Source of the DNA: Caulobacter sp. CCH9-E1
Lineage (GTDB): Bacteria > Pseudomonadota > Alphaproteobacteria > Caulobacterales > Caulobacteraceae
Length of the DNA: 55,451 bases
Direction of reading: 5' to 3'
NCBI RefSeq assembly: GCF_001556515.1
Contig: NZ_LSJA01000018.1
Coordinates: 1 to 55,451, forward strand
The translations under genes were made by a program, and so were the position numbers. The number at the start of each line of letters is the position of its first letter. Positions within the stretch are counted from its first letter, which is position 1. A model generated the notes under the pieces. That model saw only the letters and a list, made by a program, of their open reading frames with translations. It ran no database searches and was not told the DNA's origin. Positions 1 to 55,451 of this stretch are shown in pieces.

Positions 1-1
1 G

Positions 2-826
2 CTGACCTCGACGTTTCTGATCGCCGAGGTCGTCGCCGGCATCGCCTTCAACAGCTTGGCGCTGCTGTCGGACGCGGCGCACATGTTCACCGACGCCGCC
101 GCCCTCGCCATCGCTCTGGCCGCCATCCGCGTCGGTCAGAAAAAGGCGACCGAGGAATTCACGTTCGGCTATCGGCGCTTTGAAATCCTCGCCGCGGCCT
201 TCAACGCCATCCTGCTGTTCGGCGTGGCCATCTACGTGCTGGTCGAGGGCGTCAAGCGCATCGTCAATCCCGAGCCGGTCGGGTCGGTGGGGATGTTCAT
301 CGTCGCGGTGCTGGGCCTGGTCATCAACCTGGTCTCCATGCGCCTGCTCAGCAGCCACAAAGACAAGAGTCTCAACGTCAAGGGCGCCTATCTGGAGGTC
401 TGGGCCGACATGCTCGGCTCGCTGGGCGTGATCGTCGGCGCCGTCGTCATCAAGTTCACGGGATGGCGCTTCGTCGACCCGATCGTCGCCATCGGCATCG
501 GCCTCTGGGTGCTGCCGCGCACCTGGATCCTGCTGAAGGACACCTCCCGCATCCTGCTGGAAGGCGCCCCTCCGGGCATGGCCTTGGCCGGCGTGCGCAA
601 GGCCATCACCGAGATGCTCGGCGTCGCCAGCGTCCATGAGCTGCACCTGTGGACCACCGGCGCCGACCAGGCCGTCTGCACCGTCCATGTCGTGCTGGCC
701 GACGGGGCAGTGGGTGAGGATGTCCGCAAGGCCATCGCTGCGCGGCTGGAGACCGACTTCGACCTGCATCACGTCACGATCCAGACCGAGGTCGTGGAGT
801 GCGCGGAGGAAGATCGGCACGCCTAG
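2..826 (+). CDS. Cation diffusion facilitator (CzcD-like metal exporter), 5' end outside window
   Basis: Proton-driven export of divalent metal ions (Zn, Co, Cd type) from the cytoplasm across the inner membrane. The open frame runs in from base 2, so the start lies upstream of the window. The first residues read LTSTFLIAEVVAG, then NSLALLSDAAHMFTDA, the CDF transmembrane segment whose H/D residues bind metal. A GYRRFEILAA segment follows, then further membrane helices. The C-terminal cytoplasmic domain has HELHLWTTGADQAVCTVHVV, the usual CDF dimerisation fold. It fits the metal-resistance theme. The substrate metal cannot be read from sequence alone. Confidence 0.93.
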   Translation: MTSTFLIAEVVAGIAFNSLALLSDAAHMFTDAAALAIALAAIRVGQKKATEEFTFGYRRFEILAAAFNAILLFGVAIYVLVEGVKRIVNPEPVGSVGMFIVAVLGLVINLVSMRLLSSHKDKSLNVKGAYLEVWADMLGSLGVIVGAVVIKFTGWRFVDPIVAIGIGLWVLPRTWILLKDTSRILLEGAPPGMALAGVRKAITEMLGVASVHELHLWTTGADQAVCTVHVVLADGAVGEDVRKAIAARLETDFDLHHVTIQTEVVECAEEDRHA

Positions 827-899
827 GCGGCCGGCTGAATGAGCGTAAGGCGCGTCCGCGTTCCGGGGCGCGCCAGGATTTTAGAGAGTGAGGTGACCC

Positions 900-1250
900 G
901 TGGCCCAAGACGACCTGCACATCCTGAGGATCTATCTCGACGCCGAGGCGACCTTGAACGGCGTGGCCTATGACGCGGTGCTGATCGAGCGCGCCCGCGC
1001 CATGGACATCGCTGGCGCGGCGGTGCTGCGCATCGAGGAGGCCTTCGGCGAGGCGGTGCTGCATGGCGCCAAGGCCCGCGACCTGGCGCCTGAACAGCAC
1101 CTGATCGTCGAGATGGTCGATACCCGGTCCAAGCTCGACGCTTTGGCCGCGACGCTCGAAGTGGCGGCCGATGTCGGTCTGGCGACCCTGGGCAAGGTCC
1201 AGGTCGTCGCCTATAGCGGCCACCGTCATCACAGCGCGCCGCCCGCCTGA
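900..1250 (+). CDS. DUF190 family protein
   Basis: A 116-residue soluble protein of the DUF190 family, small alpha/beta proteins resembling PII-like ferredoxin folds that often lie beside ion transporters (family knowledge). The segment YDAVLIERARAMDIAGAAVLR with EMVDTRSKLDAL is typical. I chose the GTG at 900 because a purine-rich GAGTGAGG lies just before it. It follows the CDF exporter by 73 bases on the same strand and could be co-transcribed with it. No catalytic residues are evident, and the biochemical role is unknown. Confidence 0.8.
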   Translation: MAQDDLHILRIYLDAEATLNGVAYDAVLIERARAMDIAGAAVLRIEEAFGEAVLHGAKARDLAPEQHLIVEMVDTRSKLDALAATLEVAADVGLATLGKVQVVAYSGHRHHSAPPA

Positions 1251-1303
1251 GGCCGCGATCAAGCTAGCCCCGACCCGCAAGGGTCTATGTCGAGGAGCCG
1301 AAG

Positions 1304-1480
1304 ATGACCGATCCAAAATCCCCGCTCAAGCCAGATCCCCAGCCCGCGCCGCCATCCGATCGTTCGCCCCCCGAAGAGGGCGGCATGATCGACGAGGGCG
1401 GCGTCTATCGCGGCAATGTCGAAGGCGTCGAAAGTGAAACCGAGACCCGCCGCGACGGCGGGATGATCGGCGAAGGCTAG
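1304..1480 (+). CDS. Small acidic hypothetical protein (58 aa)
   Basis: ATG at 1304 preceded by GAGGAG at 1292-1297. It encodes about 58 residues rich in Pro, Asp, Glu and Gly. A Pro-rich N-terminus is followed by two related pieces, EEGGMIDEGG and DGGMIGEG, forming an imperfect internal repeat. There is no signal peptide or membrane segment, and the protein is probably disordered. The same-strand position after DUF190 and the good ribosome site support it as a real gene. I do not recognise a family. Confidence 0.5.
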   Translation: MTDPKSPLKPDPQPAPPSDRSPPEEGGMIDEGGVYRGNVEGVESETETRRDGGMIGEG

Positions 1481-1553
1481 GGCGCGCGGCACCAGGAGCG
1501 CCACCCGCGTTCGGGGACGCTCGGGTGCCATCCCGTCGCCGTCGGGGGACGAC

Positions 1554-2643
1554 ATGTATCCAGCTGACCTCAAATCCTTGACGGGCTTGCGCATCGTCGC
1601 GGCCGGATGGGTGCTCGTTTATCACTTCCGAAACCGGCTCGGCCTCGACCTCGAGCAGGTCGGCATGATCGACAAGGGCTACCTTGGGGTGGACCTGTTC
1701 TTCATCCTGTCGGGCTTCATCCTGTCCCACGTCTATGTGCGCGCCTGGGCGGAAGGTCGCTTCCCCTACAGCTCGTTTCTCTGGGCGCGCCTGGCGCGGC
1801 TCTATCCGGTCCACCTTCTGACTCTCGGCGCGACCATCATGCTGTGGGGGCTGGGGCGCTGGGCCGGCGCCCGGTTCGAGGCCGCGGCCTTCGATCCGGC
1901 CGCCATCCCCCAACATCTACTACTGGTCCACGCCTGGTGGGCGACGCCGACCGTGCAGTGGAATTTTCCCTCCTGGTCGATCTCGGCCGAGTGGTTCGCC
2001 TACCTGACTTTCCCCGCCTTCGCCCTGGCGTCGTTGACCCTGCGCCGACGTCCGATCGTGGCGGTCGTCCTGGCGGCAACCCTGTTCTTTTCGCTCGACG
2101 CCATCGTTCAGGCCTACGGCGGATCGCTGACCAGGCTGACCGCGCACGGCGGCGTGCTGCGGATCATCCCGTCCTTCGCCATGGGCGTGGCGCTCCATAG
2201 GCTCGGTTCGACCCGCGCGCCGCCCACGCTGGTGGCGCACACGGGCATGGGCGTCGCCGTGGTCTGGATCGTCGTGGCCGCGACGCTGGGCCTGGCCGAT
2301 CGCTGGACCTGGCTGGGTCTGGCGGCGCTCATCTACTGCACCGCCGAGACGGCGAAGGCCGGGCGGGGCGGCGTCCTGGCCGGCGCCGCTGATGGTCTAT
2401 CTGGGCGAGGTCTCCTACGCCGTCTACATGACCCACCTACCGGTCGACATCGCCTATTTCGAGCTGCTCGATCGCTTCGTGCGGCCGGTCGGCGGCTGGG
2501 CGTGGGTGGCCTGGGGCGGTGTCCTGGTCTTCTGCATGTTCGTCTCCGTTGCGGTCTATCATGGCGTGGAGCGTCCCGCGCGCGGCTGGCTACGCCGCCA
2601 TGATCCGTTCGTCAGGCGGCCCGAGCCCCATCAGCCGGCCTGA
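1554..2643 (+). pseudogene. Acyltransferase 3 (OafA/YrhL-like), single-base frameshift near 2385
   Basis: A multi-pass inner-membrane O-acyltransferase of the Acyltransferase-3 family, which moves acyl groups onto sugars or envelope polymers. ATG at 1554 (RBS GGGGGAC). The start MYPADLKSLTGLRIVAAGW and the VDLFFILSGFILSHVY helix are typical. The first frame loses similarity after about base 2380. The expected continuation VYLGEVSYAVYMTHLPVDIAY is found in the +1 frame from about 2392 to the stop at 2643. Removing one C from GGCGCCGCTGATGG restores GALMVYLGE. The intact paralogue at 44541-45644 confirms the intended reading. It is either a decayed gene or a sequence error. Confidence 0.85.
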
Positions 2644-3049
2644 CGAGCGCGCCGTCCTTCTCGGTCCCGTCAAACAGGACGACGAACTCGCTGACCGTGG
2701 AGCCGCGGGTGATCGACACGTGCGCCACGAACGTTAGGGGCTCGCGGACCTTGGCGGTCGACTCCAGCCGACCGTTCCGTCGGTCGAAAACGAACCTCAG
2801 TCCAAGGCCGTCGGCGCGCAGCGTGGCGACGACGACTTGGTCGGCTTGGAGGCTTCCCAGGAGCGGGGTTACGCGGAAGTTCCAGGCCGCCCGGCGGCGA
2901 ATGATCTCCAGCCGAATGGCCCCATTGTCGAGATAGATGCAATGGGGGTCTCCGCCATCGCCGTCGTGGTAGAGCGCCAGCACCCCCTCGAACCGGTGCA
3001 TCCAGACCAAGATCAGTACCGCGACTAGGGCGATGAAAACCAACAGCAC
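2612..3049 (-). CDS. Hypothetical membrane-anchored protein, possibly interrupted by an in-frame stop
   Basis: A 145-residue protein with one N-terminal membrane helix (LLVFIALVAVLILVW) and a roughly 120-residue beta-rich domain with no family I recognise. The GTG at 3049 is the first start after an in-frame TGA at 3065-3067. Upstream of that stop the same frame continues back to a GTG at 3112, which overlaps the stop of a small upstream gene in a GTGA arrangement. Read with Trp instead of stop, the N-terminus would be VTPIHDLTLYAAAHP-W-ALTAAVLLVF, a natural membrane-protein start. The original gene may therefore be 2612-3112 with a nonsense change. Its 3' end overlaps the acyltransferase gene tail by 32 bases on the opposite strand. 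Confidence 0.5.
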   Translation of the reverse strand: MLLVFIALVAVLILVWMHRFEGVLALYHDGDGGDPHCIYLDNGAIRLEIIRRRAAWNFRVTPLLGSLQADQVVVATLRADGLGLRFVFDRRNGRLESTAKVREPLTFVAHVSITRGSTVSEFVVLFDGTEKDGALVRPADGARAA

Positions 3050-3108
3050 GGCGGCGGTCAGGGCTCAGGGGTGGGCGGCGGCATAGAGCGTCAGATCGTG
3101 GATCGGGG

Positions 3109-3210
3109 TCACGAGGCGTTGCTTCCGGCTAGTGACGGGTAGGACAGGAGGGGGCCGGCGCGCACCGACGCGCAGAGCCGCGGCATGCGGCCGATAGATT
3201 TCTGAGACAT
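3109..3210 (-). CDS. Small ORF (33 aa) with strong ribosome site
   Basis: ATG at 3210 is preceded on the minus strand by GAGGAATTCC, a good ribosome site. It encodes MSQKSIGRMPRLCAS and about 18 more residues, ending with a TGA that overlaps a GTG start at 3112 of the next frame. It has no recognisable domain. Its main value is as a translational-coupling leader for the downstream membrane protein, or as a remnant of a longer gene. Confidence 0.3.
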   Translation of the reverse strand: MSQKSIGRMPRLCASVRAGPLLSYPSLAGSNAS

Positions 3211-3252
3211 GGAATTCCTCGAACACGGAGGGCGCGGCCGTGGCCGCGCGGT

Positions 3253-3669
3253 CTAGGCGATGGATTCGAGATCGGGTTTGGGCGGACGGTCTTGCGGGTT
3301 GCTGGTCAGGCCCGTGCTGCGGTCGTTCGTCAGGTGGAACCGGACGACCATGGCGAGCGAGACCGTGGGTTCGATCGCATGGGCGGTCGACCCAAAGAGG
3401 GAGGGGCCATCGGCATGGTGCTGATGGGCGCCCGAGGCGGGCGATTCTGAGGTCTGGAGATCGGTCGGCGTCGACGGCGCCGAGACGCGATCGTCTGTCC
3501 TACCGACGGGGCGCTCCGGGTCCTCAGCGATCGTGGAGGGCGCGGCCCCGAAGAGGTCGGCGTCAAGATGGGTCCGGTCGACCGGCATCAGCAGGGCGAG
3601 CACCGCCATTAGCAGGGCGGCCATGGCCACCACCACCTGACGAAGCTGCCCTAACACGCCAACCCCCAC
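3253..3669 (-). CDS. Hypothetical exported protein with His-containing tail
   Basis: A 138-residue product starting at the GTG at 3669, with CGGGGGACC just upstream. Residues 5-29 (VLGQLRQVVVAMAALLMAVLALL) form a signal or anchor helix, followed by a polar Pro/Ser-rich region with a GAHQHHADGP cluster that could bind metal. Small His-containing exported proteins of this form are common beside copper genes. I do not recognise a named family. It lies on the minus strand upstream of the 3109-3210 ORF and could be first in that small operon. Confidence 0.45.
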   Translation of the reverse strand: MGVGVLGQLRQVVVAMAALLMAVLALLMPVDRTHLDADLFGAAPSTIAEDPERPVGRTDDRVSAPSTPTDLQTSESPASGAHQHHADGPSLFGSTAHAIEPTVSLAMVVRFHLTNDRSTGLTSNPQDRPPKPDLESIA

Positions 3670-4070
3670 GGTCCCCCGCTAGCTGCAATGCCGACACTCT
3701 TGCGCTTTCGGCCGATATCTTCAACGCTGCAGGCCGGTTGCGAGTGTGTTCAGCTATCCGTTTCGGACAGCGGTCCGGGCTGCCCGCGGGCTGAGGCCGT
3801 CTTTGACCCACTGCTTCACATAGTGGCTCCCGATATGGGCATTGGTCGGACCTGATGTCGATCCCAGCTTTCGGCCAGGGCGGGATACGCGAGACGTCCG
3901 GCACGTTCAGGAACGAGCGATTTAGGCTCCATCCCGCCGCCTGAGGCTGCCGCACCGCCCCGGCCCGATGACCCTTGAAGGTGTCGAGGGCTAAGTACTC
4001 TAGGCGGCGGCCCACTGGAGGTCAATTTCATCTAAAGCCGGCTAGATCGAGGTGAGGCGGGCTGTAGTAC
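3670..4070. other. 401-base stretch without a supportable gene
   Basis: Short open frames cross this stretch on both strands, but none has a ribosome site, a family signature or protein-like composition. One minus-strand frame reads AHIGSHYVKQWVKDGL, which looks protein-like, and then runs into a stop. It may be a fragment of a lost gene. The rest probably holds the promoter for the gene at 3253-3669 and the trailer of the mer genes. Confidence 0.4.
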
Positions 4071-4292
4071 TCACCCGCAACACGCGCTGCAATTTTTCTG
4101 AATCGGTGGGCACGGAACGTCGCCGTAGGAGCAGTAGACGCAGCAGTCGCCCGGCTTGGGCTTCAGCACCGCGCCACAGCCTCGGCAGTCGTAGAAATAC
4201 TGACAGGCGTCGGTAGGCATGGTCTCGGTCGCCTGGTGGCCGCATTGCGGACAGGTCAGGGTCGATTGCGGTTTGATCTGGACATCGCTCAT
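4071..4292 (-). CDS. GDCCxxC-type small Cys-rich protein of mercury operons
   Basis: A 73-residue protein that commonly accompanies merT-like genes. It has TCPQCGHQATETMPTDACQYF, then C-x2-C, then KPKPGDCCVYCSYGDVPCPP, the block that names the family, and it ends SACCG. The many paired cysteines suggest binding of Hg(II) or zinc. The true role is not established. ATG at 4292 overlaps the stop of merT in an ATGA arrangement, so the two are translationally coupled. It has no signal peptide, so it is probably cytoplasmic. Confidence 0.85.
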   Translation of the reverse strand: MSDVQIKPQSTLTCPQCGHQATETMPTDACQYFYDCRGCGAVLKPKPGDCCVYCSYGDVPCPPIQKNCSACCG

Positions 4293-4699
4293 CGGCGCGC
4301 ACTCCGGATCAGGCCCAGGGCCCAAGGTTCGATGATCGGCTGCCAGAGCATGGCAAGGACGACGAGAAGGGTGGCCGCGCCCAACAGACCCATCTCCAGC
4401 CGCGAGGGGGCAACGCAGGCGTTGTCGATCCGACATCTCCGCGCCCGTCGCCAGGTCAGGGCCCAGCCCGCGCCGATGGCGCCGAGCGCCAGAAGGGTGA
4501 GCCAGGCGCGCTGACCCGCGATCCAGCCAAGACCGCCCAAGCCTAGGCCCGCCAGCGCCAGGGACATCGGCAAAATGCAGCAAGCCGCCCAGGCCAGCAC
4601 CGCGCTGGCCGCCGCTGTCAGCGCGGTCCAGCTCAAGGCCGCCTCCGTCATGCGCCGGGGCGTTTCGTCGCCCGGTGTCCCAAGTCCGCGTCTTGTCAT
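4289..4699 (-). CDS. merT: MerT-like mercuric ion transporter
   Basis: An inner-membrane protein that hands Hg(II) from the periplasm to the cytoplasm. With the start at 4699 it has 136 residues and three membrane helices. The helix-one cysteine pair C40-C41 (WAACCILPM) and the loop pair C89/C95 (RRCRIDNAC) match the two cysteine pairs of classical MerT, including the six-residue spacing of the second pair. A longer frame reaches 4786 but would run through the operator; 4699 leaves a short leader behind the predicted -10. merP and merA are not in the window, so the operon is minimal. Confidence 0.82.
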   Translation of the reverse strand: MTRRGLGTPGDETPRRMTEAALSWTALTAAASAVLAWAACCILPMSLALAGLGLGGLGWIAGQRAWLTLLALGAIGAGWALTWRRARRCRIDNACVAPSRLEMGLLGAATLLVVLAMLWQPIIEPWALGLIRSARR

Positions 4700-4730
4700 C
4701 ACGCCATCACCTGCTGTTGCGATCCGCGCC

Positions 4731-4761
4731 AAGATGCCATCTGTAGCGACTACAGACTCAA
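4731..4761 (-). promoter_or_regulatory. MerR-type operator/promoter for merT
   Basis: On the minus strand TTGAGT (4756-4761) is followed by a 19-base spacer and CATCTT (4731-4736). The spacer holds the perfect dyad CTGTAGTCGCTACAG (4741-4755). The overlong 19-base spacer with a dyad between -35 and -10 is the hallmark of promoters twisted by MerR-family activators. It sits between divergent merT and merR. Confidence 0.8.
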
Positions 4762-4784
4762 GCCCTAATTGAAGACCGCGAACC

Positions 4785-5237
4785 ATGGCTGGCCAGGCAA
4801 TTCAGATCGGCGAACTTGCTCGCCGCACCGGCTGCAACATCGAGACGATCCGCTACTACGAGCGGATCGGCCTGATTTCCGCGCCCCTGCGCCGAGGACG
4901 CTACCGGACCTATGAGACCCGGGACGTGGAGCAGCTGAGCTTCGTGCGTAGAGCGCGGGAGCTGGGGTTCAAGTTGGATGAAGTCCGCGCCTTGCTGACC
5001 TTGGCGACCGATGAAGCCGCCGCCTGCGCCGAAGTTCGCGATCTGGCGGCGGCGCACCTTCACGACGTGCGTGCGCGGATCGCCGACCTTAGGCGGATGG
5101 AGCAGGTCTTGGCGGACGCTGTGACAGCTTGCGAGACCGGACAAGATCCAGGTTGTCCGCTGATCCAGGCGCTCGGCGCGAAGGGCCAAGGAACAGGGCG
5201 AGGCGCGGCTTCCGCCGCGACCGCGCCGGAGCCTTGA
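4785..5237 (+). CDS. merR: MerR, mercury-responsive regulator
   Basis: A 150-residue MerR-family regulator that represses and, with Hg(II), activates the divergent merT promoter. The N-terminal winged helix reads IQIGELARRTGCNIETIRYYERIGL, followed by the dimerisation helix. Cysteines C81, C116 and C124 (AAACAEV and TACETGQDPGCPLI) correspond to the three Hg ligands of mercury-type MerR, distinguishing it from CueR-type proteins, which lack the first one. The C-terminal Ala-rich tail is extra. ATG at 4785 is 24 bases beyond the operator. Confidence 0.92.
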   Translation: MAGQAIQIGELARRTGCNIETIRYYERIGLISAPLRRGRYRTYETRDVEQLSFVRRARELGFKLDEVRALLTLATDEAAACAEVRDLAAAHLHDVRARIADLRRMEQVLADAVTACETGQDPGCPLIQALGAKGQGTGRGAASAATAPEP

Positions 5238-5255
5238 TCTTCGCCGATGACCGGA

Positions 5256-5289
5256 TCGGCGGGCGCGAGTTTTGGTTCGAGCCCGCCGA
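5256..5289. terminator. Hairpin between convergent merR and cusF-like gene
   Basis: TCGGCGGGCGCGAG and the complementary TCGAGCCCGCCGA pair around a T-rich loop, giving a stem of about 12 bp with one mismatch. It lies in the 60 bases between two converging genes, where a bidirectional terminator is expected. Confidence 0.55.
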
Positions 5290-5297
5290 CCGGGCCG

Positions 5298-5687
5298 CTA
5301 TGGCTTGCTGATGGCGGTGACCTCGCCCGCGCCGTCATGGAGCTTCAGGTCGAAGGCGACCTTGTCGCCGACCGCGATCCCGTCCAGCAAGGCTGGCGCG
5401 ATCTTGAAACCCATGGTCATGGCCGGCCAGCCGGCTTCCGGAATGGCCTGGTGGTCAAGGGTGATCGCACCGGCCGTCTTGTCGATCGCGGTCACCACGC
5501 CGACGCCCTTGGCCATCTTGTCGGCCGGCGCCATGTCCATGCCGGCCATGGCGTTACCTGCCGCTGGGGCGGGCGCGGCGGCCGGGGCCGACGCGGCGGG
5601 CGCCGTCGGCGCCTCGGCCTTGCGGTCGCAGGCGGCCAGGCTGGTCGTCGCCAGCAGGGCGGCGAGGGTCAGGGACAGGGTCTTCAT
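5298..5687 (-). CDS. CusF-like periplasmic copper-binding lipoprotein
   Basis: A periplasmic metallochaperone that passes Cu(I)/Ag(I) to the Cus efflux pump. The N-terminus [20 protein letters not shown] has a lipobox ending at Cys20. An Ala/Pro linker with AMAGMDMAP follows. The CusF fold spans about residues 60-127, with GWPAMTMGFK carrying the W and the two Met of the copper site. ATG at 5687 overlaps the cusA stop in a TGATG arrangement, making it the last gene of the cus operon. Confidence 0.9.
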   Translation of the reverse strand: MKTLSLTLAALLATTSLAACDRKAEAPTAPAASAPAAAPAPAAGNAMAGMDMAPADKMAKGVGVVTAIDKTAGAITLDHQAIPEAGWPAMTMGFKIAPALLDGIAVGDKVAFDLKLHDGAGEVTAISKP

Positions 5688-8600
5688 CAGCTAATCTCCT
5701 TGAGCTGGGCGGAAGCGGAAAGAGCGGTTCGGGGTTGCCGGCGGCGCAGCAGCAGGTAGCCAGCCGGGATCACGAACATCGACAGCAGGGGCGCGGTCAG
5801 CATGCCGCCGATCATCGGGGCGGCGATGCGGCTCATGACTTCCGAGCCCGCGCCATGGCCCCAGAGGATGGGGGCCAGGCCCGCCAGGATCACCGCCACG
5901 GTCATGGCCTTGGGGCGCACGCGCAGCAGGGCGCCTTCGCGGACCGCCGTCTCGACCTGGTCGGACGTGGGGTCTGGACCCAGAGCCTCCATGGCGTGCT
6001 TGAGGTAGATCAGCATCACCACCCCGAACTCGGCCGAGACCCCGGCCAGGGCGATGAACCCGACGCCCGTTGCCACCGACTGGTGGAAGCCGGCCAGATA
6101 GAGCGTCCAGATCCCGCCGGTCAGGGCGAAGGGCAGCGTCGCCATGATCAGTCCCGCCTCGTCGAAGCGACGGAAGATCACGTAGAGCAGGACGAAGATG
6201 ATCAGCAGGGTGGCCGGCACGACGATCTTCAACCGGTCGGCGGCCCGCTGCAGATATTCGAACTGCCCCGAATAGGAGAGGCTGACGCCGGGCGAGAGCC
6301 GCACCTTCTGGCTCACGGCCTGGCGAAGATCGCCGACGACCGAGGCCAGGTCGCGGCCGCGCACGTCGACATAGACCCAGGTGGTCGGCCGGCCGTTCTC
6401 GCTCTTGAGCATCGGCGGCCCGTCGGCGATCTGGACCTGCGCCACCGTGCCCAGGGTGATCTGGGCGCCGCCCGGGGTGAGGATCGGCAAGGCTCGCAGG
6501 CCTTCCAGGCTGCCCCGCAGCTCGCGCGGATAGCGGACGCTGATCGGATAGCGTGCCAGGCCCTCGACCGTCTGGCCGATGGTCTCGCCGCCGATCGCGC
6601 CCGATACGATGGACTGGACGTCGTCGATGTTGAGCCCGAACCGCGCGGCGGCGGCGCGGTCGATGCGGACATCGACATAGCGTCCGCCGGTCAAGCGCTC
6701 GGCCAGGGCCGAGCTGACGCCCGGCACGCTCTTGGCCACGCCCTCGACCTCGCGGGCGATGCGGTCGAGTTCGGCTAGGTTGGCCCCCGAGACCTTGACC
6801 CCGATGGGGCTCTTGATGCCGGTGGCCAGCATGTCGATGCGGTTGCGGATCGGCGGGACCCAGACATTGGTCAGGCCGGGCACGCGGACACGTTGGTCGA
6901 GTTCGGCGACCAGCTTGTCGGGCGTCATGCCCGGCCGCCACTGCTCGCGCGGCTTGAAGCGGATGGTGGTCTCGAACATCTCCAGCGGCGCCGGATCGGT
7001 GGCGCTTTCGGCCCGGCCGGCCTTGCCGAACACGCTCTCGACTTCCGGCACGGTCTTGATCAGCCGGTCGGTCTGCTGGAGCAGCTGGCCCGCCTTGGCC
7101 GCCGACAGTCCTGGCAAAGCGGAGGGCATGTAGAGCAGGTCGCCCTCGTCCATGTTGGGCATGAACTCCCCACCCAGGTGGGCGAGCGGCCAAGCGGTGG
7201 TCGCGAAGGCCAGCAGCGCGACCAGCAGGGTGGTCCTGGGCCGGCGCATCACCCGGTCGAGCAGCGGACGATAGGCCGCCGTCAGCACGCGGTTGACGGG
7301 ATTGGCCGCCTCGTCGGGGATCTTGCCGCGGATCAGATAGCCCATCAGCACCGGGATCAGGGTCACCGAAAGGATGGCCGCCGCCGCCATGGCGTAGGTC
7401 TTGGTGAAGGCCAGGGGGCGGAAGAGCCGGCCTTCCTGGGCCTGCAGGGTGAAGACCGGGATGAACGACAGGGTGATGATCAGCAGGCTGAAGAACAGGG
7501 CGGGCCCGACCTCGGCGGCGGCCTCGGTGATCACCTTCCAGCGGGTCTCGCCAGCCAGGGTCTCACCCGGATGCTCGTGGGCCCATCGCTCCAGCTTCTT
7601 GTGGGCGTTCTCGATCATCACCACGGCCGCGTCGACCATGGCTCCTATGGCGATGGCGATGCCACCCAGCGACATGATGTTGGCGTCGACGCCCTGGCTC
7701 TTCATGACCAGAAAGGCGGCCAGGACGCCCAGCGGCAGCGAGATGATCGCCACCAGGGCCGAGCGCAGGTGGCCCAGGAACAGGGCGCAGACCAGGGCCA
7801 CGACCAGGAACTCCTCCAGCAGCTTGCCGGTCAGGTTATGGACGGCCCGGTCGATCAGGCCCGAGCGGTCATAGGTGGTGACGACCTCGACGCCGGGCGG
7901 CAGGCTCTTCTTCAGCTCGGCCAGCTTGGCCTTCACCGCCGCGATGGTCGTGCGGGCGTTCTCGCCGGAGCGCAGGATCACCACGCCGCCGGCGACCTCG
8001 CCCTGGCCGTTGAGTTCGGCGACGCCGCGCCGCATTTCCGGGCCGACCTGGATCGTGGCCACGTCGCCGAGGCGCACTGGGACGCCGCCGGCCGCCGTCT
8101 TCAGCGGCACGGCCTGGAAGTCCTCGATCGTCTTCAGATAGCCGGTGGCGCGGACCATGTATTCGGCCTCGCCCAGCTCCAGCACCGAGCCGCCGGTCTC
8201 GGCGTTGGCGCCTTTCAGCGCGGCGACAACCTGTTGGTGCGTGACCCCGAAGCTGGCCAGCTTCTGCGGGTCGAGCACCACCTGGTACTGGCGGACCATG
8301 CCGCCGATCGCCGAGACCTCGGCCACGCCCGGTAGGGTCTTCAGCTCATAGCGCAGGAACCAGTCCTGGATCGATCGCAGCTGGCTGAGGTCGTGGCCGC
8401 CGGTCTTGTCGACTAGGGCGTACTCGTAGACCCAGCCCACCCCGGTGGCGTCAGGACCCAGGGCCGGACGGGCGCTCTCCGGAAGACGGCCCTGGACCTG
8501 ATTGAGGTACTCCAGGACCCGCGAGCGGGCCCAGTAGAGGTCGGTCTTGTCGTCGAAGATCACATAGACGAAGCTGTCGCCGAAGAACGAATAGCCGCGC

Positions 8601-8845
8601 ACGGTCTTGGCGCCAGGGACCGAGAGCATGGTGGTGGCCAGCGGATAGGTGACCTGGTTCTCGACCAGCTGCGGGGCCTGGCCCGGATAGCTGGTGCGGA
8701 TGATCACCTGGGTGTCGGAGAGATCGGGCAGGGCGTCGATCGAGGTCGACCGCACCGCCAGGCCGCCGGCCACGATCAGCGCCAGGGCGCCCAGCAGCAC
8801 GAAGAAGCGGTTGGCGACCGACCAGCGGATCAGGGCGGCGATCAT
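5687..8845 (-). CDS. cusA: CusA, heavy-metal RND efflux pump
   Basis: The proton-driven inner-membrane pump of a CusCBA tripartite exporter for Cu(I)/Ag(I). It has 1052 residues, the normal family length. It begins [19 protein letters not shown] (first membrane helix). It contains [19 protein letters not shown] and the helix-four motif [13 protein letters not shown] with the proton-relay Asp, and ends with the last helix set near [17 protein letters not shown]. The start at 8845 overlaps the cusB stop (ATGA) and the stop overlaps the cusF-like start. A much longer frame extends upstream, but it is the cusB gene in another frame. Whether it prefers Cu or another metal is inferred from the CusF partner. 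Confidence 0.95.
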
Positions 8846-10356
8846 GCGCCACCGCCGATCTTGGCGATGCGCCGGATGATCGGGTCGGCCGGCGGCGGGT
8901 CGAAGGCGAAGCGGACCTGGTCGCCGGCCTTCACGCCCTTCAGCAGCCTCGGGTCGGCGCGGAAGGTCATGGTCATGGCCGGCCAGCCGATGGCCGGCAC
9001 GGGGCCGTGCGAGAGGGTGACGCCGTCCGGGGTCACCTGCTCGACGCGGCCGGTGGCTTCGGCCAGGGCCGGCTTGGCCGCCGCCGTGGGCTTGGCCATG
9101 GTCATGTCGCTCGGCGAGGTCGAAGGACCCGACGCCGGAAGCGGCTGAACCTGCAAGCCTGCCAAGCTGGCCTCGGAGTCGATCAGGAACTGGCCCGACG
9201 CGATGACCTTCTGACCAGAAGACAGCCCAGCCAGGACTTCCGTCCGGCCGCCAGCTTCGCGCCCGGTCCGGACCTCGACGGCCTGGTAGCGGCCGCCGTC
9301 GGCGGCCAGCATCACCACGTCGCGCGCCCCGGTGCGGATCACCGCCTCGGACGGGATCAGCAGGGCGGTCCGCGTCGCCGCGTCGAAGGCGATGGTGGCG
9401 AACAGGCCAGGCTTGAGGCGGCCGTCGCGGTTGGCCAGTTCGATCCGCGCCTGCAAGGTGCGGCTGTCGCCCTGGGCCTGCGGGAGCACGGCCTGGACCG
9501 TCCCGCGCAGGGTCTCGCCCGGATAGGCCGCCAGGGTGACGCCAACGCCCTGGCCCGGACGCAGCTGCCCGGCCTGCGCCTCGGGCACGGCGGCCGTGAC
9601 CCAGACCCTCGAGAGGCCGTTGATCTCGGCCAGGGTCTGGCCCGCGCCCACGGTCATGCCGGCGCGCACGTCGAGCTTGGAAACGACCCCGCCGAGCGGC
9701 GCGGTGATGGTGATCGTGGTGCGCGGCCGCCCGTCTCGGTCGAGACCGGCGACCACGCCGTCGGGCATGCCCAAGAGGCGCAGGCGCTGGCGGGCGGCGG
9801 CGCTCAGGGCCGCGTCTCCGGTGCGCCGGACCGCCAGATATTCGGCCTGGGCGCCGCCCCATTCGGGAACCAACAGGTCGGCCAGCGGCGCGCCGGCGGC
9901 GATCACGTCGCCCGGCGCGCGGCCATAAACCCGCTGCACGAAACCGCCGCTGCGGGCCTGGACGACGGCGACGTCACGCTGGTTGAAGTCGACGATCCCG
10001 GTGGCGGTCAGGCCGCTGGAAAGCGCGCCTTCCTCCACGGTCGCCAGCCGGAAGCCGAGGTTCTGGGCGGCCGAGGGGTCGATCCGCACCCCCGCCGCCG
10101 GACCACTGGTTTCGGCCTCGCCGGCGTATTTGGGCGTCAGCGGCATGTCCATGAACGGCGACTTGCCCGGCTTGTCGAAGTGCTGGGCCGGGACCATCGG
10201 GTCGTACCAGTAGAGCACCTTGCGGCTGTCGGCCGAGGTCGCCGGCATCGGCGGCTTGGCGGTCAGGCGGGCCAGGCCATAGCCGCCGGCCCCGGCCAGC
10301 ACGACCAGGGCGGCGCCGGCGCCGAGCAGGGCCTTCATCGAGGGGGAGGGGGTCAT
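8842..10356 (-). CDS. cusB: CusB periplasmic adaptor with N-terminal metal-binding and C-terminal CusF-like domains
   Basis: The membrane-fusion adaptor linking CusA to the outer-membrane channel. It has 504 residues: an N-terminal anchor ([21 protein letters not shown]), then [20 protein letters not shown], the heavy-metal-binding segment of CusB proteins, then the lipoyl/beta-barrel core. The last roughly 85 residues form a complete CusF-like domain ([17 protein letters not shown], then [12 protein letters not shown]). The metallochaperone is thus fused to the adaptor in addition to the separate CusF-like lipoprotein. The start at 10356 overlaps the cusC stop (TGATG). Confidence 0.93.
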
Positions 10357-11579
10357 TGATCGTCGCTTCCGTAGGTGAGGGTCAGGCGGGCGGCGTCGAT
10401 GGCGACGGCGGCCTCGCGATCTAGGGTGGTGAGCTGGGCCTCGGCCAGGCTCGAGAAGGCGATCAGCACGTCGGGCAAACCGGCCGCGCCGGAGCCATAG
10501 GCGGCGGTCTCCAGCTGGGCCCGCTGCTTGGCCAGCGGCAGCAGCGTGTCGCGGGCCCGCAGCCATTGCTCGTGATGCATGACGTGGTCGGCCAGATCGG
10601 CCTCGAGCTGGGCGCTCAGCGCTCGGCGGGCGTCCTCGCGCTGGGCGTCGGCGCGGCCGGCGCTGGCGGTGCGCGCGGCGATCATCGGATCCTGGCGGCT
10701 CTTGCCCCACAGCGGCAGGCTGATGCTGACCCCGGCCGAGACCATGTCGCCGAACATCGGGTCGCGGCGCTGGTAGGCCACTTCCCAGCTCCAGTCGGGC
10801 TGCTTGTCGGCCTTGGCCAGGGCGACGTCGGCCTGGGCTTGGCGGGCGGCGGCGTCCTTGGCCAGCACGGCGGGATGGCGGTCGATCGCGGCCCGAAGAC
10901 TGGCGGGGGGGAGATCGAGGTCGGGCGCCGGACCGAGCGCCTCGGGGTCGGGATCTCCGGTCCAGCGGGTCAGGGCCGCACGGGCCCTCCCCAGGGCCGA
11001 GACCGCCTCGCTGCGGCGATCCGCCAGGGCCGCGCGCATCTGCGCGGCCTCCAGCGCCTGGGCGGGCCGCGAGCGTCCGGACGCGACGCCGGACGGGGCG
11101 GCGCTCCACAGGGGAGCCAGCTGGGCGACCACCCCGTCCAGGGCGGCGAGCTTGCGCTGGGCGTAGAGCAGTTCGATCCAGGCCAGCGCCGTGGCGACCC
11201 GGACCTGGCGGGCCTCGACCGCGCCCTCGGCCCCGGCCGCGACGATGTCGGCCTGCGCCCGGCCGATCCGCGCCTGGCGCTTGGCGGCGCTGGGCATGTC
11301 CTGGCTGAAGCCGACCTTGCCCATGGTCATCTCGTCGGTTCCGAACCGGCCGGCCGGCGGCCCCGAGACCGGGAAGTTGTCGAGGCCGACGGCGAGCTTG
11401 GGATCGGGCAGGGCGCCGGCCGCCTTGGCCGAGGCCTTGGCGGCCTCGACCTGCAGGGCCGCGGCGCGCAGCGCCGGCGCATTGGCCGCGGCCGCGTCGA
11501 GGCTCTGGGCGTAGGTCAGGGGCGCGGCGTGGGCGACGCTCGCCAAGCTCAGCCCGGCCAGAAGGGGGAGAATACGCAT
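10353..11579 (-). CDS. cusC: CusC/TolC-family outer-membrane channel
   Basis: The outer-membrane exit duct of the Cus pump. It has 408 residues with the signal peptide MRILPLLAGLSLASVAHA, then two OEP repeats rich in Ala, Arg and Glu helices typical of TolC barrels. PLWGKSRQDPMIAAR and AAYGSGAAGLPDVL are recognisable repeat segments. There is no lipobox Cys after the signal, unlike E. coli CusC. It is the first large gene of the cus operon, with downstream genes overlapping by a few bases each. Confidence 0.92.
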   Translation of the reverse strand: MRILPLLAGLSLASVAHAAPLTYAQSLDAAAANAPALRAAALQVEAAKASAKAAGALPDPKLAVGLDNFPVSGPPAGRFGTDEMTMGKVGFSQDMPSAAKRQARIGRAQADIVAAGAEGAVEARQVRVATALAWIELLYAQRKLAALDGVVAQLAPLWSAAPSGVASGRSRPAQALEAAQMRAALADRRSEAVSALGRARAALTRWTGDPDPEALGPAPDLDLPPASLRAAIDRHPAVLAKDAAARQAQADVALAKADKQPDWSWEVAYQRRDPMFGDMVSAGVSISLPLWGKSRQDPMIAARTASAGRADAQREDARRALSAQLEADLADHVMHHEQWLRARDTLLPLAKQRAQLETAAYGSGAAGLPDVLIAFSSLAEAQLTTLDREAAVAIDAARLTLTYGSDDQ

Positions 11580-11703
11580 GGAGACGAAAATCCTGGAGGA
11601 AGCCGTGAGGGGCCAGCGCCCCGGCGAAGCGTTTGCAGCCGCTTCGCCGGGGCCGGACGGGACGGGCGAAGACAGGGGATCGGCCCCACCCGTCCCGGCC
11701 GAG

Positions 11704-11829
11704 CTAGCGAGCCAGGCAGGCCGGTTGGGCGGCCCGCAAATAGCCGCAGGCGCGTGGCGTGGCGGCCGAGACGGTCGTCGCGGAAGCTAGGCCGGAGACG
11801 AGCGCCAGCGCGGGAAGGCGGGGAGACAT
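11704..11829 (-). CDS. Small exported peptide (41 aa)
   Basis: MSPRLPALALVSGLASATTVSA looks like a signal peptide, leaving a mature part of about 19 residues with two cysteines (RACGYL and PACLAR). AAGG lies eight bases upstream; an alternative ATG at 11838 in the same frame would add three residues. It lies between the Cys-rich protein at 12307 and cusC on the same strand, so it is probably a small member of the cus operon. A disulfide or a metal-binding role are both possible. Confidence 0.45.
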   Translation of the reverse strand: MSPRLPALALVSGLASATTVSAATPRACGYLRAAQPACLAR

Positions 11830-11944
11830 GAAGGTCATCCTTGAAGATCGAAAAGCCAGCCGGCGAAAGCGCGGGCGATCACGCGCGCCCGGCAGGACCG
11901 GGGCGTGAAACCAGCGATGGCGGGGATCGGCCCTCGGGCCGGTC

Positions 11945-12307
11945 CTAGGCGATCGTTCGGGGGGGCGGATCTTCGGGGATGAGGCGGTGGGTGCGGCCGC
12001 TGGTGTTGGACCAGCGGGTCTCGACGCGATAGCCGACGGCGATCGGGGTCTCCGAGCCCGGGCAGGGGGCCGCAACGGACAGGGCGCAACTGATCGCGCA
12101 GGCCTTGGCGCAATCCTTGGCCGACATGGTCTTGCCGTGATCGCAGCAGGGCTCGGCCTGGGCCACGTCGTCGCCGGCGGGGGCCATGGCGATCATGCTC
12201 ATCGCGTCCATGCCGGCCATGTCGCAATCAGCCCGCGCGGCGTTGACCGCCAGCGGACTGAACGCGAGGGCCACGGCGGCCAGGAAAGCGAGCGCATGCC
12301 TTAGCAT
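11945..12307 (-). CDS. Cys/Met-rich exported protein leading the cus operon
   Basis: A 120-residue product with the signal peptide MLRHALAFLAAVALAFSPLAV. The mature part carries DCDMAGMDAMSMIAM, then EPCCDHGKTM, DCAKACAISC and APCPGSE. This is a dense set of Cys, Met and His suited to copper binding in the periplasm. Such proteins precede cusCBA in related bacteria, but I know of no assigned function. It is the first gene of the minus-strand run ending at 5298 and lies back-to-back with DUF305 across a 288-base region. Confidence 0.7.
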   Translation of the reverse strand: MLRHALAFLAAVALAFSPLAVNAARADCDMAGMDAMSMIAMAPAGDDVAQAEPCCDHGKTMSAKDCAKACAISCALSVAAPCPGSETPIAVGYRVETRWSNTSGRTHRLIPEDPPPRTIA

Positions 12308-12552
12308 CGGGCGAGCTTAGCGCGGTCACACGGCCTCGTCATGTCCGGACAATCCCCGAATGCGATTTGCCGCGACGCGCGCGGACTGGCGACGGCTTGG
12401 AGGCGGGGCCTGAAAGCCGCGATCTGGTCCAATACGCAGCGGCCTGGACCATCCCTCGACCTTTGGCGCGGTCGCGGTGAATATTTTCAGAGGCGGAACG
12501 GGGGCGCCGTTCGCCGGTTGTGGGAGCATCGCAACCCGCTGGAAAACCTCGC

Positions 12553-12574
12553 CCCGGCGCGTGGTTGCGCCGGG
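12553..12574 (+). promoter_or_regulatory. Perfect 8-bp hairpin in the leader of the DUF305 gene
   Basis: CCCGGCGC and GCGCCGGG pair around the six-base loop GTGGTT. The hairpin ends about five bases before the ribosome site AGGAG at 12580 and 21 bases before the ATG at 12596. It could protect the mRNA or limit ribosome access. It has no T-tract, so an attenuator is less likely. Confidence 0.4.
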
Positions 12575-12595
12575 CTCCAGGAGCGGAAAACAGTC

Positions 12596-13075
12596 ATGGC
12601 CGAGCACCACGCGCCCAAAGACCATCAACACCACAGGCCCTACCTGCGCCTGGCCGCCATGACCGTGCTGTCGTTCCTGGCCATGTATGTCCTGATGTAC
12701 GCCATGGTCGACAGGGCCGCGAACATCCATCCAAGCTTCAACCAGGCCTACATGGCCGGCCTGATGACCGCGCCGATGGTCATGCTCGAACTCGTGCTCA
12801 TGGGCATGATGTATCCGCGCAAGGGCCTCAACCGCGGCTTGGTCGCGTCCAGCCTTGTCATCGGGGTCTTGTGCTTTGCGGCCATTCGCCAGCAGTGGCT
12901 GGTCGGCGACCGCGAGTTCCTGCGCTCGATGATCCCGCATCACGCTGGCGCGATCCTGATGTGCGGACGCGCGCCGGTGAAGGATCCTGAGATCCGCAGC
13001 CTTTGCGCCACGATCATCAAGGGCCAGCAGCAGGAGATCGACCAGATGAGCGCCATGCTCGCGCCCCTTCGCTGA
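12596..13075 (+). CDS. DUF305 membrane protein
   Basis: A 159-residue protein with a His-rich start (MAEHHAPKDHQHHRPYLR), three membrane helices (about 22-41, 52-73 and 80-100) and the DUF305 signature FLRSMIPHHAGAILMCGRAP near the C-terminus, where the paired His likely bind copper. DUF305 proteins are frequent in copper and silver resistance islands. The ATG at 12596 is preceded by CAGGAGCGG. The frame stays open further upstream to 12341, but that part has no protein character. Confidence 0.85.
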   Translation: MAEHHAPKDHQHHRPYLRLAAMTVLSFLAMYVLMYAMVDRAANIHPSFNQAYMAGLMTAPMVMLELVLMGMMYPRKGLNRGLVASSLVIGVLCFAAIRQQWLVGDREFLRSMIPHHAGAILMCGRAPVKDPEIRSLCATIIKGQQQEIDQMSAMLAPLR

Positions 13076-13089
13076 GCATCGCCCGGTCG

Positions 13090-13110
13090 CCCCCGCGGCG
13101 ATGGCGGGGG
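13090..13110. terminator. GC hairpin between convergent genes
   Basis: CCCCCGC (13090-13096) pairs with GCGGGGG (13104-13110) around a seven-base loop, in the 35 bases between the DUF305 gene and the methyltransferase gene, which converge. There is no T-tract, so efficiency is uncertain. Confidence 0.45.
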
Positions 13111-13749
13111 TCAACGCAACGGCCAGCGGGGGATGAAGGCGGGAACCCGCGCCCTGTAGTCGCGATAGGCGTCGCCGAACTGCGCCAGCGCCGCCTGCTC
13201 CTCGTGACGGGCCAGGCGGACGTACATCACCACCAGCACGGGGAACATCGCCAGCGTCAACAGCGTGGGCCACTGCAGCAGGAAGCCTAGCATCACCAGG
13301 ATGAAGCCGGCGTACTGGGGATGGCGCACCCTGGCGTAGACCCCCGTGGTGGCCAGCTCCCGGTGGCGCTGACGGGCGTGCAGCGCCACCCAGCCGACCG
13401 AGATCAGCCAGAACCCGGTCCCGATCAGCACGAAGCTGGCGATATGGAACGGTCCGAAGTGGGGATTGACCCGCCAGCCGAACATCATCTCCAGCAGGTG
13501 GCCGGCGTCGTGGCTCCACCAGTCGACACTGGGAAAACGAGACTGCAGCCATCCCGAGAGCAGGAAGATGGTCAGGGGGAAGCCGTACATCTCGGCGAAC
13601 AGGGCGACGATAAAGGCGCTGAACGCGCCGAAGCTGCGCCAGTCGCGGCCGGTCGCGGGCTTGAAGAAGCTGAACGCGAACAGGATGAAGACGGCGGCGT
13701 TGACCAAAGCCAGTCCCCAGAGGCCGTAGCCGTAACCGGGATGGGTCAT
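13111..13749 (-). CDS. Isoprenylcysteine methyltransferase-family membrane protein
   Basis: A 212-residue multi-pass protein with the ICMT/phospholipid methyltransferase signature: helices, then GVYARVRHPQYAGFILVMLG, which carries the RHPxY SAM-binding motif, then RLARHEEQAALAQFGDAYRDY. The family uses S-adenosylmethionine to methylate membrane-linked substrates; the substrate here is unknown. It is transcribed after DUF2933 with an ATGA overlap. This gene pair recurs near metal or low-oxygen islands in my recall. Confidence 0.82.
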   Translation of the reverse strand: MTHPGYGYGLWGLALVNAAVFILFAFSFFKPATGRDWRSFGAFSAFIVALFAEMYGFPLTIFLLSGWLQSRFPSVDWWSHDAGHLLEMMFGWRVNPHFGPFHIASFVLIGTGFWLISVGWVALHARQRHRELATTGVYARVRHPQYAGFILVMLGFLLQWPTLLTLAMFPVLVVMYVRLARHEEQAALAQFGDAYRDYRARVPAFIPRWPLR

Positions 13750-14015
13750 CGCCGCTGCCTCTCGACCGGTTCGTTGGGATTGGCCGGCGCGTCCGCCGGG
13801 ATGCGGCCGGGCGCGTCCTCTCGCCCGTGCTGATGGGCGCCATGGCCATGGTGCATGAACAGGTGCATCAGCGGACAGGCCAGTAGGAGCAGATAGGGCA
13901 AGACGCCGAGCACATGCGCGGCGTGCTCGGTGGTCAGGAAGAAGCCGGCGATCAGCAGGAACCCGACCAGGACGATCGTTCCGCGCCGACGCAGCTTTTG
14001 GTGTTGAACATCCAT
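13746..14015 (-). CDS. DUF2933 small membrane protein (copy 1)
   Basis: An 89-residue protein with two membrane helices and the signature YLLLLACPLMHLFMHHGHGAH, where Cys, Met and a run of His can bind a metal. It belongs to DUF2933, of unknown function and often found next to copper genes. It has a paralogue at 47010-47279. It is coupled to the methyltransferase by overlap and lies back-to-back with the hydrolase gene at 14221. Confidence 0.8.
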   Translation of the reverse strand: MDVQHQKLRRRGTIVLVGFLLIAGFFLTTEHAAHVLGVLPYLLLLACPLMHLFMHHGHGAHQHGREDAPGRIPADAPANPNEPVERQRR

Positions 14016-14220
14016 GGATCGCTCACTTCAGGCCTTGACGCCCTATCATAGGCCCGCGACCCGGGCGCCAAGTATAGGTAGAGGCCGCAGCGGCGGGTGG
14101 GGGCGGCGCCCGCGGGTCCCCGGAGGCAGGCGGCGATGTCTGCGGCCTTTGCGTATTGGCCCGCGGCGACCGAGCCTGAAAGGCTGCGCGGCGAGCATCA
14201 TCACCAGAGGCAAGCCGCCC

Positions 14221-15681
14221 ATGCACAGGAACAGGAAGAAGCAACGGCTCCACGGCAATTTCGGAACGGCCGCCCTTGAACGCGAAGCGCGCATCGACCT
14301 TGCCGAGCGGCCGGCCGGCGGCCTTGCCGTGGCCTTCCTCGGCGCGTCGGGCACGGTGACGGGCTCGCGCTACCTGCTGGACGACGGCCAGACCCGGATC
14401 GTGGTCGATTCCGGTCTGTTCCAGGGGGCCAAGGACCTGCGCCGCCTCAACTGGGCGCCGCTTGCGCCCGAGGTGGCCGACGTCGAGCAGGTGCTGCTCA
14501 CCCACGCCCATCTCGACCATTCGGGCGCCCTGCCACGCATGGCCCGCCTGGGATGGGATGGGACCGTCCTCAGCACGCCGGCCACGGCGGCCCTTTGCCA
14601 ACTGCTGCTCGCCGACAGCGGGCGCATCCAGGAGAAGGACGCGGAGTTCGCCAACCGCCACGGCTTCTCGCGCCACGATCCGGCGCTGCCGCTCTACACG
14701 GAGGCCGACGCGCGCCTGGCCCTGCGGCTGTTCGAGACCATCGGGTTTGGCGAATGGCGCTCGCTCGCCGACGGGATCAGGACGCGCTACCATCGCGCCG
14801 GCCACATCCTCGGCGCGGCGTCGATCGAGATCGACTGGAAGGGCCGGTCGGTTCTCTTCTCGGGCGATATCGGGCGCTATGACGACGCGGTGATCAAGGA
14901 CCCCGAACCGCCGGCGCGGGCCGACTACGTCATCGTCGAATCCACCTATGGCGACCGCCGCCATGACCGCGTGGATCCGTCGCGGGCGCTGGGAGACCAT
15001 ATCGAACGGTGCATCCGACGCGGGGGAACCGTGGTGATCCCCGCCTTCGCGGTCGGTCGCGTCCAATCGCTGCTCTATCATCTGTCCCGTCTGCGCGCGG
15101 ACGGCCGGCTGCGTGATGCGCCGATCTATCTGGACAGCCCGATGGCGATCGACGCCAGCGGGCTGATGTGTGATTTCATGGACGAACACAGGCTGAGCCG
15201 CGCGGCATGCGAAGCCGCGTGCGGCGTCGCGCACTATGTGCGCGAAGTCGAGGAATCCAAGGCGCTGACCGCGGACGCCACCCCCAAGGTGATCATCTCG
15301 GCCAGCGGCATGGCGACCGGTGGCCGCGTCGTGCACCATCTCAAGCGGTTCGCCCCGGATGAGCGCAACCTCATCCTGTTCTCCGGCTTCCAGGCGGCCG
15401 GCACGCGCGGCGCTGCGCTCGTCTCGGGGGCCCGGACGATCAAGATCCACGGCGAACACGTCCCCGTCCACGCCGAGGTGGCGAACCTGACCATGCTGTC
15501 GGCCCACGCCGACAGCGACGAGCTCATGCGGTGGCTGGGCGCCATGCAGGCGGCGCCGCGGCATGTCTATGTCACCCATGGCGAGCCGGCCGGCGCGCAG
15601 GTCCTGGCCAAGCGCATCGGCGAGGAACACGGCTGGCCTTGCACCGTCCCGACCCTCGGCAGCTGGGGGCGGCTGGCGTGA
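14221..15681 (+). CDS. MBL-fold / beta-CASP RNase-like hydrolase
   Basis: A zinc metallo-hydrolase of the CPSF73/RNase J-like superfamily, which cleaves RNA. It has 486 residues. The metallo-beta-lactamase motif THAHLDHSGALPRM supplies the zinc ligands. The beta-CASP part includes SPMAIDASGLMCDF, SASGMATGGRVVHHLK and the final HADSDELMRW with VTHGEPAGAQ. ATG at 14221 follows AGAGG. Its stop overlaps the next gene (GTGA), making a coupled triad with a nucleotide phosphorylase and PRPP synthetase. That context suggests RNA or nucleotide salvage, which is inference. Confidence 0.88.
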   Translation: MHRNRKKQRLHGNFGTAALEREARIDLAERPAGGLAVAFLGASGTVTGSRYLLDDGQTRIVVDSGLFQGAKDLRRLNWAPLAPEVADVEQVLLTHAHLDHSGALPRMARLGWDGTVLSTPATAALCQLLLADSGRIQEKDAEFANRHGFSRHDPALPLYTEADARLALRLFETIGFGEWRSLADGIRTRYHRAGHILGAASIEIDWKGRSVLFSGDIGRYDDAVIKDPEPPARADYVIVESTYGDRRHDRVDPSRALGDHIERCIRRGGTVVIPAFAVGRVQSLLYHLSRLRADGRLRDAPIYLDSPMAIDASGLMCDFMDEHRLSRAACEAACGVAHYVREVEESKALTADATPKVIISASGMATGGRVVHHLKRFAPDERNLILFSGFQAAGTRGAALVSGARTIKIHGEHVPVHAEVANLTMLSAHADSDELMRWLGAMQAAPRHVYVTHGEPAGAQVLAKRIGEEHGWPCTVPTLGSWGRLA

Positions 15682-17216
15682 GCGTCCCAAGGCACGAGCA
15701 GGCCGACGCGAGGCCGGCGTCGGCCACGCTGCGCGCGCGTCGCATGGGGCTCACCGCGGCTGGCGGCGACATGATCGCGGTGATGCGGCACGACTGCCCG
15801 GTCTGCCGGTCCGAGGGCCTGGGGTCGCGCGCCCAGGTCGTCCTGCGCGCCGGCGGCCGCGAGGCGGTGGTGTCCTTGTTGCACAGCTCGGGCGACACGC
15901 CAGACCCCGGCGAGATCGGCCTTTCCGAGACCGCATGGGCCCGGCTCGGGGTCAAGGCGGGCGACCGCGTGGAGGTCGCCCACGCTCCGCCGTTGGCCTC
16001 GCTGCGGGCGGTGCGCCGCCGGATCTATGGAGAGCGCCTGAGCCAGGCGGCCTTTTCGGCGATCGTCGCGGATATCGCCGAGCATCGCTATAGCGACGTC
16101 CACCTCTCGGCGTTCGTCACCGCCTGTTCGGCGGCGCCGCTCGATCAGGCCGAGACGATCGGACTGACCAAGGCCATGGTCGAGGTCGGCGAGCAGTTGA
16201 GCTGGCCTGGGCCGATCGTCGTCGACAAGCACAGCGTCGGCGGCTTGCCGGGCAACCGCACCACGCCGATCATCGTCTCGATCATGGCGGCCGAAGGCCT
16301 GGTCATGCCCAAGACCTCCTCGCGCGCGATCACCTCACCGGCCGGCACCGCCGACACCATGGAGGTTCTGGCGCCCGTCGACCTCGACATCGCCGCGATC
16401 CGCCGGGTGGTGGCGCGCGAGGGGGGCTGCATCGCCTGGGGCGGGGCGGTTCGGTTGAGCCCGGCCGACGACGTGATCATTGGCGTCGAGCGGGCGCTCG
16501 ACATCGACGCGGTCGGCCAGCTGGTGGCCTCGGTGCTGTCCAAGAAGATCGCCGCCGGCGCGACCCACCTGGTGATCGACGTTCCTGTGGGACCGACCGC
16601 CAAGGTGCGGAGCCTGGAGGCCGCGCGGGATCTCGAGGCGGCGCTCACCTCGGTGGCCGCCGCCTTCGGCCTGCGCACGCGGGTGATGTATGGCCCTGGG
16701 GCTGAGCCGATCGGACGCGGCATCGGGCCGGCGCTGGAGGCGCTGGACATACTGGCCGTGCTTCAAGGCGAGCCCGGCGTCGAGGATCTCGCCCATAGGG
16801 CCTGTGAACTGGCCGGGGGATTGTTCGAGCTGGCGGGCGTGGCGGCACCTGGCGCTGGCCTCGCGCGCGCGCGGCAAAGCCTCGAGAGCGGCCGCGCCTG
16901 GGCCAAGTTCAAGCGCATCTGCCAGGCCCAAGGCGGCATGCGCTCGCCGCCGGTCGCCCGCTTCCAGCGAGACCTGACCGCGCCCTCCAGCGGCCGGATC
17001 GCCAGCATCGACAACCGCAAACTCGCGACCGTCGCCAAGCTCGCGGGCGCGCCGATGGCCAAGGCGGCCGGGGTGGCGGTCCACGCCCGGCTCGGCCAGT
17101 CGATCGTCGCGGGGTCGCCCTTGTGCACCCTTCACGCCGAGAGCCCCGGCGAACTGGACTATGCGGCCGCCTTCGCCTTGAGCGACGGGGCGATCTTCGC
17201 GATCGCGGCGCCATGA
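15678..17216 (+). CDS. Thymidine/AMP phosphorylase-family enzyme
   Basis: A 512-residue nucleoside or nucleotide phosphorylase. The DKHSVGGLPGNRTTPII and MPKTSSRAITSPAGTADTME segments resemble archaeal AMP phosphorylase (NMP + phosphate to ribose-1,5-bisphosphate + base) more closely than E. coli DeoA. The first 100 residues add a small domain with CPVCR. GTG at 15678 overlaps the hydrolase stop, and its stop overlaps prs. The substrate (nucleoside or monophosphate) cannot be decided here. Annotated bacterial members are called putative thymidine phosphorylases. Confidence 0.85.
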   Translation: MSVPRHEQADARPASATLRARRMGLTAAGGDMIAVMRHDCPVCRSEGLGSRAQVVLRAGGREAVVSLLHSSGDTPDPGEIGLSETAWARLGVKAGDRVEVAHAPPLASLRAVRRRIYGERLSQAAFSAIVADIAEHRYSDVHLSAFVTACSAAPLDQAETIGLTKAMVEVGEQLSWPGPIVVDKHSVGGLPGNRTTPIIVSIMAAEGLVMPKTSSRAITSPAGTADTMEVLAPVDLDIAAIRRVVAREGGCIAWGGAVRLSPADDVIIGVERALDIDAVGQLVASVLSKKIAAGATHLVIDVPVGPTAKVRSLEAARDLEAALTSVAAAFGLRTRVMYGPGAEPIGRGIGPALEALDILAVLQGEPGVEDLAHRACELAGGLFELAGVAAPGAGLARARQSLESGRAWAKFKRICQAQGGMRSPPVARFQRDLTAPSSGRIASIDNRKLATVAKLAGAPMAKAAGVAVHARLGQSIVAGSPLCTLHAESPGELDYAAAFALSDGAIFAIAAP

Positions 17217-18097
17217 CGCCGCCGATCGTCTTCGCCTTGGACGGCGGCGAGCGCCTGGCCCAAGCCCTTGGCCCAGCGCTCGGCGCGGAGGCAGGGGTCC
17301 TGCTGCAGCGCCAGTTTCCAGATGGCGAGACCTACCTTCGGATCGACAGCGACGTCACCGAGCGCGATGTCATCCTGGTCTGCGGCCTCGAGCGTCCGGA
17401 CGCGAAATTGCCGCCGCTGCTCTTCGCGGCGGACACGCTGCGCGAGCTTGGCGCGCGCGGGGTGGGCCTGATCGCGCCCTATCTGGCCTACATGCGCCAG
17501 GACACCCGTTTCCATCCGGGCGAGGCGGTCACGTCGCGTATTTTCGCGGCGGTGCTCTCGCGCCACCTCGACTGGCTGGTGACCGTCGATCCCCACCTGC
17601 ACCGCCATCACGCCCTGGCGGAGATCTACCGAATCCCCAGCCAGCTCGTTCACGCCGCGCCGCTCATGGCGTCGTGGATCAGGCGGAACGTCGCCCGACC
17701 GGTGATCGTCGGGCCCGATCTGGAGAGCGAGCAGTGGGTGGCGCAGGTGGCGGCCGGCGCCGACGCGCCGTTCCTGGTCTGCCAAAAGCAGCGGTCCGGG
17801 GATCGTGAGGTCGACATCTCGATCCCCAACGCCGGCGCCTTCCTGGGCCGCCAAGCCGTGCTCGTCGACGACATCGCCTCGTCGGGCCGCACGCTCGCCG
17901 TCGCGGCCCGCCAGCTCAAGGCCCTGGGTTTTGCGCCGCCGGACTGCGTCGTGGTGCATGCGCTGTTCGCCGGCGACGCCGCCCAGGTCCTGGGCGAACA
18001 CGTCGCGCGCATCGTCAGCACCAACACGGTCGCCCATGCGTCGAACGCCATCGACATGACGCCGGCGATCGCCCAGGCCGTGCGCGCCCTGCTGTGA
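17213..18097 (+). CDS. prs: Ribose-phosphate pyrophosphokinase (PRPP synthetase)
   Basis: Makes PRPP from ribose-5-phosphate and ATP. It has 294 residues, slightly shorter than housekeeping Prs. PYLAYMRQDTRFHPGEAVTS and VDPHLHRHHAL match the ATP/Mg region; AVLVDDIASSGRTL is the PRPP-binding loop. ATG at 17213 overlaps the preceding stop (ATGA). Its position behind a nucleotide phosphorylase suggests a dedicated salvage copy; the housekeeping copy should lie elsewhere. Confidence 0.9.
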   Translation: MTPPIVFALDGGERLAQALGPALGAEAGVLLQRQFPDGETYLRIDSDVTERDVILVCGLERPDAKLPPLLFAADTLRELGARGVGLIAPYLAYMRQDTRFHPGEAVTSRIFAAVLSRHLDWLVTVDPHLHRHHALAEIYRIPSQLVHAAPLMASWIRRNVARPVIVGPDLESEQWVAQVAAGADAPFLVCQKQRSGDREVDISIPNAGAFLGRQAVLVDDIASSGRTLAVAARQLKALGFAPPDCVVVHALFAGDAAQVLGEHVARIVSTNTVAHASNAIDMTPAIAQAVRALL

Positions 18098-18249
18098 ACG
18101 GCGTTCGCCAATCCTCGGCCAGCCGCCGGGAGGCGAACGGCGAAGCCTCTTGACCCTGGACCCCGGTCCAACCCGCACAAGGCGTCCGCGAAGCGGCGCC
18201 GCATTCGCCGCTGCAGCCTGGCGCCCGCTCAGTTCGCCTGAGGAGGCCC

Positions 18250-18876
18250 ATGGGGGACAAGCGTGTCGTTCATATCGTCGACGACGAGGAGACGATCCAG
18301 CGGTCGGTCGGCTTCATGCTCCGCGCCACGGGCTTCAGCGTCGAGACCTATCCGTCGGGGACGGCGTTTGTGGCCGTCGCGACGCAGGCCAAGATCGGCT
18401 GCGTCATCCTGGACATGCAGATGCCGGGCCTGGGCGGGCTTGAGGTTCAGGTCGCCCTGGCCGATATCGGCGTCGACATGCCGGTCGTCGTGCTGACCGG
18501 CAATGGCGATGTCGCCCTGGCGGTCCGGGCGATGCGGGCCGGGGCCGTCGACTTCCTGGCCAAGCCTGTTGAAAAGGCCATGCTGCTCGAAGCGCTCCAT
18601 CGCGGCTTCGCGCGCATCGACCGGGCCGATGGCCGGGCGGCCGAGGAAGCCGAGGCGCAGGGCCGCGTCGAGGCTCTGTCGCCGCGCGAGCGGGATGTCC
18701 TCGAAGGTCTCGCCCAGGGGCGCGCGAACAAGGCCATCGCCTATGATCTCGGGATCTCCTCGCGCACGGTCGAGGTCTGTCGCGCGAGCCTGGCACGCAA
18801 GCTCGGCGTCCAGACCTTGGCCCAGACCCTGCGGATCGCCTTCGCGGCGGGGATGGGACGGCCGCCGCGAGCCTAG
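18250..18876 (+). CDS. FixJ-family response regulator (first copy)
   Basis: A receiver plus LuxR-type HTH regulator, 208 residues. The receiver has D11/D12, phospho-acceptor D55 (VILDMQMPG), T83 and K105, all intact. The HTH reads LSPRERDVLEGLAQGRANKAIAYDLGISSRTVEV. In the recognition helix the usual His after VEV is Cys (VEVCRASL). AGGAGG precedes the ATG. It lies 152 bases after prs and is clearly paralogous to the FixJ at 24984. Its kinase may be the FixL at 23459, since no other kinase is in view. Confidence 0.9.
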   Translation: MGDKRVVHIVDDEETIQRSVGFMLRATGFSVETYPSGTAFVAVATQAKIGCVILDMQMPGLGGLEVQVALADIGVDMPVVVLTGNGDVALAVRAMRAGAVDFLAKPVEKAMLLEALHRGFARIDRADGRAAEEAEAQGRVEALSPRERDVLEGLAQGRANKAIAYDLGISSRTVEVCRASLARKLGVQTLAQTLRIAFAAGMGRPPRA

Positions 18877-18907
18877 ACGCTCGCCGCGGCGGCCGCCCCG
18901 GCGATCG

Positions 18908-20674
18908 CTAGTCCGCGATCAGATGAAACCGCTCGACCAGCTTGGCGATCTCGGTGCCTTCCAGCGTCTTCAGCAGCAGCTTGCGCAGGATGGCGGGGCC
19001 GGGGATCTCGATGCCCTCGCCATCCCGCAGCGGCGCGACGGCGGCCAGCAGAGTGCGAATGTCATAGGTCGAGTTGAACACTTCGGGCACGCCGCGCTCG
19101 ACATCGAGCAGCGTGTAGACCGCCTCCATCGGCGTGCGGACCGAATACTCCGTGGTGAAGATGCAGTCGCGCTGCTTGGACTCGGCGAACTGGCCGATGA
19201 AGGCGAAATTGACGGCCCCCGCCGGGACCACGTCCGGCCGGTCTCCGGCCTGGCGGGGCATGAAGAAGGCGGTGATATAGGGCATCATCACCGGCACGGT
19301 CCTGGCGCCGCTCGCCGCGAGATCGGCGATATCCTCGACCGGGACGCCGAGGTGATAGAGCCATTCCTGGGTGATCTCCTCGCCAGTGCAGGCCTGCATC
19401 GGCTTTTTCACATAGTCGCCGGGCCGATCGACGAACAGGGCGTAGAACCAGGCCACGAGCTGGTCCTTCGGCTGCTTCTTGAAATGGGGCTGGCGGCTGA
19501 CCGTCCAACTCAGCAGCCAGCTCGAATCCTTGGCCGTGACGATGCCGGCGGTGACCACCTTGCCGCTGAACGGATCGCGCTTGGCGATCTTGCGGATGTA
19601 CTGCGGAATACGCGCGTCGAGCGTGGTGATGGTCGCCGACGCCCATTTGGTCTGCGCAATATGGGCCCCGAACACGTCGGGACGTCCGAAGGCCGGGTCC
19701 TTGGCCGCGATGCGCCGCCACAGGTCCCAGGCGGGCGCCGGGCCTTGATTCAGCTTGGCCGGGGTCTGATGGTCGCCGCTGTCGGAATTTTCGGTCAGCG
19801 ACCCGATGGTGATGAACACCAGATCGTCGGGGCCAAGATCGACGCCGCCCTCGGCGCCCTTCTCGATCCAGCCGATCCGCGTCGCCTGCTTGCGTTCGGC
19901 GTCGATCGCGAAATCGATGTCGGTGACCTGAACGCCGTAGCGGAACCGGACGCCCTGATCCTGCAGCCACTTGACCAGCGGCAGGACCATCGACTCGTAC
20001 TGATTGTACCGGTTGAACTTGAGCGACGAGAAGTCGGCGAGCTGGCCGATGTGGTGGATGAAGCGGTGGAGATAGAGTTTCATCTCCAGGGCCGAATGCC
20101 ACTCCTCGAACGCGAACATCGTACGCCAGAACAGCCAGAAATTGCTCTTCAGGAAATCGGGGCCGAACACCTCGTTGATCCGCTTGTTCTCCATCTCTTC
20201 GCGGGTCGCCAGGAAGACGGAGAGGAGCTCTCGTTGGGCCTTGTCGTTCAGCGTCAGCAGCGCCTTGTCGGGCACATCCTGCCCGCGGCTCTGCGTGACC
20301 CGCTGCAGCGAGACGTTCGGATCGTCCTTGTTGAGCCGGTAGAATTCGTCGAGGACGCTGGCGTCTTCGATCTCGAGCGAGGGGATCGAGCGGTAGAGAT
20401 CCCAGAGGCACTCGAAATGCGCCTCCATCTCGCGCCCGCCGCGGATGACGAACCCCTTTTCCGCCACGTCCAGGCCATCAAGGGCGCCGCCGGGAAGCTC
20501 CAGCTCCTCGAGAAGCGTGATGCGCTCGCCCGCGACGCCGCCGTCCCTGATGAGGAAGGCCGCGCCCGCCAGGCCGGCGAGGCCCGCGCCGACGAACCAG
20601 GCCGTCGCCCTGTCGGCCCGCTCCGGCTTGCGGGGCCGGACGAACGCTTCATAATTTCCGCGGCTGTAATGCAT
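18908..20674 (-). CDS. ohyA: Oleate hydratase
   Basis: An FAD-containing enzyme that adds water to oleic acid to make 10-hydroxystearate, formerly called myosin-cross-reactive antigen. It has 588 residues, the usual length. The nucleotide-binding VGAGLAGLAGAAFLIRDG lies near residue 28. GGREMEAHFECLWDL carries the conserved catalytic Glu region, and FNRYNQYESMVLPL carries the active-site Tyr. It is monocistronic by spacing (60 bases from the P-type ATPase). It could detoxify unsaturated fatty acids or adjust membranes under stress. Confidence 0.95.
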   Translation of the reverse strand: MHYSRGNYEAFVRPRKPERADRATAWFVGAGLAGLAGAAFLIRDGGVAGERITLLEELELPGGALDGLDVAEKGFVIRGGREMEAHFECLWDLYRSIPSLEIEDASVLDEFYRLNKDDPNVSLQRVTQSRGQDVPDKALLTLNDKAQRELLSVFLATREEMENKRINEVFGPDFLKSNFWLFWRTMFAFEEWHSALEMKLYLHRFIHHIGQLADFSSLKFNRYNQYESMVLPLVKWLQDQGVRFRYGVQVTDIDFAIDAERKQATRIGWIEKGAEGGVDLGPDDLVFITIGSLTENSDSGDHQTPAKLNQGPAPAWDLWRRIAAKDPAFGRPDVFGAHIAQTKWASATITTLDARIPQYIRKIAKRDPFSGKVVTAGIVTAKDSSWLLSWTVSRQPHFKKQPKDQLVAWFYALFVDRPGDYVKKPMQACTGEEITQEWLYHLGVPVEDIADLAASGARTVPVMMPYITAFFMPRQAGDRPDVVPAGAVNFAFIGQFAESKQRDCIFTTEYSVRTPMEAVYTLLDVERGVPEVFNSTYDIRTLLAAVAPLRDGEGIEIPGPAILRKLLLKTLEGTEIAKLVERFHLIAD

Positions 20675-20734
20675 TGGCGGGCTCCTAGGGGCGGCGAGCG
20701 GTTTGGGCGGCGGCTTCGGGACGAGCGCGCATGC

Positions 20735-23071
<2,337 letters not shown>

Positions 23072-23458
23072 CCGCGCGTTCCTTTCGCCAGCAGCCCTTG
23101 TAGGGTCTGAGATCGTGCCGGGGTCAATACGTACTCTCCTCAGACCCGCGGCTGGAGAGGGCAACAGGCCGCGAGGCGTTCGACAAGCCGCGCGGGCGCC
23201 AAGCAACGGCGCGGCCGCACTTTGCGCTGAAATTCTGAGGGGACCGGCCGGCCCGCGCGTAAACGCGATAGGACCCCGCGGATACAAGCGAGACCGTGAC
23301 CCATGGATGCACTATCGGACCCGCGCGCGTGGGGGCTGAAGGCTGGCGCGCGGCGTTGTCGGGCGGCCTGCCGGTCCGGCCCCGCGGGGTGTCGCCAAGC
23401 TCGCGCTCGCGCCGCATCGCCGCGCCTGCGCGCCGCGGATCTGGCCTGAGCCGGCGGC
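23072..23458. other. 387-base divergent promoter region
   Basis: Lies between the P-type ATPase (minus) and fixL (plus). No gene can be supported. On the minus side it holds a TACGTA palindrome at 23128-23133 followed by TTGACC, a plausible -35, with CTACAA about 18 bases further on. The half nearer to fixL shows no motif I can name. Confidence 0.5.
23128..23133. promoter_or_regulatory. TACGTA palindrome upstream of the copper ATPase
   Basis: Context on the minus strand is GAGTACGTATTGACC. It immediately abuts a TTGACC hexamer that may be the -35 of the ATPase promoter. It is one of five identical hexamers found between genes in this window and is a candidate site for the FixJ-type regulators. 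Confidence 0.4.
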
Positions 23459-24994
23459 ATGCGCGACCAGGATCAAGGCCCCGAGGCGGGCGTGGCCGCC
23501 GTCGAGCAGCTTGCGCGGCTGTTTCTGCGCCAGGCCGGCGGCTATGTCCTGACGCTGCTTGCCGCCTCGGGACGGGTCCTGAGCTACAATATCGGCGGCG
23601 AACGGATCGAATGCTGGTCAGCCGATCACGTCGTCGGCCAGCAGCACGATGTCTTCTATCCGCCCGATGAGATCCACGCCGGGCGTCCCCGGGCGGATCT
23701 CGCCGCGGCCTTGCGCGACGGCGTGCTGGAGCGCGAGGCCTGGCGGGTCTGCGAAAACGGCGCTGAATACCTCGCCCGCCTGACCGTCACGCCGCTGTTC
23801 GACGCGGGCGCGCATCGCGGCTTCGCCTGCATCGCCCGCGACATCACCGACGAGGCCGCGGTGCGCGCCTCCATCGAAACGCGCGAGCAGCATTTGCAAT
23901 CGATCCTGGCGACGGTGCCGGACGCGATGATCATCATCGACGAGGCCGGCGCCATCACCTCGTTCAGCGCGGCGGCCGAGCGCCTGTTCGGCTATCGCGA
24001 GGCCGAGCTGATCGGCCGCAATGTCGCGTGTCTGATGCCCGAGCCGGACCATGGCCGGCACGACGCGTACATCAACCACTACCTGCAGACCGGCGAGCGC
24101 AGGATCATCGGCGTCGGCCGCGTCGTGGTGGGGCTGCGACGTGACGGGTCGACCTTCCCGATGGAGCTTTCGGTCGGCGAGGCGGGCGAGAACGGCCAGC
24201 GGCTGTTCACCGGCTTCATTCGCGATCTGACCGCCAAGGAGCAGGACGAACTGAAGCTGAAGGCGCTTCAGGCCGAGCTGGTTCATGTCTCCCGGCTGAG
24301 CGCCATGGGCACCATGGCCTCGACCCTGGCGCATGAACTCAACCAGCCTCTGGCGGCCGTCTCGCTCTATCTGGAGACGATCCGCGACATGCTGGAAGCC
24401 GAGCAGGGGGAACCCTTCGCCACCTTTCGCCGGGTCATGGACGAGGCCGCGCAGGAGACCCTGCGCGCTGGCCATATCGTGCGCCGCCTGCGCGACTTCG
24501 TGGCGCGCGGCGAGGTCGAGAAGAGCCTGCACGACCTGGCGCAGGTGATCGGCGACGCCGGCCAGCTGGCGCTCGTGGGCGCGCGCGAGCGGGGGGTGCG
24601 CAGCTTCTTCGATTTCGATCCGGCGGCCACGCCCGTCCTCGTCGATCGGGTGCAGATTCAACAGGTCCTGGTCAACCTTATGCGCAACGCCATCGAGGCG
24701 ATGGCGGACACCCCGATCCGCGACCTGAGAATCGCCACGCGCCTGCGCGGCGACGGCCTGATCGAGGTCACCGTCGAGGATAGCGGGCCGGGCATCGCCG
24801 AGGACATCGGCGAGCAGCTCTTCACGGCGTTCGTCTCGACCAAGGCCGACGGCATGGGTCTGGGGCTCTCGATCTGCCGGACCATCATCGAAGCGCACGG
24901 CGGGCGGATCTGGGTCGAGGCGCCTGAGCGTGGCGGCGCCCGGTTCCATTTCACCTTGATCCACGCGGGGGCGGAGGAGGATTATGGGGGATAG
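23459..24994 (+). CDS. fixL: FixL, haem-PAS oxygen-sensing histidine kinase
   Basis: A soluble 511-residue kinase with two PAS domains and a HisKA/HATPase core. The second PAS has GRHDAYINHY with H201 and IIGVGRVVVG with R221. These align with the haem-ligand His and oxygen-responsive Arg of Bradyrhizobium FixL, almost at the same numbers. The kinase region has LVHVSRLSAMGTMASTLAHE with phospho-acceptor H292, then ELNQPLAA, NLMRNAIEAM (N box), DSGPGIAED and GMGLGLSIC. There are no membrane helices. ATG at 23459; the 3' end overlaps fixJ by 11 bases. Confidence 0.93.
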   Translation: MRDQDQGPEAGVAAVEQLARLFLRQAGGYVLTLLAASGRVLSYNIGGERIECWSADHVVGQQHDVFYPPDEIHAGRPRADLAAALRDGVLEREAWRVCENGAEYLARLTVTPLFDAGAHRGFACIARDITDEAAVRASIETREQHLQSILATVPDAMIIIDEAGAITSFSAAAERLFGYREAELIGRNVACLMPEPDHGRHDAYINHYLQTGERRIIGVGRVVVGLRRDGSTFPMELSVGEAGENGQRLFTGFIRDLTAKEQDELKLKALQAELVHVSRLSAMGTMASTLAHELNQPLAAVSLYLETIRDMLEAEQGEPFATFRRVMDEAAQETLRAGHIVRRLRDFVARGEVEKSLHDLAQVIGDAGQLALVGARERGVRSFFDFDPAATPVLVDRVQIQQVLVNLMRNAIEAMADTPIRDLRIATRLRGDGLIEVTVEDSGPGIAEDIGEQLFTAFVSTKADGMGLGLSICRTIIEAHGGRIWVEAPERGGARFHFTLIHAGAEEDYGG

Positions 24995-25607
24995 GCGGAT
25001 CATACACCTCGTCGACGACGAAGAGGCGATCCGGCGCGCGGCCGGGTTTGCGTTGAAGGCGGTCGGCCTTGGCGTTGAGACCTACGCCTCGGGTGTCGAA
25101 TTTCTGGCCCGGGCCCGGCCCACGACCCAGGGCTGCGTCATTCTCGACGTGCGCATGCCGGCGATGGACGGCCTGGAGGTGCAGACCGCCATGGCCGAGC
25201 GCGGCATCCAGATGCCGGTCATCGTGCTGACGGGTCATGGCGATGTGTCGGTCGCGGTGCAGGCGATGAAGGCCGGCGCCGTGGATTTCCTCGAAAAGCC
25301 CTTCGAGAAGGCCGCTCTTCTCCATGCGGTCGAGCGAGCATTCGCGCGTATCGACGACGCCGACGTCCGCGCGATCGAGGCGTCGGACGCGCAGGTTCGC
25401 ATCGCCAGCCTCACCCCTCGTGAGCGCGAGGTGCTGGAGGGCTTGGCCCAAGGCCATCCCAACAAGACCATCGCCTATGACCTTGGATGCTCGTCACGCA
25501 CCGTGGAGGTGCATCGCGCCAGCCTGATGACCAAGCTGGACGTGCGCAACCTGTCCGAGGCGCTTAGGATCGCCTTCGCCGCCGGGATGGGCCGCAAACC
25601 CAAGTGA
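24984..25607 (+). CDS. fixJ: FixJ response regulator
   Basis: The partner regulator of FixL: 207 residues, receiver plus LuxR-type HTH. D11/D12, D55 (VILDVRMPAMDG), T83 and K105 are intact. The GHGDVSVAVQAMKAGAVDFL region is nearly the rhizobial FixJ sequence. The HTH is LTPREREVLEGLAQGHPNKT with SSRTVEVHRASL, keeping the usual His. The start overlaps the fixL stop, so translation is coupled. Under low oxygen it should activate target promoters. It is a paralogue of 18250-18876. Confidence 0.93.
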   Translation: MGDRRIIHLVDDEEAIRRAAGFALKAVGLGVETYASGVEFLARARPTTQGCVILDVRMPAMDGLEVQTAMAERGIQMPVIVLTGHGDVSVAVQAMKAGAVDFLEKPFEKAALLHAVERAFARIDDADVRAIEASDAQVRIASLTPREREVLEGLAQGHPNKTIAYDLGCSSRTVEVHRASLMTKLDVRNLSEALRIAFAAGMGRKPK

Positions 25608-25617
25608 CTGCGACGTT

Positions 25618-25623
25618 TACGTA
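25618..25623. promoter_or_regulatory. TACGTA palindrome upstream of the single-domain receiver gene
   Basis: Context GTTTACGTAGCG, 65-70 bases before the ATG at 25688 and just after fixJ. It could make the receiver gene a target of FixJ itself. Confidence 0.4.
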
Positions 25624-25687
25624 GCGACCCGGAGGCGGCGGACATGCGACGGTCACCAGGCTTTCAACCGGATGCCTTCATCGCGCG

Positions 25688-26137
25688 ATGTTATCGGTCA
25701 GTTCCTCGCCGCGCGATCGCCGCTATACGGTCCTCGTCTCCGACGATGATCCTGGCGTGCGACGCGGCCTCCTCCTCATGCTTCGAGCCCGCGGCTACAC
25801 GGTGAGCGGCTACACCACGGGGAGCGCCCTTCTGGCTGATCCGCGCGCTAGGGAAGCCGATTGCGTGATCCTCGACTACCGGATGCCCGACATCGACGGC
25901 CTGACGCTCCTGGATCATCTCCGGCGCCAGGGCTGGCGCGGCGGCGCCATCCTGATCTCCGGCTTCTACGACGAGGATCTCGAGCAACGCGCGCGCGCGG
26001 CCGGCTTCGATCAGGTGATCCCCAAGCCGGTGATCGGCCGGGCGGTGCTCGAAGCCTTGCGTCAGGCAGTCGGGGATGTCGCGCGACGCGCATTGACCCG
26101 ACGCCAGCCCATGGCCCTGACCGTTGGAGGTCAGTAG
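25688..26137 (+). CDS. Single-domain response regulator (FixT-like candidate)
   Basis: A 149-residue receiver without an output domain: acidic pair D20/D21, D63 (VILDYRMPDIDG), S91 and K113 (IPKP). In Caulobacter a single-domain receiver, FixT, inhibits FixL in a feedback loop, and the position directly after fixLJ fits such a role. Caulobacter FixT binds an iron-sulfur cluster through several Cys, whereas this protein has only one (C59). If it is an inhibitor it must therefore work differently. The 3' end overlaps the convergent DUF411 gene by seven bases. Confidence 0.75.
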   Translation: MLSVSSSPRDRRYTVLVSDDDPGVRRGLLLMLRARGYTVSGYTTGSALLADPRAREADCVILDYRMPDIDGLTLLDHLRRQGWRGGAILISGFYDEDLEQRARAAGFDQVIPKPVIGRAVLEALRQAVGDVARRALTRRQPMALTVGGQ

Positions 26138-26568
26138 CGGGCGAAAACCCGCGCGCCGGCCGGCCCGAAGGCCACGACATCGTAGTGTTGCCGCGCCCCG
26201 CTCGGCGCCGCCATGCCCTCCGAGCCGATCGGCATGCCGCCGACGGCGAGCCCCTTCACGCCAGCCGGCCGGGCGGCCAGGAGACGCTTCACCTCGGCGA
26301 CCGGCACATGACCTTCGATAACGAAACCGTCGATGATCGCGGTGTGGCAGGAGGAAAGCGCCGGCGGCAGGCCGGATTGGCGCTGCAGGCGCACGCGGGC
26401 GACCTGATCCCTGACGATGACCTTTCTGTCCAGTTTCGCACGGACGGCCTGGGCCCAGGCCTCGCAGCAACCACATCCAGGGTCGCGATAGAGCAGGATG
26501 TCGCCAGCCGCCAGCGCGGCGCTGGGCAAGGCGAGCAACAGCAGAACGGCGGCGAGGCGGATTTTCAT
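26131..26568 (-). CDS. DUF411 periplasmic metal-binding protein
   Basis: A 145-residue protein with signal peptide MKIRLAAVLLLLALPSAALA. The mature part begins LLYRDPGCGCCEAWAQAV, the DUF411 thioredoxin-like start with three cysteines, and continues with SCHTAIIDGFVIEGHVPVAEV and GLAVGGMPIGSEGM. The family is widespread in copper/silver clusters and presumed to bind or shuttle copper in the periplasm. ATG at 26568 is preceded by AGGAG. Frames extending upstream to 26943 are shadows. Confidence 0.88.
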   Translation of the reverse strand: MKIRLAAVLLLLALPSAALAAGDILLYRDPGCGCCEAWAQAVRAKLDRKVIVRDQVARVRLQRQSGLPPALSSCHTAIIDGFVIEGHVPVAEVKRLLAARPAGVKGLAVGGMPIGSEGMAAPSGARQHYDVVAFGPAGARVFARY

Positions 26569-26632
26569 GGGCGGACTCCTTGGCGTGAAGCTGGGCGCGT
26601 GGCGGACGCGGCTCTCGGACGTGGCGGCGCTG

Positions 26633-27895
26633 TCACGCCCTTTCCCCGGCTGGATGGACCGGTGTCGCCGTCCGGCGCCATATCGCCGGCAGAAGCGCGA
26701 GCAGACCGAGCGACAGCCAGCCGATCGCTTCGACGACGGCCGCTTGCCGATGGGGTGACACGACGGCGAGCGACATGGGCGCCAGCGCCTGGCCGAGGCT
26801 CGCGGCTGTATGCTGCAGCCCAAGCATGACTCCAGAGGGCCGCATGGGGCCGCTGATCCAGAAGCTCGTGACCAGCCGAAGACTGGCTGAGCTCCAGCCG
26901 GCGACGGCGATGAGACCGGCCATTTCGACCACGGTCGTTCCAAACCGAAAGAGAAACAGCGACAGGGCTAGAAGCGCGAGCGTGAGGCAGGCCAGGCGTC
27001 GAGGCGCGGTCACCAGCCAGGTGACGCGGGTGTGGAAAAGCTGAGCCGCCAACATCGCCAGCCCGCAGAGACTGAGCATCCCGGCGATCGCCTCGCGGCT
27101 CAGCGCGCCCTCGGAGCGGGTCACGAGCAGGCTGACATGCATGGCGGCGAGTCCGCCGCCGCCGACGATGGTGACAAGCAGGAGGACAAGCGTGACGACG
27201 CGCGGCGGGGCTTGCAGGCGACGTCCCTCGGGACGGGCGGCACAGCGGGCCGGCAAGCGCACAATGCCGGTCGTCAGCGCCAGCGCCAGCACGGCGATGA
27301 CGAGCGCGAGCACCAACAGCGGCGTGCGGGGAAAGAGCGACGCGGACGCTTCGGCGAGCAGGGGGCCGAACAGGTCGCCAAGAAACATGAAGGCCGTCAG
27401 CCAGGTGAAACGCCTCGCCTGCTCGTCCCGGCCACCGGGTGCGAAGTTCGTTGACAGCAGCGCCAGCGGGATGATGGCGGCCGCGGACAGCCCAGCCAGC
27501 AAGCGAAGTCCATACAGCATGGGGAGCGGGACCGCCCCGACCGGCGCGGTCGCCAGCGCGAGGACGACCAGGGCCGTGCGCAGAATGATCCGGTAGTCGA
27601 TGCGGTCGGCGAGCCATCCCCAGAGCGGCGCGAAGACGAGCGCCGCCAGCGGGTGGGCCGCCGTCAAACTCGCGACATGGACATCGTGGATGCGCAGCGC
27701 CAAGTCGGCCTGGCCTCCGTCGACGAGGGTCGGGAGAAAGGCGAGGACGGCGGTCTGGCCCGCAGACGCCGCCGCGACCGCGAGAAGCAACAGGATCGAC
27801 GCAGCCGTCTGGCTCCGGCCAGGGCTATCGTCCGCCGCAGAACACGTCAGGCCGTCTTCCGGTCGCCAAGGCGCCGCGCAGCGCCTCACCACCAT
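26633..27895 (-). CDS. MFS transporter
   Basis: A 420-residue major-facilitator protein with about 12 membrane helices. The loop between helices 2 and 3 reads GWLADRIDYRIILR, the family's conserved G-x3-D-R-x-G-R-like motif. There is a long cytoplasmic loop near residue 225. The start at 27895 overlaps the copB stop by ten bases, so it belongs to the copAB operon. The substrate is unknown. The first 30 residues are polar, and a later start is possible. Confidence 0.82.
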   Translation of the reverse strand: MVVRRCAAPWRPEDGLTCSAADDSPGRSQTAASILLLLAVAAASAGQTAVLAFLPTLVDGGQADLALRIHDVHVASLTAAHPLAALVFAPLWGWLADRIDYRIILRTALVVLALATAPVGAVPLPMLYGLRLLAGLSAAAIIPLALLSTNFAPGGRDEQARRFTWLTAFMFLGDLFGPLLAEASASLFPRTPLLVLALVIAVLALALTTGIVRLPARCAARPEGRRLQAPPRVVTLVLLLVTIVGGGGLAAMHVSLLVTRSEGALSREAIAGMLSLCGLAMLAAQLFHTRVTWLVTAPRRLACLTLALLALSLFLFRFGTTVVEMAGLIAVAGWSSASLRLVTSFWISGPMRPSGVMLGLQHTAASLGQALAPMSLAVVSPHRQAAVVEAIGWLSLGLLALLPAIWRRTATPVHPAGERA

Positions 27896-28839
27896 GATCG
27901 CAAGCCGACAACCACCCGATGCTCGGCCGGGCGCTGGCGATCGGCACGTCGGAAGTCGGCGGTGTCGTCCAGCGCCCGCTCCCAGACGAAGCCGACATAG
28001 GGCGCGAATTTCCGCGAGACCTCGTAGCGCAGCCGAGCGCTCAGCTCGACGTTGCTGAAGCCGCCGCCGAGCTCACGGTCGGTCGAGCGCTTGGAATAGA
28101 GGTTGGTTTCGACCTGCGGGGTCAGGATGAGGCGATTGGTGAAGCGGACCTCGTAGGCGCCCTTGGCGCGGGCGCCGAGGCGGCCGTCGTCGCCGACGTA
28201 GCCGGTCAGCTGGACATCGAACCAGTAGGGCGCCAGGCCCTCGACGCCGGCGGCGAGCCAAGTGGTCGCCCCCTTGCCGAGATCCTGACGAACGCCCAGC
28301 AACGTGCCCCAGAACGGGCTCTTGCTGCGCCACCACAGCGCCTCGACGCTGCTCTCCGGATCGAGGCGATCCTTGGAGTTCTTGAGGCCCTGGCTGCGCA
28401 GCCAGAGCTTGCTGTCGTCCTGGCCCTGGGTGACGAGGACGGTCCAGCCGACGCCCTGCCCCTCGTTGCCGCTGGCGAACTCCAGTTCGTCAACGAGAAC
28501 CTTGGGGATCGACAGCTTGTCGGCCATCTCGTAGCCCGGCAGCGTCGAATTGCGATAGCCGTCCGCATAGTCGTCGGAGTTGCGGGCGTCCGGCGGAGCC
28601 TTGCCGCCCTGCATCCGTCCCATGTCCATGGTCATGCCGCCGGCGGGCGTCCCCGCGCCGGACATATCCATGCCCGCGTGATCCGCAGGCGCCGCGGGGG
28701 AGGCCGTTGGGGCCGGGCTCGGCGGCGGTGGCGCGGCGTGCTGATGGGGGGCGTCCTGGGCGATTGCGGGCGCGGCCACGGCCGAAACGCTCAGAGCCAA
28801 GGCGAGCAGAGACGCTCGCGAGAGGGCCAGACGGGTCAT
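27886..28839 (-). CDS. copB: CopB/PcoB outer-membrane copper resistance protein (copy 1)
   Basis: An outer-membrane beta-barrel that works with CopA. It has 317 residues with signal peptide MTRLALSRASLLALALSVSAVA. The N-terminal mature region is rich in Pro, Met and His (DHAGMDMSGAG, GGMTMDMGRM). The barrel starts near YEMADKLSIPKVLVDELE and ends with an aromatic residue (GLRSWW). The start overlaps the copA stop (ATGA). The second copy at 43108-44148 has a longer Met/His-rich insert. Confidence 0.93.
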   Translation of the reverse strand: MTRLALSRASLLALALSVSAVAAPAIAQDAPHQHAAPPPPSPAPTASPAAPADHAGMDMSGAGTPAGGMTMDMGRMQGGKAPPDARNSDDYADGYRNSTLPGYEMADKLSIPKVLVDELEFASGNEGQGVGWTVLVTQGQDDSKLWLRSQGLKNSKDRLDPESSVEALWWRSKSPFWGTLLGVRQDLGKGATTWLAAGVEGLAPYWFDVQLTGYVGDDGRLGARAKGAYEVRFTNRLILTPQVETNLYSKRSTDRELGGGFSNVELSARLRYEVSRKFAPYVGFVWERALDDTADFRRADRQRPAEHRVVVGLRSWW

Positions 28840-30524
28840 GCGACGACCACCTCCCGGAACATGCCGGCCGCCATGTGGTAGAGCAGATGACAGTGGAAGG
28901 CCCATCGCCCCATGGCGTCGGCGGTGACGCGAAAGCTGATCCGCTGGGCGGGCTGGACCACCACGGTATGCTTGCGGACCTGGAACGCGCCGTCCGGGCC
29001 TTCGACATCGCTCCACATGCCGTGGAGGTGCATCGGGTGGGCCATCATCGTGTCGTTGACGAGAACGATGCGCAGCCGCGCGTTCGGCTTGAAGTGGAGC
29101 GGACGGGAATCGTTCAGCTTGATCCCGTCCAGCGTCCAGATGAAGCGCTCCATGTTGCCGGTGAGGTGCAACTCGATCTCACGCTCCGGCTCGCGAGGAT
29201 CCGGATCGCCGCCGGGCGTGCGAAGGTCGGCCAGGGTCAGCACCCGCCAGGACCGCTCGCGCAGGCCCGCGCCGGGATCGTCGAGATTGGTGCGCGGATA
29301 GTCGACGCGCATGTCGGTGTTGGCGCCGTACTCGGTGCGCGCGTGACGCGCCTTCGGGGGCGTGTCCGCCATGCCGTGGCCGGCGTGTTCGCCGCCCATG
29401 GCGACCATGGCGCCCATCATGTCGACCGGATCGAGCCAGGTCCGCGCATCGAGCGCCGGCGTCGGCGCCGTCATGCCGGGCGCTGGGGCGATGACGCCGC
29501 GGGCGAAACCCGTCCGGTCGATCGATTGGGCGAAGATCGTTCGGGCGCCCTCGGGCATGACGAACTCGACATCGTAGGTTTCGCCCGGTCCGATCCGGAA
29601 CTCCTCGACCGTCACCGGCTCCACCGGCTGGCCATCGGTCGAGACGACGGTCATCGCGACGCCGGGAATGCGCACGTCGAAGAAGGTCGCCGTCCCCGCC
29701 CCCACGAACCGGAGGCGAACTCGCTCGCCGGGGGCGGCGATCGCCGTCCAATTCCCGGCCGGCGGCGTTCCGTTCATCAGGTAGGTGTAGGTGGCGGCGG
29801 AAACGTCGCTGTAGTCGGTCGGGTTCATCCGCGACCGGTTCCACATCCGCCGCCGCGCGAGGGCCTCGCCGAACCCCAGCTTGCCCACATCCTTGAGGAA
29901 GTCTCCGGCGGTCGGCTGCGCGAAATTGTAGTAGCTGCTCAGCTTCTTGAGGTTCGTGAAGATCTGCAGCGGCGGTTCGTCCGACCAGTCGCTCAGCAGG
30001 ATGGCGTAGTCCCGATCGGGCCCAGGTCCGGTCGGCGCGCGCGGCTCGACGATGATCGCGCCATAAAGCCCGGTTTGCTCGGCCAAGGTGTGCGCGTGAT
30101 ACCAGTAGGTGCCCGCCTGACGCAGCTCGAAGCGATAGGTGAAGGTCTCGCCGGGCGCGATCCCGGGAAAGCTGATGCCTGGTACGCCGTCCATCTCGGC
30201 GGGCAGGATGACCCCGTGCCAGTGGATGCTGGACATCTCCTTGAGGCGGTTGCGGACGCGCAGGGTGACGGTGTCGCCCTCGCGCAATCGCAGCACGGGG
30301 GCGGGCACGGCGCCGTTCACCGCCGTGGCGATCCGACGCTTGCCGGTGAAGTTGACCGGCAGTTCGGCGATCTCGAGATCGAATTCGGTCCCGCGCAATT
30401 CGGCGGTCGCGGCGGCGGCGGGGCCCGCCAGCAGCGCCGGCGAAACTCCGGCCACCGCCCCGCTGACCGCCAGGCCCTGGACGAAGCGGCGCCGTGTGGC
30501 CGGCAAGGTAGGACTGTCGAACAT
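28836..30524 (-). CDS. copA: CopA/PcoA periplasmic multicopper oxidase (copy 1)
   Basis: A Tat-exported multicopper oxidase thought to oxidise Cu(I) to Cu(II) in the periplasm. It has 562 residues with the Tat signal TRRRFVQGLAVSGAVAG. Copper-ligand motifs are all present: SIHWHG, TYWYHAHT, AHPMHLHG and AFHCHLLYHMAAGM. The Met-rich segment (PVDMMGAMVAMGGEHAGHG) is short compared with copy 2. It is transcribed ahead of copB with overlap. The ADH gene lies just upstream on the same strand. Confidence 0.95.
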   Translation of the reverse strand: MFDSPTLPATRRRFVQGLAVSGAVAGVSPALLAGPAAAATAELRGTEFDLEIAELPVNFTGKRRIATAVNGAVPAPVLRLREGDTVTLRVRNRLKEMSSIHWHGVILPAEMDGVPGISFPGIAPGETFTYRFELRQAGTYWYHAHTLAEQTGLYGAIIVEPRAPTGPGPDRDYAILLSDWSDEPPLQIFTNLKKLSSYYNFAQPTAGDFLKDVGKLGFGEALARRRMWNRSRMNPTDYSDVSAATYTYLMNGTPPAGNWTAIAAPGERVRLRFVGAGTATFFDVRIPGVAMTVVSTDGQPVEPVTVEEFRIGPGETYDVEFVMPEGARTIFAQSIDRTGFARGVIAPAPGMTAPTPALDARTWLDPVDMMGAMVAMGGEHAGHGMADTPPKARHARTEYGANTDMRVDYPRTNLDDPGAGLRERSWRVLTLADLRTPGGDPDPREPEREIELHLTGNMERFIWTLDGIKLNDSRPLHFKPNARLRIVLVNDTMMAHPMHLHGMWSDVEGPDGAFQVRKHTVVVQPAQRISFRVTADAMGRWAFHCHLLYHMAAGMFREVVVA

Positions 30525-30552
30525 GGTTTGCTCGCGGTTCGTCGCGGGGGGA

Positions 30553-31578
30553 TTAGGCGAGGTCGAGGACGATGCGGCCCTCGATGTCGCCGTGGTGCAT
30601 GCGCGCGAAGACGTCGTTGATCTTCTCGAGCGGTTCGGTGTGGACAGTCGCGTGAACCTTGCCCTCGCCGGCGAAGGCCAGCGCCTCCATCAGGTCGAGC
30701 CGGGTGCCGACGATCGAGCCGCGGACGGTGACGCCGTTGAGCACGGTGTCGAAGATCGACAGCGGAAAATCGCCGGGCGGCAGGCCATTGAGGGCCACCG
30801 TGCCGCCGCGCCGGACCATGCCGAGCGCCTGCTGGAAGGCCTTGGGCGAGACGGCGGTGACGAGGACGCCCTGCGCGCCGCCGATCGCCGCCTTGATCGC
30901 GGCGGCGGGATCCTGCTCTCGGGCGTTGACGGTCACGGCCGCGCCAAGGCGTGTCGCCAGATCGAGCTTGCGGTCGTCGATGTCGACCGCCGCCACGTTG
31001 AGCCCCATCGCCTTGGCGTACTGCACGGCCATGTGACCCAGGCCGCCGATGCCGGAGACCACGACCCACTCGCCCGGCTTGGCCTCGGTCGCCTTCAGTC
31101 CCTTGTAGACGGTAACGCCCGCGCACAGGATCGGCGCGATGTCGATAAAGCCGACATTGTCCGGCAGGTGGCCGACATAGTTGGGGTCGGCGAGGACGTA
31201 TTCGGCGAAGCTGCCGTTGACCGAATAGCCGGTGTTTTGCTGGCTCTCGCACAGGGTCTCCCATCCCCCCAGGCAATGCACGCAATGGCCGCAGGCGGTG
31301 TAGAGCCACGGCACGCCGACCCGGTCGCCCTCCTTGACGTGGGTGACGCCCGACCCGACAGCGGCGACGTGACCGACGCCTTCATGGCCAGGAATGAAGG
31401 GCGGGTTCGGCTTCACCGGCCAATCGCCCTCGGCGGCGTGCAGGTCGGTGTGACAGACGCCGGTGGCGGCGATCTTCACCAGGATCTGTCCGGGACCGAC
31501 CGTGGGGATCGGCGCTTCCTCGATCACCAGCGGCGCGCCGAATTGGCGGACGACAGCCGCCTTCATGGTCTTGGCCAT
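30553..31578 (-). CDS. adhP: Zinc-dependent alcohol dehydrogenase (AdhP-like)
   Basis: An NAD-dependent medium-chain alcohol dehydrogenase interconverting ethanol and acetaldehyde. It has 341 residues. The catalytic zinc ligands lie in [15 protein letters not shown] and GHEGVGHV. The structural zinc cysteines are in [17 protein letters not shown]. The NAD fold is [23 protein letters not shown] at 31578 follows AGGAGCA. The aldehyde dehydrogenase lies 22 bases upstream on the same strand, so the two can run alcohol to acid. Confidence 0.95.
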
Positions 31579-31600
31579 GGCTGTGCTCCTTTGCGAGGGA

Positions 31601-33121
31601 TCAGAAGAGACCAAGGCCGTGCTCGTCGTAGGAGACGAGCAGGTTCTTGGTCTGCTGGTAGTGATCGAGCATCGCCTTGTGGGTCTCGCGTCCGAACCCC
31701 GAGGCCTTGTAGCCGCCGAAGGCGGCGTGGGCCGGATACTGGTGATAGCAGTTGGTCCAGACCCGTCCGGCCTCGATGGCGCGGCCGAGGCGATAGGCGG
31801 TGTTGCCGCTGCGGCTCCAGACGCCGGCGCCCAGACCATAGGGGGTGTCGTTGGCGATCGCGATCGCCTCGTCGAGGGTCTTGAAGGTCGTCACCGACAA
31901 CACTGGGCCGAAGATCTCCTCCTGGAAGATCCGCATGCTGTTGTCGCCGACGAAGACGGTCGGCTGCACGAAATAGCCCCCGTCGAGTTCGCCTCCGGGC
32001 AGCGCCCGCGCGCCGCCGATCAGGCATTGCGCGCCCTCGTTCTTGCCGATCTCGATATAGCCGAGGATCTTGCGCAGCTGGTCTTCGGACGCCTGGGCGC
32101 CCAGCTGGGTCGCGGGGTCGAGCGGGTCGCCCTGACGGATCGCCGCCACGCGGGCCACGGCCCGCTCCATGAACCGGTCGAAGATCGATTCATGGATCAG
32201 GGCGCGCGAGGGACAGGTGCAGACCTCGCCCTTGTTGAAGGCGAAGAGCGTGAACCCTTCCAGCGCCTTGTCGAAGAAGGCGTCCTCCTCATCAAGGACG
32301 TCGGCCATGAAGATGTTGGGCGACTTGCCCCCGAGCTCCATCGTCTGCGGGATCAGGTGATCGGCCGCGGCGTGCATGATCGCCTTGCCCGTGACCGTCT
32401 CGCCGGTGAACGAGACCTTGGCGATCCGCGGGTTGGCGGCGATCGCCTGGCCGACGGTTCGGCCGGGCCCGGTCACGACGTTGAGCACGCCCGGCGGCAG
32501 GATGTCGGCGGTGAGTTCGGCGAGCATCATCAGCGTCAGGGGCGTCTGGGACGCTGGCTTGATGACCGTGCAGTTGCCGGCGGCCAGCGCGGGCGCGATC
32601 TTCCAGGCCGCCATCAGCAGGGGGAAGTTCCAGGGAATGATCTGGCCGACCACGCCAAGCGGCTCGCGGAAATGGTAGGCGATGGTGTCGGCGTCGATCG
32701 TCGAGATCGCGCCTTCCTCGGCCCGGATGCATCCAGCGAAATAGCGGAAGTGATCGACCGCGAGCGGCACGTCGGCGCCGCGCGTCTCGCGGATCGGCTT
32801 GCCGTTGTCGAGCGTCTCGGCGAGCGCCAGCAGGTCGAGGTTCTGCTCCAGGCGATCGGCGACCCGGCTCAGCAGCCGGGACCGCTCGGCCGGCGACAAC
32901 CGCGCCCAGCCGGCCTTGGCGCGATGGGCGGCGTCGAGCGCCAGTTCCACGTCGGCCGGACCCGACAGGGCGAACTCGGCGATCCGGTCGCCATTGATCG
33001 GGCTGTGGTCGGCGAAGTACTCGCCCGTGGTCGGGGCCGACCAGGCGCCGCCGATGAAGTTGTCGTAGCGCGCCTTGAACAAGGGCGCGGCGCGCATCGT
33101 CTCGATGGCCTTGTGGAACAT
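31601..33121 (-). CDS. NAD-dependent aldehyde dehydrogenase (AldB-like)
   Basis: Oxidises acetaldehyde or similar aldehydes to acids. It has 506 residues. NAD-binding [20 protein letters not shown], the catalytic Glu in [11 protein letters not shown], and the nucleophile Cys in [14 protein letters not shown] are intact. The double-Cys form and N-terminus [15 protein letters not shown] fit the AldB/AcoD group. It is the first gene of a minus-strand pair with the alcohol dehydrogenase. Upstream lies a half-site-like CTACGGATATCC but no full TACGTA. Confidence 0.94.
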
Positions 33122-33214
33122 CGCTTGGCTCCCTGCTGGTGACGACGAGCCTAGTGGCGGGCGCGGCCGAGGATATCCGTAGATGTCACATCGCCTGGCG
33201 GCGCCCGGACGTGA

Positions 33215-33250
33215 AAGAACCTGCCGGGCGTGCTCGCCCGGCAGGTTCTT
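33215..33250 (-). terminator. Strong intrinsic terminator of the conduit/copper operon
   Basis: AAGAACCTGCCGGGCG (33215-33230) and its exact complement (33235-33250) form a perfect 16-bp stem with a four-base loop. On the minus strand the stem ends in TTCTT, giving a short T-run. It lies 26 bases beyond the stop of the Met/His-rich gene at 33276, closing the operon that runs leftward from 38350. Confidence 0.85.
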
Positions 33251-33275
33251 CGGCGCGTCGCGGCTTGAGCGGGCG

Positions 33276-33635
33276 TTACATGTCCTTCATGGGCATGGCG
33301 GGATCCTTGGCGTCCTTGGGAGCCATGGGTTTGCCTTTCGGGGCCATCGGCTTGTCCATGCAGCAGCCCTTCATGGGCTTCTTGGCGGCGGGATCCTTGG
33401 GCGGCGTGGCCGGCATGTTCGCCATCCCCTGTTGATGGTCCTTCATCATCTGGTCGTGCATCTGCTGGCCGCCATGGTCCATGCCCTGCATGTGGGCGTG
33501 GTCCGGCGGGGTCTGGGCGGAGGCGGCCGGCGCGGGCTGGGTCTGGGCCTTGGGCGCGGGGCCGTCGGCGAATGCGGCGGTCCCCATGGCCAGAAGGCCG
33601 ACAGCGCCGGCCACGACTGCGATCTTGCGCATCAT
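33276..33635 (-). CDS. Met/His/Lys-rich exported copper-binding protein
   Basis: A 119-residue product with signal peptide [22 protein letters not shown]. The mature part is low-complexity: [20 protein letters not shown], then [18 protein letters not shown], and it ends AMPMKDM. The spacing of Met, His and one CC pair suits Cu(I) buffering in the periplasm. The PMKDM tail also occurs in the lipoprotein at 37970-38350. GGAGATC precedes the double ATG; 33632 is an alternative start. It has its own upstream TACGTA and a strong terminator. Confidence 0.7.
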
Positions 33636-33731
33636 TTCTGATCTCCAACTTATGACGTTCGCGTCCGATGGCGTCGTCTGCATCTCTAACGGCGTGACGC
33701 TTGCAATGCCCGCAATTGGCGGCCGCGCGTA

Positions 33732-33737
33732 TACGTA
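33732..33737. promoter_or_regulatory. TACGTA palindrome upstream of the Met/His-rich gene
   Basis: Context GTATACGTAAGG, 97-102 bases upstream of the ATG at 33635, in the 118-base gap behind the Csp gene. It suggests a separate internal promoter under a FixJ-type regulator. Confidence 0.4.
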
Positions 33738-33753
33738 AGGTCCGAAGGCGCGG

Positions 33754-34200
33754 TCAGCGCGACATCTGTCGGCAGCCCGCGGCGCACACCCTGCACGTCT
33801 CCGCGCACTGGGCCATCGGGGCGTCGGCGCGGGGTTTCGAACAGGCCGCCGCGCACAGGTCGCAGGCTTCGGCGCAGGCGCGGCAGAGCACCGGGTGCAG
33901 GGCCGAGCCGCGGAGCATGGAGTTGGCGGTCGCCTGGCACAGCTCGGCGCAGTCGGTGAGCATGGCGATCAGGTCGGGGGCGGCGAGCGCGCCGCCTTGA
34001 CCGAGGGCGTAGGCGGCGGTCTCAAGGCACCGGCGATGGGAAGCCAGGCAGTGATCGATGCAGTCGCTCATCGACATCGCCATGCCGGGCATGGCGTCCA
34101 TGCCCTTCATGTCGTGGGCCTGGGCGGCCGCCGCGGCGGGCTGGGCGGCGCCGGCCGCCAACAGGGCGGCTCCCGTGAGCAGGTCTCGTCGTTGCAGCAT
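33754..34200 (-). CDS. Tat-exported four-helix-bundle copper-storage protein (Csp1-like)
   Basis: Stores many Cu(I) ions inside a four-helix bundle lined by cysteines. It has 148 residues. The Tat signal is MLQRRDLLTGAALLAAG; a short Met-rich linker (MKGMDAMPGMAMSMS) follows. The bundle then carries 14 cysteines in CxxxC patterns, such as SDCIDHCLASHRRC, LCRACAEACDLCAAAC and QCAETCRVCAAGC. Export by Tat matches methanotroph Csp1. It is followed 118 bases later by the Met/His-rich gene. Confidence 0.9.
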   Translation of the reverse strand: MLQRRDLLTGAALLAAGAAQPAAAAAQAHDMKGMDAMPGMAMSMSDCIDHCLASHRRCLETAAYALGQGGALAAPDLIAMLTDCAELCQATANSMLRGSALHPVLCRACAEACDLCAAACSKPRADAPMAQCAETCRVCAAGCRQMSR

Positions 34201-34230
34201 GTCAATCTCCCGGCGGGTGGGCGGGTCTGG

Positions 34231-34632
34231 TCAGACCCGCGGTGAGGAAGGTTCGCGGCCCGTGGCCCTGGCCATGCGCGTGTCCTCCCAGGGCCAGTGG
34301 CCGTTGATCTCGACGCCGAGCGAGATGCTAAGGAAGGTGCGCACGAAGACCAGACCGGCCAGGACGATGAGATCGTCCAAGGTCGGGTTGATGACGAGCG
34401 ACTTGACGATGTCGCCGGCGACCAGGAATTCGAGGCCAAGAAGGATGCTTCGGCCGAGGGCGGACCGGAACGCGCCATAGGCCTTGGCCCGGTCGCCCGA
34501 TCGGGCCCGCAGGGCGAACAGGATCGTCGCCAGCGCCGCGCCGCTGAGGATGGTCAGCGTGCCCGCCAGCTCGAGGATGATCACCGCGAGCCTGAAGAAG
34601 GCGCTGAGCCAGCCGGACTCAATGGTGATCAT
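34231..34632 (-). CDS. DUF1622 membrane protein
   Basis: A 133-residue protein of DUF1622 with about three membrane helices (11-43, 66-82 and 88-104). The segment ARSGDRAKAYGAFRSALGRS, followed by LLGLEFLVAGDIVKSL, is typical. The function is unknown in the family. Its start overlaps the end of the seven-haem cytochrome gene by 14 bases, so it belongs to the same transcript. It could help assemble or anchor the electron-transfer proteins, which is inference. Confidence 0.8.
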   Translation of the reverse strand: MITIESGWLSAFFRLAVIILELAGTLTILSGAALATILFALRARSGDRAKAYGAFRSALGRSILLGLEFLVAGDIVKSLVINPTLDDLIVLAGLVFVRTFLSISLGVEINGHWPWEDTRMARATGREPSSPRV

Positions 34633-35335
34633 ACCAGCCTCGGCGGCGGATGTTGTTGAAGCTGTCGGTGGTGTGACAGGCGTAGCATTGTTCGACGCGC
34701 GCCTTGGAGCCGGCGGCGCGCTGGGAGACCATGCTGAAGTGCTCCATGAAATGACTGGGCGGCGCGGTGTGGCACTCCGAGCATTGCGTCGAGCTGACCG
34801 ACGGATGCCGGAAGTTGGGAACCTTCCAACTGCTGGTCGCGTGGCAGCTGGCGCAGTCCTGGCCGAAGAGTCCCAGATGCGGATCGCGGACGGAATGGCA
34901 GCTTGCGCAATTGAGCGCGGCTTCGGGCGGCAAGGCGTGCGGATTGGGTGGCGAAACAGCCGGCCCTCGCCACACCGCCGGATCGAGCAACGCCTGATGG
35001 TCCATCTTCACGATGGCGCGCGCGCCTTCGTGCTCGACGTGGCAAGCCGTGCACTCCTTGGCCTGGGCATGGAACTGGGTCGACTGTTTGTTTCCGAAAT
35101 CGGTGCTCGCGTGGCAGGCGACGCAGGTCTTGCTCTCCACGCCCTTGAGAGGCGTGTGGCAACTGGCGCACTGCGCGCCGAAGGCTTGGTGGGCCGGCGA
35201 CAGGGGGCCTGGCGCGACAAGCTGAGCCACCGGTCCGGCGCCGGGCGGCGCGCTTGTCTGCATCATCGCCGCGACGCCCAGCAGCGCCAGGCCGGCGGCG
35301 ACAAAGATCCAGTAGAGGAGGCGGTCCCGCATCAT
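34619..35335 (-). CDS. Membrane-anchored seven-haem c-type cytochrome
   Basis: A 238-residue protein with one N-terminal helix (about 7-25) as uncleaved anchor, the rest periplasmic. Seven CxxCH haem sites are at C56, C71, C95, C143, C161, C185 and C217, with extra His (H89, H102, H113, H153, H177, H194) able to serve as sixth ligands. It resembles cytochrome c3/NrfB-type electron carriers. The ATG at 35335 overlaps the stop of the b-type membrane protein. It would accept electrons at the outer face of the inner membrane and pass them to a periplasmic acceptor not identifiable here. Confidence 0.88.
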   Translation of the reverse strand: MMRDRLLYWIFVAAGLALLGVAAMMQTSAPPGAGPVAQLVAPGPLSPAHQAFGAQCASCHTPLKGVESKTCVACHASTDFGNKQSTQFHAQAKECTACHVEHEGARAIVKMDHQALLDPAVWRGPAVSPPNPHALPPEAALNCASCHSVRDPHLGLFGQDCASCHATSSWKVPNFRHPSVSSTQCSECHTAPPSHFMEHFSMVSQRAAGSKARVEQCYACHTTDSFNNIRRRGWYDHH

Positions 35336-36054
35336 AGCCAGCGCAGCCCGAAATAGATGGCCGCGGCGATGTGCAAAAGCAGCACCAGGTAGACCAGCGC
35401 CCCCAGGACAGCGTGCAGCCACCGCCAACGCGACAACAGCCGGTTGGTCGCACCCTCCGCGCGGATGGCGAACTCGGTGTCGGCCAAGGCCGCGGCCAGG
35501 GCCTCGGCCCCATCGGGCGGCGGCGCCGGCGGTTCGCCGGCGACGAAGAACAGCCGCTTCCAGCGGGAAAGCGCAACGGCCGCCGCCGTCGGCGCCGGGG
35601 GCGCCGGCAGGTGGAGATACGCCGCTTGCAGGGACGCCAGCTCGGAGCGGCGGCCGCGCAGGGCCCGCGCCGTCTGCGCCAGCAGGTAGCGGCCGACGAA
35701 GCCGCTGAGGACCGTCAGCAGCACAAGGCCAGTCAGCGTTAGGCCGACGGGGCTGCCGAACTTGTGGGCGGCATGAACCAACCCCAGGATCGGAGCCAGC
35801 ACGCCCGCATACACATGCAGGGCCAGCAGCGTCGGCTTGCTGACGAACCGGCCTGTCCACCGTTCCGCCGCCTTGACGTGCTTGACCACCACATAGGGCA
35901 GGGTCAGCAGCATGAGGACGGCGGCGACGACGCCGATGACGCCGCCGACCAGGCTGCCGGGAAAGCGCGGCGCGACGTGCAGGACGTAGCCCAGCGGAAA
36001 GAGCAGCAGGAAGGCCACAAGCAGGCCGACGGCCATGTCGCCGCGCTCGCGCAT
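35332..36054 (-). CDS. Di-haem b-type membrane cytochrome-like protein
   Basis: A 240-residue protein with about five membrane helices. H80 and H94 in the third helix (LHVYAGVLAPILGLVH) and H214 and H228 in the last helix (LHAVLGALVYLVLLLH) form two pairs, each 14 residues apart. That is the spacing used by bis-His b-haem proteins with one haem near each membrane face. I do not recognise a named family. ATG at 36054 overlaps the reductase stop (TGATG), and its stop overlaps the cytochrome c start. It is the obvious transmembrane link between the two. Confidence 0.75.
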   Translation of the reverse strand: MRERGDMAVGLLVAFLLLFPLGYVLHVAPRFPGSLVGGVIGVVAAVLMLLTLPYVVVKHVKAAERWTGRFVSKPTLLALHVYAGVLAPILGLVHAAHKFGSPVGLTLTGLVLLTVLSGFVGRYLLAQTARALRGRRSELASLQAAYLHLPAPPAPTAAAVALSRWKRLFFVAGEPPAPPPDGAEALAAALADTEFAIRAEGATNRLLSRWRWLHAVLGALVYLVLLLHIAAAIYFGLRWL

Positions 36055-37973
36055 CAGGCCTCCACCACGAGCGGCTGGCCCGTGCTCTTGGCCTGGCAGG
36101 CCAGGATGTAGCCCTTGGCCTTGTCGGCGGGATCCAGGCCGGTCTCCACCGCCATGGTGACCTCGCCCGAAATCAGCCGGGTGACGCAGACGCCGCATTC
36201 ACCCGAGCGGCAGGCATAGGGGATTTCCACCCCCGCGCCCTCCGCGGCTTCCAGGACGGTCTGGCCGGCGGGGAGCGGGGCCGACACGCCCGCCACGGAA
36301 AAGGTGATGGTGGCCGCGGCGACCGCCGGCGTGGGGGGCGCGACGACGCTCGGGGATGACGGCGCGGGGGGCGGCGCCTTGACCTCGAGCTCGGCCGCGT
36401 CGGCGGGCAGCGACGCGGGCCCGAAGGCTTCGGTGTGAAGTTGAGCGTCCGGGACGCCCAGAGCGGCCAGCTCCCTGCGCATCGCGGCCATCATGCCCGG
36501 CGGCCCGCACATGTGAATGCGGCGGCGGGCGATGTCTGGGACCGCGTCGAGCAGCATCTGGCGGGTGAGCGGGCCTTGCGGCCCCAGCCAGACCGTGCCG
36601 GCCGAGCGTCGCATGGCCGCCATCACGTGCAGATTGGAGAACCGCCGCTCGAGCCGCTCGAGCTCCTCGCGGAAGACGAATTCGTCGGTCGAACGGGCGC
36701 CGTACAGGAAGAAGATCTCGCCCGACCAAGCCGTGTCGGTCAGGTAGCGCAGGACCGACATCATGGGGGTGATGCCGACCCCGCCGGCGATCAGCACGAT
36801 GCTGTCGGCGTCGGTTCCGGTGAAGGTGAACGCGCCGAAGGGGCCCGTCGTCTTCAGCAGGTCGCCGACGGCGACCTTGTCGTGCAGAAAGCACGACACG
36901 ACGCCCTGCTCCTCGCGCTTGACCGTTAGCTCGACATAGGCGCGCTGCGTCGGCGAGGAGGCGATGGTGTAGGATCGCCGCGAGGGCTTGCCATCCACCG
37001 GCTCCACCTCGACCTGGAGAAACTGGCCGGGCAGAAAATCGAAGGGCAGCCGATCGGCGGCCGGGTCGGCCAGCCGGAAGGTCTGAATCGTCGGCGTCTC
37101 CCGCACGATCTGGACCACCCGCAACGGGCCAGACCAGCTCCTGGGCTTGCGCAGCGACGCCCCGGCGGGCGGCGCGGCGTTGCTCGGCGTGAGCGTTTCA
37201 GCGCCCGGCTCAACGGCCGCCGCCTGGCGTGGCGAGGCCGTCGCGGTCGCCGGGGCGGGCGCGGGGGCCGTCGACCCGCCGGCGTCGACGATCTTGCGGA
37301 CCCGCCGCAGGCGCGCGACCTGCAGGCCCAGCAGCATCGCGCTGACCATCGCCAGGACGAACATCAGCATGAAATGGGGCGGCGAGACGCCGAGCCACCG
37401 GATCGGCGCCGCGTGCGGCGGCGCGCCCAGGCTCATCTGATCCCGAAACCAGGTGATCGCCGCCGGCTGCGGGGACGCGCCGCGGTCGAGGGCGGCGAGC
37501 GCGGCCGATCCGCTCGCGAAGAGGTCGCTTGCTTCACGCAGGCGCCGCGCCGCGCTCGCCCGGGCGGCCGGATCTTCGGACCGCGCGGCGGCGGAGGCCT
37601 CGGCGGCCATGGCCAGTCCGCGCTCCACGCGCGCTTGGGCCTCGCCCATCAACCGGTTGCGCCCCTCGGCGCTGAGCGACGGGGCGGCGAGCAGTTGTGA
37701 GACGAAGGGCGTGCGCCGGGCGCCATGCTCGCCTTCGCCCTCCATCATCTCGTCCATCATTCCGCTCATGCCGGCTGCCGCGGGGCTCGGCGCGGCGCCC
37801 ATGACGCCGGCGTCCGCCATCGCGCCGCCTTGCGCGCCCGGATGGTGGGCCGCGTGCTCGTCGCCTTCCTGGGCGATGGCCGCCGTCGAAAGCAGAAGGC
37901 AGGCGGCGGCCAGACCCAAGCTCCATCCCTGTCGGCTGGTCGTCCCGCGCATCGGGCTTGCCCTCGTCTTCAC
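36054..37973 (-). CDS. Membrane-anchored FAD/NAD(P)H reductase with C-terminal 2Fe-2S ferredoxin domain
   Basis: A 639-residue composite. A signal or helix (about 17-35) precedes a periplasmic Met/His-rich and helical region (to about 198). A membrane helix (201-220) follows, and RLRRVRK marks the cytoplasmic side. The ferredoxin-reductase module has RRSYTIASSP (flavin), GGVGITPMMSVLRYL and MCGPPGMM (NAD(P)H). The plant-type 2Fe-2S domain uses C588, C593, C596 and C626. GTG at 37973 overlaps the lipoprotein stop. The protein should take electrons from cytoplasmic NAD(P)H and feed the b-type partner. The N-terminal periplasmic sensor-like part is unusual for this fold. Confidence 0.85.
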   Translation of the reverse strand: MKTRASPMRGTTSRQGWSLGLAAACLLLSTAAIAQEGDEHAAHHPGAQGGAMADAGVMGAAPSPAAAGMSGMMDEMMEGEGEHGARRTPFVSQLLAAPSLSAEGRNRLMGEAQARVERGLAMAAEASAAARSEDPAARASAARRLREASDLFASGSAALAALDRGASPQPAAITWFRDQMSLGAPPHAAPIRWLGVSPPHFMLMFVLAMVSAMLLGLQVARLRRVRKIVDAGGSTAPAPAPATATASPRQAAAVEPGAETLTPSNAAPPAGASLRKPRSWSGPLRVVQIVRETPTIQTFRLADPAADRLPFDFLPGQFLQVEVEPVDGKPSRRSYTIASSPTQRAYVELTVKREEQGVVSCFLHDKVAVGDLLKTTGPFGAFTFTGTDADSIVLIAGGVGITPMMSVLRYLTDTAWSGEIFFLYGARSTDEFVFREELERLERRFSNLHVMAAMRRSAGTVWLGPQGPLTRQMLLDAVPDIARRRIHMCGPPGMMAAMRRELAALGVPDAQLHTEAFGPASLPADAAELEVKAPPPAPSSPSVVAPPTPAVAAATITFSVAGVSAPLPAGQTVLEAAEGAGVEIPYACRSGECGVCVTRLISGEVTMAVETGLDPADKAKGYILACQAKSTGQPLVVEA

Positions 37974-38350
37974 ATGTCCTTCATCGGAGCCGATGGGCTC
38001 ATCGGCGCGGCGTCGGGTTGGGGCGTCGTCCCCGTGGCCGCGCCGCCCTGGCGCATGGCGTGGTGATCCATCTCCTGACGATGATGGCGTTCCATCGTCG
38101 CCGCGTCGTGATCGGCGTCATGTTGCCCGGCGGCGTTGTTCGAAGGCGCCGTCGAGCCGCCGACGCCGGGATCCGGATCGGCGGCGCTGGGGACCGGGGC
38201 CGCGGCGGGCGACGGGGCCGGGGCCTGGACCGAGGCCGCGGGCGGCGGGGGCTCAGCGCCCTTGTCGCCGCAGGCGGTGAGGGCGAGCGCCGCGGCGCCG
38301 ATCACAAGCGCCTGGATGGGCGCGCGAAGTGTGTGGCGGATGTCGATCAT
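37970..38350 (-). CDS. Met/His-containing lipoprotein
   Basis: A 126-residue product. MIDIRHTLRAPIQALVIGAA leads to the lipobox LALTAC with the lipidated Cys. An Ala/Pro linker is followed by QHDADHDAATMERHHRQEMD with HHAMRQ and the tail PMSPSAPMKDM. It is probably a periplasmic copper ligand. I chose ATG at 38350 because GGAGGAAC precedes it; an upstream in-frame ATG at 38374 lacks one. It is the first gene of the run to the reductase (GTGA overlap). The PMKDM tail is shared with 33276-33635. Confidence 0.7.
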   Translation of the reverse strand: MIDIRHTLRAPIQALVIGAAALALTACGDKGAEPPPPAASVQAPAPSPAAAPVPSAADPDPGVGGSTAPSNNAAGQHDADHDAATMERHHRQEMDHHAMRQGGAATGTTPQPDAAPMSPSAPMKDM

Positions 38351-38430
38351 GGCAAGTTCCTCCCTGGAGATCATGGGCTCGACACCGATGGCCTTCGCCG
38401 CGGACGGGCGCGCCAGGGGCGAGCGGTGGA

Positions 38431-38448
38431 GCCGGCGAGGTCGCCGGC
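38431..38448. promoter_or_regulatory. Perfect 8-bp inverted repeat ahead of the lipoprotein/conduit operon
   Basis: GCCGGCGA and TCGCCGGC flank two bases, 35 bases after the CueR-like gene and about 80 before the lipoprotein start. On the minus strand TTGGCC precedes it. It may be the operator of the CueR-like protein or a simple terminator hairpin. The absence of a T-tract leaves both open. Confidence 0.35.
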
Positions 38449-38482
38449 CAAGGATTGACGTGTCGCCGCGCGCCCGGGCGGG

Positions 38483-38932
38483 TCAGAGCGCCTCCCGCGG
38501 TGCGTCGCCGCGGGCGTCCGACCGCCGGACCCGTCTTTCGGCGAGGAAGGCCAGGATCGGACAGTCCGAGGCCGCCACGTCCATCGGGCAATCGTCGGCC
38601 AGCGCGCTGAGCACGTCACGGATATCCGACAGCCGCTGAATGCGGCGTTCGGCGTCGCGGATCTTCTCGCGGGTGATCTCCAGCACCGCCGACGCCTTGG
38701 CGGTGTCGGAGGCTTGAAGCGCGAGCAGGTCGGCGGTTTCGGCGAGCGTGAAGCCGAGCTCCTGCGCGGCCCGGATGAAATGGAGCCGCAGGAGGTCGGC
38801 GTCCTCATAGACACGGTAGCCGGCGCCGGTCCTGCCCGGATCGCGCAGCAGGCCGGTGCGCTCGTAGTACCGGATCGTATCGCGCCGCACGCCGGCGGCT
38901 GCGGCGAACGCGCCGATCTTGAAGGTCGTCAT
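38483..38932 (-). CDS. CueR-like MerR-family regulator
   Basis: A 149-residue MerR-family protein. The wHTH is FKIGAFAAAAGVRRDTIRYYERTGLL. The metal loop has C115 and C124 (DDCPMDVAASDCPIL). There is no Cys in the dimer helix where mercury- and zinc-type members have one, which points to monovalent Cu/Ag sensing. ATG at 38932; an in-frame upstream start at 38968 is possible. It lies directly upstream of the lipoprotein/conduit operon on the same strand, its likely target. Confidence 0.85.
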   Translation of the reverse strand: MTTFKIGAFAAAAGVRRDTIRYYERTGLLRDPGRTGAGYRVYEDADLLRLHFIRAAQELGFTLAETADLLALQASDTAKASAVLEITREKIRDAERRIQRLSDIRDVLSALADDCPMDVAASDCPILAFLAERRVRRSDARGDAPREAL

Positions 38933-39048
38933 GATACTCGTCGCCTCGCTCGTTGGACGAAAGCCCAAGGTCAGCGGAGGGGCGCGCCCGCCGGTCGCTC
39001 CGGCGAGACGGCGTGGGCCATCCCGCCGCTGGCGAACCGATCGCCCGC

Positions 39049-39402
39049 TCAGTTCTTGCGCAGCTCGACGATGTCGTGCTTGGCCGGCGTACCGTCGGCG
39101 ACCGTGACATGGGCGAAGTGGTCGTCGAAGACGTGGTCGATCTTCACGTGCCCGACGAGGTCGCGCCGATAGGACGGCGGGGCCTTGTTGGGCCCCGGCA
39201 GCTGCTTGACGCGGTAGACTTCCAGGGTCTGGCCGACCTCGGCGCCGTCCGCCTTGCCGATGCAGATCACGGTGCCGTTGCTGTCGTTCGCGACGATCGA
39301 GCCCTTCATGATGAAGGTGTGGCCGATCCCTTGCGCCAGAACCGGCGTTGCAACGAGCATCGCGATGCCGGCCAAGCCGGCGATGACGGACGTCTTGATC
39401 AT
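39049..39402 (-). CDS. Exported beta-rich hypothetical protein
   Basis: A 117-residue product with signal peptide MIKTSVIAGLAGIAMLVATPVLA. The mature part (GSIVANDSNGTVICIGKADG, then VGQTLEVYRV, then GHVKIDHVFDDHFAHVTVADG) looks like a small SH3-like or OB-like beta barrel, similar in style to the C-terminal domain of FlgT-type proteins. I cannot assign a function. A strong ribosome site (AAGGAGTC) precedes the ATG. The leader carries a TACGTA palindrome about 120 bases upstream. Confidence 0.65.
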   Translation of the reverse strand: MIKTSVIAGLAGIAMLVATPVLAQGIGHTFIMKGSIVANDSNGTVICIGKADGAEVGQTLEVYRVKQLPGPNKAPPSYRRDLVGHVKIDHVFDDHFAHVTVADGTPAKHDIVELRKN

Positions 39403-39856
39403 CTTTGACTCCTTAGATGAATAGGTTTGGAGATGAGTAGATGCGCCGCCGTTTGATCTTCGACGGGAAGAAGTTGTTCTTCGAGTCAGGGACTAGGGTC
39501 CTACGTCCCGGGTCGGAATACGTAGATTCCGAAGCGCAGGTTTTGGCCCTCGTCTCGCGCGACGGGGCGCCAGGCCGCGGCGGCGATCGCGCCGCTCCGA
39601 ACCTCGGCCGTCCTGGGCGCGGGCGCGTCCCCCCGGGGGGCGATCGCCATGCGGGGCCGGGGCGTGCGTGGCTTTCACCCGCGCCCGAGCGTCGCCAGCG
39701 GCCCAACACCTGTGGATCCGTGCGGACGTTTTCAGCATATGGTTTTTCTCCGCGTCGTGCGCCGGACGCACGGCCGGCCCGGGGGCGCGTCGCGCCTGAG
39801 GTGAGGGGTTGGACCGCGGGCCGCGTATGTAGGCGTGCAGAGTCAGGGGATCGACG
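39403..39856. other. 454-base divergent intergenic region
   Basis: Separates the exported protein (minus) from the anti-sigma-like gene (plus). No gene can be supported. It contains GGAATACGTAGATTCC at 39515-39530 and, just before it, CTACGTCCCGGG, a related half-site. A near-palindromic A/T-richer patch lies at 39420-39490. Promoters for both directions must lie here. Confidence 0.5.
39515..39530. promoter_or_regulatory. Extended TACGTA palindrome
   Basis: GGAATACGTAGATTCC is an imperfect 16-base inverted repeat with TACGTA at 39519-39524. It is the longest dyad among the five TACGTA sites in the window and a candidate operator for a FixJ-type regulator acting on the gene that starts at 39402. 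Confidence 0.45.
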
Positions 39857-40144
39857 ATGAGCGACCAGCTCGACGAACTTTTCGAGGCGTTGCGGCGCCA
39901 GCCGCACGCCCAGCTGCCCGGCCTGGAAGGCCAGGTGTGGGCCAGGATCGACAGCTGGCGCGACGGCCGGCGCGCGGCGAACGCGCTCGTGCCGCTGCGC
40001 GCGGCCTCGGTGGTGGCGGCCCTGGGCCTGGGCATGGTCGGCGGCAGTCTCGCGGCCAACGCCGCCGCGCGCGCCCCCTCCGAGATCTCGGCGTTTTCGG
40101 TCGACGCGCACCTGGCGCCGTCGACCCTGCTCGGCGGGCGCTGA
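39857..40144 (+). CDS. Small membrane protein, CnrY-like anti-sigma candidate
   Basis: A 95-residue product with a soluble N-terminus (MSDQLDELFEALRRQPHAQL) and one membrane helix (about 49-68, ASVVAALGLGMVGGSLAANA). Short cytoplasmic tails before one helix are how CnrY/NccY-type anti-sigma factors look. It stands two bases before a CnrX-like sensor and then an ECF sigma gene, the same three parts as cnrYXH. Sequence similarity to CnrY itself cannot be judged by eye, so the assignment rests on context. Confidence 0.6.
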   Translation: MSDQLDELFEALRRQPHAQLPGLEGQVWARIDSWRDGRRAANALVPLRAASVVAALGLGMVGGSLAANAAARAPSEISAFSVDAHLAPSTLLGGR

Positions 40145-40145
40145 C

Positions 40146-40586
40146 ATGCGCCGGATCTCGCGCGGGGCGGCCCTGACCGTCGTCCTGGCGCTGCTGGCCG
40201 GGATCGCCGGCGGCTGGCTCGGCTCGGGCCGGTTCTTGCCGATGCATCACGCCCAGTCGCTGCACGAGATGGTTCACCACGAGCTGAAGCTCAGCCCGGA
40301 TCAGGATCGCCGGCTCGAGGCGCTCGAACAGGATTTCGCCGTGCGTCGCCGCGCCCGGGAGGCCGAGCTGCGCGCGGCCAACGCCCAACTGGCCGCCGCC
40401 ATCCAGGCGCGCCACGAATACGGGCCCGAGGTCGAGGCCGCGGTCGAGCGTTTCCATGTCGCCATGGGGGCGCTGCAGCTGGAGACGGTCCAGCACGTCC
40501 TGGCGATGCGTAAGGTGCTGACCCCCGAGCAGGCGGCCAAATTCGACCGCCGCGTCAGCGAGGCGCTCACGAACGAGACGCCGTGA
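40146..40586 (+). CDS. Periplasmic heavy-metal sensor (CnrX/ZraP/CpxP-like)
   Basis: A 146-residue product: an N-terminal anchor helix (TVVLALLAGIAGGWLGSG), then FLPMHHAQSLHEMVHHELKL with several His and Met that can bind a metal. A long helical hairpin follows (QDRRLEALEQDFAVRRRARE onward). Members sense periplasmic metal and relay it to an anti-sigma factor. The gene is flanked by the anti-sigma candidate and the ECF sigma (GTGA overlap). Confidence 0.8.
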   Translation: MRRISRGAALTVVLALLAGIAGGWLGSGRFLPMHHAQSLHEMVHHELKLSPDQDRRLEALEQDFAVRRRAREAELRAANAQLAAAIQARHEYGPEVEAAVERFHVAMGALQLETVQHVLAMRKVLTPEQAAKFDRRVSEALTNETP

Positions 40587-41155
40587 CCGCCGGCCTTGGC
40601 GAGGACGAGGACGGCGCGCTGGCCAGGCGCGCGGCGCGCGGCGACGAGCGCGCCTTCAGCACGCTGATGCGGCGTCACAAGGGCGCCTTGCACGCCTTCG
40701 CCCGGCGCCATGTCGGCGACTCCGAAGCCGCCCACGAGGTGGTGCAGGAAAGCTTCGTGGCCGCCTGGAAGGCGCTGGATCGCTATGATCCGACCCGGCC
40801 GTTCGGCGCCTGGATGCGGGCCATCGTCCTGAACAAGTGCCGCGACCGGGGGCGTCGCCTGCTGGTTCGGCGGCTGATCCTGGGCGAGCGGTCGATCGAC
40901 GCGCCAGGCGCGCCCGATCCCGCCGACCCCGCGCCGGGCCCCGAGGCGGCGAGTCTGCGCGCCGAACAACTGTCGCGCCTGGAGGCGGCGATCGCGCGCC
41001 TGCCCGACCAGCTCAAGGAGCCGCTGATCCTCACCTATCTGGAAGGCTATTCACAACAGGACGCCGCGGCGGTCCTGGGCGTCAGCGTCAAGACCATCGA
41101 GATGCGCGCCTATCGCGCCCGCAAGCGGCTGGCCGACTGGCTGGTCGATCCCTGA
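40583..41155 (+). CDS. ECF sigma factor (CnrH-like)
   Basis: A 190-residue RNA polymerase sigma factor. Region 2 includes MRRHKGALHAFARRHVGDS and HEVVQESFVAAWKALDRYDP. Region 4 includes ARLPDQLKEPLILTYLEGYS and the HTH QQDAAAVLGVSVKTIEMRAY. GTG at 40583 overlaps the sensor stop. It most likely drives the adjacent copA-copB genes starting at 41270 when the sensor meets copper, by analogy with CnrH. The target promoter sequence was not identified. Confidence 0.9.
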   Translation: MTAGLGEDEDGALARRAARGDERAFSTLMRRHKGALHAFARRHVGDSEAAHEVVQESFVAAWKALDRYDPTRPFGAWMRAIVLNKCRDRGRRLLVRRLILGERSIDAPGAPDPADPAPGPEAASLRAEQLSRLEAAIARLPDQLKEPLILTYLEGYSQQDAAAVLGVSVKTIEMRAYRARKRLADWLVDP

Positions 41156-41269
41156 CTTTTTTCGCCCGCCGGCGAGGGGGGCGACGGTTTGGCGCGTAGC
41201 CACCTAAGAGATCGCGTCGCGGCCGTCCCTCACGGCCTGCCGCCGGCGCGTCATCGTCAAAGGGCTGTC

Positions 41270-43111
41270 ATGCTTCGATCCAGCGCGGCTTTCGATCGCC
41301 GTCGTTTTCTCCAATCGCTCGCCGTCCTCGGCGGCGGCGCCACCCTGGCGAGCCTGCTGCCGTCCTGGGCGCGCGCGGCGGGCGATCCCGGCCGCGCGCC
41401 GGCCGCCCTTTCGGGCGAGGACATCAAGCTGACCATCGGCCACACGCCGATCACGGTCGACGGCAAGGCCGGCCACGCCGTGACGATCAACGGCACGGTT
41501 CCTGGCCCGCTGATCCGGCTGAAGGAAGGCCAGCATGTCCGCCTGTCGGTGACCAACACGCTCGACGAGGACACCTCGATCCACTGGCACGGCCTGCTCG
41601 TGCCCTTCCAGATGGACGGCGTGCCCGGCGTCAGCTTCCCGGGCGTCAAGCCCGGCGAGACCTTCACCTACGAATTCCAGGTCCGCCAGGCGGGCACCTA
41701 TTGGTACCACAGCCATTCGGGCCTGCAGGAGCAGATGGGCCACTATGGGCCCATTATCATCGATCCGGTCGGTCCTGATCCGGTGGCCTTCGACCGCGAG
41801 CACGTCGTGGTGCTGTCGGACTTCAGCCGCCTGCACCCGCACCAGATCTTCAAGAAGCTCAAGCAGCAGAGCGGCGCATTCAACTACCAGCGCCAGACCC
41901 TCGCTGGGCTTCTGGCCGGCAAGGACCAGACCCTGGCCGAGCGCCTGGACTGGGCCAAGATGCTGATGGACCCGACCGACATCTCCGACGTCACCGGCGC
42001 GGCCTACACCTTCCTGGTCAATGGCCATGGCCCCGCGGACAACTGGACGGCGCTGTTCGCGCCCGGCGAGCGCGTGCGCCTGCGGTTCATCAACGCCGCG
42101 GCCCAGTCGGTCTTCAACGTCCGCATCCCGGGGCTGCGCATGACCGTGGTCGCCGCCGACGGCCAGCACGTGCGGCCCGTCGAGGTCGACGAGTTCCAGA
42201 TCGGCAACGCCGAGACCTATGACGTGATCGTCCAGCCCGCCGAAGACAAGGCCTTCACGATCGTGTCGGAGTCGGTCGACCGCTCTGGGTTGGGCCGCGC
42301 CACCCTGGCGCCGCGGCTGGGCATGAGCGCCGAGGTCCCGCCGCCGCGCGAGCGGCCGCTGACCACCATGCGCGACATGGGCATGGATATGGAGGGAATG
42401 GACATGGGGGGCATGGACCATGGCTCCACGGACATGTCCGGCATGGATCACGCGGCCATGGGCGCCAAGGCCGCGACCCCCGCGCCCGGCATGGCGCCGC
42501 CGCGCCAGCGCGGAAGCGACGTGATGGGCAAGATGGACAACGGCGGCATGGACATGTCCATGCGCAATCCGGACAACGCGCCTCAGGTCAGGCTCGGTCC
42601 GGGCGTGCAGTCGATCGCGCCGATGCCGATGGATCGCACCGGCGAGCCTGGCCAGGGCCTCGAAAGCGTCGGCCACCGGGTCTTGGTCTATCGCGACCTG
42701 GTGGCCCTCGAGCCGAATCCCGACCCGCGCGCCCCGGAGCGATCCCTCGAGATTCACCTGACCGGCAACATGGAGCGGTTCATGTGGGGGTTTGACGGGC
42801 GCAAGTTCAGCGATAGGCCGCCGCCCTACGCCTTCCGCCACGGCGAGCGGGTCCGGGTCACCCTGGTCAACGACACCATGATGGCCCACCCCATCCACCT
42901 GCACGGCCACTTCTTCGAACTGGCCTTCGGACCGGCGGGCCACATGCCGCGCAAGCACACCGTCATCGTCCTGCCCGGCGGCCGCGTCAGCTTCGACTTC
43001 ACCGCCGAGACCGGCGACTGGGCCTTCCACTGCCACATGCTCTATCACATGCACGCGGGGATGTTTCAGGTCTTCAGCGTGCGCGACACCCCCGCGGAGG
43101 GCGCGCGATGA
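41270..43111 (+). CDS. copA: CopA/PcoA multicopper oxidase (copy 2)
   Basis: A Tat-exported multicopper oxidase (signal DRRRFLQSLAVLGGGATLAS), 613 residues. Ligand motifs SIHWHG, TYWYHSHS, AHPIHLHG and AFHCHMLYHMHAGM are complete. It carries a much longer Met-rich insert than copy 1 (MRDMGMDMEGMDMGGMDHGS and further repeats, about residues 367-430), as in plasmid-type PcoA. ATG at 41270 follows AAAGGG. A frame upstream to 41189 is open but lacks a ribosome site. copB follows with an ATGA overlap. Confidence 0.95.
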   Translation: MLRSSAAFDRRRFLQSLAVLGGGATLASLLPSWARAAGDPGRAPAALSGEDIKLTIGHTPITVDGKAGHAVTINGTVPGPLIRLKEGQHVRLSVTNTLDEDTSIHWHGLLVPFQMDGVPGVSFPGVKPGETFTYEFQVRQAGTYWYHSHSGLQEQMGHYGPIIIDPVGPDPVAFDREHVVVLSDFSRLHPHQIFKKLKQQSGAFNYQRQTLAGLLAGKDQTLAERLDWAKMLMDPTDISDVTGAAYTFLVNGHGPADNWTALFAPGERVRLRFINAAAQSVFNVRIPGLRMTVVAADGQHVRPVEVDEFQIGNAETYDVIVQPAEDKAFTIVSESVDRSGLGRATLAPRLGMSAEVPPPRERPLTTMRDMGMDMEGMDMGGMDHGSTDMSGMDHAAMGAKAATPAPGMAPPRQRGSDVMGKMDNGGMDMSMRNPDNAPQVRLGPGVQSIAPMPMDRTGEPGQGLESVGHRVLVYRDLVALEPNPDPRAPERSLEIHLTGNMERFMWGFDGRKFSDRPPPYAFRHGERVRVTLVNDTMMAHPIHLHGHFFELAFGPAGHMPRKHTVIVLPGGRVSFDFTAETGDWAFHCHMLYHMHAGMFQVFSVRDTPAEGAR

Positions 43112-44148
43112 AGGCCTCGCTGATCGCCCTCTTGCCGGTCCTGTGGGCCGCGCCGGCCCTGGCCCAGCACGCCGGCCACGCCGGCGCGCCAGCCGCGCCC
43201 AGTTCCAAGCCTGCGCCGGCGGCCCCGCCTCCAGCCGCCGACCCCCATGCCGGACACGACATGGGCGCCATGCCGGCCATGGCCATGCCTCAGACGCAGG
43301 TCGCGCCGGCGACCGACCCCCACGCCGGCCACGACATGGGCGCCATGCCCGGCCTGGCTGTCTCCGGTCAATCGGAACGCCCGGCCGAAGCGATGGGACC
43401 GCCGCCCTTGCCCGATCACGAAACAGCTCCGCCGGCGCCGCCCACCGACCATCTGGCCGACAGGGTCTTCGATCCGGCCGCCATGGACCGGGCTCGCGCC
43501 GTGCTCCGGCAGGAGCATGGCGGCGCCCAGGTCTCGCAGGTGATGGCCAACCTCCTGGAATACCGCGCCCAGGCCGGGGGCAACGGCTATCACTGGGACG
43601 GCGAGGCTTGGTTCGGCGGCGACCTCAATCGCCTGGTGATCAAATCCGAGGGCGAGGGCGGCCGTCACGGCGTTCAGGCCAGCGAGGTGCAGGCGCTCTA
43701 TTCCAGGCCCGTGGCGCTCTATACCGACTTGCAGGTGGGCTTGCGCCAGGATGTCGAGCCCAAGTCGCGCACCTATGCCGCCGTCGGGTTCGAAACCCTG
43801 TTGCCCTACTGGATCGAGGCGGGCGGAGCGGTGTTCGTTTCCAGCAAGGGCGATGTCCTCGCGCGCGCCGAAGGGGCGATCGACTGGCGCCTCACCCAGC
43901 GCCTGATCCTGCAGCCGCGCACCGAACTCAACTTCGCCGCCCAAGACATCCCCGCAGCGGCGATCGGTTCGGGGCTCTCGAGCGGCGAGCTCGGATTGCG
44001 CCTTCGCTATGAGGTTCGGCGCCAATTCGCGCCATATGTCGGCGTCGCCCTATCCAAGCGGTTCGGGCGCGCCGCGGACTTCGCCCGGCTGCGCGGCGAC
44101 GAGGTCACCGAGACCAGTTTCGTGCTCGGCCTGAGGGCCTGGTTTTGA
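43108..44148 (+). CDS. copB: CopB/PcoB outer-membrane protein (copy 2)
   Basis: A 346-residue product with signal peptide MKASLIALLPVLWAAPALA. The mature start contains two near-identical DPHAGHDMGAMP repeats and other Met/His clusters. The barrel domain begins near LLEYRAQAGGNGYHWDGEAW and ends FVLGLRAWF. ATG at 43108 overlaps the copA stop. It would sequester copper at the outer membrane alongside CopA. Confidence 0.94.
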   Translation: MKASLIALLPVLWAAPALAQHAGHAGAPAAPSSKPAPAAPPPAADPHAGHDMGAMPAMAMPQTQVAPATDPHAGHDMGAMPGLAVSGQSERPAEAMGPPPLPDHETAPPAPPTDHLADRVFDPAAMDRARAVLRQEHGGAQVSQVMANLLEYRAQAGGNGYHWDGEAWFGGDLNRLVIKSEGEGGRHGVQASEVQALYSRPVALYTDLQVGLRQDVEPKSRTYAAVGFETLLPYWIEAGGAVFVSSKGDVLARAEGAIDWRLTQRLILQPRTELNFAAQDIPAAAIGSGLSSGELGLRLRYEVRRQFAPYVGVALSKRFGRAADFARLRGDEVTETSFVLGLRAWF

Positions 44149-44171
44149 CCATCGATCCTAGCGAGGCTTCC

Positions 44172-44487
44172 ATGAAGATGCTTCGCTCTTGCGAGCGCCC
44201 TGACCCTGCTGGCCCAGCCGGCGGCCGCCCAGATGAGCGCTATGGACCCTGCGGCGCATGCGGTTGAGGCGAGCGCGCCGGTCGAGGCGGTCGGCGTCGT
44301 GCGCGCCATCGACGCCAAGGCCGCCAAGATCACTCTGGCCCATGAAGCGATCCCGGCGCTGAAGTGGCCGCCGATGACCATGGCCTTCAAGGTCGCTGAT
44401 CCGACCCTCCTGAAGGGCCTGAGCGTCGGGACCAAGGTGCGCTTCAAGCTGCGGGGCCAGACCATCGTCGGCCTGACCGCGGTCTAG
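44172..44487 (+). pseudogene. CusF-like copper-binding protein, frameshift in the signal peptide
   Basis: The CusF domain is intact (VGVVRAIDAKAAKITLAHEA, then KWPPMTMAFK with the copper W and Met) in the frame that opens at 44233. The matching start ATG at 44172 is one base out of frame. Removing one T from TCTTGCGAGC near 44190 gives MKMLRSASALTLLAQPAAAQ, a clean signal peptide joined to the domain. As it stands, only a cytoplasmic form from 44233 could be made, useless for periplasmic copper. It is either a mutation or a sequence error. Confidence 0.8.
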
Positions 44488-44540
44488 CGCCCATCGGGCC
44501 GGCGCTCGCCGGCTCCAACCATTGCCTCGGGGGAGGGGCC

Positions 44541-45644
44541 ATGTATCCGTCGGACATCCGTCCGCTCACGTCGTTGCGCATCTGCGCGGCGCTGTGGGTG
44601 CTCGTCTATCATTTCCGCAACCACCTGGACCTTGGTCTCGAGCGCTTTGGCCTGGCCGCCAAGGGCTACCTCGGCGTCGACCTCTTCTTCATCCTGTCGG
44701 GTTTCATCCTCAGCCACGTCTATACGCGGGCCTGGGCCGAGCGACGGTTCAACTACGGCTCCTTCCTTTGGGCGCGCCTGGCGCGGGTCTATCCCGTCCA
44801 TCTGGTCACCCTGGCCGCGACGATCGCCATCTGGCTCGCGGCCTTGAAGCTGGGCGTCCGCTTCGATCCCCAGGCGTTCGACCCGCGCATGCTCCCCCAG
44901 CACCTGTTGCTAGTGCATGCCTGGGGCACGACGCCCACCGTGCAATGGAACTTCCCCTCCTGGTCGATCTCGGCTGAGTGGTTCGCCTACCTCGGCTTTC
45001 CGGTCGCGGCCATCGCCTCGGTGTCGCTGAGGCGTTGGCCACGCCTCTTCGTCCTCGCCGTGCTCGCCCTGTTCGTCGCCATGTTCCTGACGGCCCAGGG
45101 GCGCGGGGTGCTGTTCACCGACATGAGCGCCCAGATCGGCGCCTTGCGGATCATCCCGGCCTTCCTGATGGGCGCGGCCCTGCATCGCTTGGGATCGAGC
45201 CTGAGCCTGCCGGCCGGCATGGCCGGATTCGGCGCGCTCGCCGCGACGGTCTGGGTGGCGATCGCCGCCAACCTGCGACTGAGCGATCTCTATATCTGGC
45301 CGGGTCTGGCTATGCTGATCTTCTGCCTGGCCGAGACGTCCAAGGCCGCGAAGCCAGGCGCGATGTCGGCGCCGGCGCTCGTCTATCTCGGCGAGGTCTC
45401 CTACAGCCTCTACATGGTCCACCTTCCGGCCGACATCGTCTATTTCCACGCTCTGGAAAGGCTGGCGCCAGACCTGTCCGGCGCCGGGATCGCCTTGGCC
45501 TGGGCAGGAGCGTTCGTGGCCTGTCAGCTGGCCGCGATGGTCGCCTACCATCTTGTCGAACGGCCTGCGCGTAACTGGTTGCGGGCGCGCGATCCCTTCG
45601 CGCGGCGCCCCACGCCCGAGCCGGCGCACGAACCGGTGCTCTGA
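44541..45644 (+). CDS. Acyltransferase 3 (OafA/YrhL-like), intact
   Basis: A 367-residue multi-pass membrane O-acyltransferase. MYPSDIRPLTSLRICAALWV leads to VLVYHFRNHLDLGLE with the conserved His. VDLFFILSGFILSHVYTRAW and VYLGEVSYSLYMVHLPADI follow. It is closely similar along its length to the frameshifted gene at 1554-2643, so it is probably an ancient or local duplicate. It lies behind the copAB/cusF cluster. The acyl acceptor is unknown and envelope modification is the usual role. Confidence 0.88.
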   Translation: MYPSDIRPLTSLRICAALWVLVYHFRNHLDLGLERFGLAAKGYLGVDLFFILSGFILSHVYTRAWAERRFNYGSFLWARLARVYPVHLVTLAATIAIWLAALKLGVRFDPQAFDPRMLPQHLLLVHAWGTTPTVQWNFPSWSISAEWFAYLGFPVAAIASVSLRRWPRLFVLAVLALFVAMFLTAQGRGVLFTDMSAQIGALRIIPAFLMGAALHRLGSSLSLPAGMAGFGALAATVWVAIAANLRLSDLYIWPGLAMLIFCLAETSKAAKPGAMSAPALVYLGEVSYSLYMVHLPADIVYFHALERLAPDLSGAGIALAWAGAFVACQLAAMVAYHLVERPARNWLRARDPFARRPTPEPAHEPVL

Positions 45645-45653
45645 ACGTTGCGG

Positions 45654-46580
45654 CTATTGCGCGCTGATCGGCGCGAGACGCCCTAGCCAGGCGACCACGG
45701 CGACGAGCGCCATCGCCGCGCTCAGTTCCAGCACGAGACTGCGGCGCAGCGCCTTGACCGCCGTGCTGGGCGGCGCCGGCTCGACCAGGGCTTCGCGCAG
45801 GGCCGGGGTCAGGCGAAACCGGTTGGCGGCGGCCAGCACGACCATGGCGCCGAAGAGAACGAGCTTGAGAAGCAGAAGAAGCCCGTAGGGCGTGCGGACC
45901 AGGGCCGCAACGCCCATGGGCCCGACGAGGAACCAGCTGTTGATCAGGCCGCTGGCGACCAGCACGGCGACGACGCCCGAGCCGATGCCCGAGAAACCCG
46001 CCAGGGCGGCATGGAAGGTCGGCGCCTGTCGCGCGTCACGCCGACTGACCCCGGCCAGCCCCAGAAAGAACACCAGGGCGCCGACCCACACGGCGGCCGC
46101 CGCGAGGTGGGCGATGTCGGCCGCCAGGTGCAGGCTCCCGCCGAAACCTTCGGTGGCCGCGCCGTGGCCCATCCAGGCCATGCTGGCCGCAGCCACGGCC
46201 CCCAACGTTGATACAGCGATCCAGGCGGCGCGGCCGGGCGGCGCGAGCAGAAGCACGTGCAGCGCCACGACCGCGGCCAGGGCCCGTGCGAGCGAGGCCG
46301 CGCCCATCGCCATCTCGCTGATCACCGAGGTCAGGATCGAGGGATCCAGCGCCGCGGAAAGCGACCCGGCGACCACGGCCGTTTGCAGCACGAGACCCAG
46401 AAGGCTGGCCAGGACCAGCAGGGCGGCGCAGCCCGCCAGGAGCCGGCGCGGCCAGCCCAGCGCCACGGCGCTGGACGGACCCGCGGCCGGCAGGGCGTAG
46501 AGCGCGAAGAGCGCCCCGCCCGCCAGGACGAAGCACGTCACATATTGCGCCCAGCGAACGAGGACTACCGCGGTCTCCAT
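45654..46580 (-). CDS. copD: CopD/PcoD inner-membrane copper protein
   Basis: A 308-residue product with about eight membrane helices. It has SMAWMGHGAATEGFGGSLHL and LAADIAHLAAAAVWVGALV, where conserved His and Met lie, as in CopD. With CopC it is thought to move copper into the cytoplasm. The start lies three bases beyond the copC stop in the same direction, so copC-copD are one transcript. The 3' end converges with the acyltransferase gene. Confidence 0.9.
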   Translation of the reverse strand: METAVVLVRWAQYVTCFVLAGGALFALYALPAAGPSSAVALGWPRRLLAGCAALLVLASLLGLVLQTAVVAGSLSAALDPSILTSVISEMAMGAASLARALAAVVALHVLLLAPPGRAAWIAVSTLGAVAAASMAWMGHGAATEGFGGSLHLAADIAHLAAAAVWVGALVFFLGLAGVSRRDARQAPTFHAALAGFSGIGSGVVAVLVASGLINSWFLVGPMGVAALVRTPYGLLLLLKLVLFGAMVVLAAANRFRLTPALREALVEPAPPSTAVKALRRSLVLELSAAMALVAVVAWLGRLAPISAQ

Positions 46581-46583
46581 CGG

Positions 46584-46946
46584 CTACTTCACCGTGAAGG
46601 CCAGGGTCCCATCCATGCGGTGACCGTCATCGGCGGCGGCCGCATGCCAGGTGAGCTTGTAGGCGCCCGCCATCAGCCGGCCCTTGGGCACGCCCGTGAT
46701 CGTCTTGCGGTCGGCCGAGACGGTGGTCTTGACCGGCGCCTTCATGCCGTCGGCCATGGCCAGCTCGAAGCTCGAGAAGGCTGGGGCGAGCTTTTCATTG
46801 AAGGTCAGGCGGATGGTCTTGGGCGCGGCGACCGTGGCGTTGGCGGCGGGGTCGGAGGCCACCAGCTTGGCGTGGGCGCTGGCCTGGCCGCCGGCCAGGA
46901 TCGAGGCCGACAGAACGGCGGTGGCGAGGAAAGCGCGATAGGTCAT
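46584..46946 (-). CDS. copC: CopC periplasmic copper-binding protein
   Basis: A 120-residue product with signal peptide MTYRAFLATAVLSASILAGG. The mature N-terminus is HAKLVASDPAAN, placing His1 as a Cu(II) ligand. The C-terminal AAADDGHRMDGTLAFTV holds the usual Asp/His of the Cu(II) site. The Met-rich Cu(I) loop of plasmid CopC is weak here, so it may bind only Cu(II). It is transcribed before copD. Confidence 0.92.
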   Translation of the reverse strand: MTYRAFLATAVLSASILAGGQASAHAKLVASDPAANATVAAPKTIRLTFNEKLAPAFSSFELAMADGMKAPVKTTVSADRKTITGVPKGRLMAGAYKLTWHAAAADDGHRMDGTLAFTVK

Positions 46947-47009
46947 GGGGCGGGTCCTGTTGAAGGGCGACTTTGTCCTACGTGTCTACGCGGGACGCGG
47001 CCCGATCCC

Positions 47010-47279
47010 TCAAAACGCCTCAAGCCGTTCATCGCCCGATGCCACGCGGCCCTCAGGCGTCGGCTTTGGGGGCGGCGCCTGGGCAGGTCCGTCGCGGCCG
47101 TGGCGATGACCGCCATGACCGTGATGGAACAGGTGCATCAGGGGACAGGCCAGCAGGAGCAGATAGGGCGCCAGGCCCAGGGCGTGAGCCCAGTGTTCGC
47201 GCAGGACGAAGAAGGACAGAACAAGGCCGGACGACAGCGCGGCCAAGGCGAGGGCGCGGTTTGTAAGGTTCAACGGCAT
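47010..47279 (-). CDS. DUF2933 small membrane protein (copy 2)
   Basis: An 89-residue product of the same length and plan as copy 1: two helices and PYLLLLACPLMHLFHHGHGGHRHG. It lies 63 bases upstream of copC on the same strand. An FNR/FixK-type palindrome sits 55 bases upstream of its ATG in the shared divergent region. Confidence 0.8.
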   Translation of the reverse strand: MPLNLTNRALALAALSSGLVLSFFVLREHWAHALGLAPYLLLLACPLMHLFHHGHGGHRHGRDGPAQAPPPKPTPEGRVASGDERLEAF

Positions 47280-47333
47280 CGGCCGTGCTCCACCGATTTT
47301 CCGTCCAGACTAGGCAAGGCGGGGATTTGGGCA

Positions 47334-47347
47334 TTGATCCGGATCAA
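47334..47347. promoter_or_regulatory. FNR/FixK-type box between divergent genes
   Basis: TTGATCCGGATCAA is a perfect match to the FNR/FixK consensus TTGAT-N4-ATCAA. Its centre is 61 bases from both the ATG at 47402 and the minus-strand ATG at 47279, a position from which either promoter could be activated under low oxygen. Confidence 0.8.
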
Positions 47348-47401
47348 GGCGATGGTCGGGGCGGCGCGCATCATGGAACACACTTGCAACGGAGGAACGC
47401 C

Positions 47402-47683
47402 ATGCGCGCGCTCGCTATCGCCTCGATACTCGTCCTGACCGTCTCGGGAACGGCTTTTGCCCAGCAGCAACAGACCGCGACCCGTCCAGCTGCCGCCGAC
47501 GCGCCGACGCACGAAATGTGCAAGTCGGTCATGGGCAAGGCCATGGACCGCACGGCGCCGCATGATCATGGGCGCGACAAGACCGGCGCTCCGACCTGGC
47601 CAAACGGCAAGGCCCTGACCAAGGCCGAAATGGAGCAGATGCATAAGACCTGCGCCGCGAAGATGGCGGGCGAGAAGAAGTAG
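47402..47683 (+). CDS. Small exported His/Met-containing protein
   Basis: A 93-residue product with signal peptide MRALAIASILVLTVSGTAFA. The mature part has EMCKSVMGKAMDRTAPHDHG and EQMHKTCAAKMAG with two Cys, several Met and His. ATG at 47402 follows GGAGGAAC. It is preceded by a perfect FNR/FixK box, so low-oxygen induction is likely. I know no family; a periplasmic metal ligand is a fair guess. Confidence 0.65.
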   Translation: MRALAIASILVLTVSGTAFAQQQQTATRPAAADAPTHEMCKSVMGKAMDRTAPHDHGRDKTGAPTWPNGKALTKAEMEQMHKTCAAKMAGEKK

Positions 47684-47704
47684 GACGCAGAAGGCTTGGG
47701 TCGT

Positions 47705-48199
47705 ATGGGCAGCCAATTAAGCCAGACGGTGGACCTGACCGCCACGCCCGACGAGGTGTTTGACCACCTCGACGATCAGACCCGTCTGGCCGCCCATATG
47801 ACCAAGTCGTCCATGATGATGGCCGGCGGCCGGATGTCGTACGACTTCGACGAAGGGCGCGGCCAGGTCGTGGGCTCCCATATTCGAATGGACGGCTCGG
47901 CTTTGGGATTGCGCTTGTTTGTCGACGAGGTGGTCACGGCCCGGGACCGACCCCATTCAAAACAGTGGGAAACGGCGGGCGCTTCACAGCTCGTCATTCT
48001 ATCGGGCTATCGCATGGGGTTCGACATAACGCCCACAGCCTTGGGCTCTCGCCTCACGGTTTGGATCGACTACGATCTTCCAACCGGGCCGCGCCGATGG
48101 CTCGGCTTGCTATTGGGGAGGTTCTACGGGCGTTGGTGCCTTGGCGGCACGACGGCTGACGCTGTGAAATACTTTAAAGGCAAGCGTGGCGGAAAGTGA
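47705..48199 (+). CDS. SRPBCC-type (START-like) protein
   Basis: A 164-residue product. VDLTATPDEVFDHLDDQTRL begins a helix-grip fold typical of SRPBCC ligand-binding proteins, and the sequence ends with LGRFYGRWCLGGTTADAVKY. ATG at 47705 is likely; a TTG at 47696 is in frame. It follows the FNR-box gene by 21 bases. A second, damaged copy lies immediately downstream. Confidence 0.65.
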   Translation: MGSQLSQTVDLTATPDEVFDHLDDQTRLAAHMTKSSMMMAGGRMSYDFDEGRGQVVGSHIRMDGSALGLRLFVDEVVTARDRPHSKQWETAGASQLVILSGYRMGFDITPTALGSRLTVWIDYDLPTGPRRWLGLLLGRFYGRWCLGGTTADAVKYFKGKRGGK

Positions 48200-48374
48200 T
48201 TGCGCTAGCCAGGTTCGTATTTTGCATGAAAGCCAACAAATATCTTATAAAGTCCGTCAGATTGTTATTCAATACTGAGCATTATTGATGTTGCGATATT
48301 TTTCTGAGAATTAGCTATTGGTATCCCGTATAGAGAATAATAGTTGGATTTTGCGATTTCATGAATTGCTAAGA
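48200..48374. other. AT-rich insert
   Basis: The 120 bases 48241-48360 contain 38 G or C (about 32 per cent) by count, against an apparent 65-70 per cent in flanking genes. No gene, repeat or recognisable insertion-sequence end is visible. It replaces the 5' half of the downstream SRPBCC copy, so it looks like imported DNA or the remnant of an element. Confidence 0.7.
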
Positions 48375-48706
48375 TCGGCCTTTCTCTGGCGGTCGACGAG
48401 GTCGTGACCAAACGCGATCCGCACCGTCCCAAGGCCTGGCGAACCACCGGCGCCACCCGCCTGCTCATCCTTTAAGCCGACAAGATGGGCCTTGATCGCT
48501 CGCCCACGCCCAACGGTTCGAAGCTGCGAGTCTGGATCCGCTACGCGCTTCCCAAGGGCCAAGCCGGCCGCCTGCTTGGGCTCCTGACGGCCCCCGCCTA
48601 TGCGCGCTGGTGCGTGGGCCGGATGGCGCGCGACGCCGCCGAGCACTTTTCGGCGCCAGCCGACCGCCCGGCGAGTGTCGCGGCGGCGCGTCCCAAGATG
48701 CGCTAG
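48375..48706 (+). pseudogene. Truncated second SRPBCC copy
   Basis: The frame reads IGLSLAVDEVVTKRDPHRPK and further on MGLDRSPTPNGSKLRVWIRY and ARWCVGRMARDAAEHF. It matches residues of the intact neighbour from GLRLFVDEVVTARD onward. The 5' half is missing at the AT-rich border, and an in-frame TAA breaks LLIL-stop-ADKMGLD where the neighbour has LVILSGYRMGFD. It is a dead duplicate. Confidence 0.8.
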
Positions 48707-49989
48707 TCCAAGGCATCGAGGACGAAGACCGGCGCGAAGCCCCCGCCGGGGGTCCGAAAATTGGTCGTCTGGCCCTGATAGACGCGGGCGGCGAGCAGCA
48801 GCGGCGCGCCGCGATAGGTGTAGAGGCGCACGTCGAGCTTCAGGCTCTGAATCTCGCCGTCGATCCGGATCCGGCGCTCGCTGGGCGGGGCCAGCCCCTG
48901 GGCGATGTAGCCGCCCTGCTGGATCTGCGACCAGACGCGCTGGGTCAGCTTGTCGCCGCGATAGACCGCCTTGCCGCCATGACCGCCGGCGGGCTTGAAG
49001 AACAGCCCCTTGCGCCTGGTCCACAGCCCTTCGGCGTTCTGGGCGGTGACCAGGGTGGTCGGCGGAACGGCCGTAAGGCTGTTCTGTTGATCCGGCGATA
49101 GTCCCCAACGCGCGGCGGCTGACGGATCGGACAACAGGGCCAGGTTGCGCTTGTCGGCGAACAGGGCGTGGTTGCGCGGATTGGGCGTGACCACGACCGC
49201 CCCGGCCAGATAAGCCTCCCGCAGGGCCCTATGCTCGGCGGCCTCGAGCGAGAAATCGACCAGGCGATTATAAACGATGTCGATCGTCTCCCCTTCGTGC
49301 CGCAACCCGCCCTCGGCGAAGCGCAGTTGGGCCGGGTCGAGGATCCAGGCCTTCAAGCCTTGCCGTTCAAAGAAACGCTGGGCGATGAGAAACTCGGGGT
49401 AGAGGTACTGGTCCTGGGGGCCATCATCGACCAGGGCGATGGTCCGCGGCGGGCTTAGCCGCCCTTGCAGGCGCCATTCGGTGAGGAACATGCGCCAGAC
49501 CGCGGGCTCGAATTGGGCGAGCAGGGGCGCGCCCAACGCCGCCTCGGCTTCACGGCAGCAGGCGGTCTGCGCCCGCGCGAGGAAGGCGTTGAGGAAGGCG
49601 CCGCCGGCGTTGGTGTTGACCTCGATGAGCCTGGGGCCATCTGGGCCCAGGTGAAAGTCGTAGCCCATGAAGACGCCGCGCGGACCCAAATCCGCACGGG
49701 CGATGTCGGGAGCCCACTCCAGAACCGTCGCCTGATAGGCCGGGCTCTGCGCGGCCGCCTCGATGGCGGCGACAACATCGGCCATGGCCGACAGGTCGCG
49801 GCTGGAGAGGAACACCGGGCCTTGGGAGAAAAGGTGGGGCCTGGCCGACAGCAGCGCGGCGAGAAGGTCCGCGTCGCGCGTTTGCGCCTCGATCGCCGCC
49901 CGCAGGCCGGCGCCATCCAATGTGATGCAAAAGCAATCCCTGTTCAGCACCGCGTCAAGATCGCCTCTGGCGCCGCTGTCATCGGGCAT
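48703..49989 (-). CDS. ATP-grasp-like ligase, function unknown
   Basis: A 428-residue soluble protein. RLIEVNTNAGGAFLNAFLAR and FFKPAGGHGGKAVYRGDKL resemble the metal-binding and glycine-rich nucleotide loops of ATP-grasp enzymes, in permuted order; IDGEIQSLKLDVRLYTY follows. Substrates cannot be inferred. ATG at 49989 is chosen over an upstream GTG-like extension because the Met follows a short overlap with the membrane gene. It is probably co-transcribed with the upstream membrane gene behind an FNR-like box. Confidence 0.6.
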   Translation of the reverse strand: MPDDSGARGDLDAVLNRDCFCITLDGAGLRAAIEAQTRDADLLAALLSARPHLFSQGPVFLSSRDLSAMADVVAAIEAAAQSPAYQATVLEWAPDIARADLGPRGVFMGYDFHLGPDGPRLIEVNTNAGGAFLNAFLARAQTACCREAEAALGAPLLAQFEPAVWRMFLTEWRLQGRLSPPRTIALVDDGPQDQYLYPEFLIAQRFFERQGLKAWILDPAQLRFAEGGLRHEGETIDIVYNRLVDFSLEAAEHRALREAYLAGAVVVTPNPRNHALFADKRNLALLSDPSAAARWGLSPDQQNSLTAVPPTTLVTAQNAEGLWTRRKGLFFKPAGGHGGKAVYRGDKLTQRVWSQIQQGGYIAQGLAPPSERRIRIDGEIQSLKLDVRLYTYRGAPLLLAARVYQGQTTNFRTPGGGFAPVFVLDALD

Positions 49990-50472
49990 GACGGTCCTCC
50001 GCCCATGCAGGCCCTGGCGGGCCGCCCAGCGCCAGCACAAGACTAAGAAGCCACAGTCCGGCCGGCAAGATCAGCAGCCAGCGAAAGTCCGATCCCAAGG
50101 CGAAATTCACCGCGGCCATCGTTCCGACCGACAGGGTGCCGGCCACGGCCAACAGGGCAAGCTCGCTGCGGCTGGCTTTCCGGTGGCCGAGCCGAACGCT
50201 CGCGCCGATCACGAGCACGCCGACGGCCGCCATCTGTCCGCCGAGCACCGTGAACACCAGGTGCAACCATGGTTCGAGGCGGGGCTGGGCGGCCCTGAGC
50301 GCGTCGTGTCCGACGCCGAAGAAGCGCAGGTCCTCCGCAAGGACCGGCGGCCTTTGAAATAGGTCCCGAGCCAGACCTGATAGGCCCCACACAGGCCGAT
50401 CAAGGCGACCGCGCAGCCTCGCAGACCGCGGCGCGAAGTCGGATGATCAAGTGACGTCCCGCGGTTCTGCAT
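49979..50472 (-). pseudogene. Small membrane protein with single-base frameshift near 50353
   Basis: The start ATG at 50472 gives MQNRGTSLDHPTSRRGLRGC and a helix (AVALIGLCGAYQVWLGTYF). The logical continuation QRPPVLAEDLRFFGVGHDAL with three more helices is in the neighbouring frame, open to the stop at 49979. Adding one C to TATTTCAAAGG would fuse them as GTYFQRPPV. It looks like a DUF4345-type small membrane protein, an uncertain family call. As given, the gene is broken or the sequence is missing a base. Confidence 0.6.
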
Positions 50473-50556
50473 CTCTGGACCGATCGGTGTCAGCTCCAGG
50501 AAGCCCAGAGCGCTGCATCTGAAACACCATCTTCAGCGCCGTCCGCCGCAAAGACA

Positions 50557-50570
50557 ATGATCCACATCAA
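50557..50570. promoter_or_regulatory. FNR/FixK-like box
   Basis: ATGATCCACATCAA (minus strand TTGATGTGGATCAT) matches TTGAT-N4-ATCAA at nine of ten positions. It lies about 85 bases upstream of the membrane gene start at 50472 and could control that gene and the ATP-grasp-like gene. Confidence 0.55.
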
Positions 50571-50660
50571 CCGCGCGCGCGGACGCGCCGTCGTTGACCA
50601 CGTCCGCCGCCGCCCGTCAGCCTCGTCGAACGGCCCGCCTCAAGGCCGGTGGTCCCGATG

Positions 50661-50912
50661 CTAGCGAAATGGGAGGGGTTCGCCATCGGATCGCAGGCGG
50701 CGGCGTCCCACGACCTTGGCGTCGTCGCAGCTGACGAGATTCCGCCGGTCCCAGGCGTCCAATTCCTCGATCGGATAGAGCACGGCCTTGCCGATTTTGA
50801 CAAAGGGAGGGCCGATGCGTTGGGCGCGCCAATTTTCGAGGGTGCCGATCGAGACCTCGCCGCGATAGCGCTCGGCGACCTCCTCGGTGGTCAGGAACTT
50901 CTCGTCGGCCAT
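50661..50912 (-). CDS. Excisionase-like helix-turn-helix protein
   Basis: An 83-residue product. LTTEEVAERYRGEVSIGTLE and NWRAQRIGPPFVKIGKAVLY form the MerR-like HTH_17 domain used by excisionases and element regulators. I take ATG at 50912 because GGGAG precedes it; a longer frame reaches 50978. It is divergent from a similar HTH gene at 51147. Confidence 0.8.
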   Translation of the reverse strand: MADEKFLTTEEVAERYRGEVSIGTLENWRAQRIGPPFVKIGKAVLYPIEELDAWDRRNLVSCDDAKVVGRRRLRSDGEPLPFR

Positions 50913-51146
50913 GAGGTCGGCTCCCGGCGCCCGCGCCGGCGCCCACCGGATCGGGGCCGTCCATTCACGTGGGCTCATGGGCCTTCACCTTGGCGCGGCG
51001 GGGCGTTCAAGCAACCCGGCCCGGGGCAAGACCGGGACCAGGCGATGTCGATAGCGCCCAGCGCGTACGAAAAGCGGAGTTGGCGATACGAGGGCGGGCG
51101 GAGTCAGATCGTGGCGGGCGGCCGGTAGGGTAACGGCCGTCGCCAG

Positions 51147-51458
51147 ATGTCTTGCAAGACGAGCCGCTTCCGGTTCGCCAGTCACGAGTCCCACACGCAC
51201 TATGAACTGCTCCCGCCACCCCGGCTGCTCTACACGAAGGAGGCGGCGCGCTTCGTCAGCCTCTCGCCAAGGACCATGGAAAAGCATCGCTCCTACCGAA
51301 CGGGGCCAGCCTATTCGAAGCTCGGCGGCAGGGTCGTTTACCGCATCGCGGATCTGCAGACATGGGTCGCGCTCGGCGCCCGGACCTCAACCAGCGACGT
51401 CGGCGTGGGGGTCGTTTATCCGGCCAAGGCGCGCTTCCGAACAGAGGGCGGCGCCTAG
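51147..51458 (+). CDS. Helix-turn-helix DNA-binding protein
   Basis: A 103-residue product. LLYTKEAARFVSLSPRTMEK and GPAYSKLGGRVVYRIADLQT form the same excisionase-type HTH as the divergent neighbour, with a longer N-terminus and a polar tail. Such pairs regulate transfer or excision of integrative elements. The start could be later (about residue 20). Confidence 0.72.
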   Translation: MSCKTSRFRFASHESHTHYELLPPPRLLYTKEAARFVSLSPRTMEKHRSYRTGPAYSKLGGRVVYRIADLQTWVALGARTSTSDVGVGVVYPAKARFRTEGGA

Positions 51459-51466
51459 CGCCTCCA

Positions 51467-51745
51467 CTAGGCTTGGCCCGTCTTGGCCGTGAGGAGGTCC
51501 TTGTAGCCGGTCGTCGTCATCCACTCGGCCCGCTTCAAGTGCGTCTCCCAGCAGGCGCGGGCCGAGGCCTCATCCTGGGCGGCGTCGCGGTGCAGCACCA
51601 AGAGCGCGACTTCGCGCCAGTCAGCCTCGTCCCGGCGGGCGTCGAGCAGGCGCAGGTAGACGACCAGATGCTGTAGGTCGTAGTCCGTCAGGCTCTCGGA
51701 CCAGGGCGCCAGGTCGGCGATCTCAGGATCGAGCACGGGCGCCAT
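51467..51745 (-). CDS. Hypothetical protein of integrative-element context
   Basis: A 92-residue helical, acidic product. MAPVLDPEIADLAPWSESLT is followed by DYDLQHLVVYLRLLDARRDE. There is no membrane segment. It lies nine bases from the convergent HTH gene and back-to-back with the DUF2285 gene. I recognise the type from element regulatory blocks but can give no function. ATG at 51745; the upstream open frame is GC-rich noise. Confidence 0.55.
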   Translation of the reverse strand: MAPVLDPEIADLAPWSESLTDYDLQHLVVYLRLLDARRDEADWREVALLVLHRDAAQDEASARACWETHLKRAEWMTTTGYKDLLTAKTGQA

Positions 51746-51932
51746 GCGCGTCCTCCGTCTGGTCTTCGTCTTCGTCTGGACGGTCCCGCCACAGCGTGTC
51801 GGGGCCGTCCAACCCGGCGATGAATGACCCGGCTTCCGCCCAGGCGCAACCGGCGCCGACGCCGGCCGCCCCTCGACAGCCCTTGGACCTTTGGCCAGAC
51901 TTTTAGTCCTGCGCCATGATGAGCGGGTCGCC

Positions 51933-52826
51933 ATGTCGGCGGATCGGACGCCATTGCCGCCCTGGAGGTCCCAAGAGGCCTATCGCCCCCTGCTCGCGGC
52001 CGACCCGTCGGTGTGGGCCTGGGAATTTGGGCGACGACAGGCCGTGGCCGAGGCGCAGGATCTGGCCGGCGTCGTCCCGGGTCTCTGTTTCGTGGGCGAA
52101 GGCCCAGGCGCCGACCCGGTTCCTACGGTGCTTTGGCGCTGGCAAGCCGACAGTTCGGTGCCGGTGCTGAGCCTGACACCGGCGATGGTCGAGGATCCAG
52201 ACGCCCTCGATCTGCGCGGGCTCGACTTGGCCGTCATCGTGGTGCGCACGCAGGATGGCCATCAACACGTGATGGTCAGCGACGGCGCGCGGCGTCTTCG
52301 CTTCGCCGTGGCCGACGGCGACGTCCTGGCCGGACCCGTGCGTTGCCGGTTCCATCTGCCCGCCTATAGCGTCGGCGTGGCGTCGATGGACGGCCTGCGT
52401 TCGCTGATCGCGTTGCGCGACACCGGACGACTGTCATCGGTTGGACGAGGTTCGCGCTCGAAGGCCACGCGCTGGGTTCAAATGCTTCGGGCGCACGACG
52501 CCCGGCGCGCGGGGGCCAGCCAGCGCGACATCGCCATGCTGCTGTTCGGGGAGGCCCGGGTTCACGAGGATTGGGGCGGCCGATCCGACTATATGCGCAT
52601 GCGCGTCCAGCGCTTGCTGCGCGCCGCCGAGGATCTCGTCGCGGGCGGCTACCGCGCGCTCTGCGGCCTGCGGCCGGCCCGCACCGATCCGCCCAAGACC
52701 GTCGAGGTCTGGCGCTCCGCCGGCTGGAGAGGCGGGAGCGCGGTCATGCTGCTGCTGTCCGGATCTTTCCTGGGGACATCGTGTGCGCTGACGGGAGATC
52801 TGCACGGCCTGTGCCGGCTTTGGTAG
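51933..52826 (+). CDS. DUF2285 domain protein
   Basis: A 297-residue product. The DUF2285 part is near the C-terminus (LRSLIALRDTGRLSSVGRGS, RWVQMLRAHDARRAGASQRD and IAMLLFGEARVHEDW, then a helix ending RVQRLLRAAEDLVAGGYRAL). It probably binds DNA in integrative elements. The last 40 residues are atypical. I chose ATG at 51933 over 51891 because the extra residues lack protein character. Confidence 0.7.
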   Translation: MSADRTPLPPWRSQEAYRPLLAADPSVWAWEFGRRQAVAEAQDLAGVVPGLCFVGEGPGADPVPTVLWRWQADSSVPVLSLTPAMVEDPDALDLRGLDLAVIVVRTQDGHQHVMVSDGARRLRFAVADGDVLAGPVRCRFHLPAYSVGVASMDGLRSLIALRDTGRLSSVGRGSRSKATRWVQMLRAHDARRAGASQRDIAMLLFGEARVHEDWGGRSDYMRMRVQRLLRAAEDLVAGGYRALCGLRPARTDPPKTVEVWRSAGWRGGSAVMLLLSGSFLGTSCALTGDLHGLCRLW

Positions 52827-52963
52827 ACGTCGTGCAGGAAACCGGTAGGCGTGGACGGGAATTCGGCGCGGACCGCACGACGGCGCCAATTTTCCGGCGC
52901 GACCGCCGAGCCTCGCGGCGCCGGTGATTCCGGGGCGAGCGGATCAGGCGCTTCAATAAAGCC

Positions 52964-53353
52964 ATGGCCAAGCCCCTCGTCGCCGCCGTCCCGCCCCCGC
53001 TCGTCCCGGAATCCGTGGAACCAGCCGGCGTCGCCCTGTGCCTGGCGCGTCTGGCCTGGGAGTTCCTGCGACGAAATCCTCGCTACCGCGCGGACTATGC
53101 GCGCCTGCGAGCTGGCGCGATGGAGACCCTGCCCGGGCACTGGGGCTTGCGGGCGCCGGTCGATCCGGACGCGGTCGACATCGCCGTCGATGCGATCTGG
53201 CGCGGCCCGCCAATCCTCGACGTTCCCCGCCAGCGGCGGGCCAGGACTATTCGTCCGGCGGCAGCATCCTTGGCAGATTCTCCGCCAACCAGCGTTCGGT
53301 GTTCTCGTCGCGCTTGTCCAGATGATCCTCAAGACTGTCGAACGGGCGCTTGA
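52964..53353 (+). CDS. Truncated DUF6499-type element protein
   Basis: The segment LAWEFLRRNPRYRADYARL followed by HWGLRAPVDPDAVDIAVDAI is the small domain (DUF6499) normally found at the start of DUF2285-type regulators. After about residue 85 the sequence becomes Arg/Ser/Pro-rich and overlaps the XRE gene antisense by 107 bases, so the natural C-terminus seems lost. It is possibly a decayed piece. Confidence 0.5.
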   Translation: MAKPLVAAVPPPLVPESVEPAGVALCLARLAWEFLRRNPRYRADYARLRAGAMETLPGHWGLRAPVDPDAVDIAVDAIWRGPPILDVPRQRRARTIRPAAASLADSPPTSVRCSRRACPDDPQDCRTGA

Positions 53354-53741
53354 ACGCCTCGATCAGGATGGCCGGGCCGATGTGGGTCATCCGGTCTCCG
53401 ACCTTGTCGCTGAACCGACGGAACGAGGCCAATTGAATGGAGACGATCTTATTGTCCATGCTGCGCAGGGCGTGGTCAGGCGAGCCGAGCATCAGCGTGT
53501 CCATGATGCCGGCCGGATCGCTGTCGGTGGCCTCGCCGAACCGCCAGATCTTGGCGATGTCCAACGGACCCTGGCCAGCTTCGAAGCTGTAATAGCTGCG
53601 CAGCGGCATGCCCATGGCGTCGGCGACCGCGCGGGCGCTCATGTGGCGTAAGCCGCGGATCAGTTTCAGGGTCTTTGACAGGAGCTGGCGCTGACGCTCC
53701 AGGTCCTCGGATGCGCGTTTGACCAAAGCTGTACTCGACAC
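53247..53741 (-). CDS. XRE-family transcriptional regulator
   Basis: A 164-residue product. The helix-turn-helix is in LIRGLRHMSARAVADAMGMP followed by LRSYYSFEAGQGPLDIAKIW. The C-terminal half (KIVSIQLASFRRFSDKVGDR) is helical and probably dimerises. Similar regulators control element maintenance. A TACGTA palindrome lies about 50 bases upstream, shared with the divergent GntR gene. Confidence 0.75.
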   Translation of the reverse strand: MSSTALVKRASEDLERQRQLLSKTLKLIRGLRHMSARAVADAMGMPLRSYYSFEAGQGPLDIAKIWRFGEATDSDPAGIMDTLMLGSPDHALRSMDNKIVSIQLASFRRFSDKVGDRMTHIGPAILIEAFKRPFDSLEDHLDKRDENTERWLAENLPRMLPPDE

Positions 53742-53790
53742 TGGCTACAGACATGAGTCCTCACGCGAACCCATGGTCAAAGCACAACCC

Positions 53791-53796
53791 TACGTA
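53791..53796. promoter_or_regulatory. TACGTA palindrome between XRE and GntR genes
   Basis: Context CCCTACGTATTCCGG, 50-55 bases upstream of the XRE start and about 190 upstream of the GntR start. It is the fifth copy of this hexamer in the window. Confidence 0.3.
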
Positions 53797-53984
53797 TTCC
53801 GGGCTGTTGGGCCACATTTAATGTCGCCTGGCCGACCACCAAGCGTGTTCATCCGTGTCCGTGCGAATTTTCCGGAAGGCCGTACCGGATTCCTGCACGG
53901 TTCATGCAGGCTGGCGGTTCGGCGGCGAGCCAGAGGGCGTCCCGACGTCGGAAATCGGCGTCAAACGCCGGAAGTCGCCGAGAA

Positions 53985-54734
53985 ATGCGCTCGCCGACGT
54001 GTTCGCCCGCGTCGAAGGGTCGACCCGTCGCCGTCAGAGTTGAAACTGGCGAGGCGGCATCGCGGACCAAGACCTTGCCTCCATCGCGCGACTCCTTTGG
54101 CCTGGCGCTGGGCGCTTTGCGACGTCGTCTTCGCCTGGGCGTGGACGCGCCAGGCGCGGCCCTGCCCATCAACCTGATCGCGGCGGAGCTGGGCCTTTCG
54201 CCGACGCCGGTGCGCGAGGCGCTTTCGCGGCTGGCGGGCGAAGACCTTGTCGAGAAACGGGGACCCGCCTACACCCGGCCTCAACTGGACGGCCCTGCCT
54301 TGGCCGAACTCTATCATCTGCGCCTGCTCTATCTGGCGGCGGCCTTGGCGCCGGACGCCGAGCGGCGCGCCAAGCACCGTCAATGGCCGTTGCGCGCGCC
54401 GTTCAGTTTCGCCGCCGATCTCGCCGCGCCTGGGCGCGACGCCGCCGCGACTCTCGAGGCGCTGTTCCTCGAAGTCGTGCTCGGCGCGGACGATTTGATG
54501 CTCGCCCAGGCCTACCAGCGCACCGCTGAGCGGTTGGCGCCGTTCCAGCCGATCGAGGCGCAGCTCTTTAGCGATCTGGCGGCCGAGGCCCTGAGCGTCG
54601 TGGCGGCGTTCGAGACTGGCAATGGCGTGGCGCTCAGGAGCGCGGTGCGCTTGCACCATCGCCGCCGGATGGGCGCCGCGGCCGCCATCGCGCGCCTGGC
54701 CGGGGGCGGAAAATATCGACCGGATATCGTTTGA
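53985..54734 (+). CDS. GntR-family regulator of the lasso-peptide cluster
   Basis: A winged-helix regulator; the HTH is AELGLSPTPVREALSRLAGE followed by DLVEKRGPAYTRPQL. The C-terminal helical effector domain is shorter than a full FCD domain. The start is uncertain: 53985 is an in-frame ATG, while the open frame runs back to 53904 and later GTG-type starts are possible. It lies 67 bases before the first precursor gene. GntR regulators occur in proteobacterial lasso clusters, so control of this one is likely. Confidence 0.78.
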   Translation: MRSPTCSPASKGRPVAVRVETGEAASRTKTLPPSRDSFGLALGALRRRLRLGVDAPGAALPINLIAAELGLSPTPVREALSRLAGEDLVEKRGPAYTRPQLDGPALAELYHLRLLYLAAALAPDAERRAKHRQWPLRAPFSFAADLAAPGRDAAATLEALFLEVVLGADDLMLAQAYQRTAERLAPFQPIEAQLFSDLAAEALSVVAAFETGNGVALRSAVRLHHRRRMGAAAAIARLAGGGKYRPDIV

Positions 54735-54801
54735 ATATCAAACAGGCGGGGCGCTGGCTTGAGAGGCCGCGATCGGCGGCGTTTCGAAAAAGGAGCCTGC
54801 C

Positions 54802-54921
54802 ATGACCTCCATTACCCCCCGTCTCATCCTGCTGCGCCTGGGCGCCGCCAAGGCCCTGACCCTGTCCATCGAGGAGGGCACGATCAAGGAAGCCGGCAGC
54901 AGCCAGTACTACTTCGTCTGA
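54802..54921 (+). CDS. Lasso-peptide precursor 1 (39 aa)
   Basis: The leader contains P6, L8, G14 and T20 in the spacing P-x-L-x5-G-x5-T seen in lasso leaders, with Thr at the penultimate leader position. The predicted core is residues 22-39, SIEEGTIKEAGSSQYYFV. Glu at core position 9 can close a nine-residue ring with the Ser1 amine. AGGAG precedes the ATG. The second precursor downstream and the B protein support the call. Ser as first residue is less common than Gly. Confidence 0.85.
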   Translation: MTSITPRLILLRLGAAKALTLSIEEGTIKEAGSSQYYFV

Positions 54922-55036
54922 CCCGGCCGCGGCGACGCGCCCGGTCGCGCCGCCCATCGCCTCGTCGGCGTTCCTGCCGGCGAGATCCGTAACGCCGCCG
55001 CGTCTTTGATGCGGCCCCACAGCGAAAGTCAAAACC

Positions 55037-55156
55037 ATGTCCAACTCCACCACGACCCTTCGGGTGATCCGCCTCGGCGGCGCGCTCGATCTGACCCGCT
55101 CGGTCGACGACGAGGGCCTGCGCGAGCCGATGCAACCCCAGCTCGCTTGGTTCTGA
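55037..55156 (+). CDS. Lasso-peptide precursor 2 (39 aa)
   Basis: The same length as precursor 1 and alignable without gaps: R12, L13, G14, L19, T20, S22, E30 and Q35 are shared. The predicted core is SVDDEGLREPMQPQLAWF, with Ser1 and Glu9 forming a nine-residue ring and a Trp-Phe tail. The core differs from precursor 1 at most other positions, so the cluster would make two distinct peptides with one enzyme set. GCGAAAG upstream is a weak ribosome site. Confidence 0.82.
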   Translation: MSNSTTTLRVIRLGGALDLTRSVDDEGLREPMQPQLAWF

Positions 55157-55218
55157 GCGATCGGTCCTGCCGCGCGGCCGCCGCGCCGCGCGACAGGGCA
55201 ATCGGCTGGGAGGCCGCG

Positions 55219-55451
55219 ATGGCGCTGTGGTTGGCCCGCGATGTTCATGCTGCGGCGATCGACGAGGACATCGTCTTTCTCGATGTCGCCGCCGACGCCT
55301 ACCTCTGCCTCGTCCAGGCCAGCTTGCTGGTGGCGTTGGACGACGGCGGCGCGGTGAGCCCGCGCGACGAGACGTCCGCCCAGACCTTGATCGAGGCGGG
55401 CCTGGTGACGCACACGCCCAGGCTGGCGGTCCGGGCGATCCCGCCCAAACC
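55219..55451 (+). CDS. Lasso-peptide B protein, N-terminal part (3' end outside window)
   Basis: ATG at 55219 after GGGAGG. The visible 77 residues (MALWLARDVHAAAIDEDIVF, then LDVAADAYLCLVQASLLVAL) match the PqqD-like leader-recognition domain at the start of lasso B2-type proteases. The Cys-His-Asp protease part and the ring-forming C protein should follow outside the window. This fixes the two small genes upstream as lasso precursors. Confidence 0.78.
   Translation, partial: MALWLARDVHAAAIDEDIVFLDVAADAYLCLVQASLLVALDDGGAVSPRDETSAQTLIEAGLVTHTPRLAVRAIPPK

Follow-up and report, generated by a model that had tools for sequence, protein, structure and literature searches.

A candidate NAD(P)H-linked transmembrane electron conduit encoded in a copper operon of Caulobacter sp. 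CCH9-E1

Described systems related to the locus

PCC3-like inner-membrane proteins have been proposed to act, beside multihaem cytochromes, as an electron path through the inner membrane (He et al. 2017, PMC5566968), and a protein of the present locus (termed b) resembles those of PCC3 and PCC4 in having five transmembrane (TM) helices, HX13H pairs on TM3 and TM5, an SGXXG motif on TM4 and an adjacent gene for a multihaem cytochrome c (here termed c). According to the parts of that paper available, PCC3 and PCC4 proteins have WX3HX13H on both TM3 and TM5, whereas b has the tryptophan of TM5 but not that of TM3; the periplasmic cytochrome of PCC3 has a median of 21 haems, compared to seven in c; and the PCC3 conduit has a second, extracellular multihaem cytochrome, which was seen in none of the 47 clusters of the family described below (some of whose loci end at contig ends) and not in the 55,451-nucleotide stretch of DNA analysed here (the window). 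Two further differences from PCC3 and PCC4, as far as these parts go, are that an NAD(P)H/FAD/2Fe-2S reductase is present at every locus longer than 5 kb that carries the three-gene set, and that the set is often found in a copper context (PMC5566968). The same source mentions shorter inner-membrane proteins encoded beside multihaem c genes, mostly with "another redox protein" and mostly without a porin, a group that the three-gene set may overlap.

The ferric reductase domain superfamily (FRE, NOX, YedZ/MsrQ and STEAP), as outlined in the available parts of PMC3591440, similarly passes electrons from NADPH through FAD to b haems across the membrane, and its long forms have four histidines on TM3 and TM5, as b has H80, H94, H214 and H228; the three-gene set differs in its separate polypeptides, its 2Fe-2S domain and its multihaem exit of c type. 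Membrane-bound reduction of Cu(II), the function proposed below, is performed in bacteria by CcoG/FixG, but CcoG uses two tetranuclear iron-sulfur clusters (PMC7558416, in the parts available), and no such Pfam domain was found in the three-gene set, the Fer4 family being absent from Pfam scans of the reductase, b and c at E values up to 1. Of the PepSY_TM metal reductases FoxB and CrpH, FoxB passes electrons to periplasmic ferrisiderophore, which is a likeness; unlike the three-gene set, it has two periplasmic PepSY domains, and its electron donor is given as not known in the available parts of the source (PMC13038864).

In Alteromonas macleodii, the gene order orf1/cyt/orf2/hynD/hupH/hynS/hynL/hyp (PMC3102683, in part) is that of an Alteromonas locus of the present family (L008), which encodes b, c, a hypothetical protein, a HyaD-type protease, a HupH-type protein, the small and large subunits and HypC; judging by this order, orf1 and cyt probably correspond to b and c. 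The parts available on the HynSL constructs name no reductase gene, and the context is hydrogenase, not copper (PMC3102683). A paper on copper resistance in Alteromonas mentions a copper-bearing plasmid island that includes hydrogenase genes, with no mention of the cytochrome or reductase in its available parts (PMC8478169).

The original prediction knew of no described system with this set of genes. Neither a description of the NAD(P)H-linked three-gene set nor any biochemistry on it was found in the literature within the scope covered (the listings of searches over openly available articles, and the papers cited here), and to that extent the claim stands; it does not extend to all of the parts, as FRD-like inner-membrane proteins paired with multihaem c are known as PCC3/PCC4 (PMC5566968) and two of the genes resemble Alteromonas orf1/cyt by order (PMC3102683).

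The operon and the co-occurrence of its three redox genes

Open reading frames, Pfam and NCBIfam agree with the original prediction in coordinates, domains and motifs, all on the minus strand: a reductase gene, a His-pair gene and a gene for a seven-haem cytochrome overlap one another, and genes for a Met/His lipoprotein, a DUF1622 protein and a Csp1-like store adjoin them. The co-directional run consists of the following genes.

38483..38968, minus strand: predicted MerR/CueR-type metal-responsive regulator, the first gene of the run
37970..38350, minus strand: small Met/His-rich lipoprotein, putative periplasmic metal binder (open reading frame and lipobox LTAC, from the sequence)
36054..37973, minus strand: FNR-type reductase (PF00970, PF00175 and PF00111 above gathering scores, and conserved residues)
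35332..36054, minus strand: five-TM protein with two HX13H pairs (b), putative di-haem b conduit (invariant histidines, AF2 model and hhalign)
34619..35335, minus strand: membrane-anchored seven-haem class III-type cytochrome c (c) (seven CXXCH and Pfam)
34231..34632, minus strand: DUF1622 membrane protein, co-operonic (PF07784, 1.1e-21)
33754..34200, minus strand: Csp1-like Tat-exported Cys-rich protein, putative Cu(I) store (TIGR04401, 14 Cys and RR signal)
33276..33683, minus strand: Met/His-rich small protein, probably exported, putative copper binder (from the sequence)

The regulator matches Pfam MerR_1 (2e-18) and, below their equivalog cut-offs, the MerR/CueR/ZntR models of NCBIfam. 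A search for a CueR-like dyad upstream of the operon found none: the pattern used occurs 4 times in the window, where 3.3 occurrences are expected, and never in an intergenic stretch. The lipoprotein reading frame as listed extends to 38374, and its start is most likely the ATG at 38350. Overlaps are of 1 nt between the reductase and b genes, 4 nt between b and c, and 14 nt between c and the DUF1622 gene; that between the lipoprotein and reductase genes (4 nt) exists only if the reductase starts at the GTG at 37973, and in a near-identical copy from FWC26 the start assigned by PGAP is a later ATG, 17 nt beyond the lipoprotein stop. The match of the Csp1-like protein to TIGR04401 (1.4e-9) is full-length at 38.3 bits versus a cut-off of 100, and the Pfam scan gave no family for the small protein at 33276..33683. 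Also encoded in the window are two CusF proteins, an RND permease, an OEP efflux protein, CopC, CopD, two multicopper oxidases and two CopB proteins.

The prediction was to be given up if the three genes rarely co-occurred in other genomes; instead, all 111 loci longer than 5 kb that were fetched for the family match the reductase, b and c, and a search started from the cytochrome found all three genes in each of the 11 genomes that it matched strongly, these genome searches being centred on known or nearest carriers. The 111 loci, of which the 80 from the contig search are the best 80 of 408 relatives, represent six phyla and 47 clusters (greedy clustering at 80% identity of b); they include practically the window itself (L001), the same plasmid or genome twice (L010, L151, L152 and L154, and also L012, L013 and L153, which are near the window) and broken or cut genes (L003, L011, L086 and L148). 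By best hits, strand and order are the same in 110 of the 111; the exception is L154, which spans several copies of one plasmid, so that the best hits for its three genes are spread over more than one copy. Eleven more proteins match the cytochrome profile at a distance (E 3e-16 to 4e-25) and were treated as a separate family: their short flanks contain no reductase match, a b-like reading frame is present in seven, and the seven proteins inspected have 8 to 24 CXXCH motifs. Four of these matches for which wider flanks were available (L180-L183) look like PCC3 clusters without a reductase.

Features of the three proteins

The reductase is predicted to have a signal-like segment, a periplasmic arm that carries HxxHH and Met motifs, a single TM helix, and FAD, NAD(P) and 2Fe-2S domains in the cytoplasm; the hydropathy scan identified the N-terminal segment and a span at residues 201-219, with a marginal peak within the NAD domain. 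The domains FAD_binding_6, NAD_binding_1 and Fer2, each above its Pfam gathering score, are in the order of PaaE/GbcB-type FNR proteins. The best NCBIfam model is GbcB, but the score (227.5 bits) is below the cut-off of 500, and thus the reductase is not the GbcB enzyme. PHROGs gave a ferredoxin match to the reductase and nothing else. In an alignment of reductases from 44 of the 47 clusters (L003, L086 and L148 being too short), the four 2Fe-2S cysteines are present in 43, the periplasmic HxxHH also in 43 (H40 in 44, H43 in 43 and H44 in 44), and M69 and M72 in 42 each. The near-invariance of the periplasmic HxxHH fits a role in metal handling; the His/Met motif is conserved with or without copper neighbours, and its presence where no copper gene is nearby may indicate another metal or another role.

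The His pairs of b (H80/H94 and H214/H228) both have a spacing of 14, and all four residues are invariant in the 47 clusters, which indicates that the pairs are not due to chance; lack of conservation here had been named as a second ground for abandoning the prediction. Hydropathy and the helices of the AF2 model (mean pLDDT 85.8) give five TM helices, and K+R per residue is higher in the predicted cytoplasmic loops of 42 of the 47 b proteins. Alignment with four PCC3-like inner-membrane proteins (alignment A8, in which two of the four rows have trimmed N-termini) gave an hhalign probability of 98.75 and an E value of 1.5e-16, and on this profile comparison b is a remote homologue of those proteins. 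The SGXXG motif on TM4 is SGFVG in the window protein, with S117 in 35 of the 47 (T in the other 12), G118 in all and G121 in 44; W210 of TM5 is present in 44, and its equivalent on TM3 is W in one and L in 42. The match of b to PF01794 (14.4 bits, E 0.042) is below the gathering score of 28, and b was therefore not filed in that superfamily. No decisive family emerged from a fold search with the AF2 model, and a PDB sequence search with b had no match.

The hydropathy scan of c shows one N-terminal membrane span, and its Pfam scores exceed the gathering scores of PF09699 (36.9 versus 20.6 bits), PF14537 (34.5 versus 25) and PF14522 (28.7 versus 24.8). Its seven CXXCH motifs show no variation in either of two alignments (11 of 11 rows in A2, 51 of 51 in A7). 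Exactly seven are present in 43 of 46 cluster representatives (L084 being too short), the exceptions having three (L011) or six (L061 and L143). The AF2 model of c (pLDDT 62.8) was too poor for a fold search.

Neighbouring genes and the proposed electron path

The three-gene set is found repeatedly among copper-defence genes, often on plasmids. Strict copper markers are present within 9 kb in 28 of the 47 clusters versus 1 of 20 control windows (Fisher p 1.8e-5), and in 18 of the 34 clusters outside Caulobacter and the sphingomonads (p 2.5e-4), as detected with queries drawn from the family's own loci, which may miss distant copper genes. The copper label requires 12 scattered changes on the tree, and thus the link is not that of one hitch-hiking clade. 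A DUF1622 gene is within 9 kb in 17 of the 47 clusters and none of the 20 controls. The placement of the set in a copper operon is thereby confirmed as a repeated linkage, although 19 of the 47 clusters have no strict copper marker within 9 kb. In place of copper genes, the Alteromonas locus (L008) has a NiFe hydrogenase and a Bradyrhizobium locus (L010) pentose-phosphate genes; several planctomycete loci have none of these.

The reductase, b and c would form one inner-membrane complex, in which electrons from NAD(P)H would enter the tethered reductase on the cytoplasmic side, through its FAD and then its plant-type 2Fe-2S cluster, cross the membrane by way of two b haems (inner, H80-H214; outer, H94-H228) and move from the outer haem to the anchored seven-haem c in the periplasm. 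This path had been proposed originally, and the domains and gene conservation found in the sequences support it; haem loading, topology and electron direction, as well as Cu(II) as acceptor, are what we infer. Such a conduit is probable. The final acceptor in this operon would most likely be Cu(II), which the His/Met-rich arm of the reductase, together with the His/Met-rich lipoprotein, would keep close to the membrane, and the Cu(I) so formed would go to the island's Cu(I) carriers (the Csp1-like store, CusF and the RND exporter). Cu(II) reduction as the function of the conduit in this operon has slightly less than an even chance, and the whole explanation, conduit and acceptor together, is about evenly balanced. 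The multicopper oxidases of the same island would be expected to catalyse the opposite reaction, the oxidation of Cu(I). Periplasmic Cu(II) has to become Cu(I) before Csp1, CusF and RND exporters can bind it. An exit through c haems is not known from FoxB. Eukaryotic cupric reductases are haem-containing membrane proteins as well, driven by NADPH or ascorbate (PMC7558416, in part), which counts in favour of Cu(II).

It is conceivable, and tentatively suggested, that the three-gene set is a dedicated cupric reductase of the periplasm, driven by NAD(P)H, widespread and often carried on plasmids, with a split NOX-like core, an outer haem that feeds a seven-haem cytochrome, copper on the near-invariant His/Met site of the reductase arm, and an origin in the coupling of a PCC3-type inner-membrane/multihaem pair to an FNR reductase. 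If so, it would explain the haem-heavy redox genes in copper islands of conjugative plasmids, and would link NAD(P)H with a multihaem cytochrome of the periplasm while bypassing the quinone pool, which would be useful for engineered electron transfer.

Other functions can be envisaged for these genes. A NOX-like enzyme would make superoxide outside the inner membrane, but a conserved seven-haem c after the outer haem is, to our knowledge, not part of NOX, and superoxide within a copper operon would be expected to do harm; this function is extremely unlikely, even though NOX/FRE enzymes share the succession of NADPH, FAD and a membrane domain with haem (PMC3591440, in part). The genes could also encode the inner-membrane half of a PCC3-like conduit for extracellular electron transfer, given the remote homology of b and the HX13H pairs, SGXXG and TM5 WX3H in common (PMC5566968, in part). 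Neither the window nor the stretches of the 47 clusters contain a second reading frame with at least three CXXCH, so that no extracellular multihaem partner is seen, and the NAD(P)H reductase present here has no match in the PCC3-like loci L180-L183; this possibility is very unlikely. Electrons might flow in reverse, from a low-potential periplasmic donor such as H2 (via hydrogenase) to the c haems, so that the complex makes NAD(P)H. Cytochromes of c3 type are classic hydrogenase partners, and the Alteromonas module, which has NiFe hydrogenase instead of copper genes, lies directly upstream of the hydrogenase genes, but Cu(I) and Fe(II) lack the reducing power needed for NAD(P)H formation and a hydrogenase marker was found in L008 alone among the 47 clusters. 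Reverse flow is improbable also in that maximal HynSL activity in E. coli was not found to depend on Orf1 and Cyt, mapped to b and c by gene order (PMC3102683, in the parts available).

A general NAD(P)H overflow valve, which would dump reductant into a periplasmic c-haem pool for any acceptor and help under a respiratory block (copper or low oxygen) without being a copper reductase, is rather unlikely. Carbon and energy genes are within 9 kb in 20 of the 47 clusters and none of the 20 controls, by a marker set (gnd, zwf, tal, thymidine phosphorylase, glutamate dehydrogenase, adhP, ALDH, ATP synthase beta and DUF3141) picked after the loci had been inspected, and glutamate dehydrogenase has five members among 96 neighbours of nine planctomycete-type loci. 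However, such a valve leaves unexplained both the near-invariant periplasmic His/Met motif and the repeated Csp, CopB and multicopper oxidase neighbours.

Organization of the operon and its island

The original prediction of three overlapping genes encoding a reductase, a two-histidine-pair membrane protein and a seven-haem cytochrome was confirmed in domains, spans and CXXCH motifs. They lie within the following run:

38968 to 33276, minus strand: MerR/CueR-type regulator, lipoprotein, reductase, b, c, DUF1622 protein, Csp1-like protein, Met/His-rich protein
36054 to 37973, minus strand: FNR-type reductase with FAD, NAD(P) and 2Fe-2S domains
35332 to 36054, minus strand: b, five-span protein with His pairs H80/H94 and H214/H228
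34619 to 35335, minus strand: c, seven-haem cytochrome

The reductase and b genes overlap by 1 base, b and c by 4, and c and DUF1622 by 14, which fits one transcription unit; the lipoprotein and reductase genes overlap, by 4 bases, only if the reductase starts at GTG. A Pfam scan of its proteins identifies the window as a copper-resistance island, with two CusF, an RND permease, an OEP outer-membrane efflux protein, CopC, CopD, two multicopper oxidases, two CopB and one heavy-metal-resistance (Metal_resist) protein. Two separate multicopper oxidase and CopB pairs lie on opposite strands (27886-30524 and 41189-44148). The 5.7-kb operon stretch is 99.9% identical on one conjugative Caulobacter plasmid, and 26 other plasmid records match it at 60-80% identity (among the nine listed, 77% over 51% of the stretch); 22 of these 27 records are typed as conjugative. 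In the nearest genome among those available, the module sits on a 1.97-Mb contig.

Predicted redox proteins of the module

The FAD-binding, NAD-binding and 2Fe-2S domains of the reductase exceed Pfam gathering scores, and their order is that of PaaE- and GbcB-type reductases, below whose family cut-offs the protein scores. The module resembles the NOX/FRE plan (PMC3591440); filing under the NOX/FRE-type domain family was set aside, the match being below the Pfam cut-off. A signal-like segment opens the reductase, and its single span (approximately residues 201-219) precedes an Arg-rich stretch; by topology rules, an arm of approximately residues 35-198 should therefore be periplasmic and the redox domains cytoplasmic. 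Just after the signal-like segment the arm carries HxxHH, often as [DE]HxxHHP, with H40, H43 and H44 conserved in 44, 43 and 44 of the 44 aligned proteins, and M69 and M72 in 42 of 44 each. H200, where the span meets the periplasm, is present in all 44.

The b protein (AF2 model, mean pLDDT 85.8) has five spans, with predicted cytoplasmic loops richer in K+R per residue in 42 of 47 cluster representatives. H80 and H214 are expected close to the cytoplasmic face of the membrane and H94 and H228 close to the periplasmic face; H26 and H97, predicted to be periplasmic, are likewise invariant (47/47). Some planctomycete-type loci have a long C-terminal extension on b (L080:6167-7801, L085:2888-4450, L088:1983-3602); the scan covered that of L080, which matches DUF547 (PF04784, 2.2e-16). 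In c there are seven CXXCH motifs and a single N-terminal span; eight further histidines, kept in all 11 aligned rows, would suit bis-His ligation.

According to He et al. 2017 (PMC5566968), the PCC3 and PCC4 inner-membrane proteins, encoded beside multihaem cytochromes, have five spans, two WX3HX13H motifs and SGXXG, and are proposed to move electrons across the inner membrane. Compared with four proteins from the cytochrome search, which we labelled PCC3-like from motifs and neighbours, b gave an hhalign probability of 98.75 (E 1.5e-16); the module differs from PCC3/PCC4 in missing the TM3 tryptophan. In the four PCC3-like loci (L180-L183), an FRD-like inner-membrane protein is followed by a 21- to 24-haem protein and another with 19 to 34 CXXCH (8 in the cut ORF of L183). 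No reductase match was found in these loci, and neither the window nor the available stretch of the 47 clusters showed a second multihaem protein alongside the module.

Co-conservation and distribution

Reductase, b and c were matched in this order in all 91 loci fetched through b (11 plasmid and 80 genome loci, the best 80 of 408 relatives, some cut at contig ends or broken). With 20 added loci, the co-occurrence on which the prediction depended held in all 111 loci > 5 kb (E <= 1e-15; 47 clusters of b at 80% identity), the best hits being on the same strand and in order in 110; the exception spans several copies on one plasmid. Since most loci had been chosen by b, a second search was begun from c: 5 of 199 planctomycete genomes and 6 of 398 genomes of the window's phylum matched at E < 1e-80 (4/198 and 5/397 without the known carrier that was the centre genome of each set), with b and reductase beside c in 11 of 11. 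Nineteen known carrier genomes or records gave 21 strong c matches, with b adjoining in 21 and a reductase match in 20 (short flanks searched), plus one weak match and an isolated c fragment on a Bradyrhizobium plasmid. That plasmid, pBBta01 of strain BTAi1 (L010, L154), also has three b-c pairs, the third with a short annotated reductase adjoining an IS3 element.

Carriers belong to Alpha-, Beta- and Gammaproteobacteria, Bacteroidota, Planctomycetota, Nitrospirota and Hydrogenedentota, and one further record, titled Deltaproteobacteria, was placed in Myxococcota by the tree tool. The module is rare and patchy in distribution: at E <= 1e-20, b had matches in two genomes each among 229 gammaproteobacterial and 148 Nitrospirota genomes (centre genome counted in each), and at 1e-10 in 6 of 240 alphaproteobacterial genomes, 2 of them strong matches, including the nearest genome.

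Genomic context and the candidate acceptor

Markers drawn from the module loci themselves were sought within 9 kb of b in both directions. Strict copper markers (multicopper oxidase, CopB, Cu-ATPase, DUF411, Csp, CusF, DUF305) were present in 28 of 47 clusters versus 1 of 20 control segments (18 kb each, taken from eight genomes that carry the module; Fisher p 1.8e-5), and in 18 of 34 when Caulobacter and sphingomonad clusters were left out (p 2.5e-4); adding Cus RND parts, periplasmic sensors and CueR-like regulators gave 33/47 versus 3/20. Mapped on a tree of b and c, the copper label shows some clustering (24 of 500 shuffles scored as low) and requires 12 changes, 11 forced by well-supported branches, indicating repeated association or loss of copper context rather than one clade.

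Other contexts occur in several planctomycete loci and in Bradyrhizobium (pentose-phosphate genes). On an Alteromonas plasmid (L008:8935-18351) the module lies immediately upstream of the genes of a NiFe hydrogenase cluster, which suggests another partner, or reverse electron flow. To judge by gene order, b and c probably correspond to orf1 and cyt of the Alteromonas HynSL cluster (PMC3102683); in E. coli, maximal HynSL activity was reported not to require Orf1 and Cyt. Loci that lack copper neighbours keep the His/Met motif of the reductase arm as well. Such an arm would not be needed by a cytoplasmic dehydrogenase but could be of use to a substrate-binding metal reductase; its conservation is the best argument that sequence offers for a metal acceptor, short of proof and leaving the metal unnamed.

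Electrons would pass from NAD(P)H through FAD, 2Fe-2S, the inner and outer b haems and the seven c haems to a periplasmic acceptor. Sequence and conservation show the cofactor sites, and the carriers are ordered by the chemistry of their families; the direction of flow and the acceptor we infer. Cu(I) is the form handled by Csp1 stores, CusF and Cus-type RND export, and for this reason, together with the reductase arm, Cu(II) would be the favoured acceptor in the window operon. The multicopper oxidases of the island are expected to work in the opposite way, so that the two reactions would need to run at different sites or under different oxygen supply. The predicted conduit from NAD(P)H to periplasmic haems is well supported; the suggested role in Cu(II) reduction is plausible and better supported than before, though unproven.

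Carbon and energy genes, a marker set picked after the loci were viewed, lie near 20 of 47 clusters versus 0 of 20 controls, and some could be a source of the electron donor. Glutamate dehydrogenase genes recur near the module in L075, L081 and other planctomycete-type loci (5 Pfam members, 96 neighbours, 9 loci). In the window, a pyrimidine/thymidine-phosphorylase-like gene adjoins a ribose-phosphate-pyrophosphokinase-like gene (15531-18097), and thymidine phosphorylase genes recur near the module in L002, L157, L019, L061 and L144, the first two with an annotated pyrophosphokinase.
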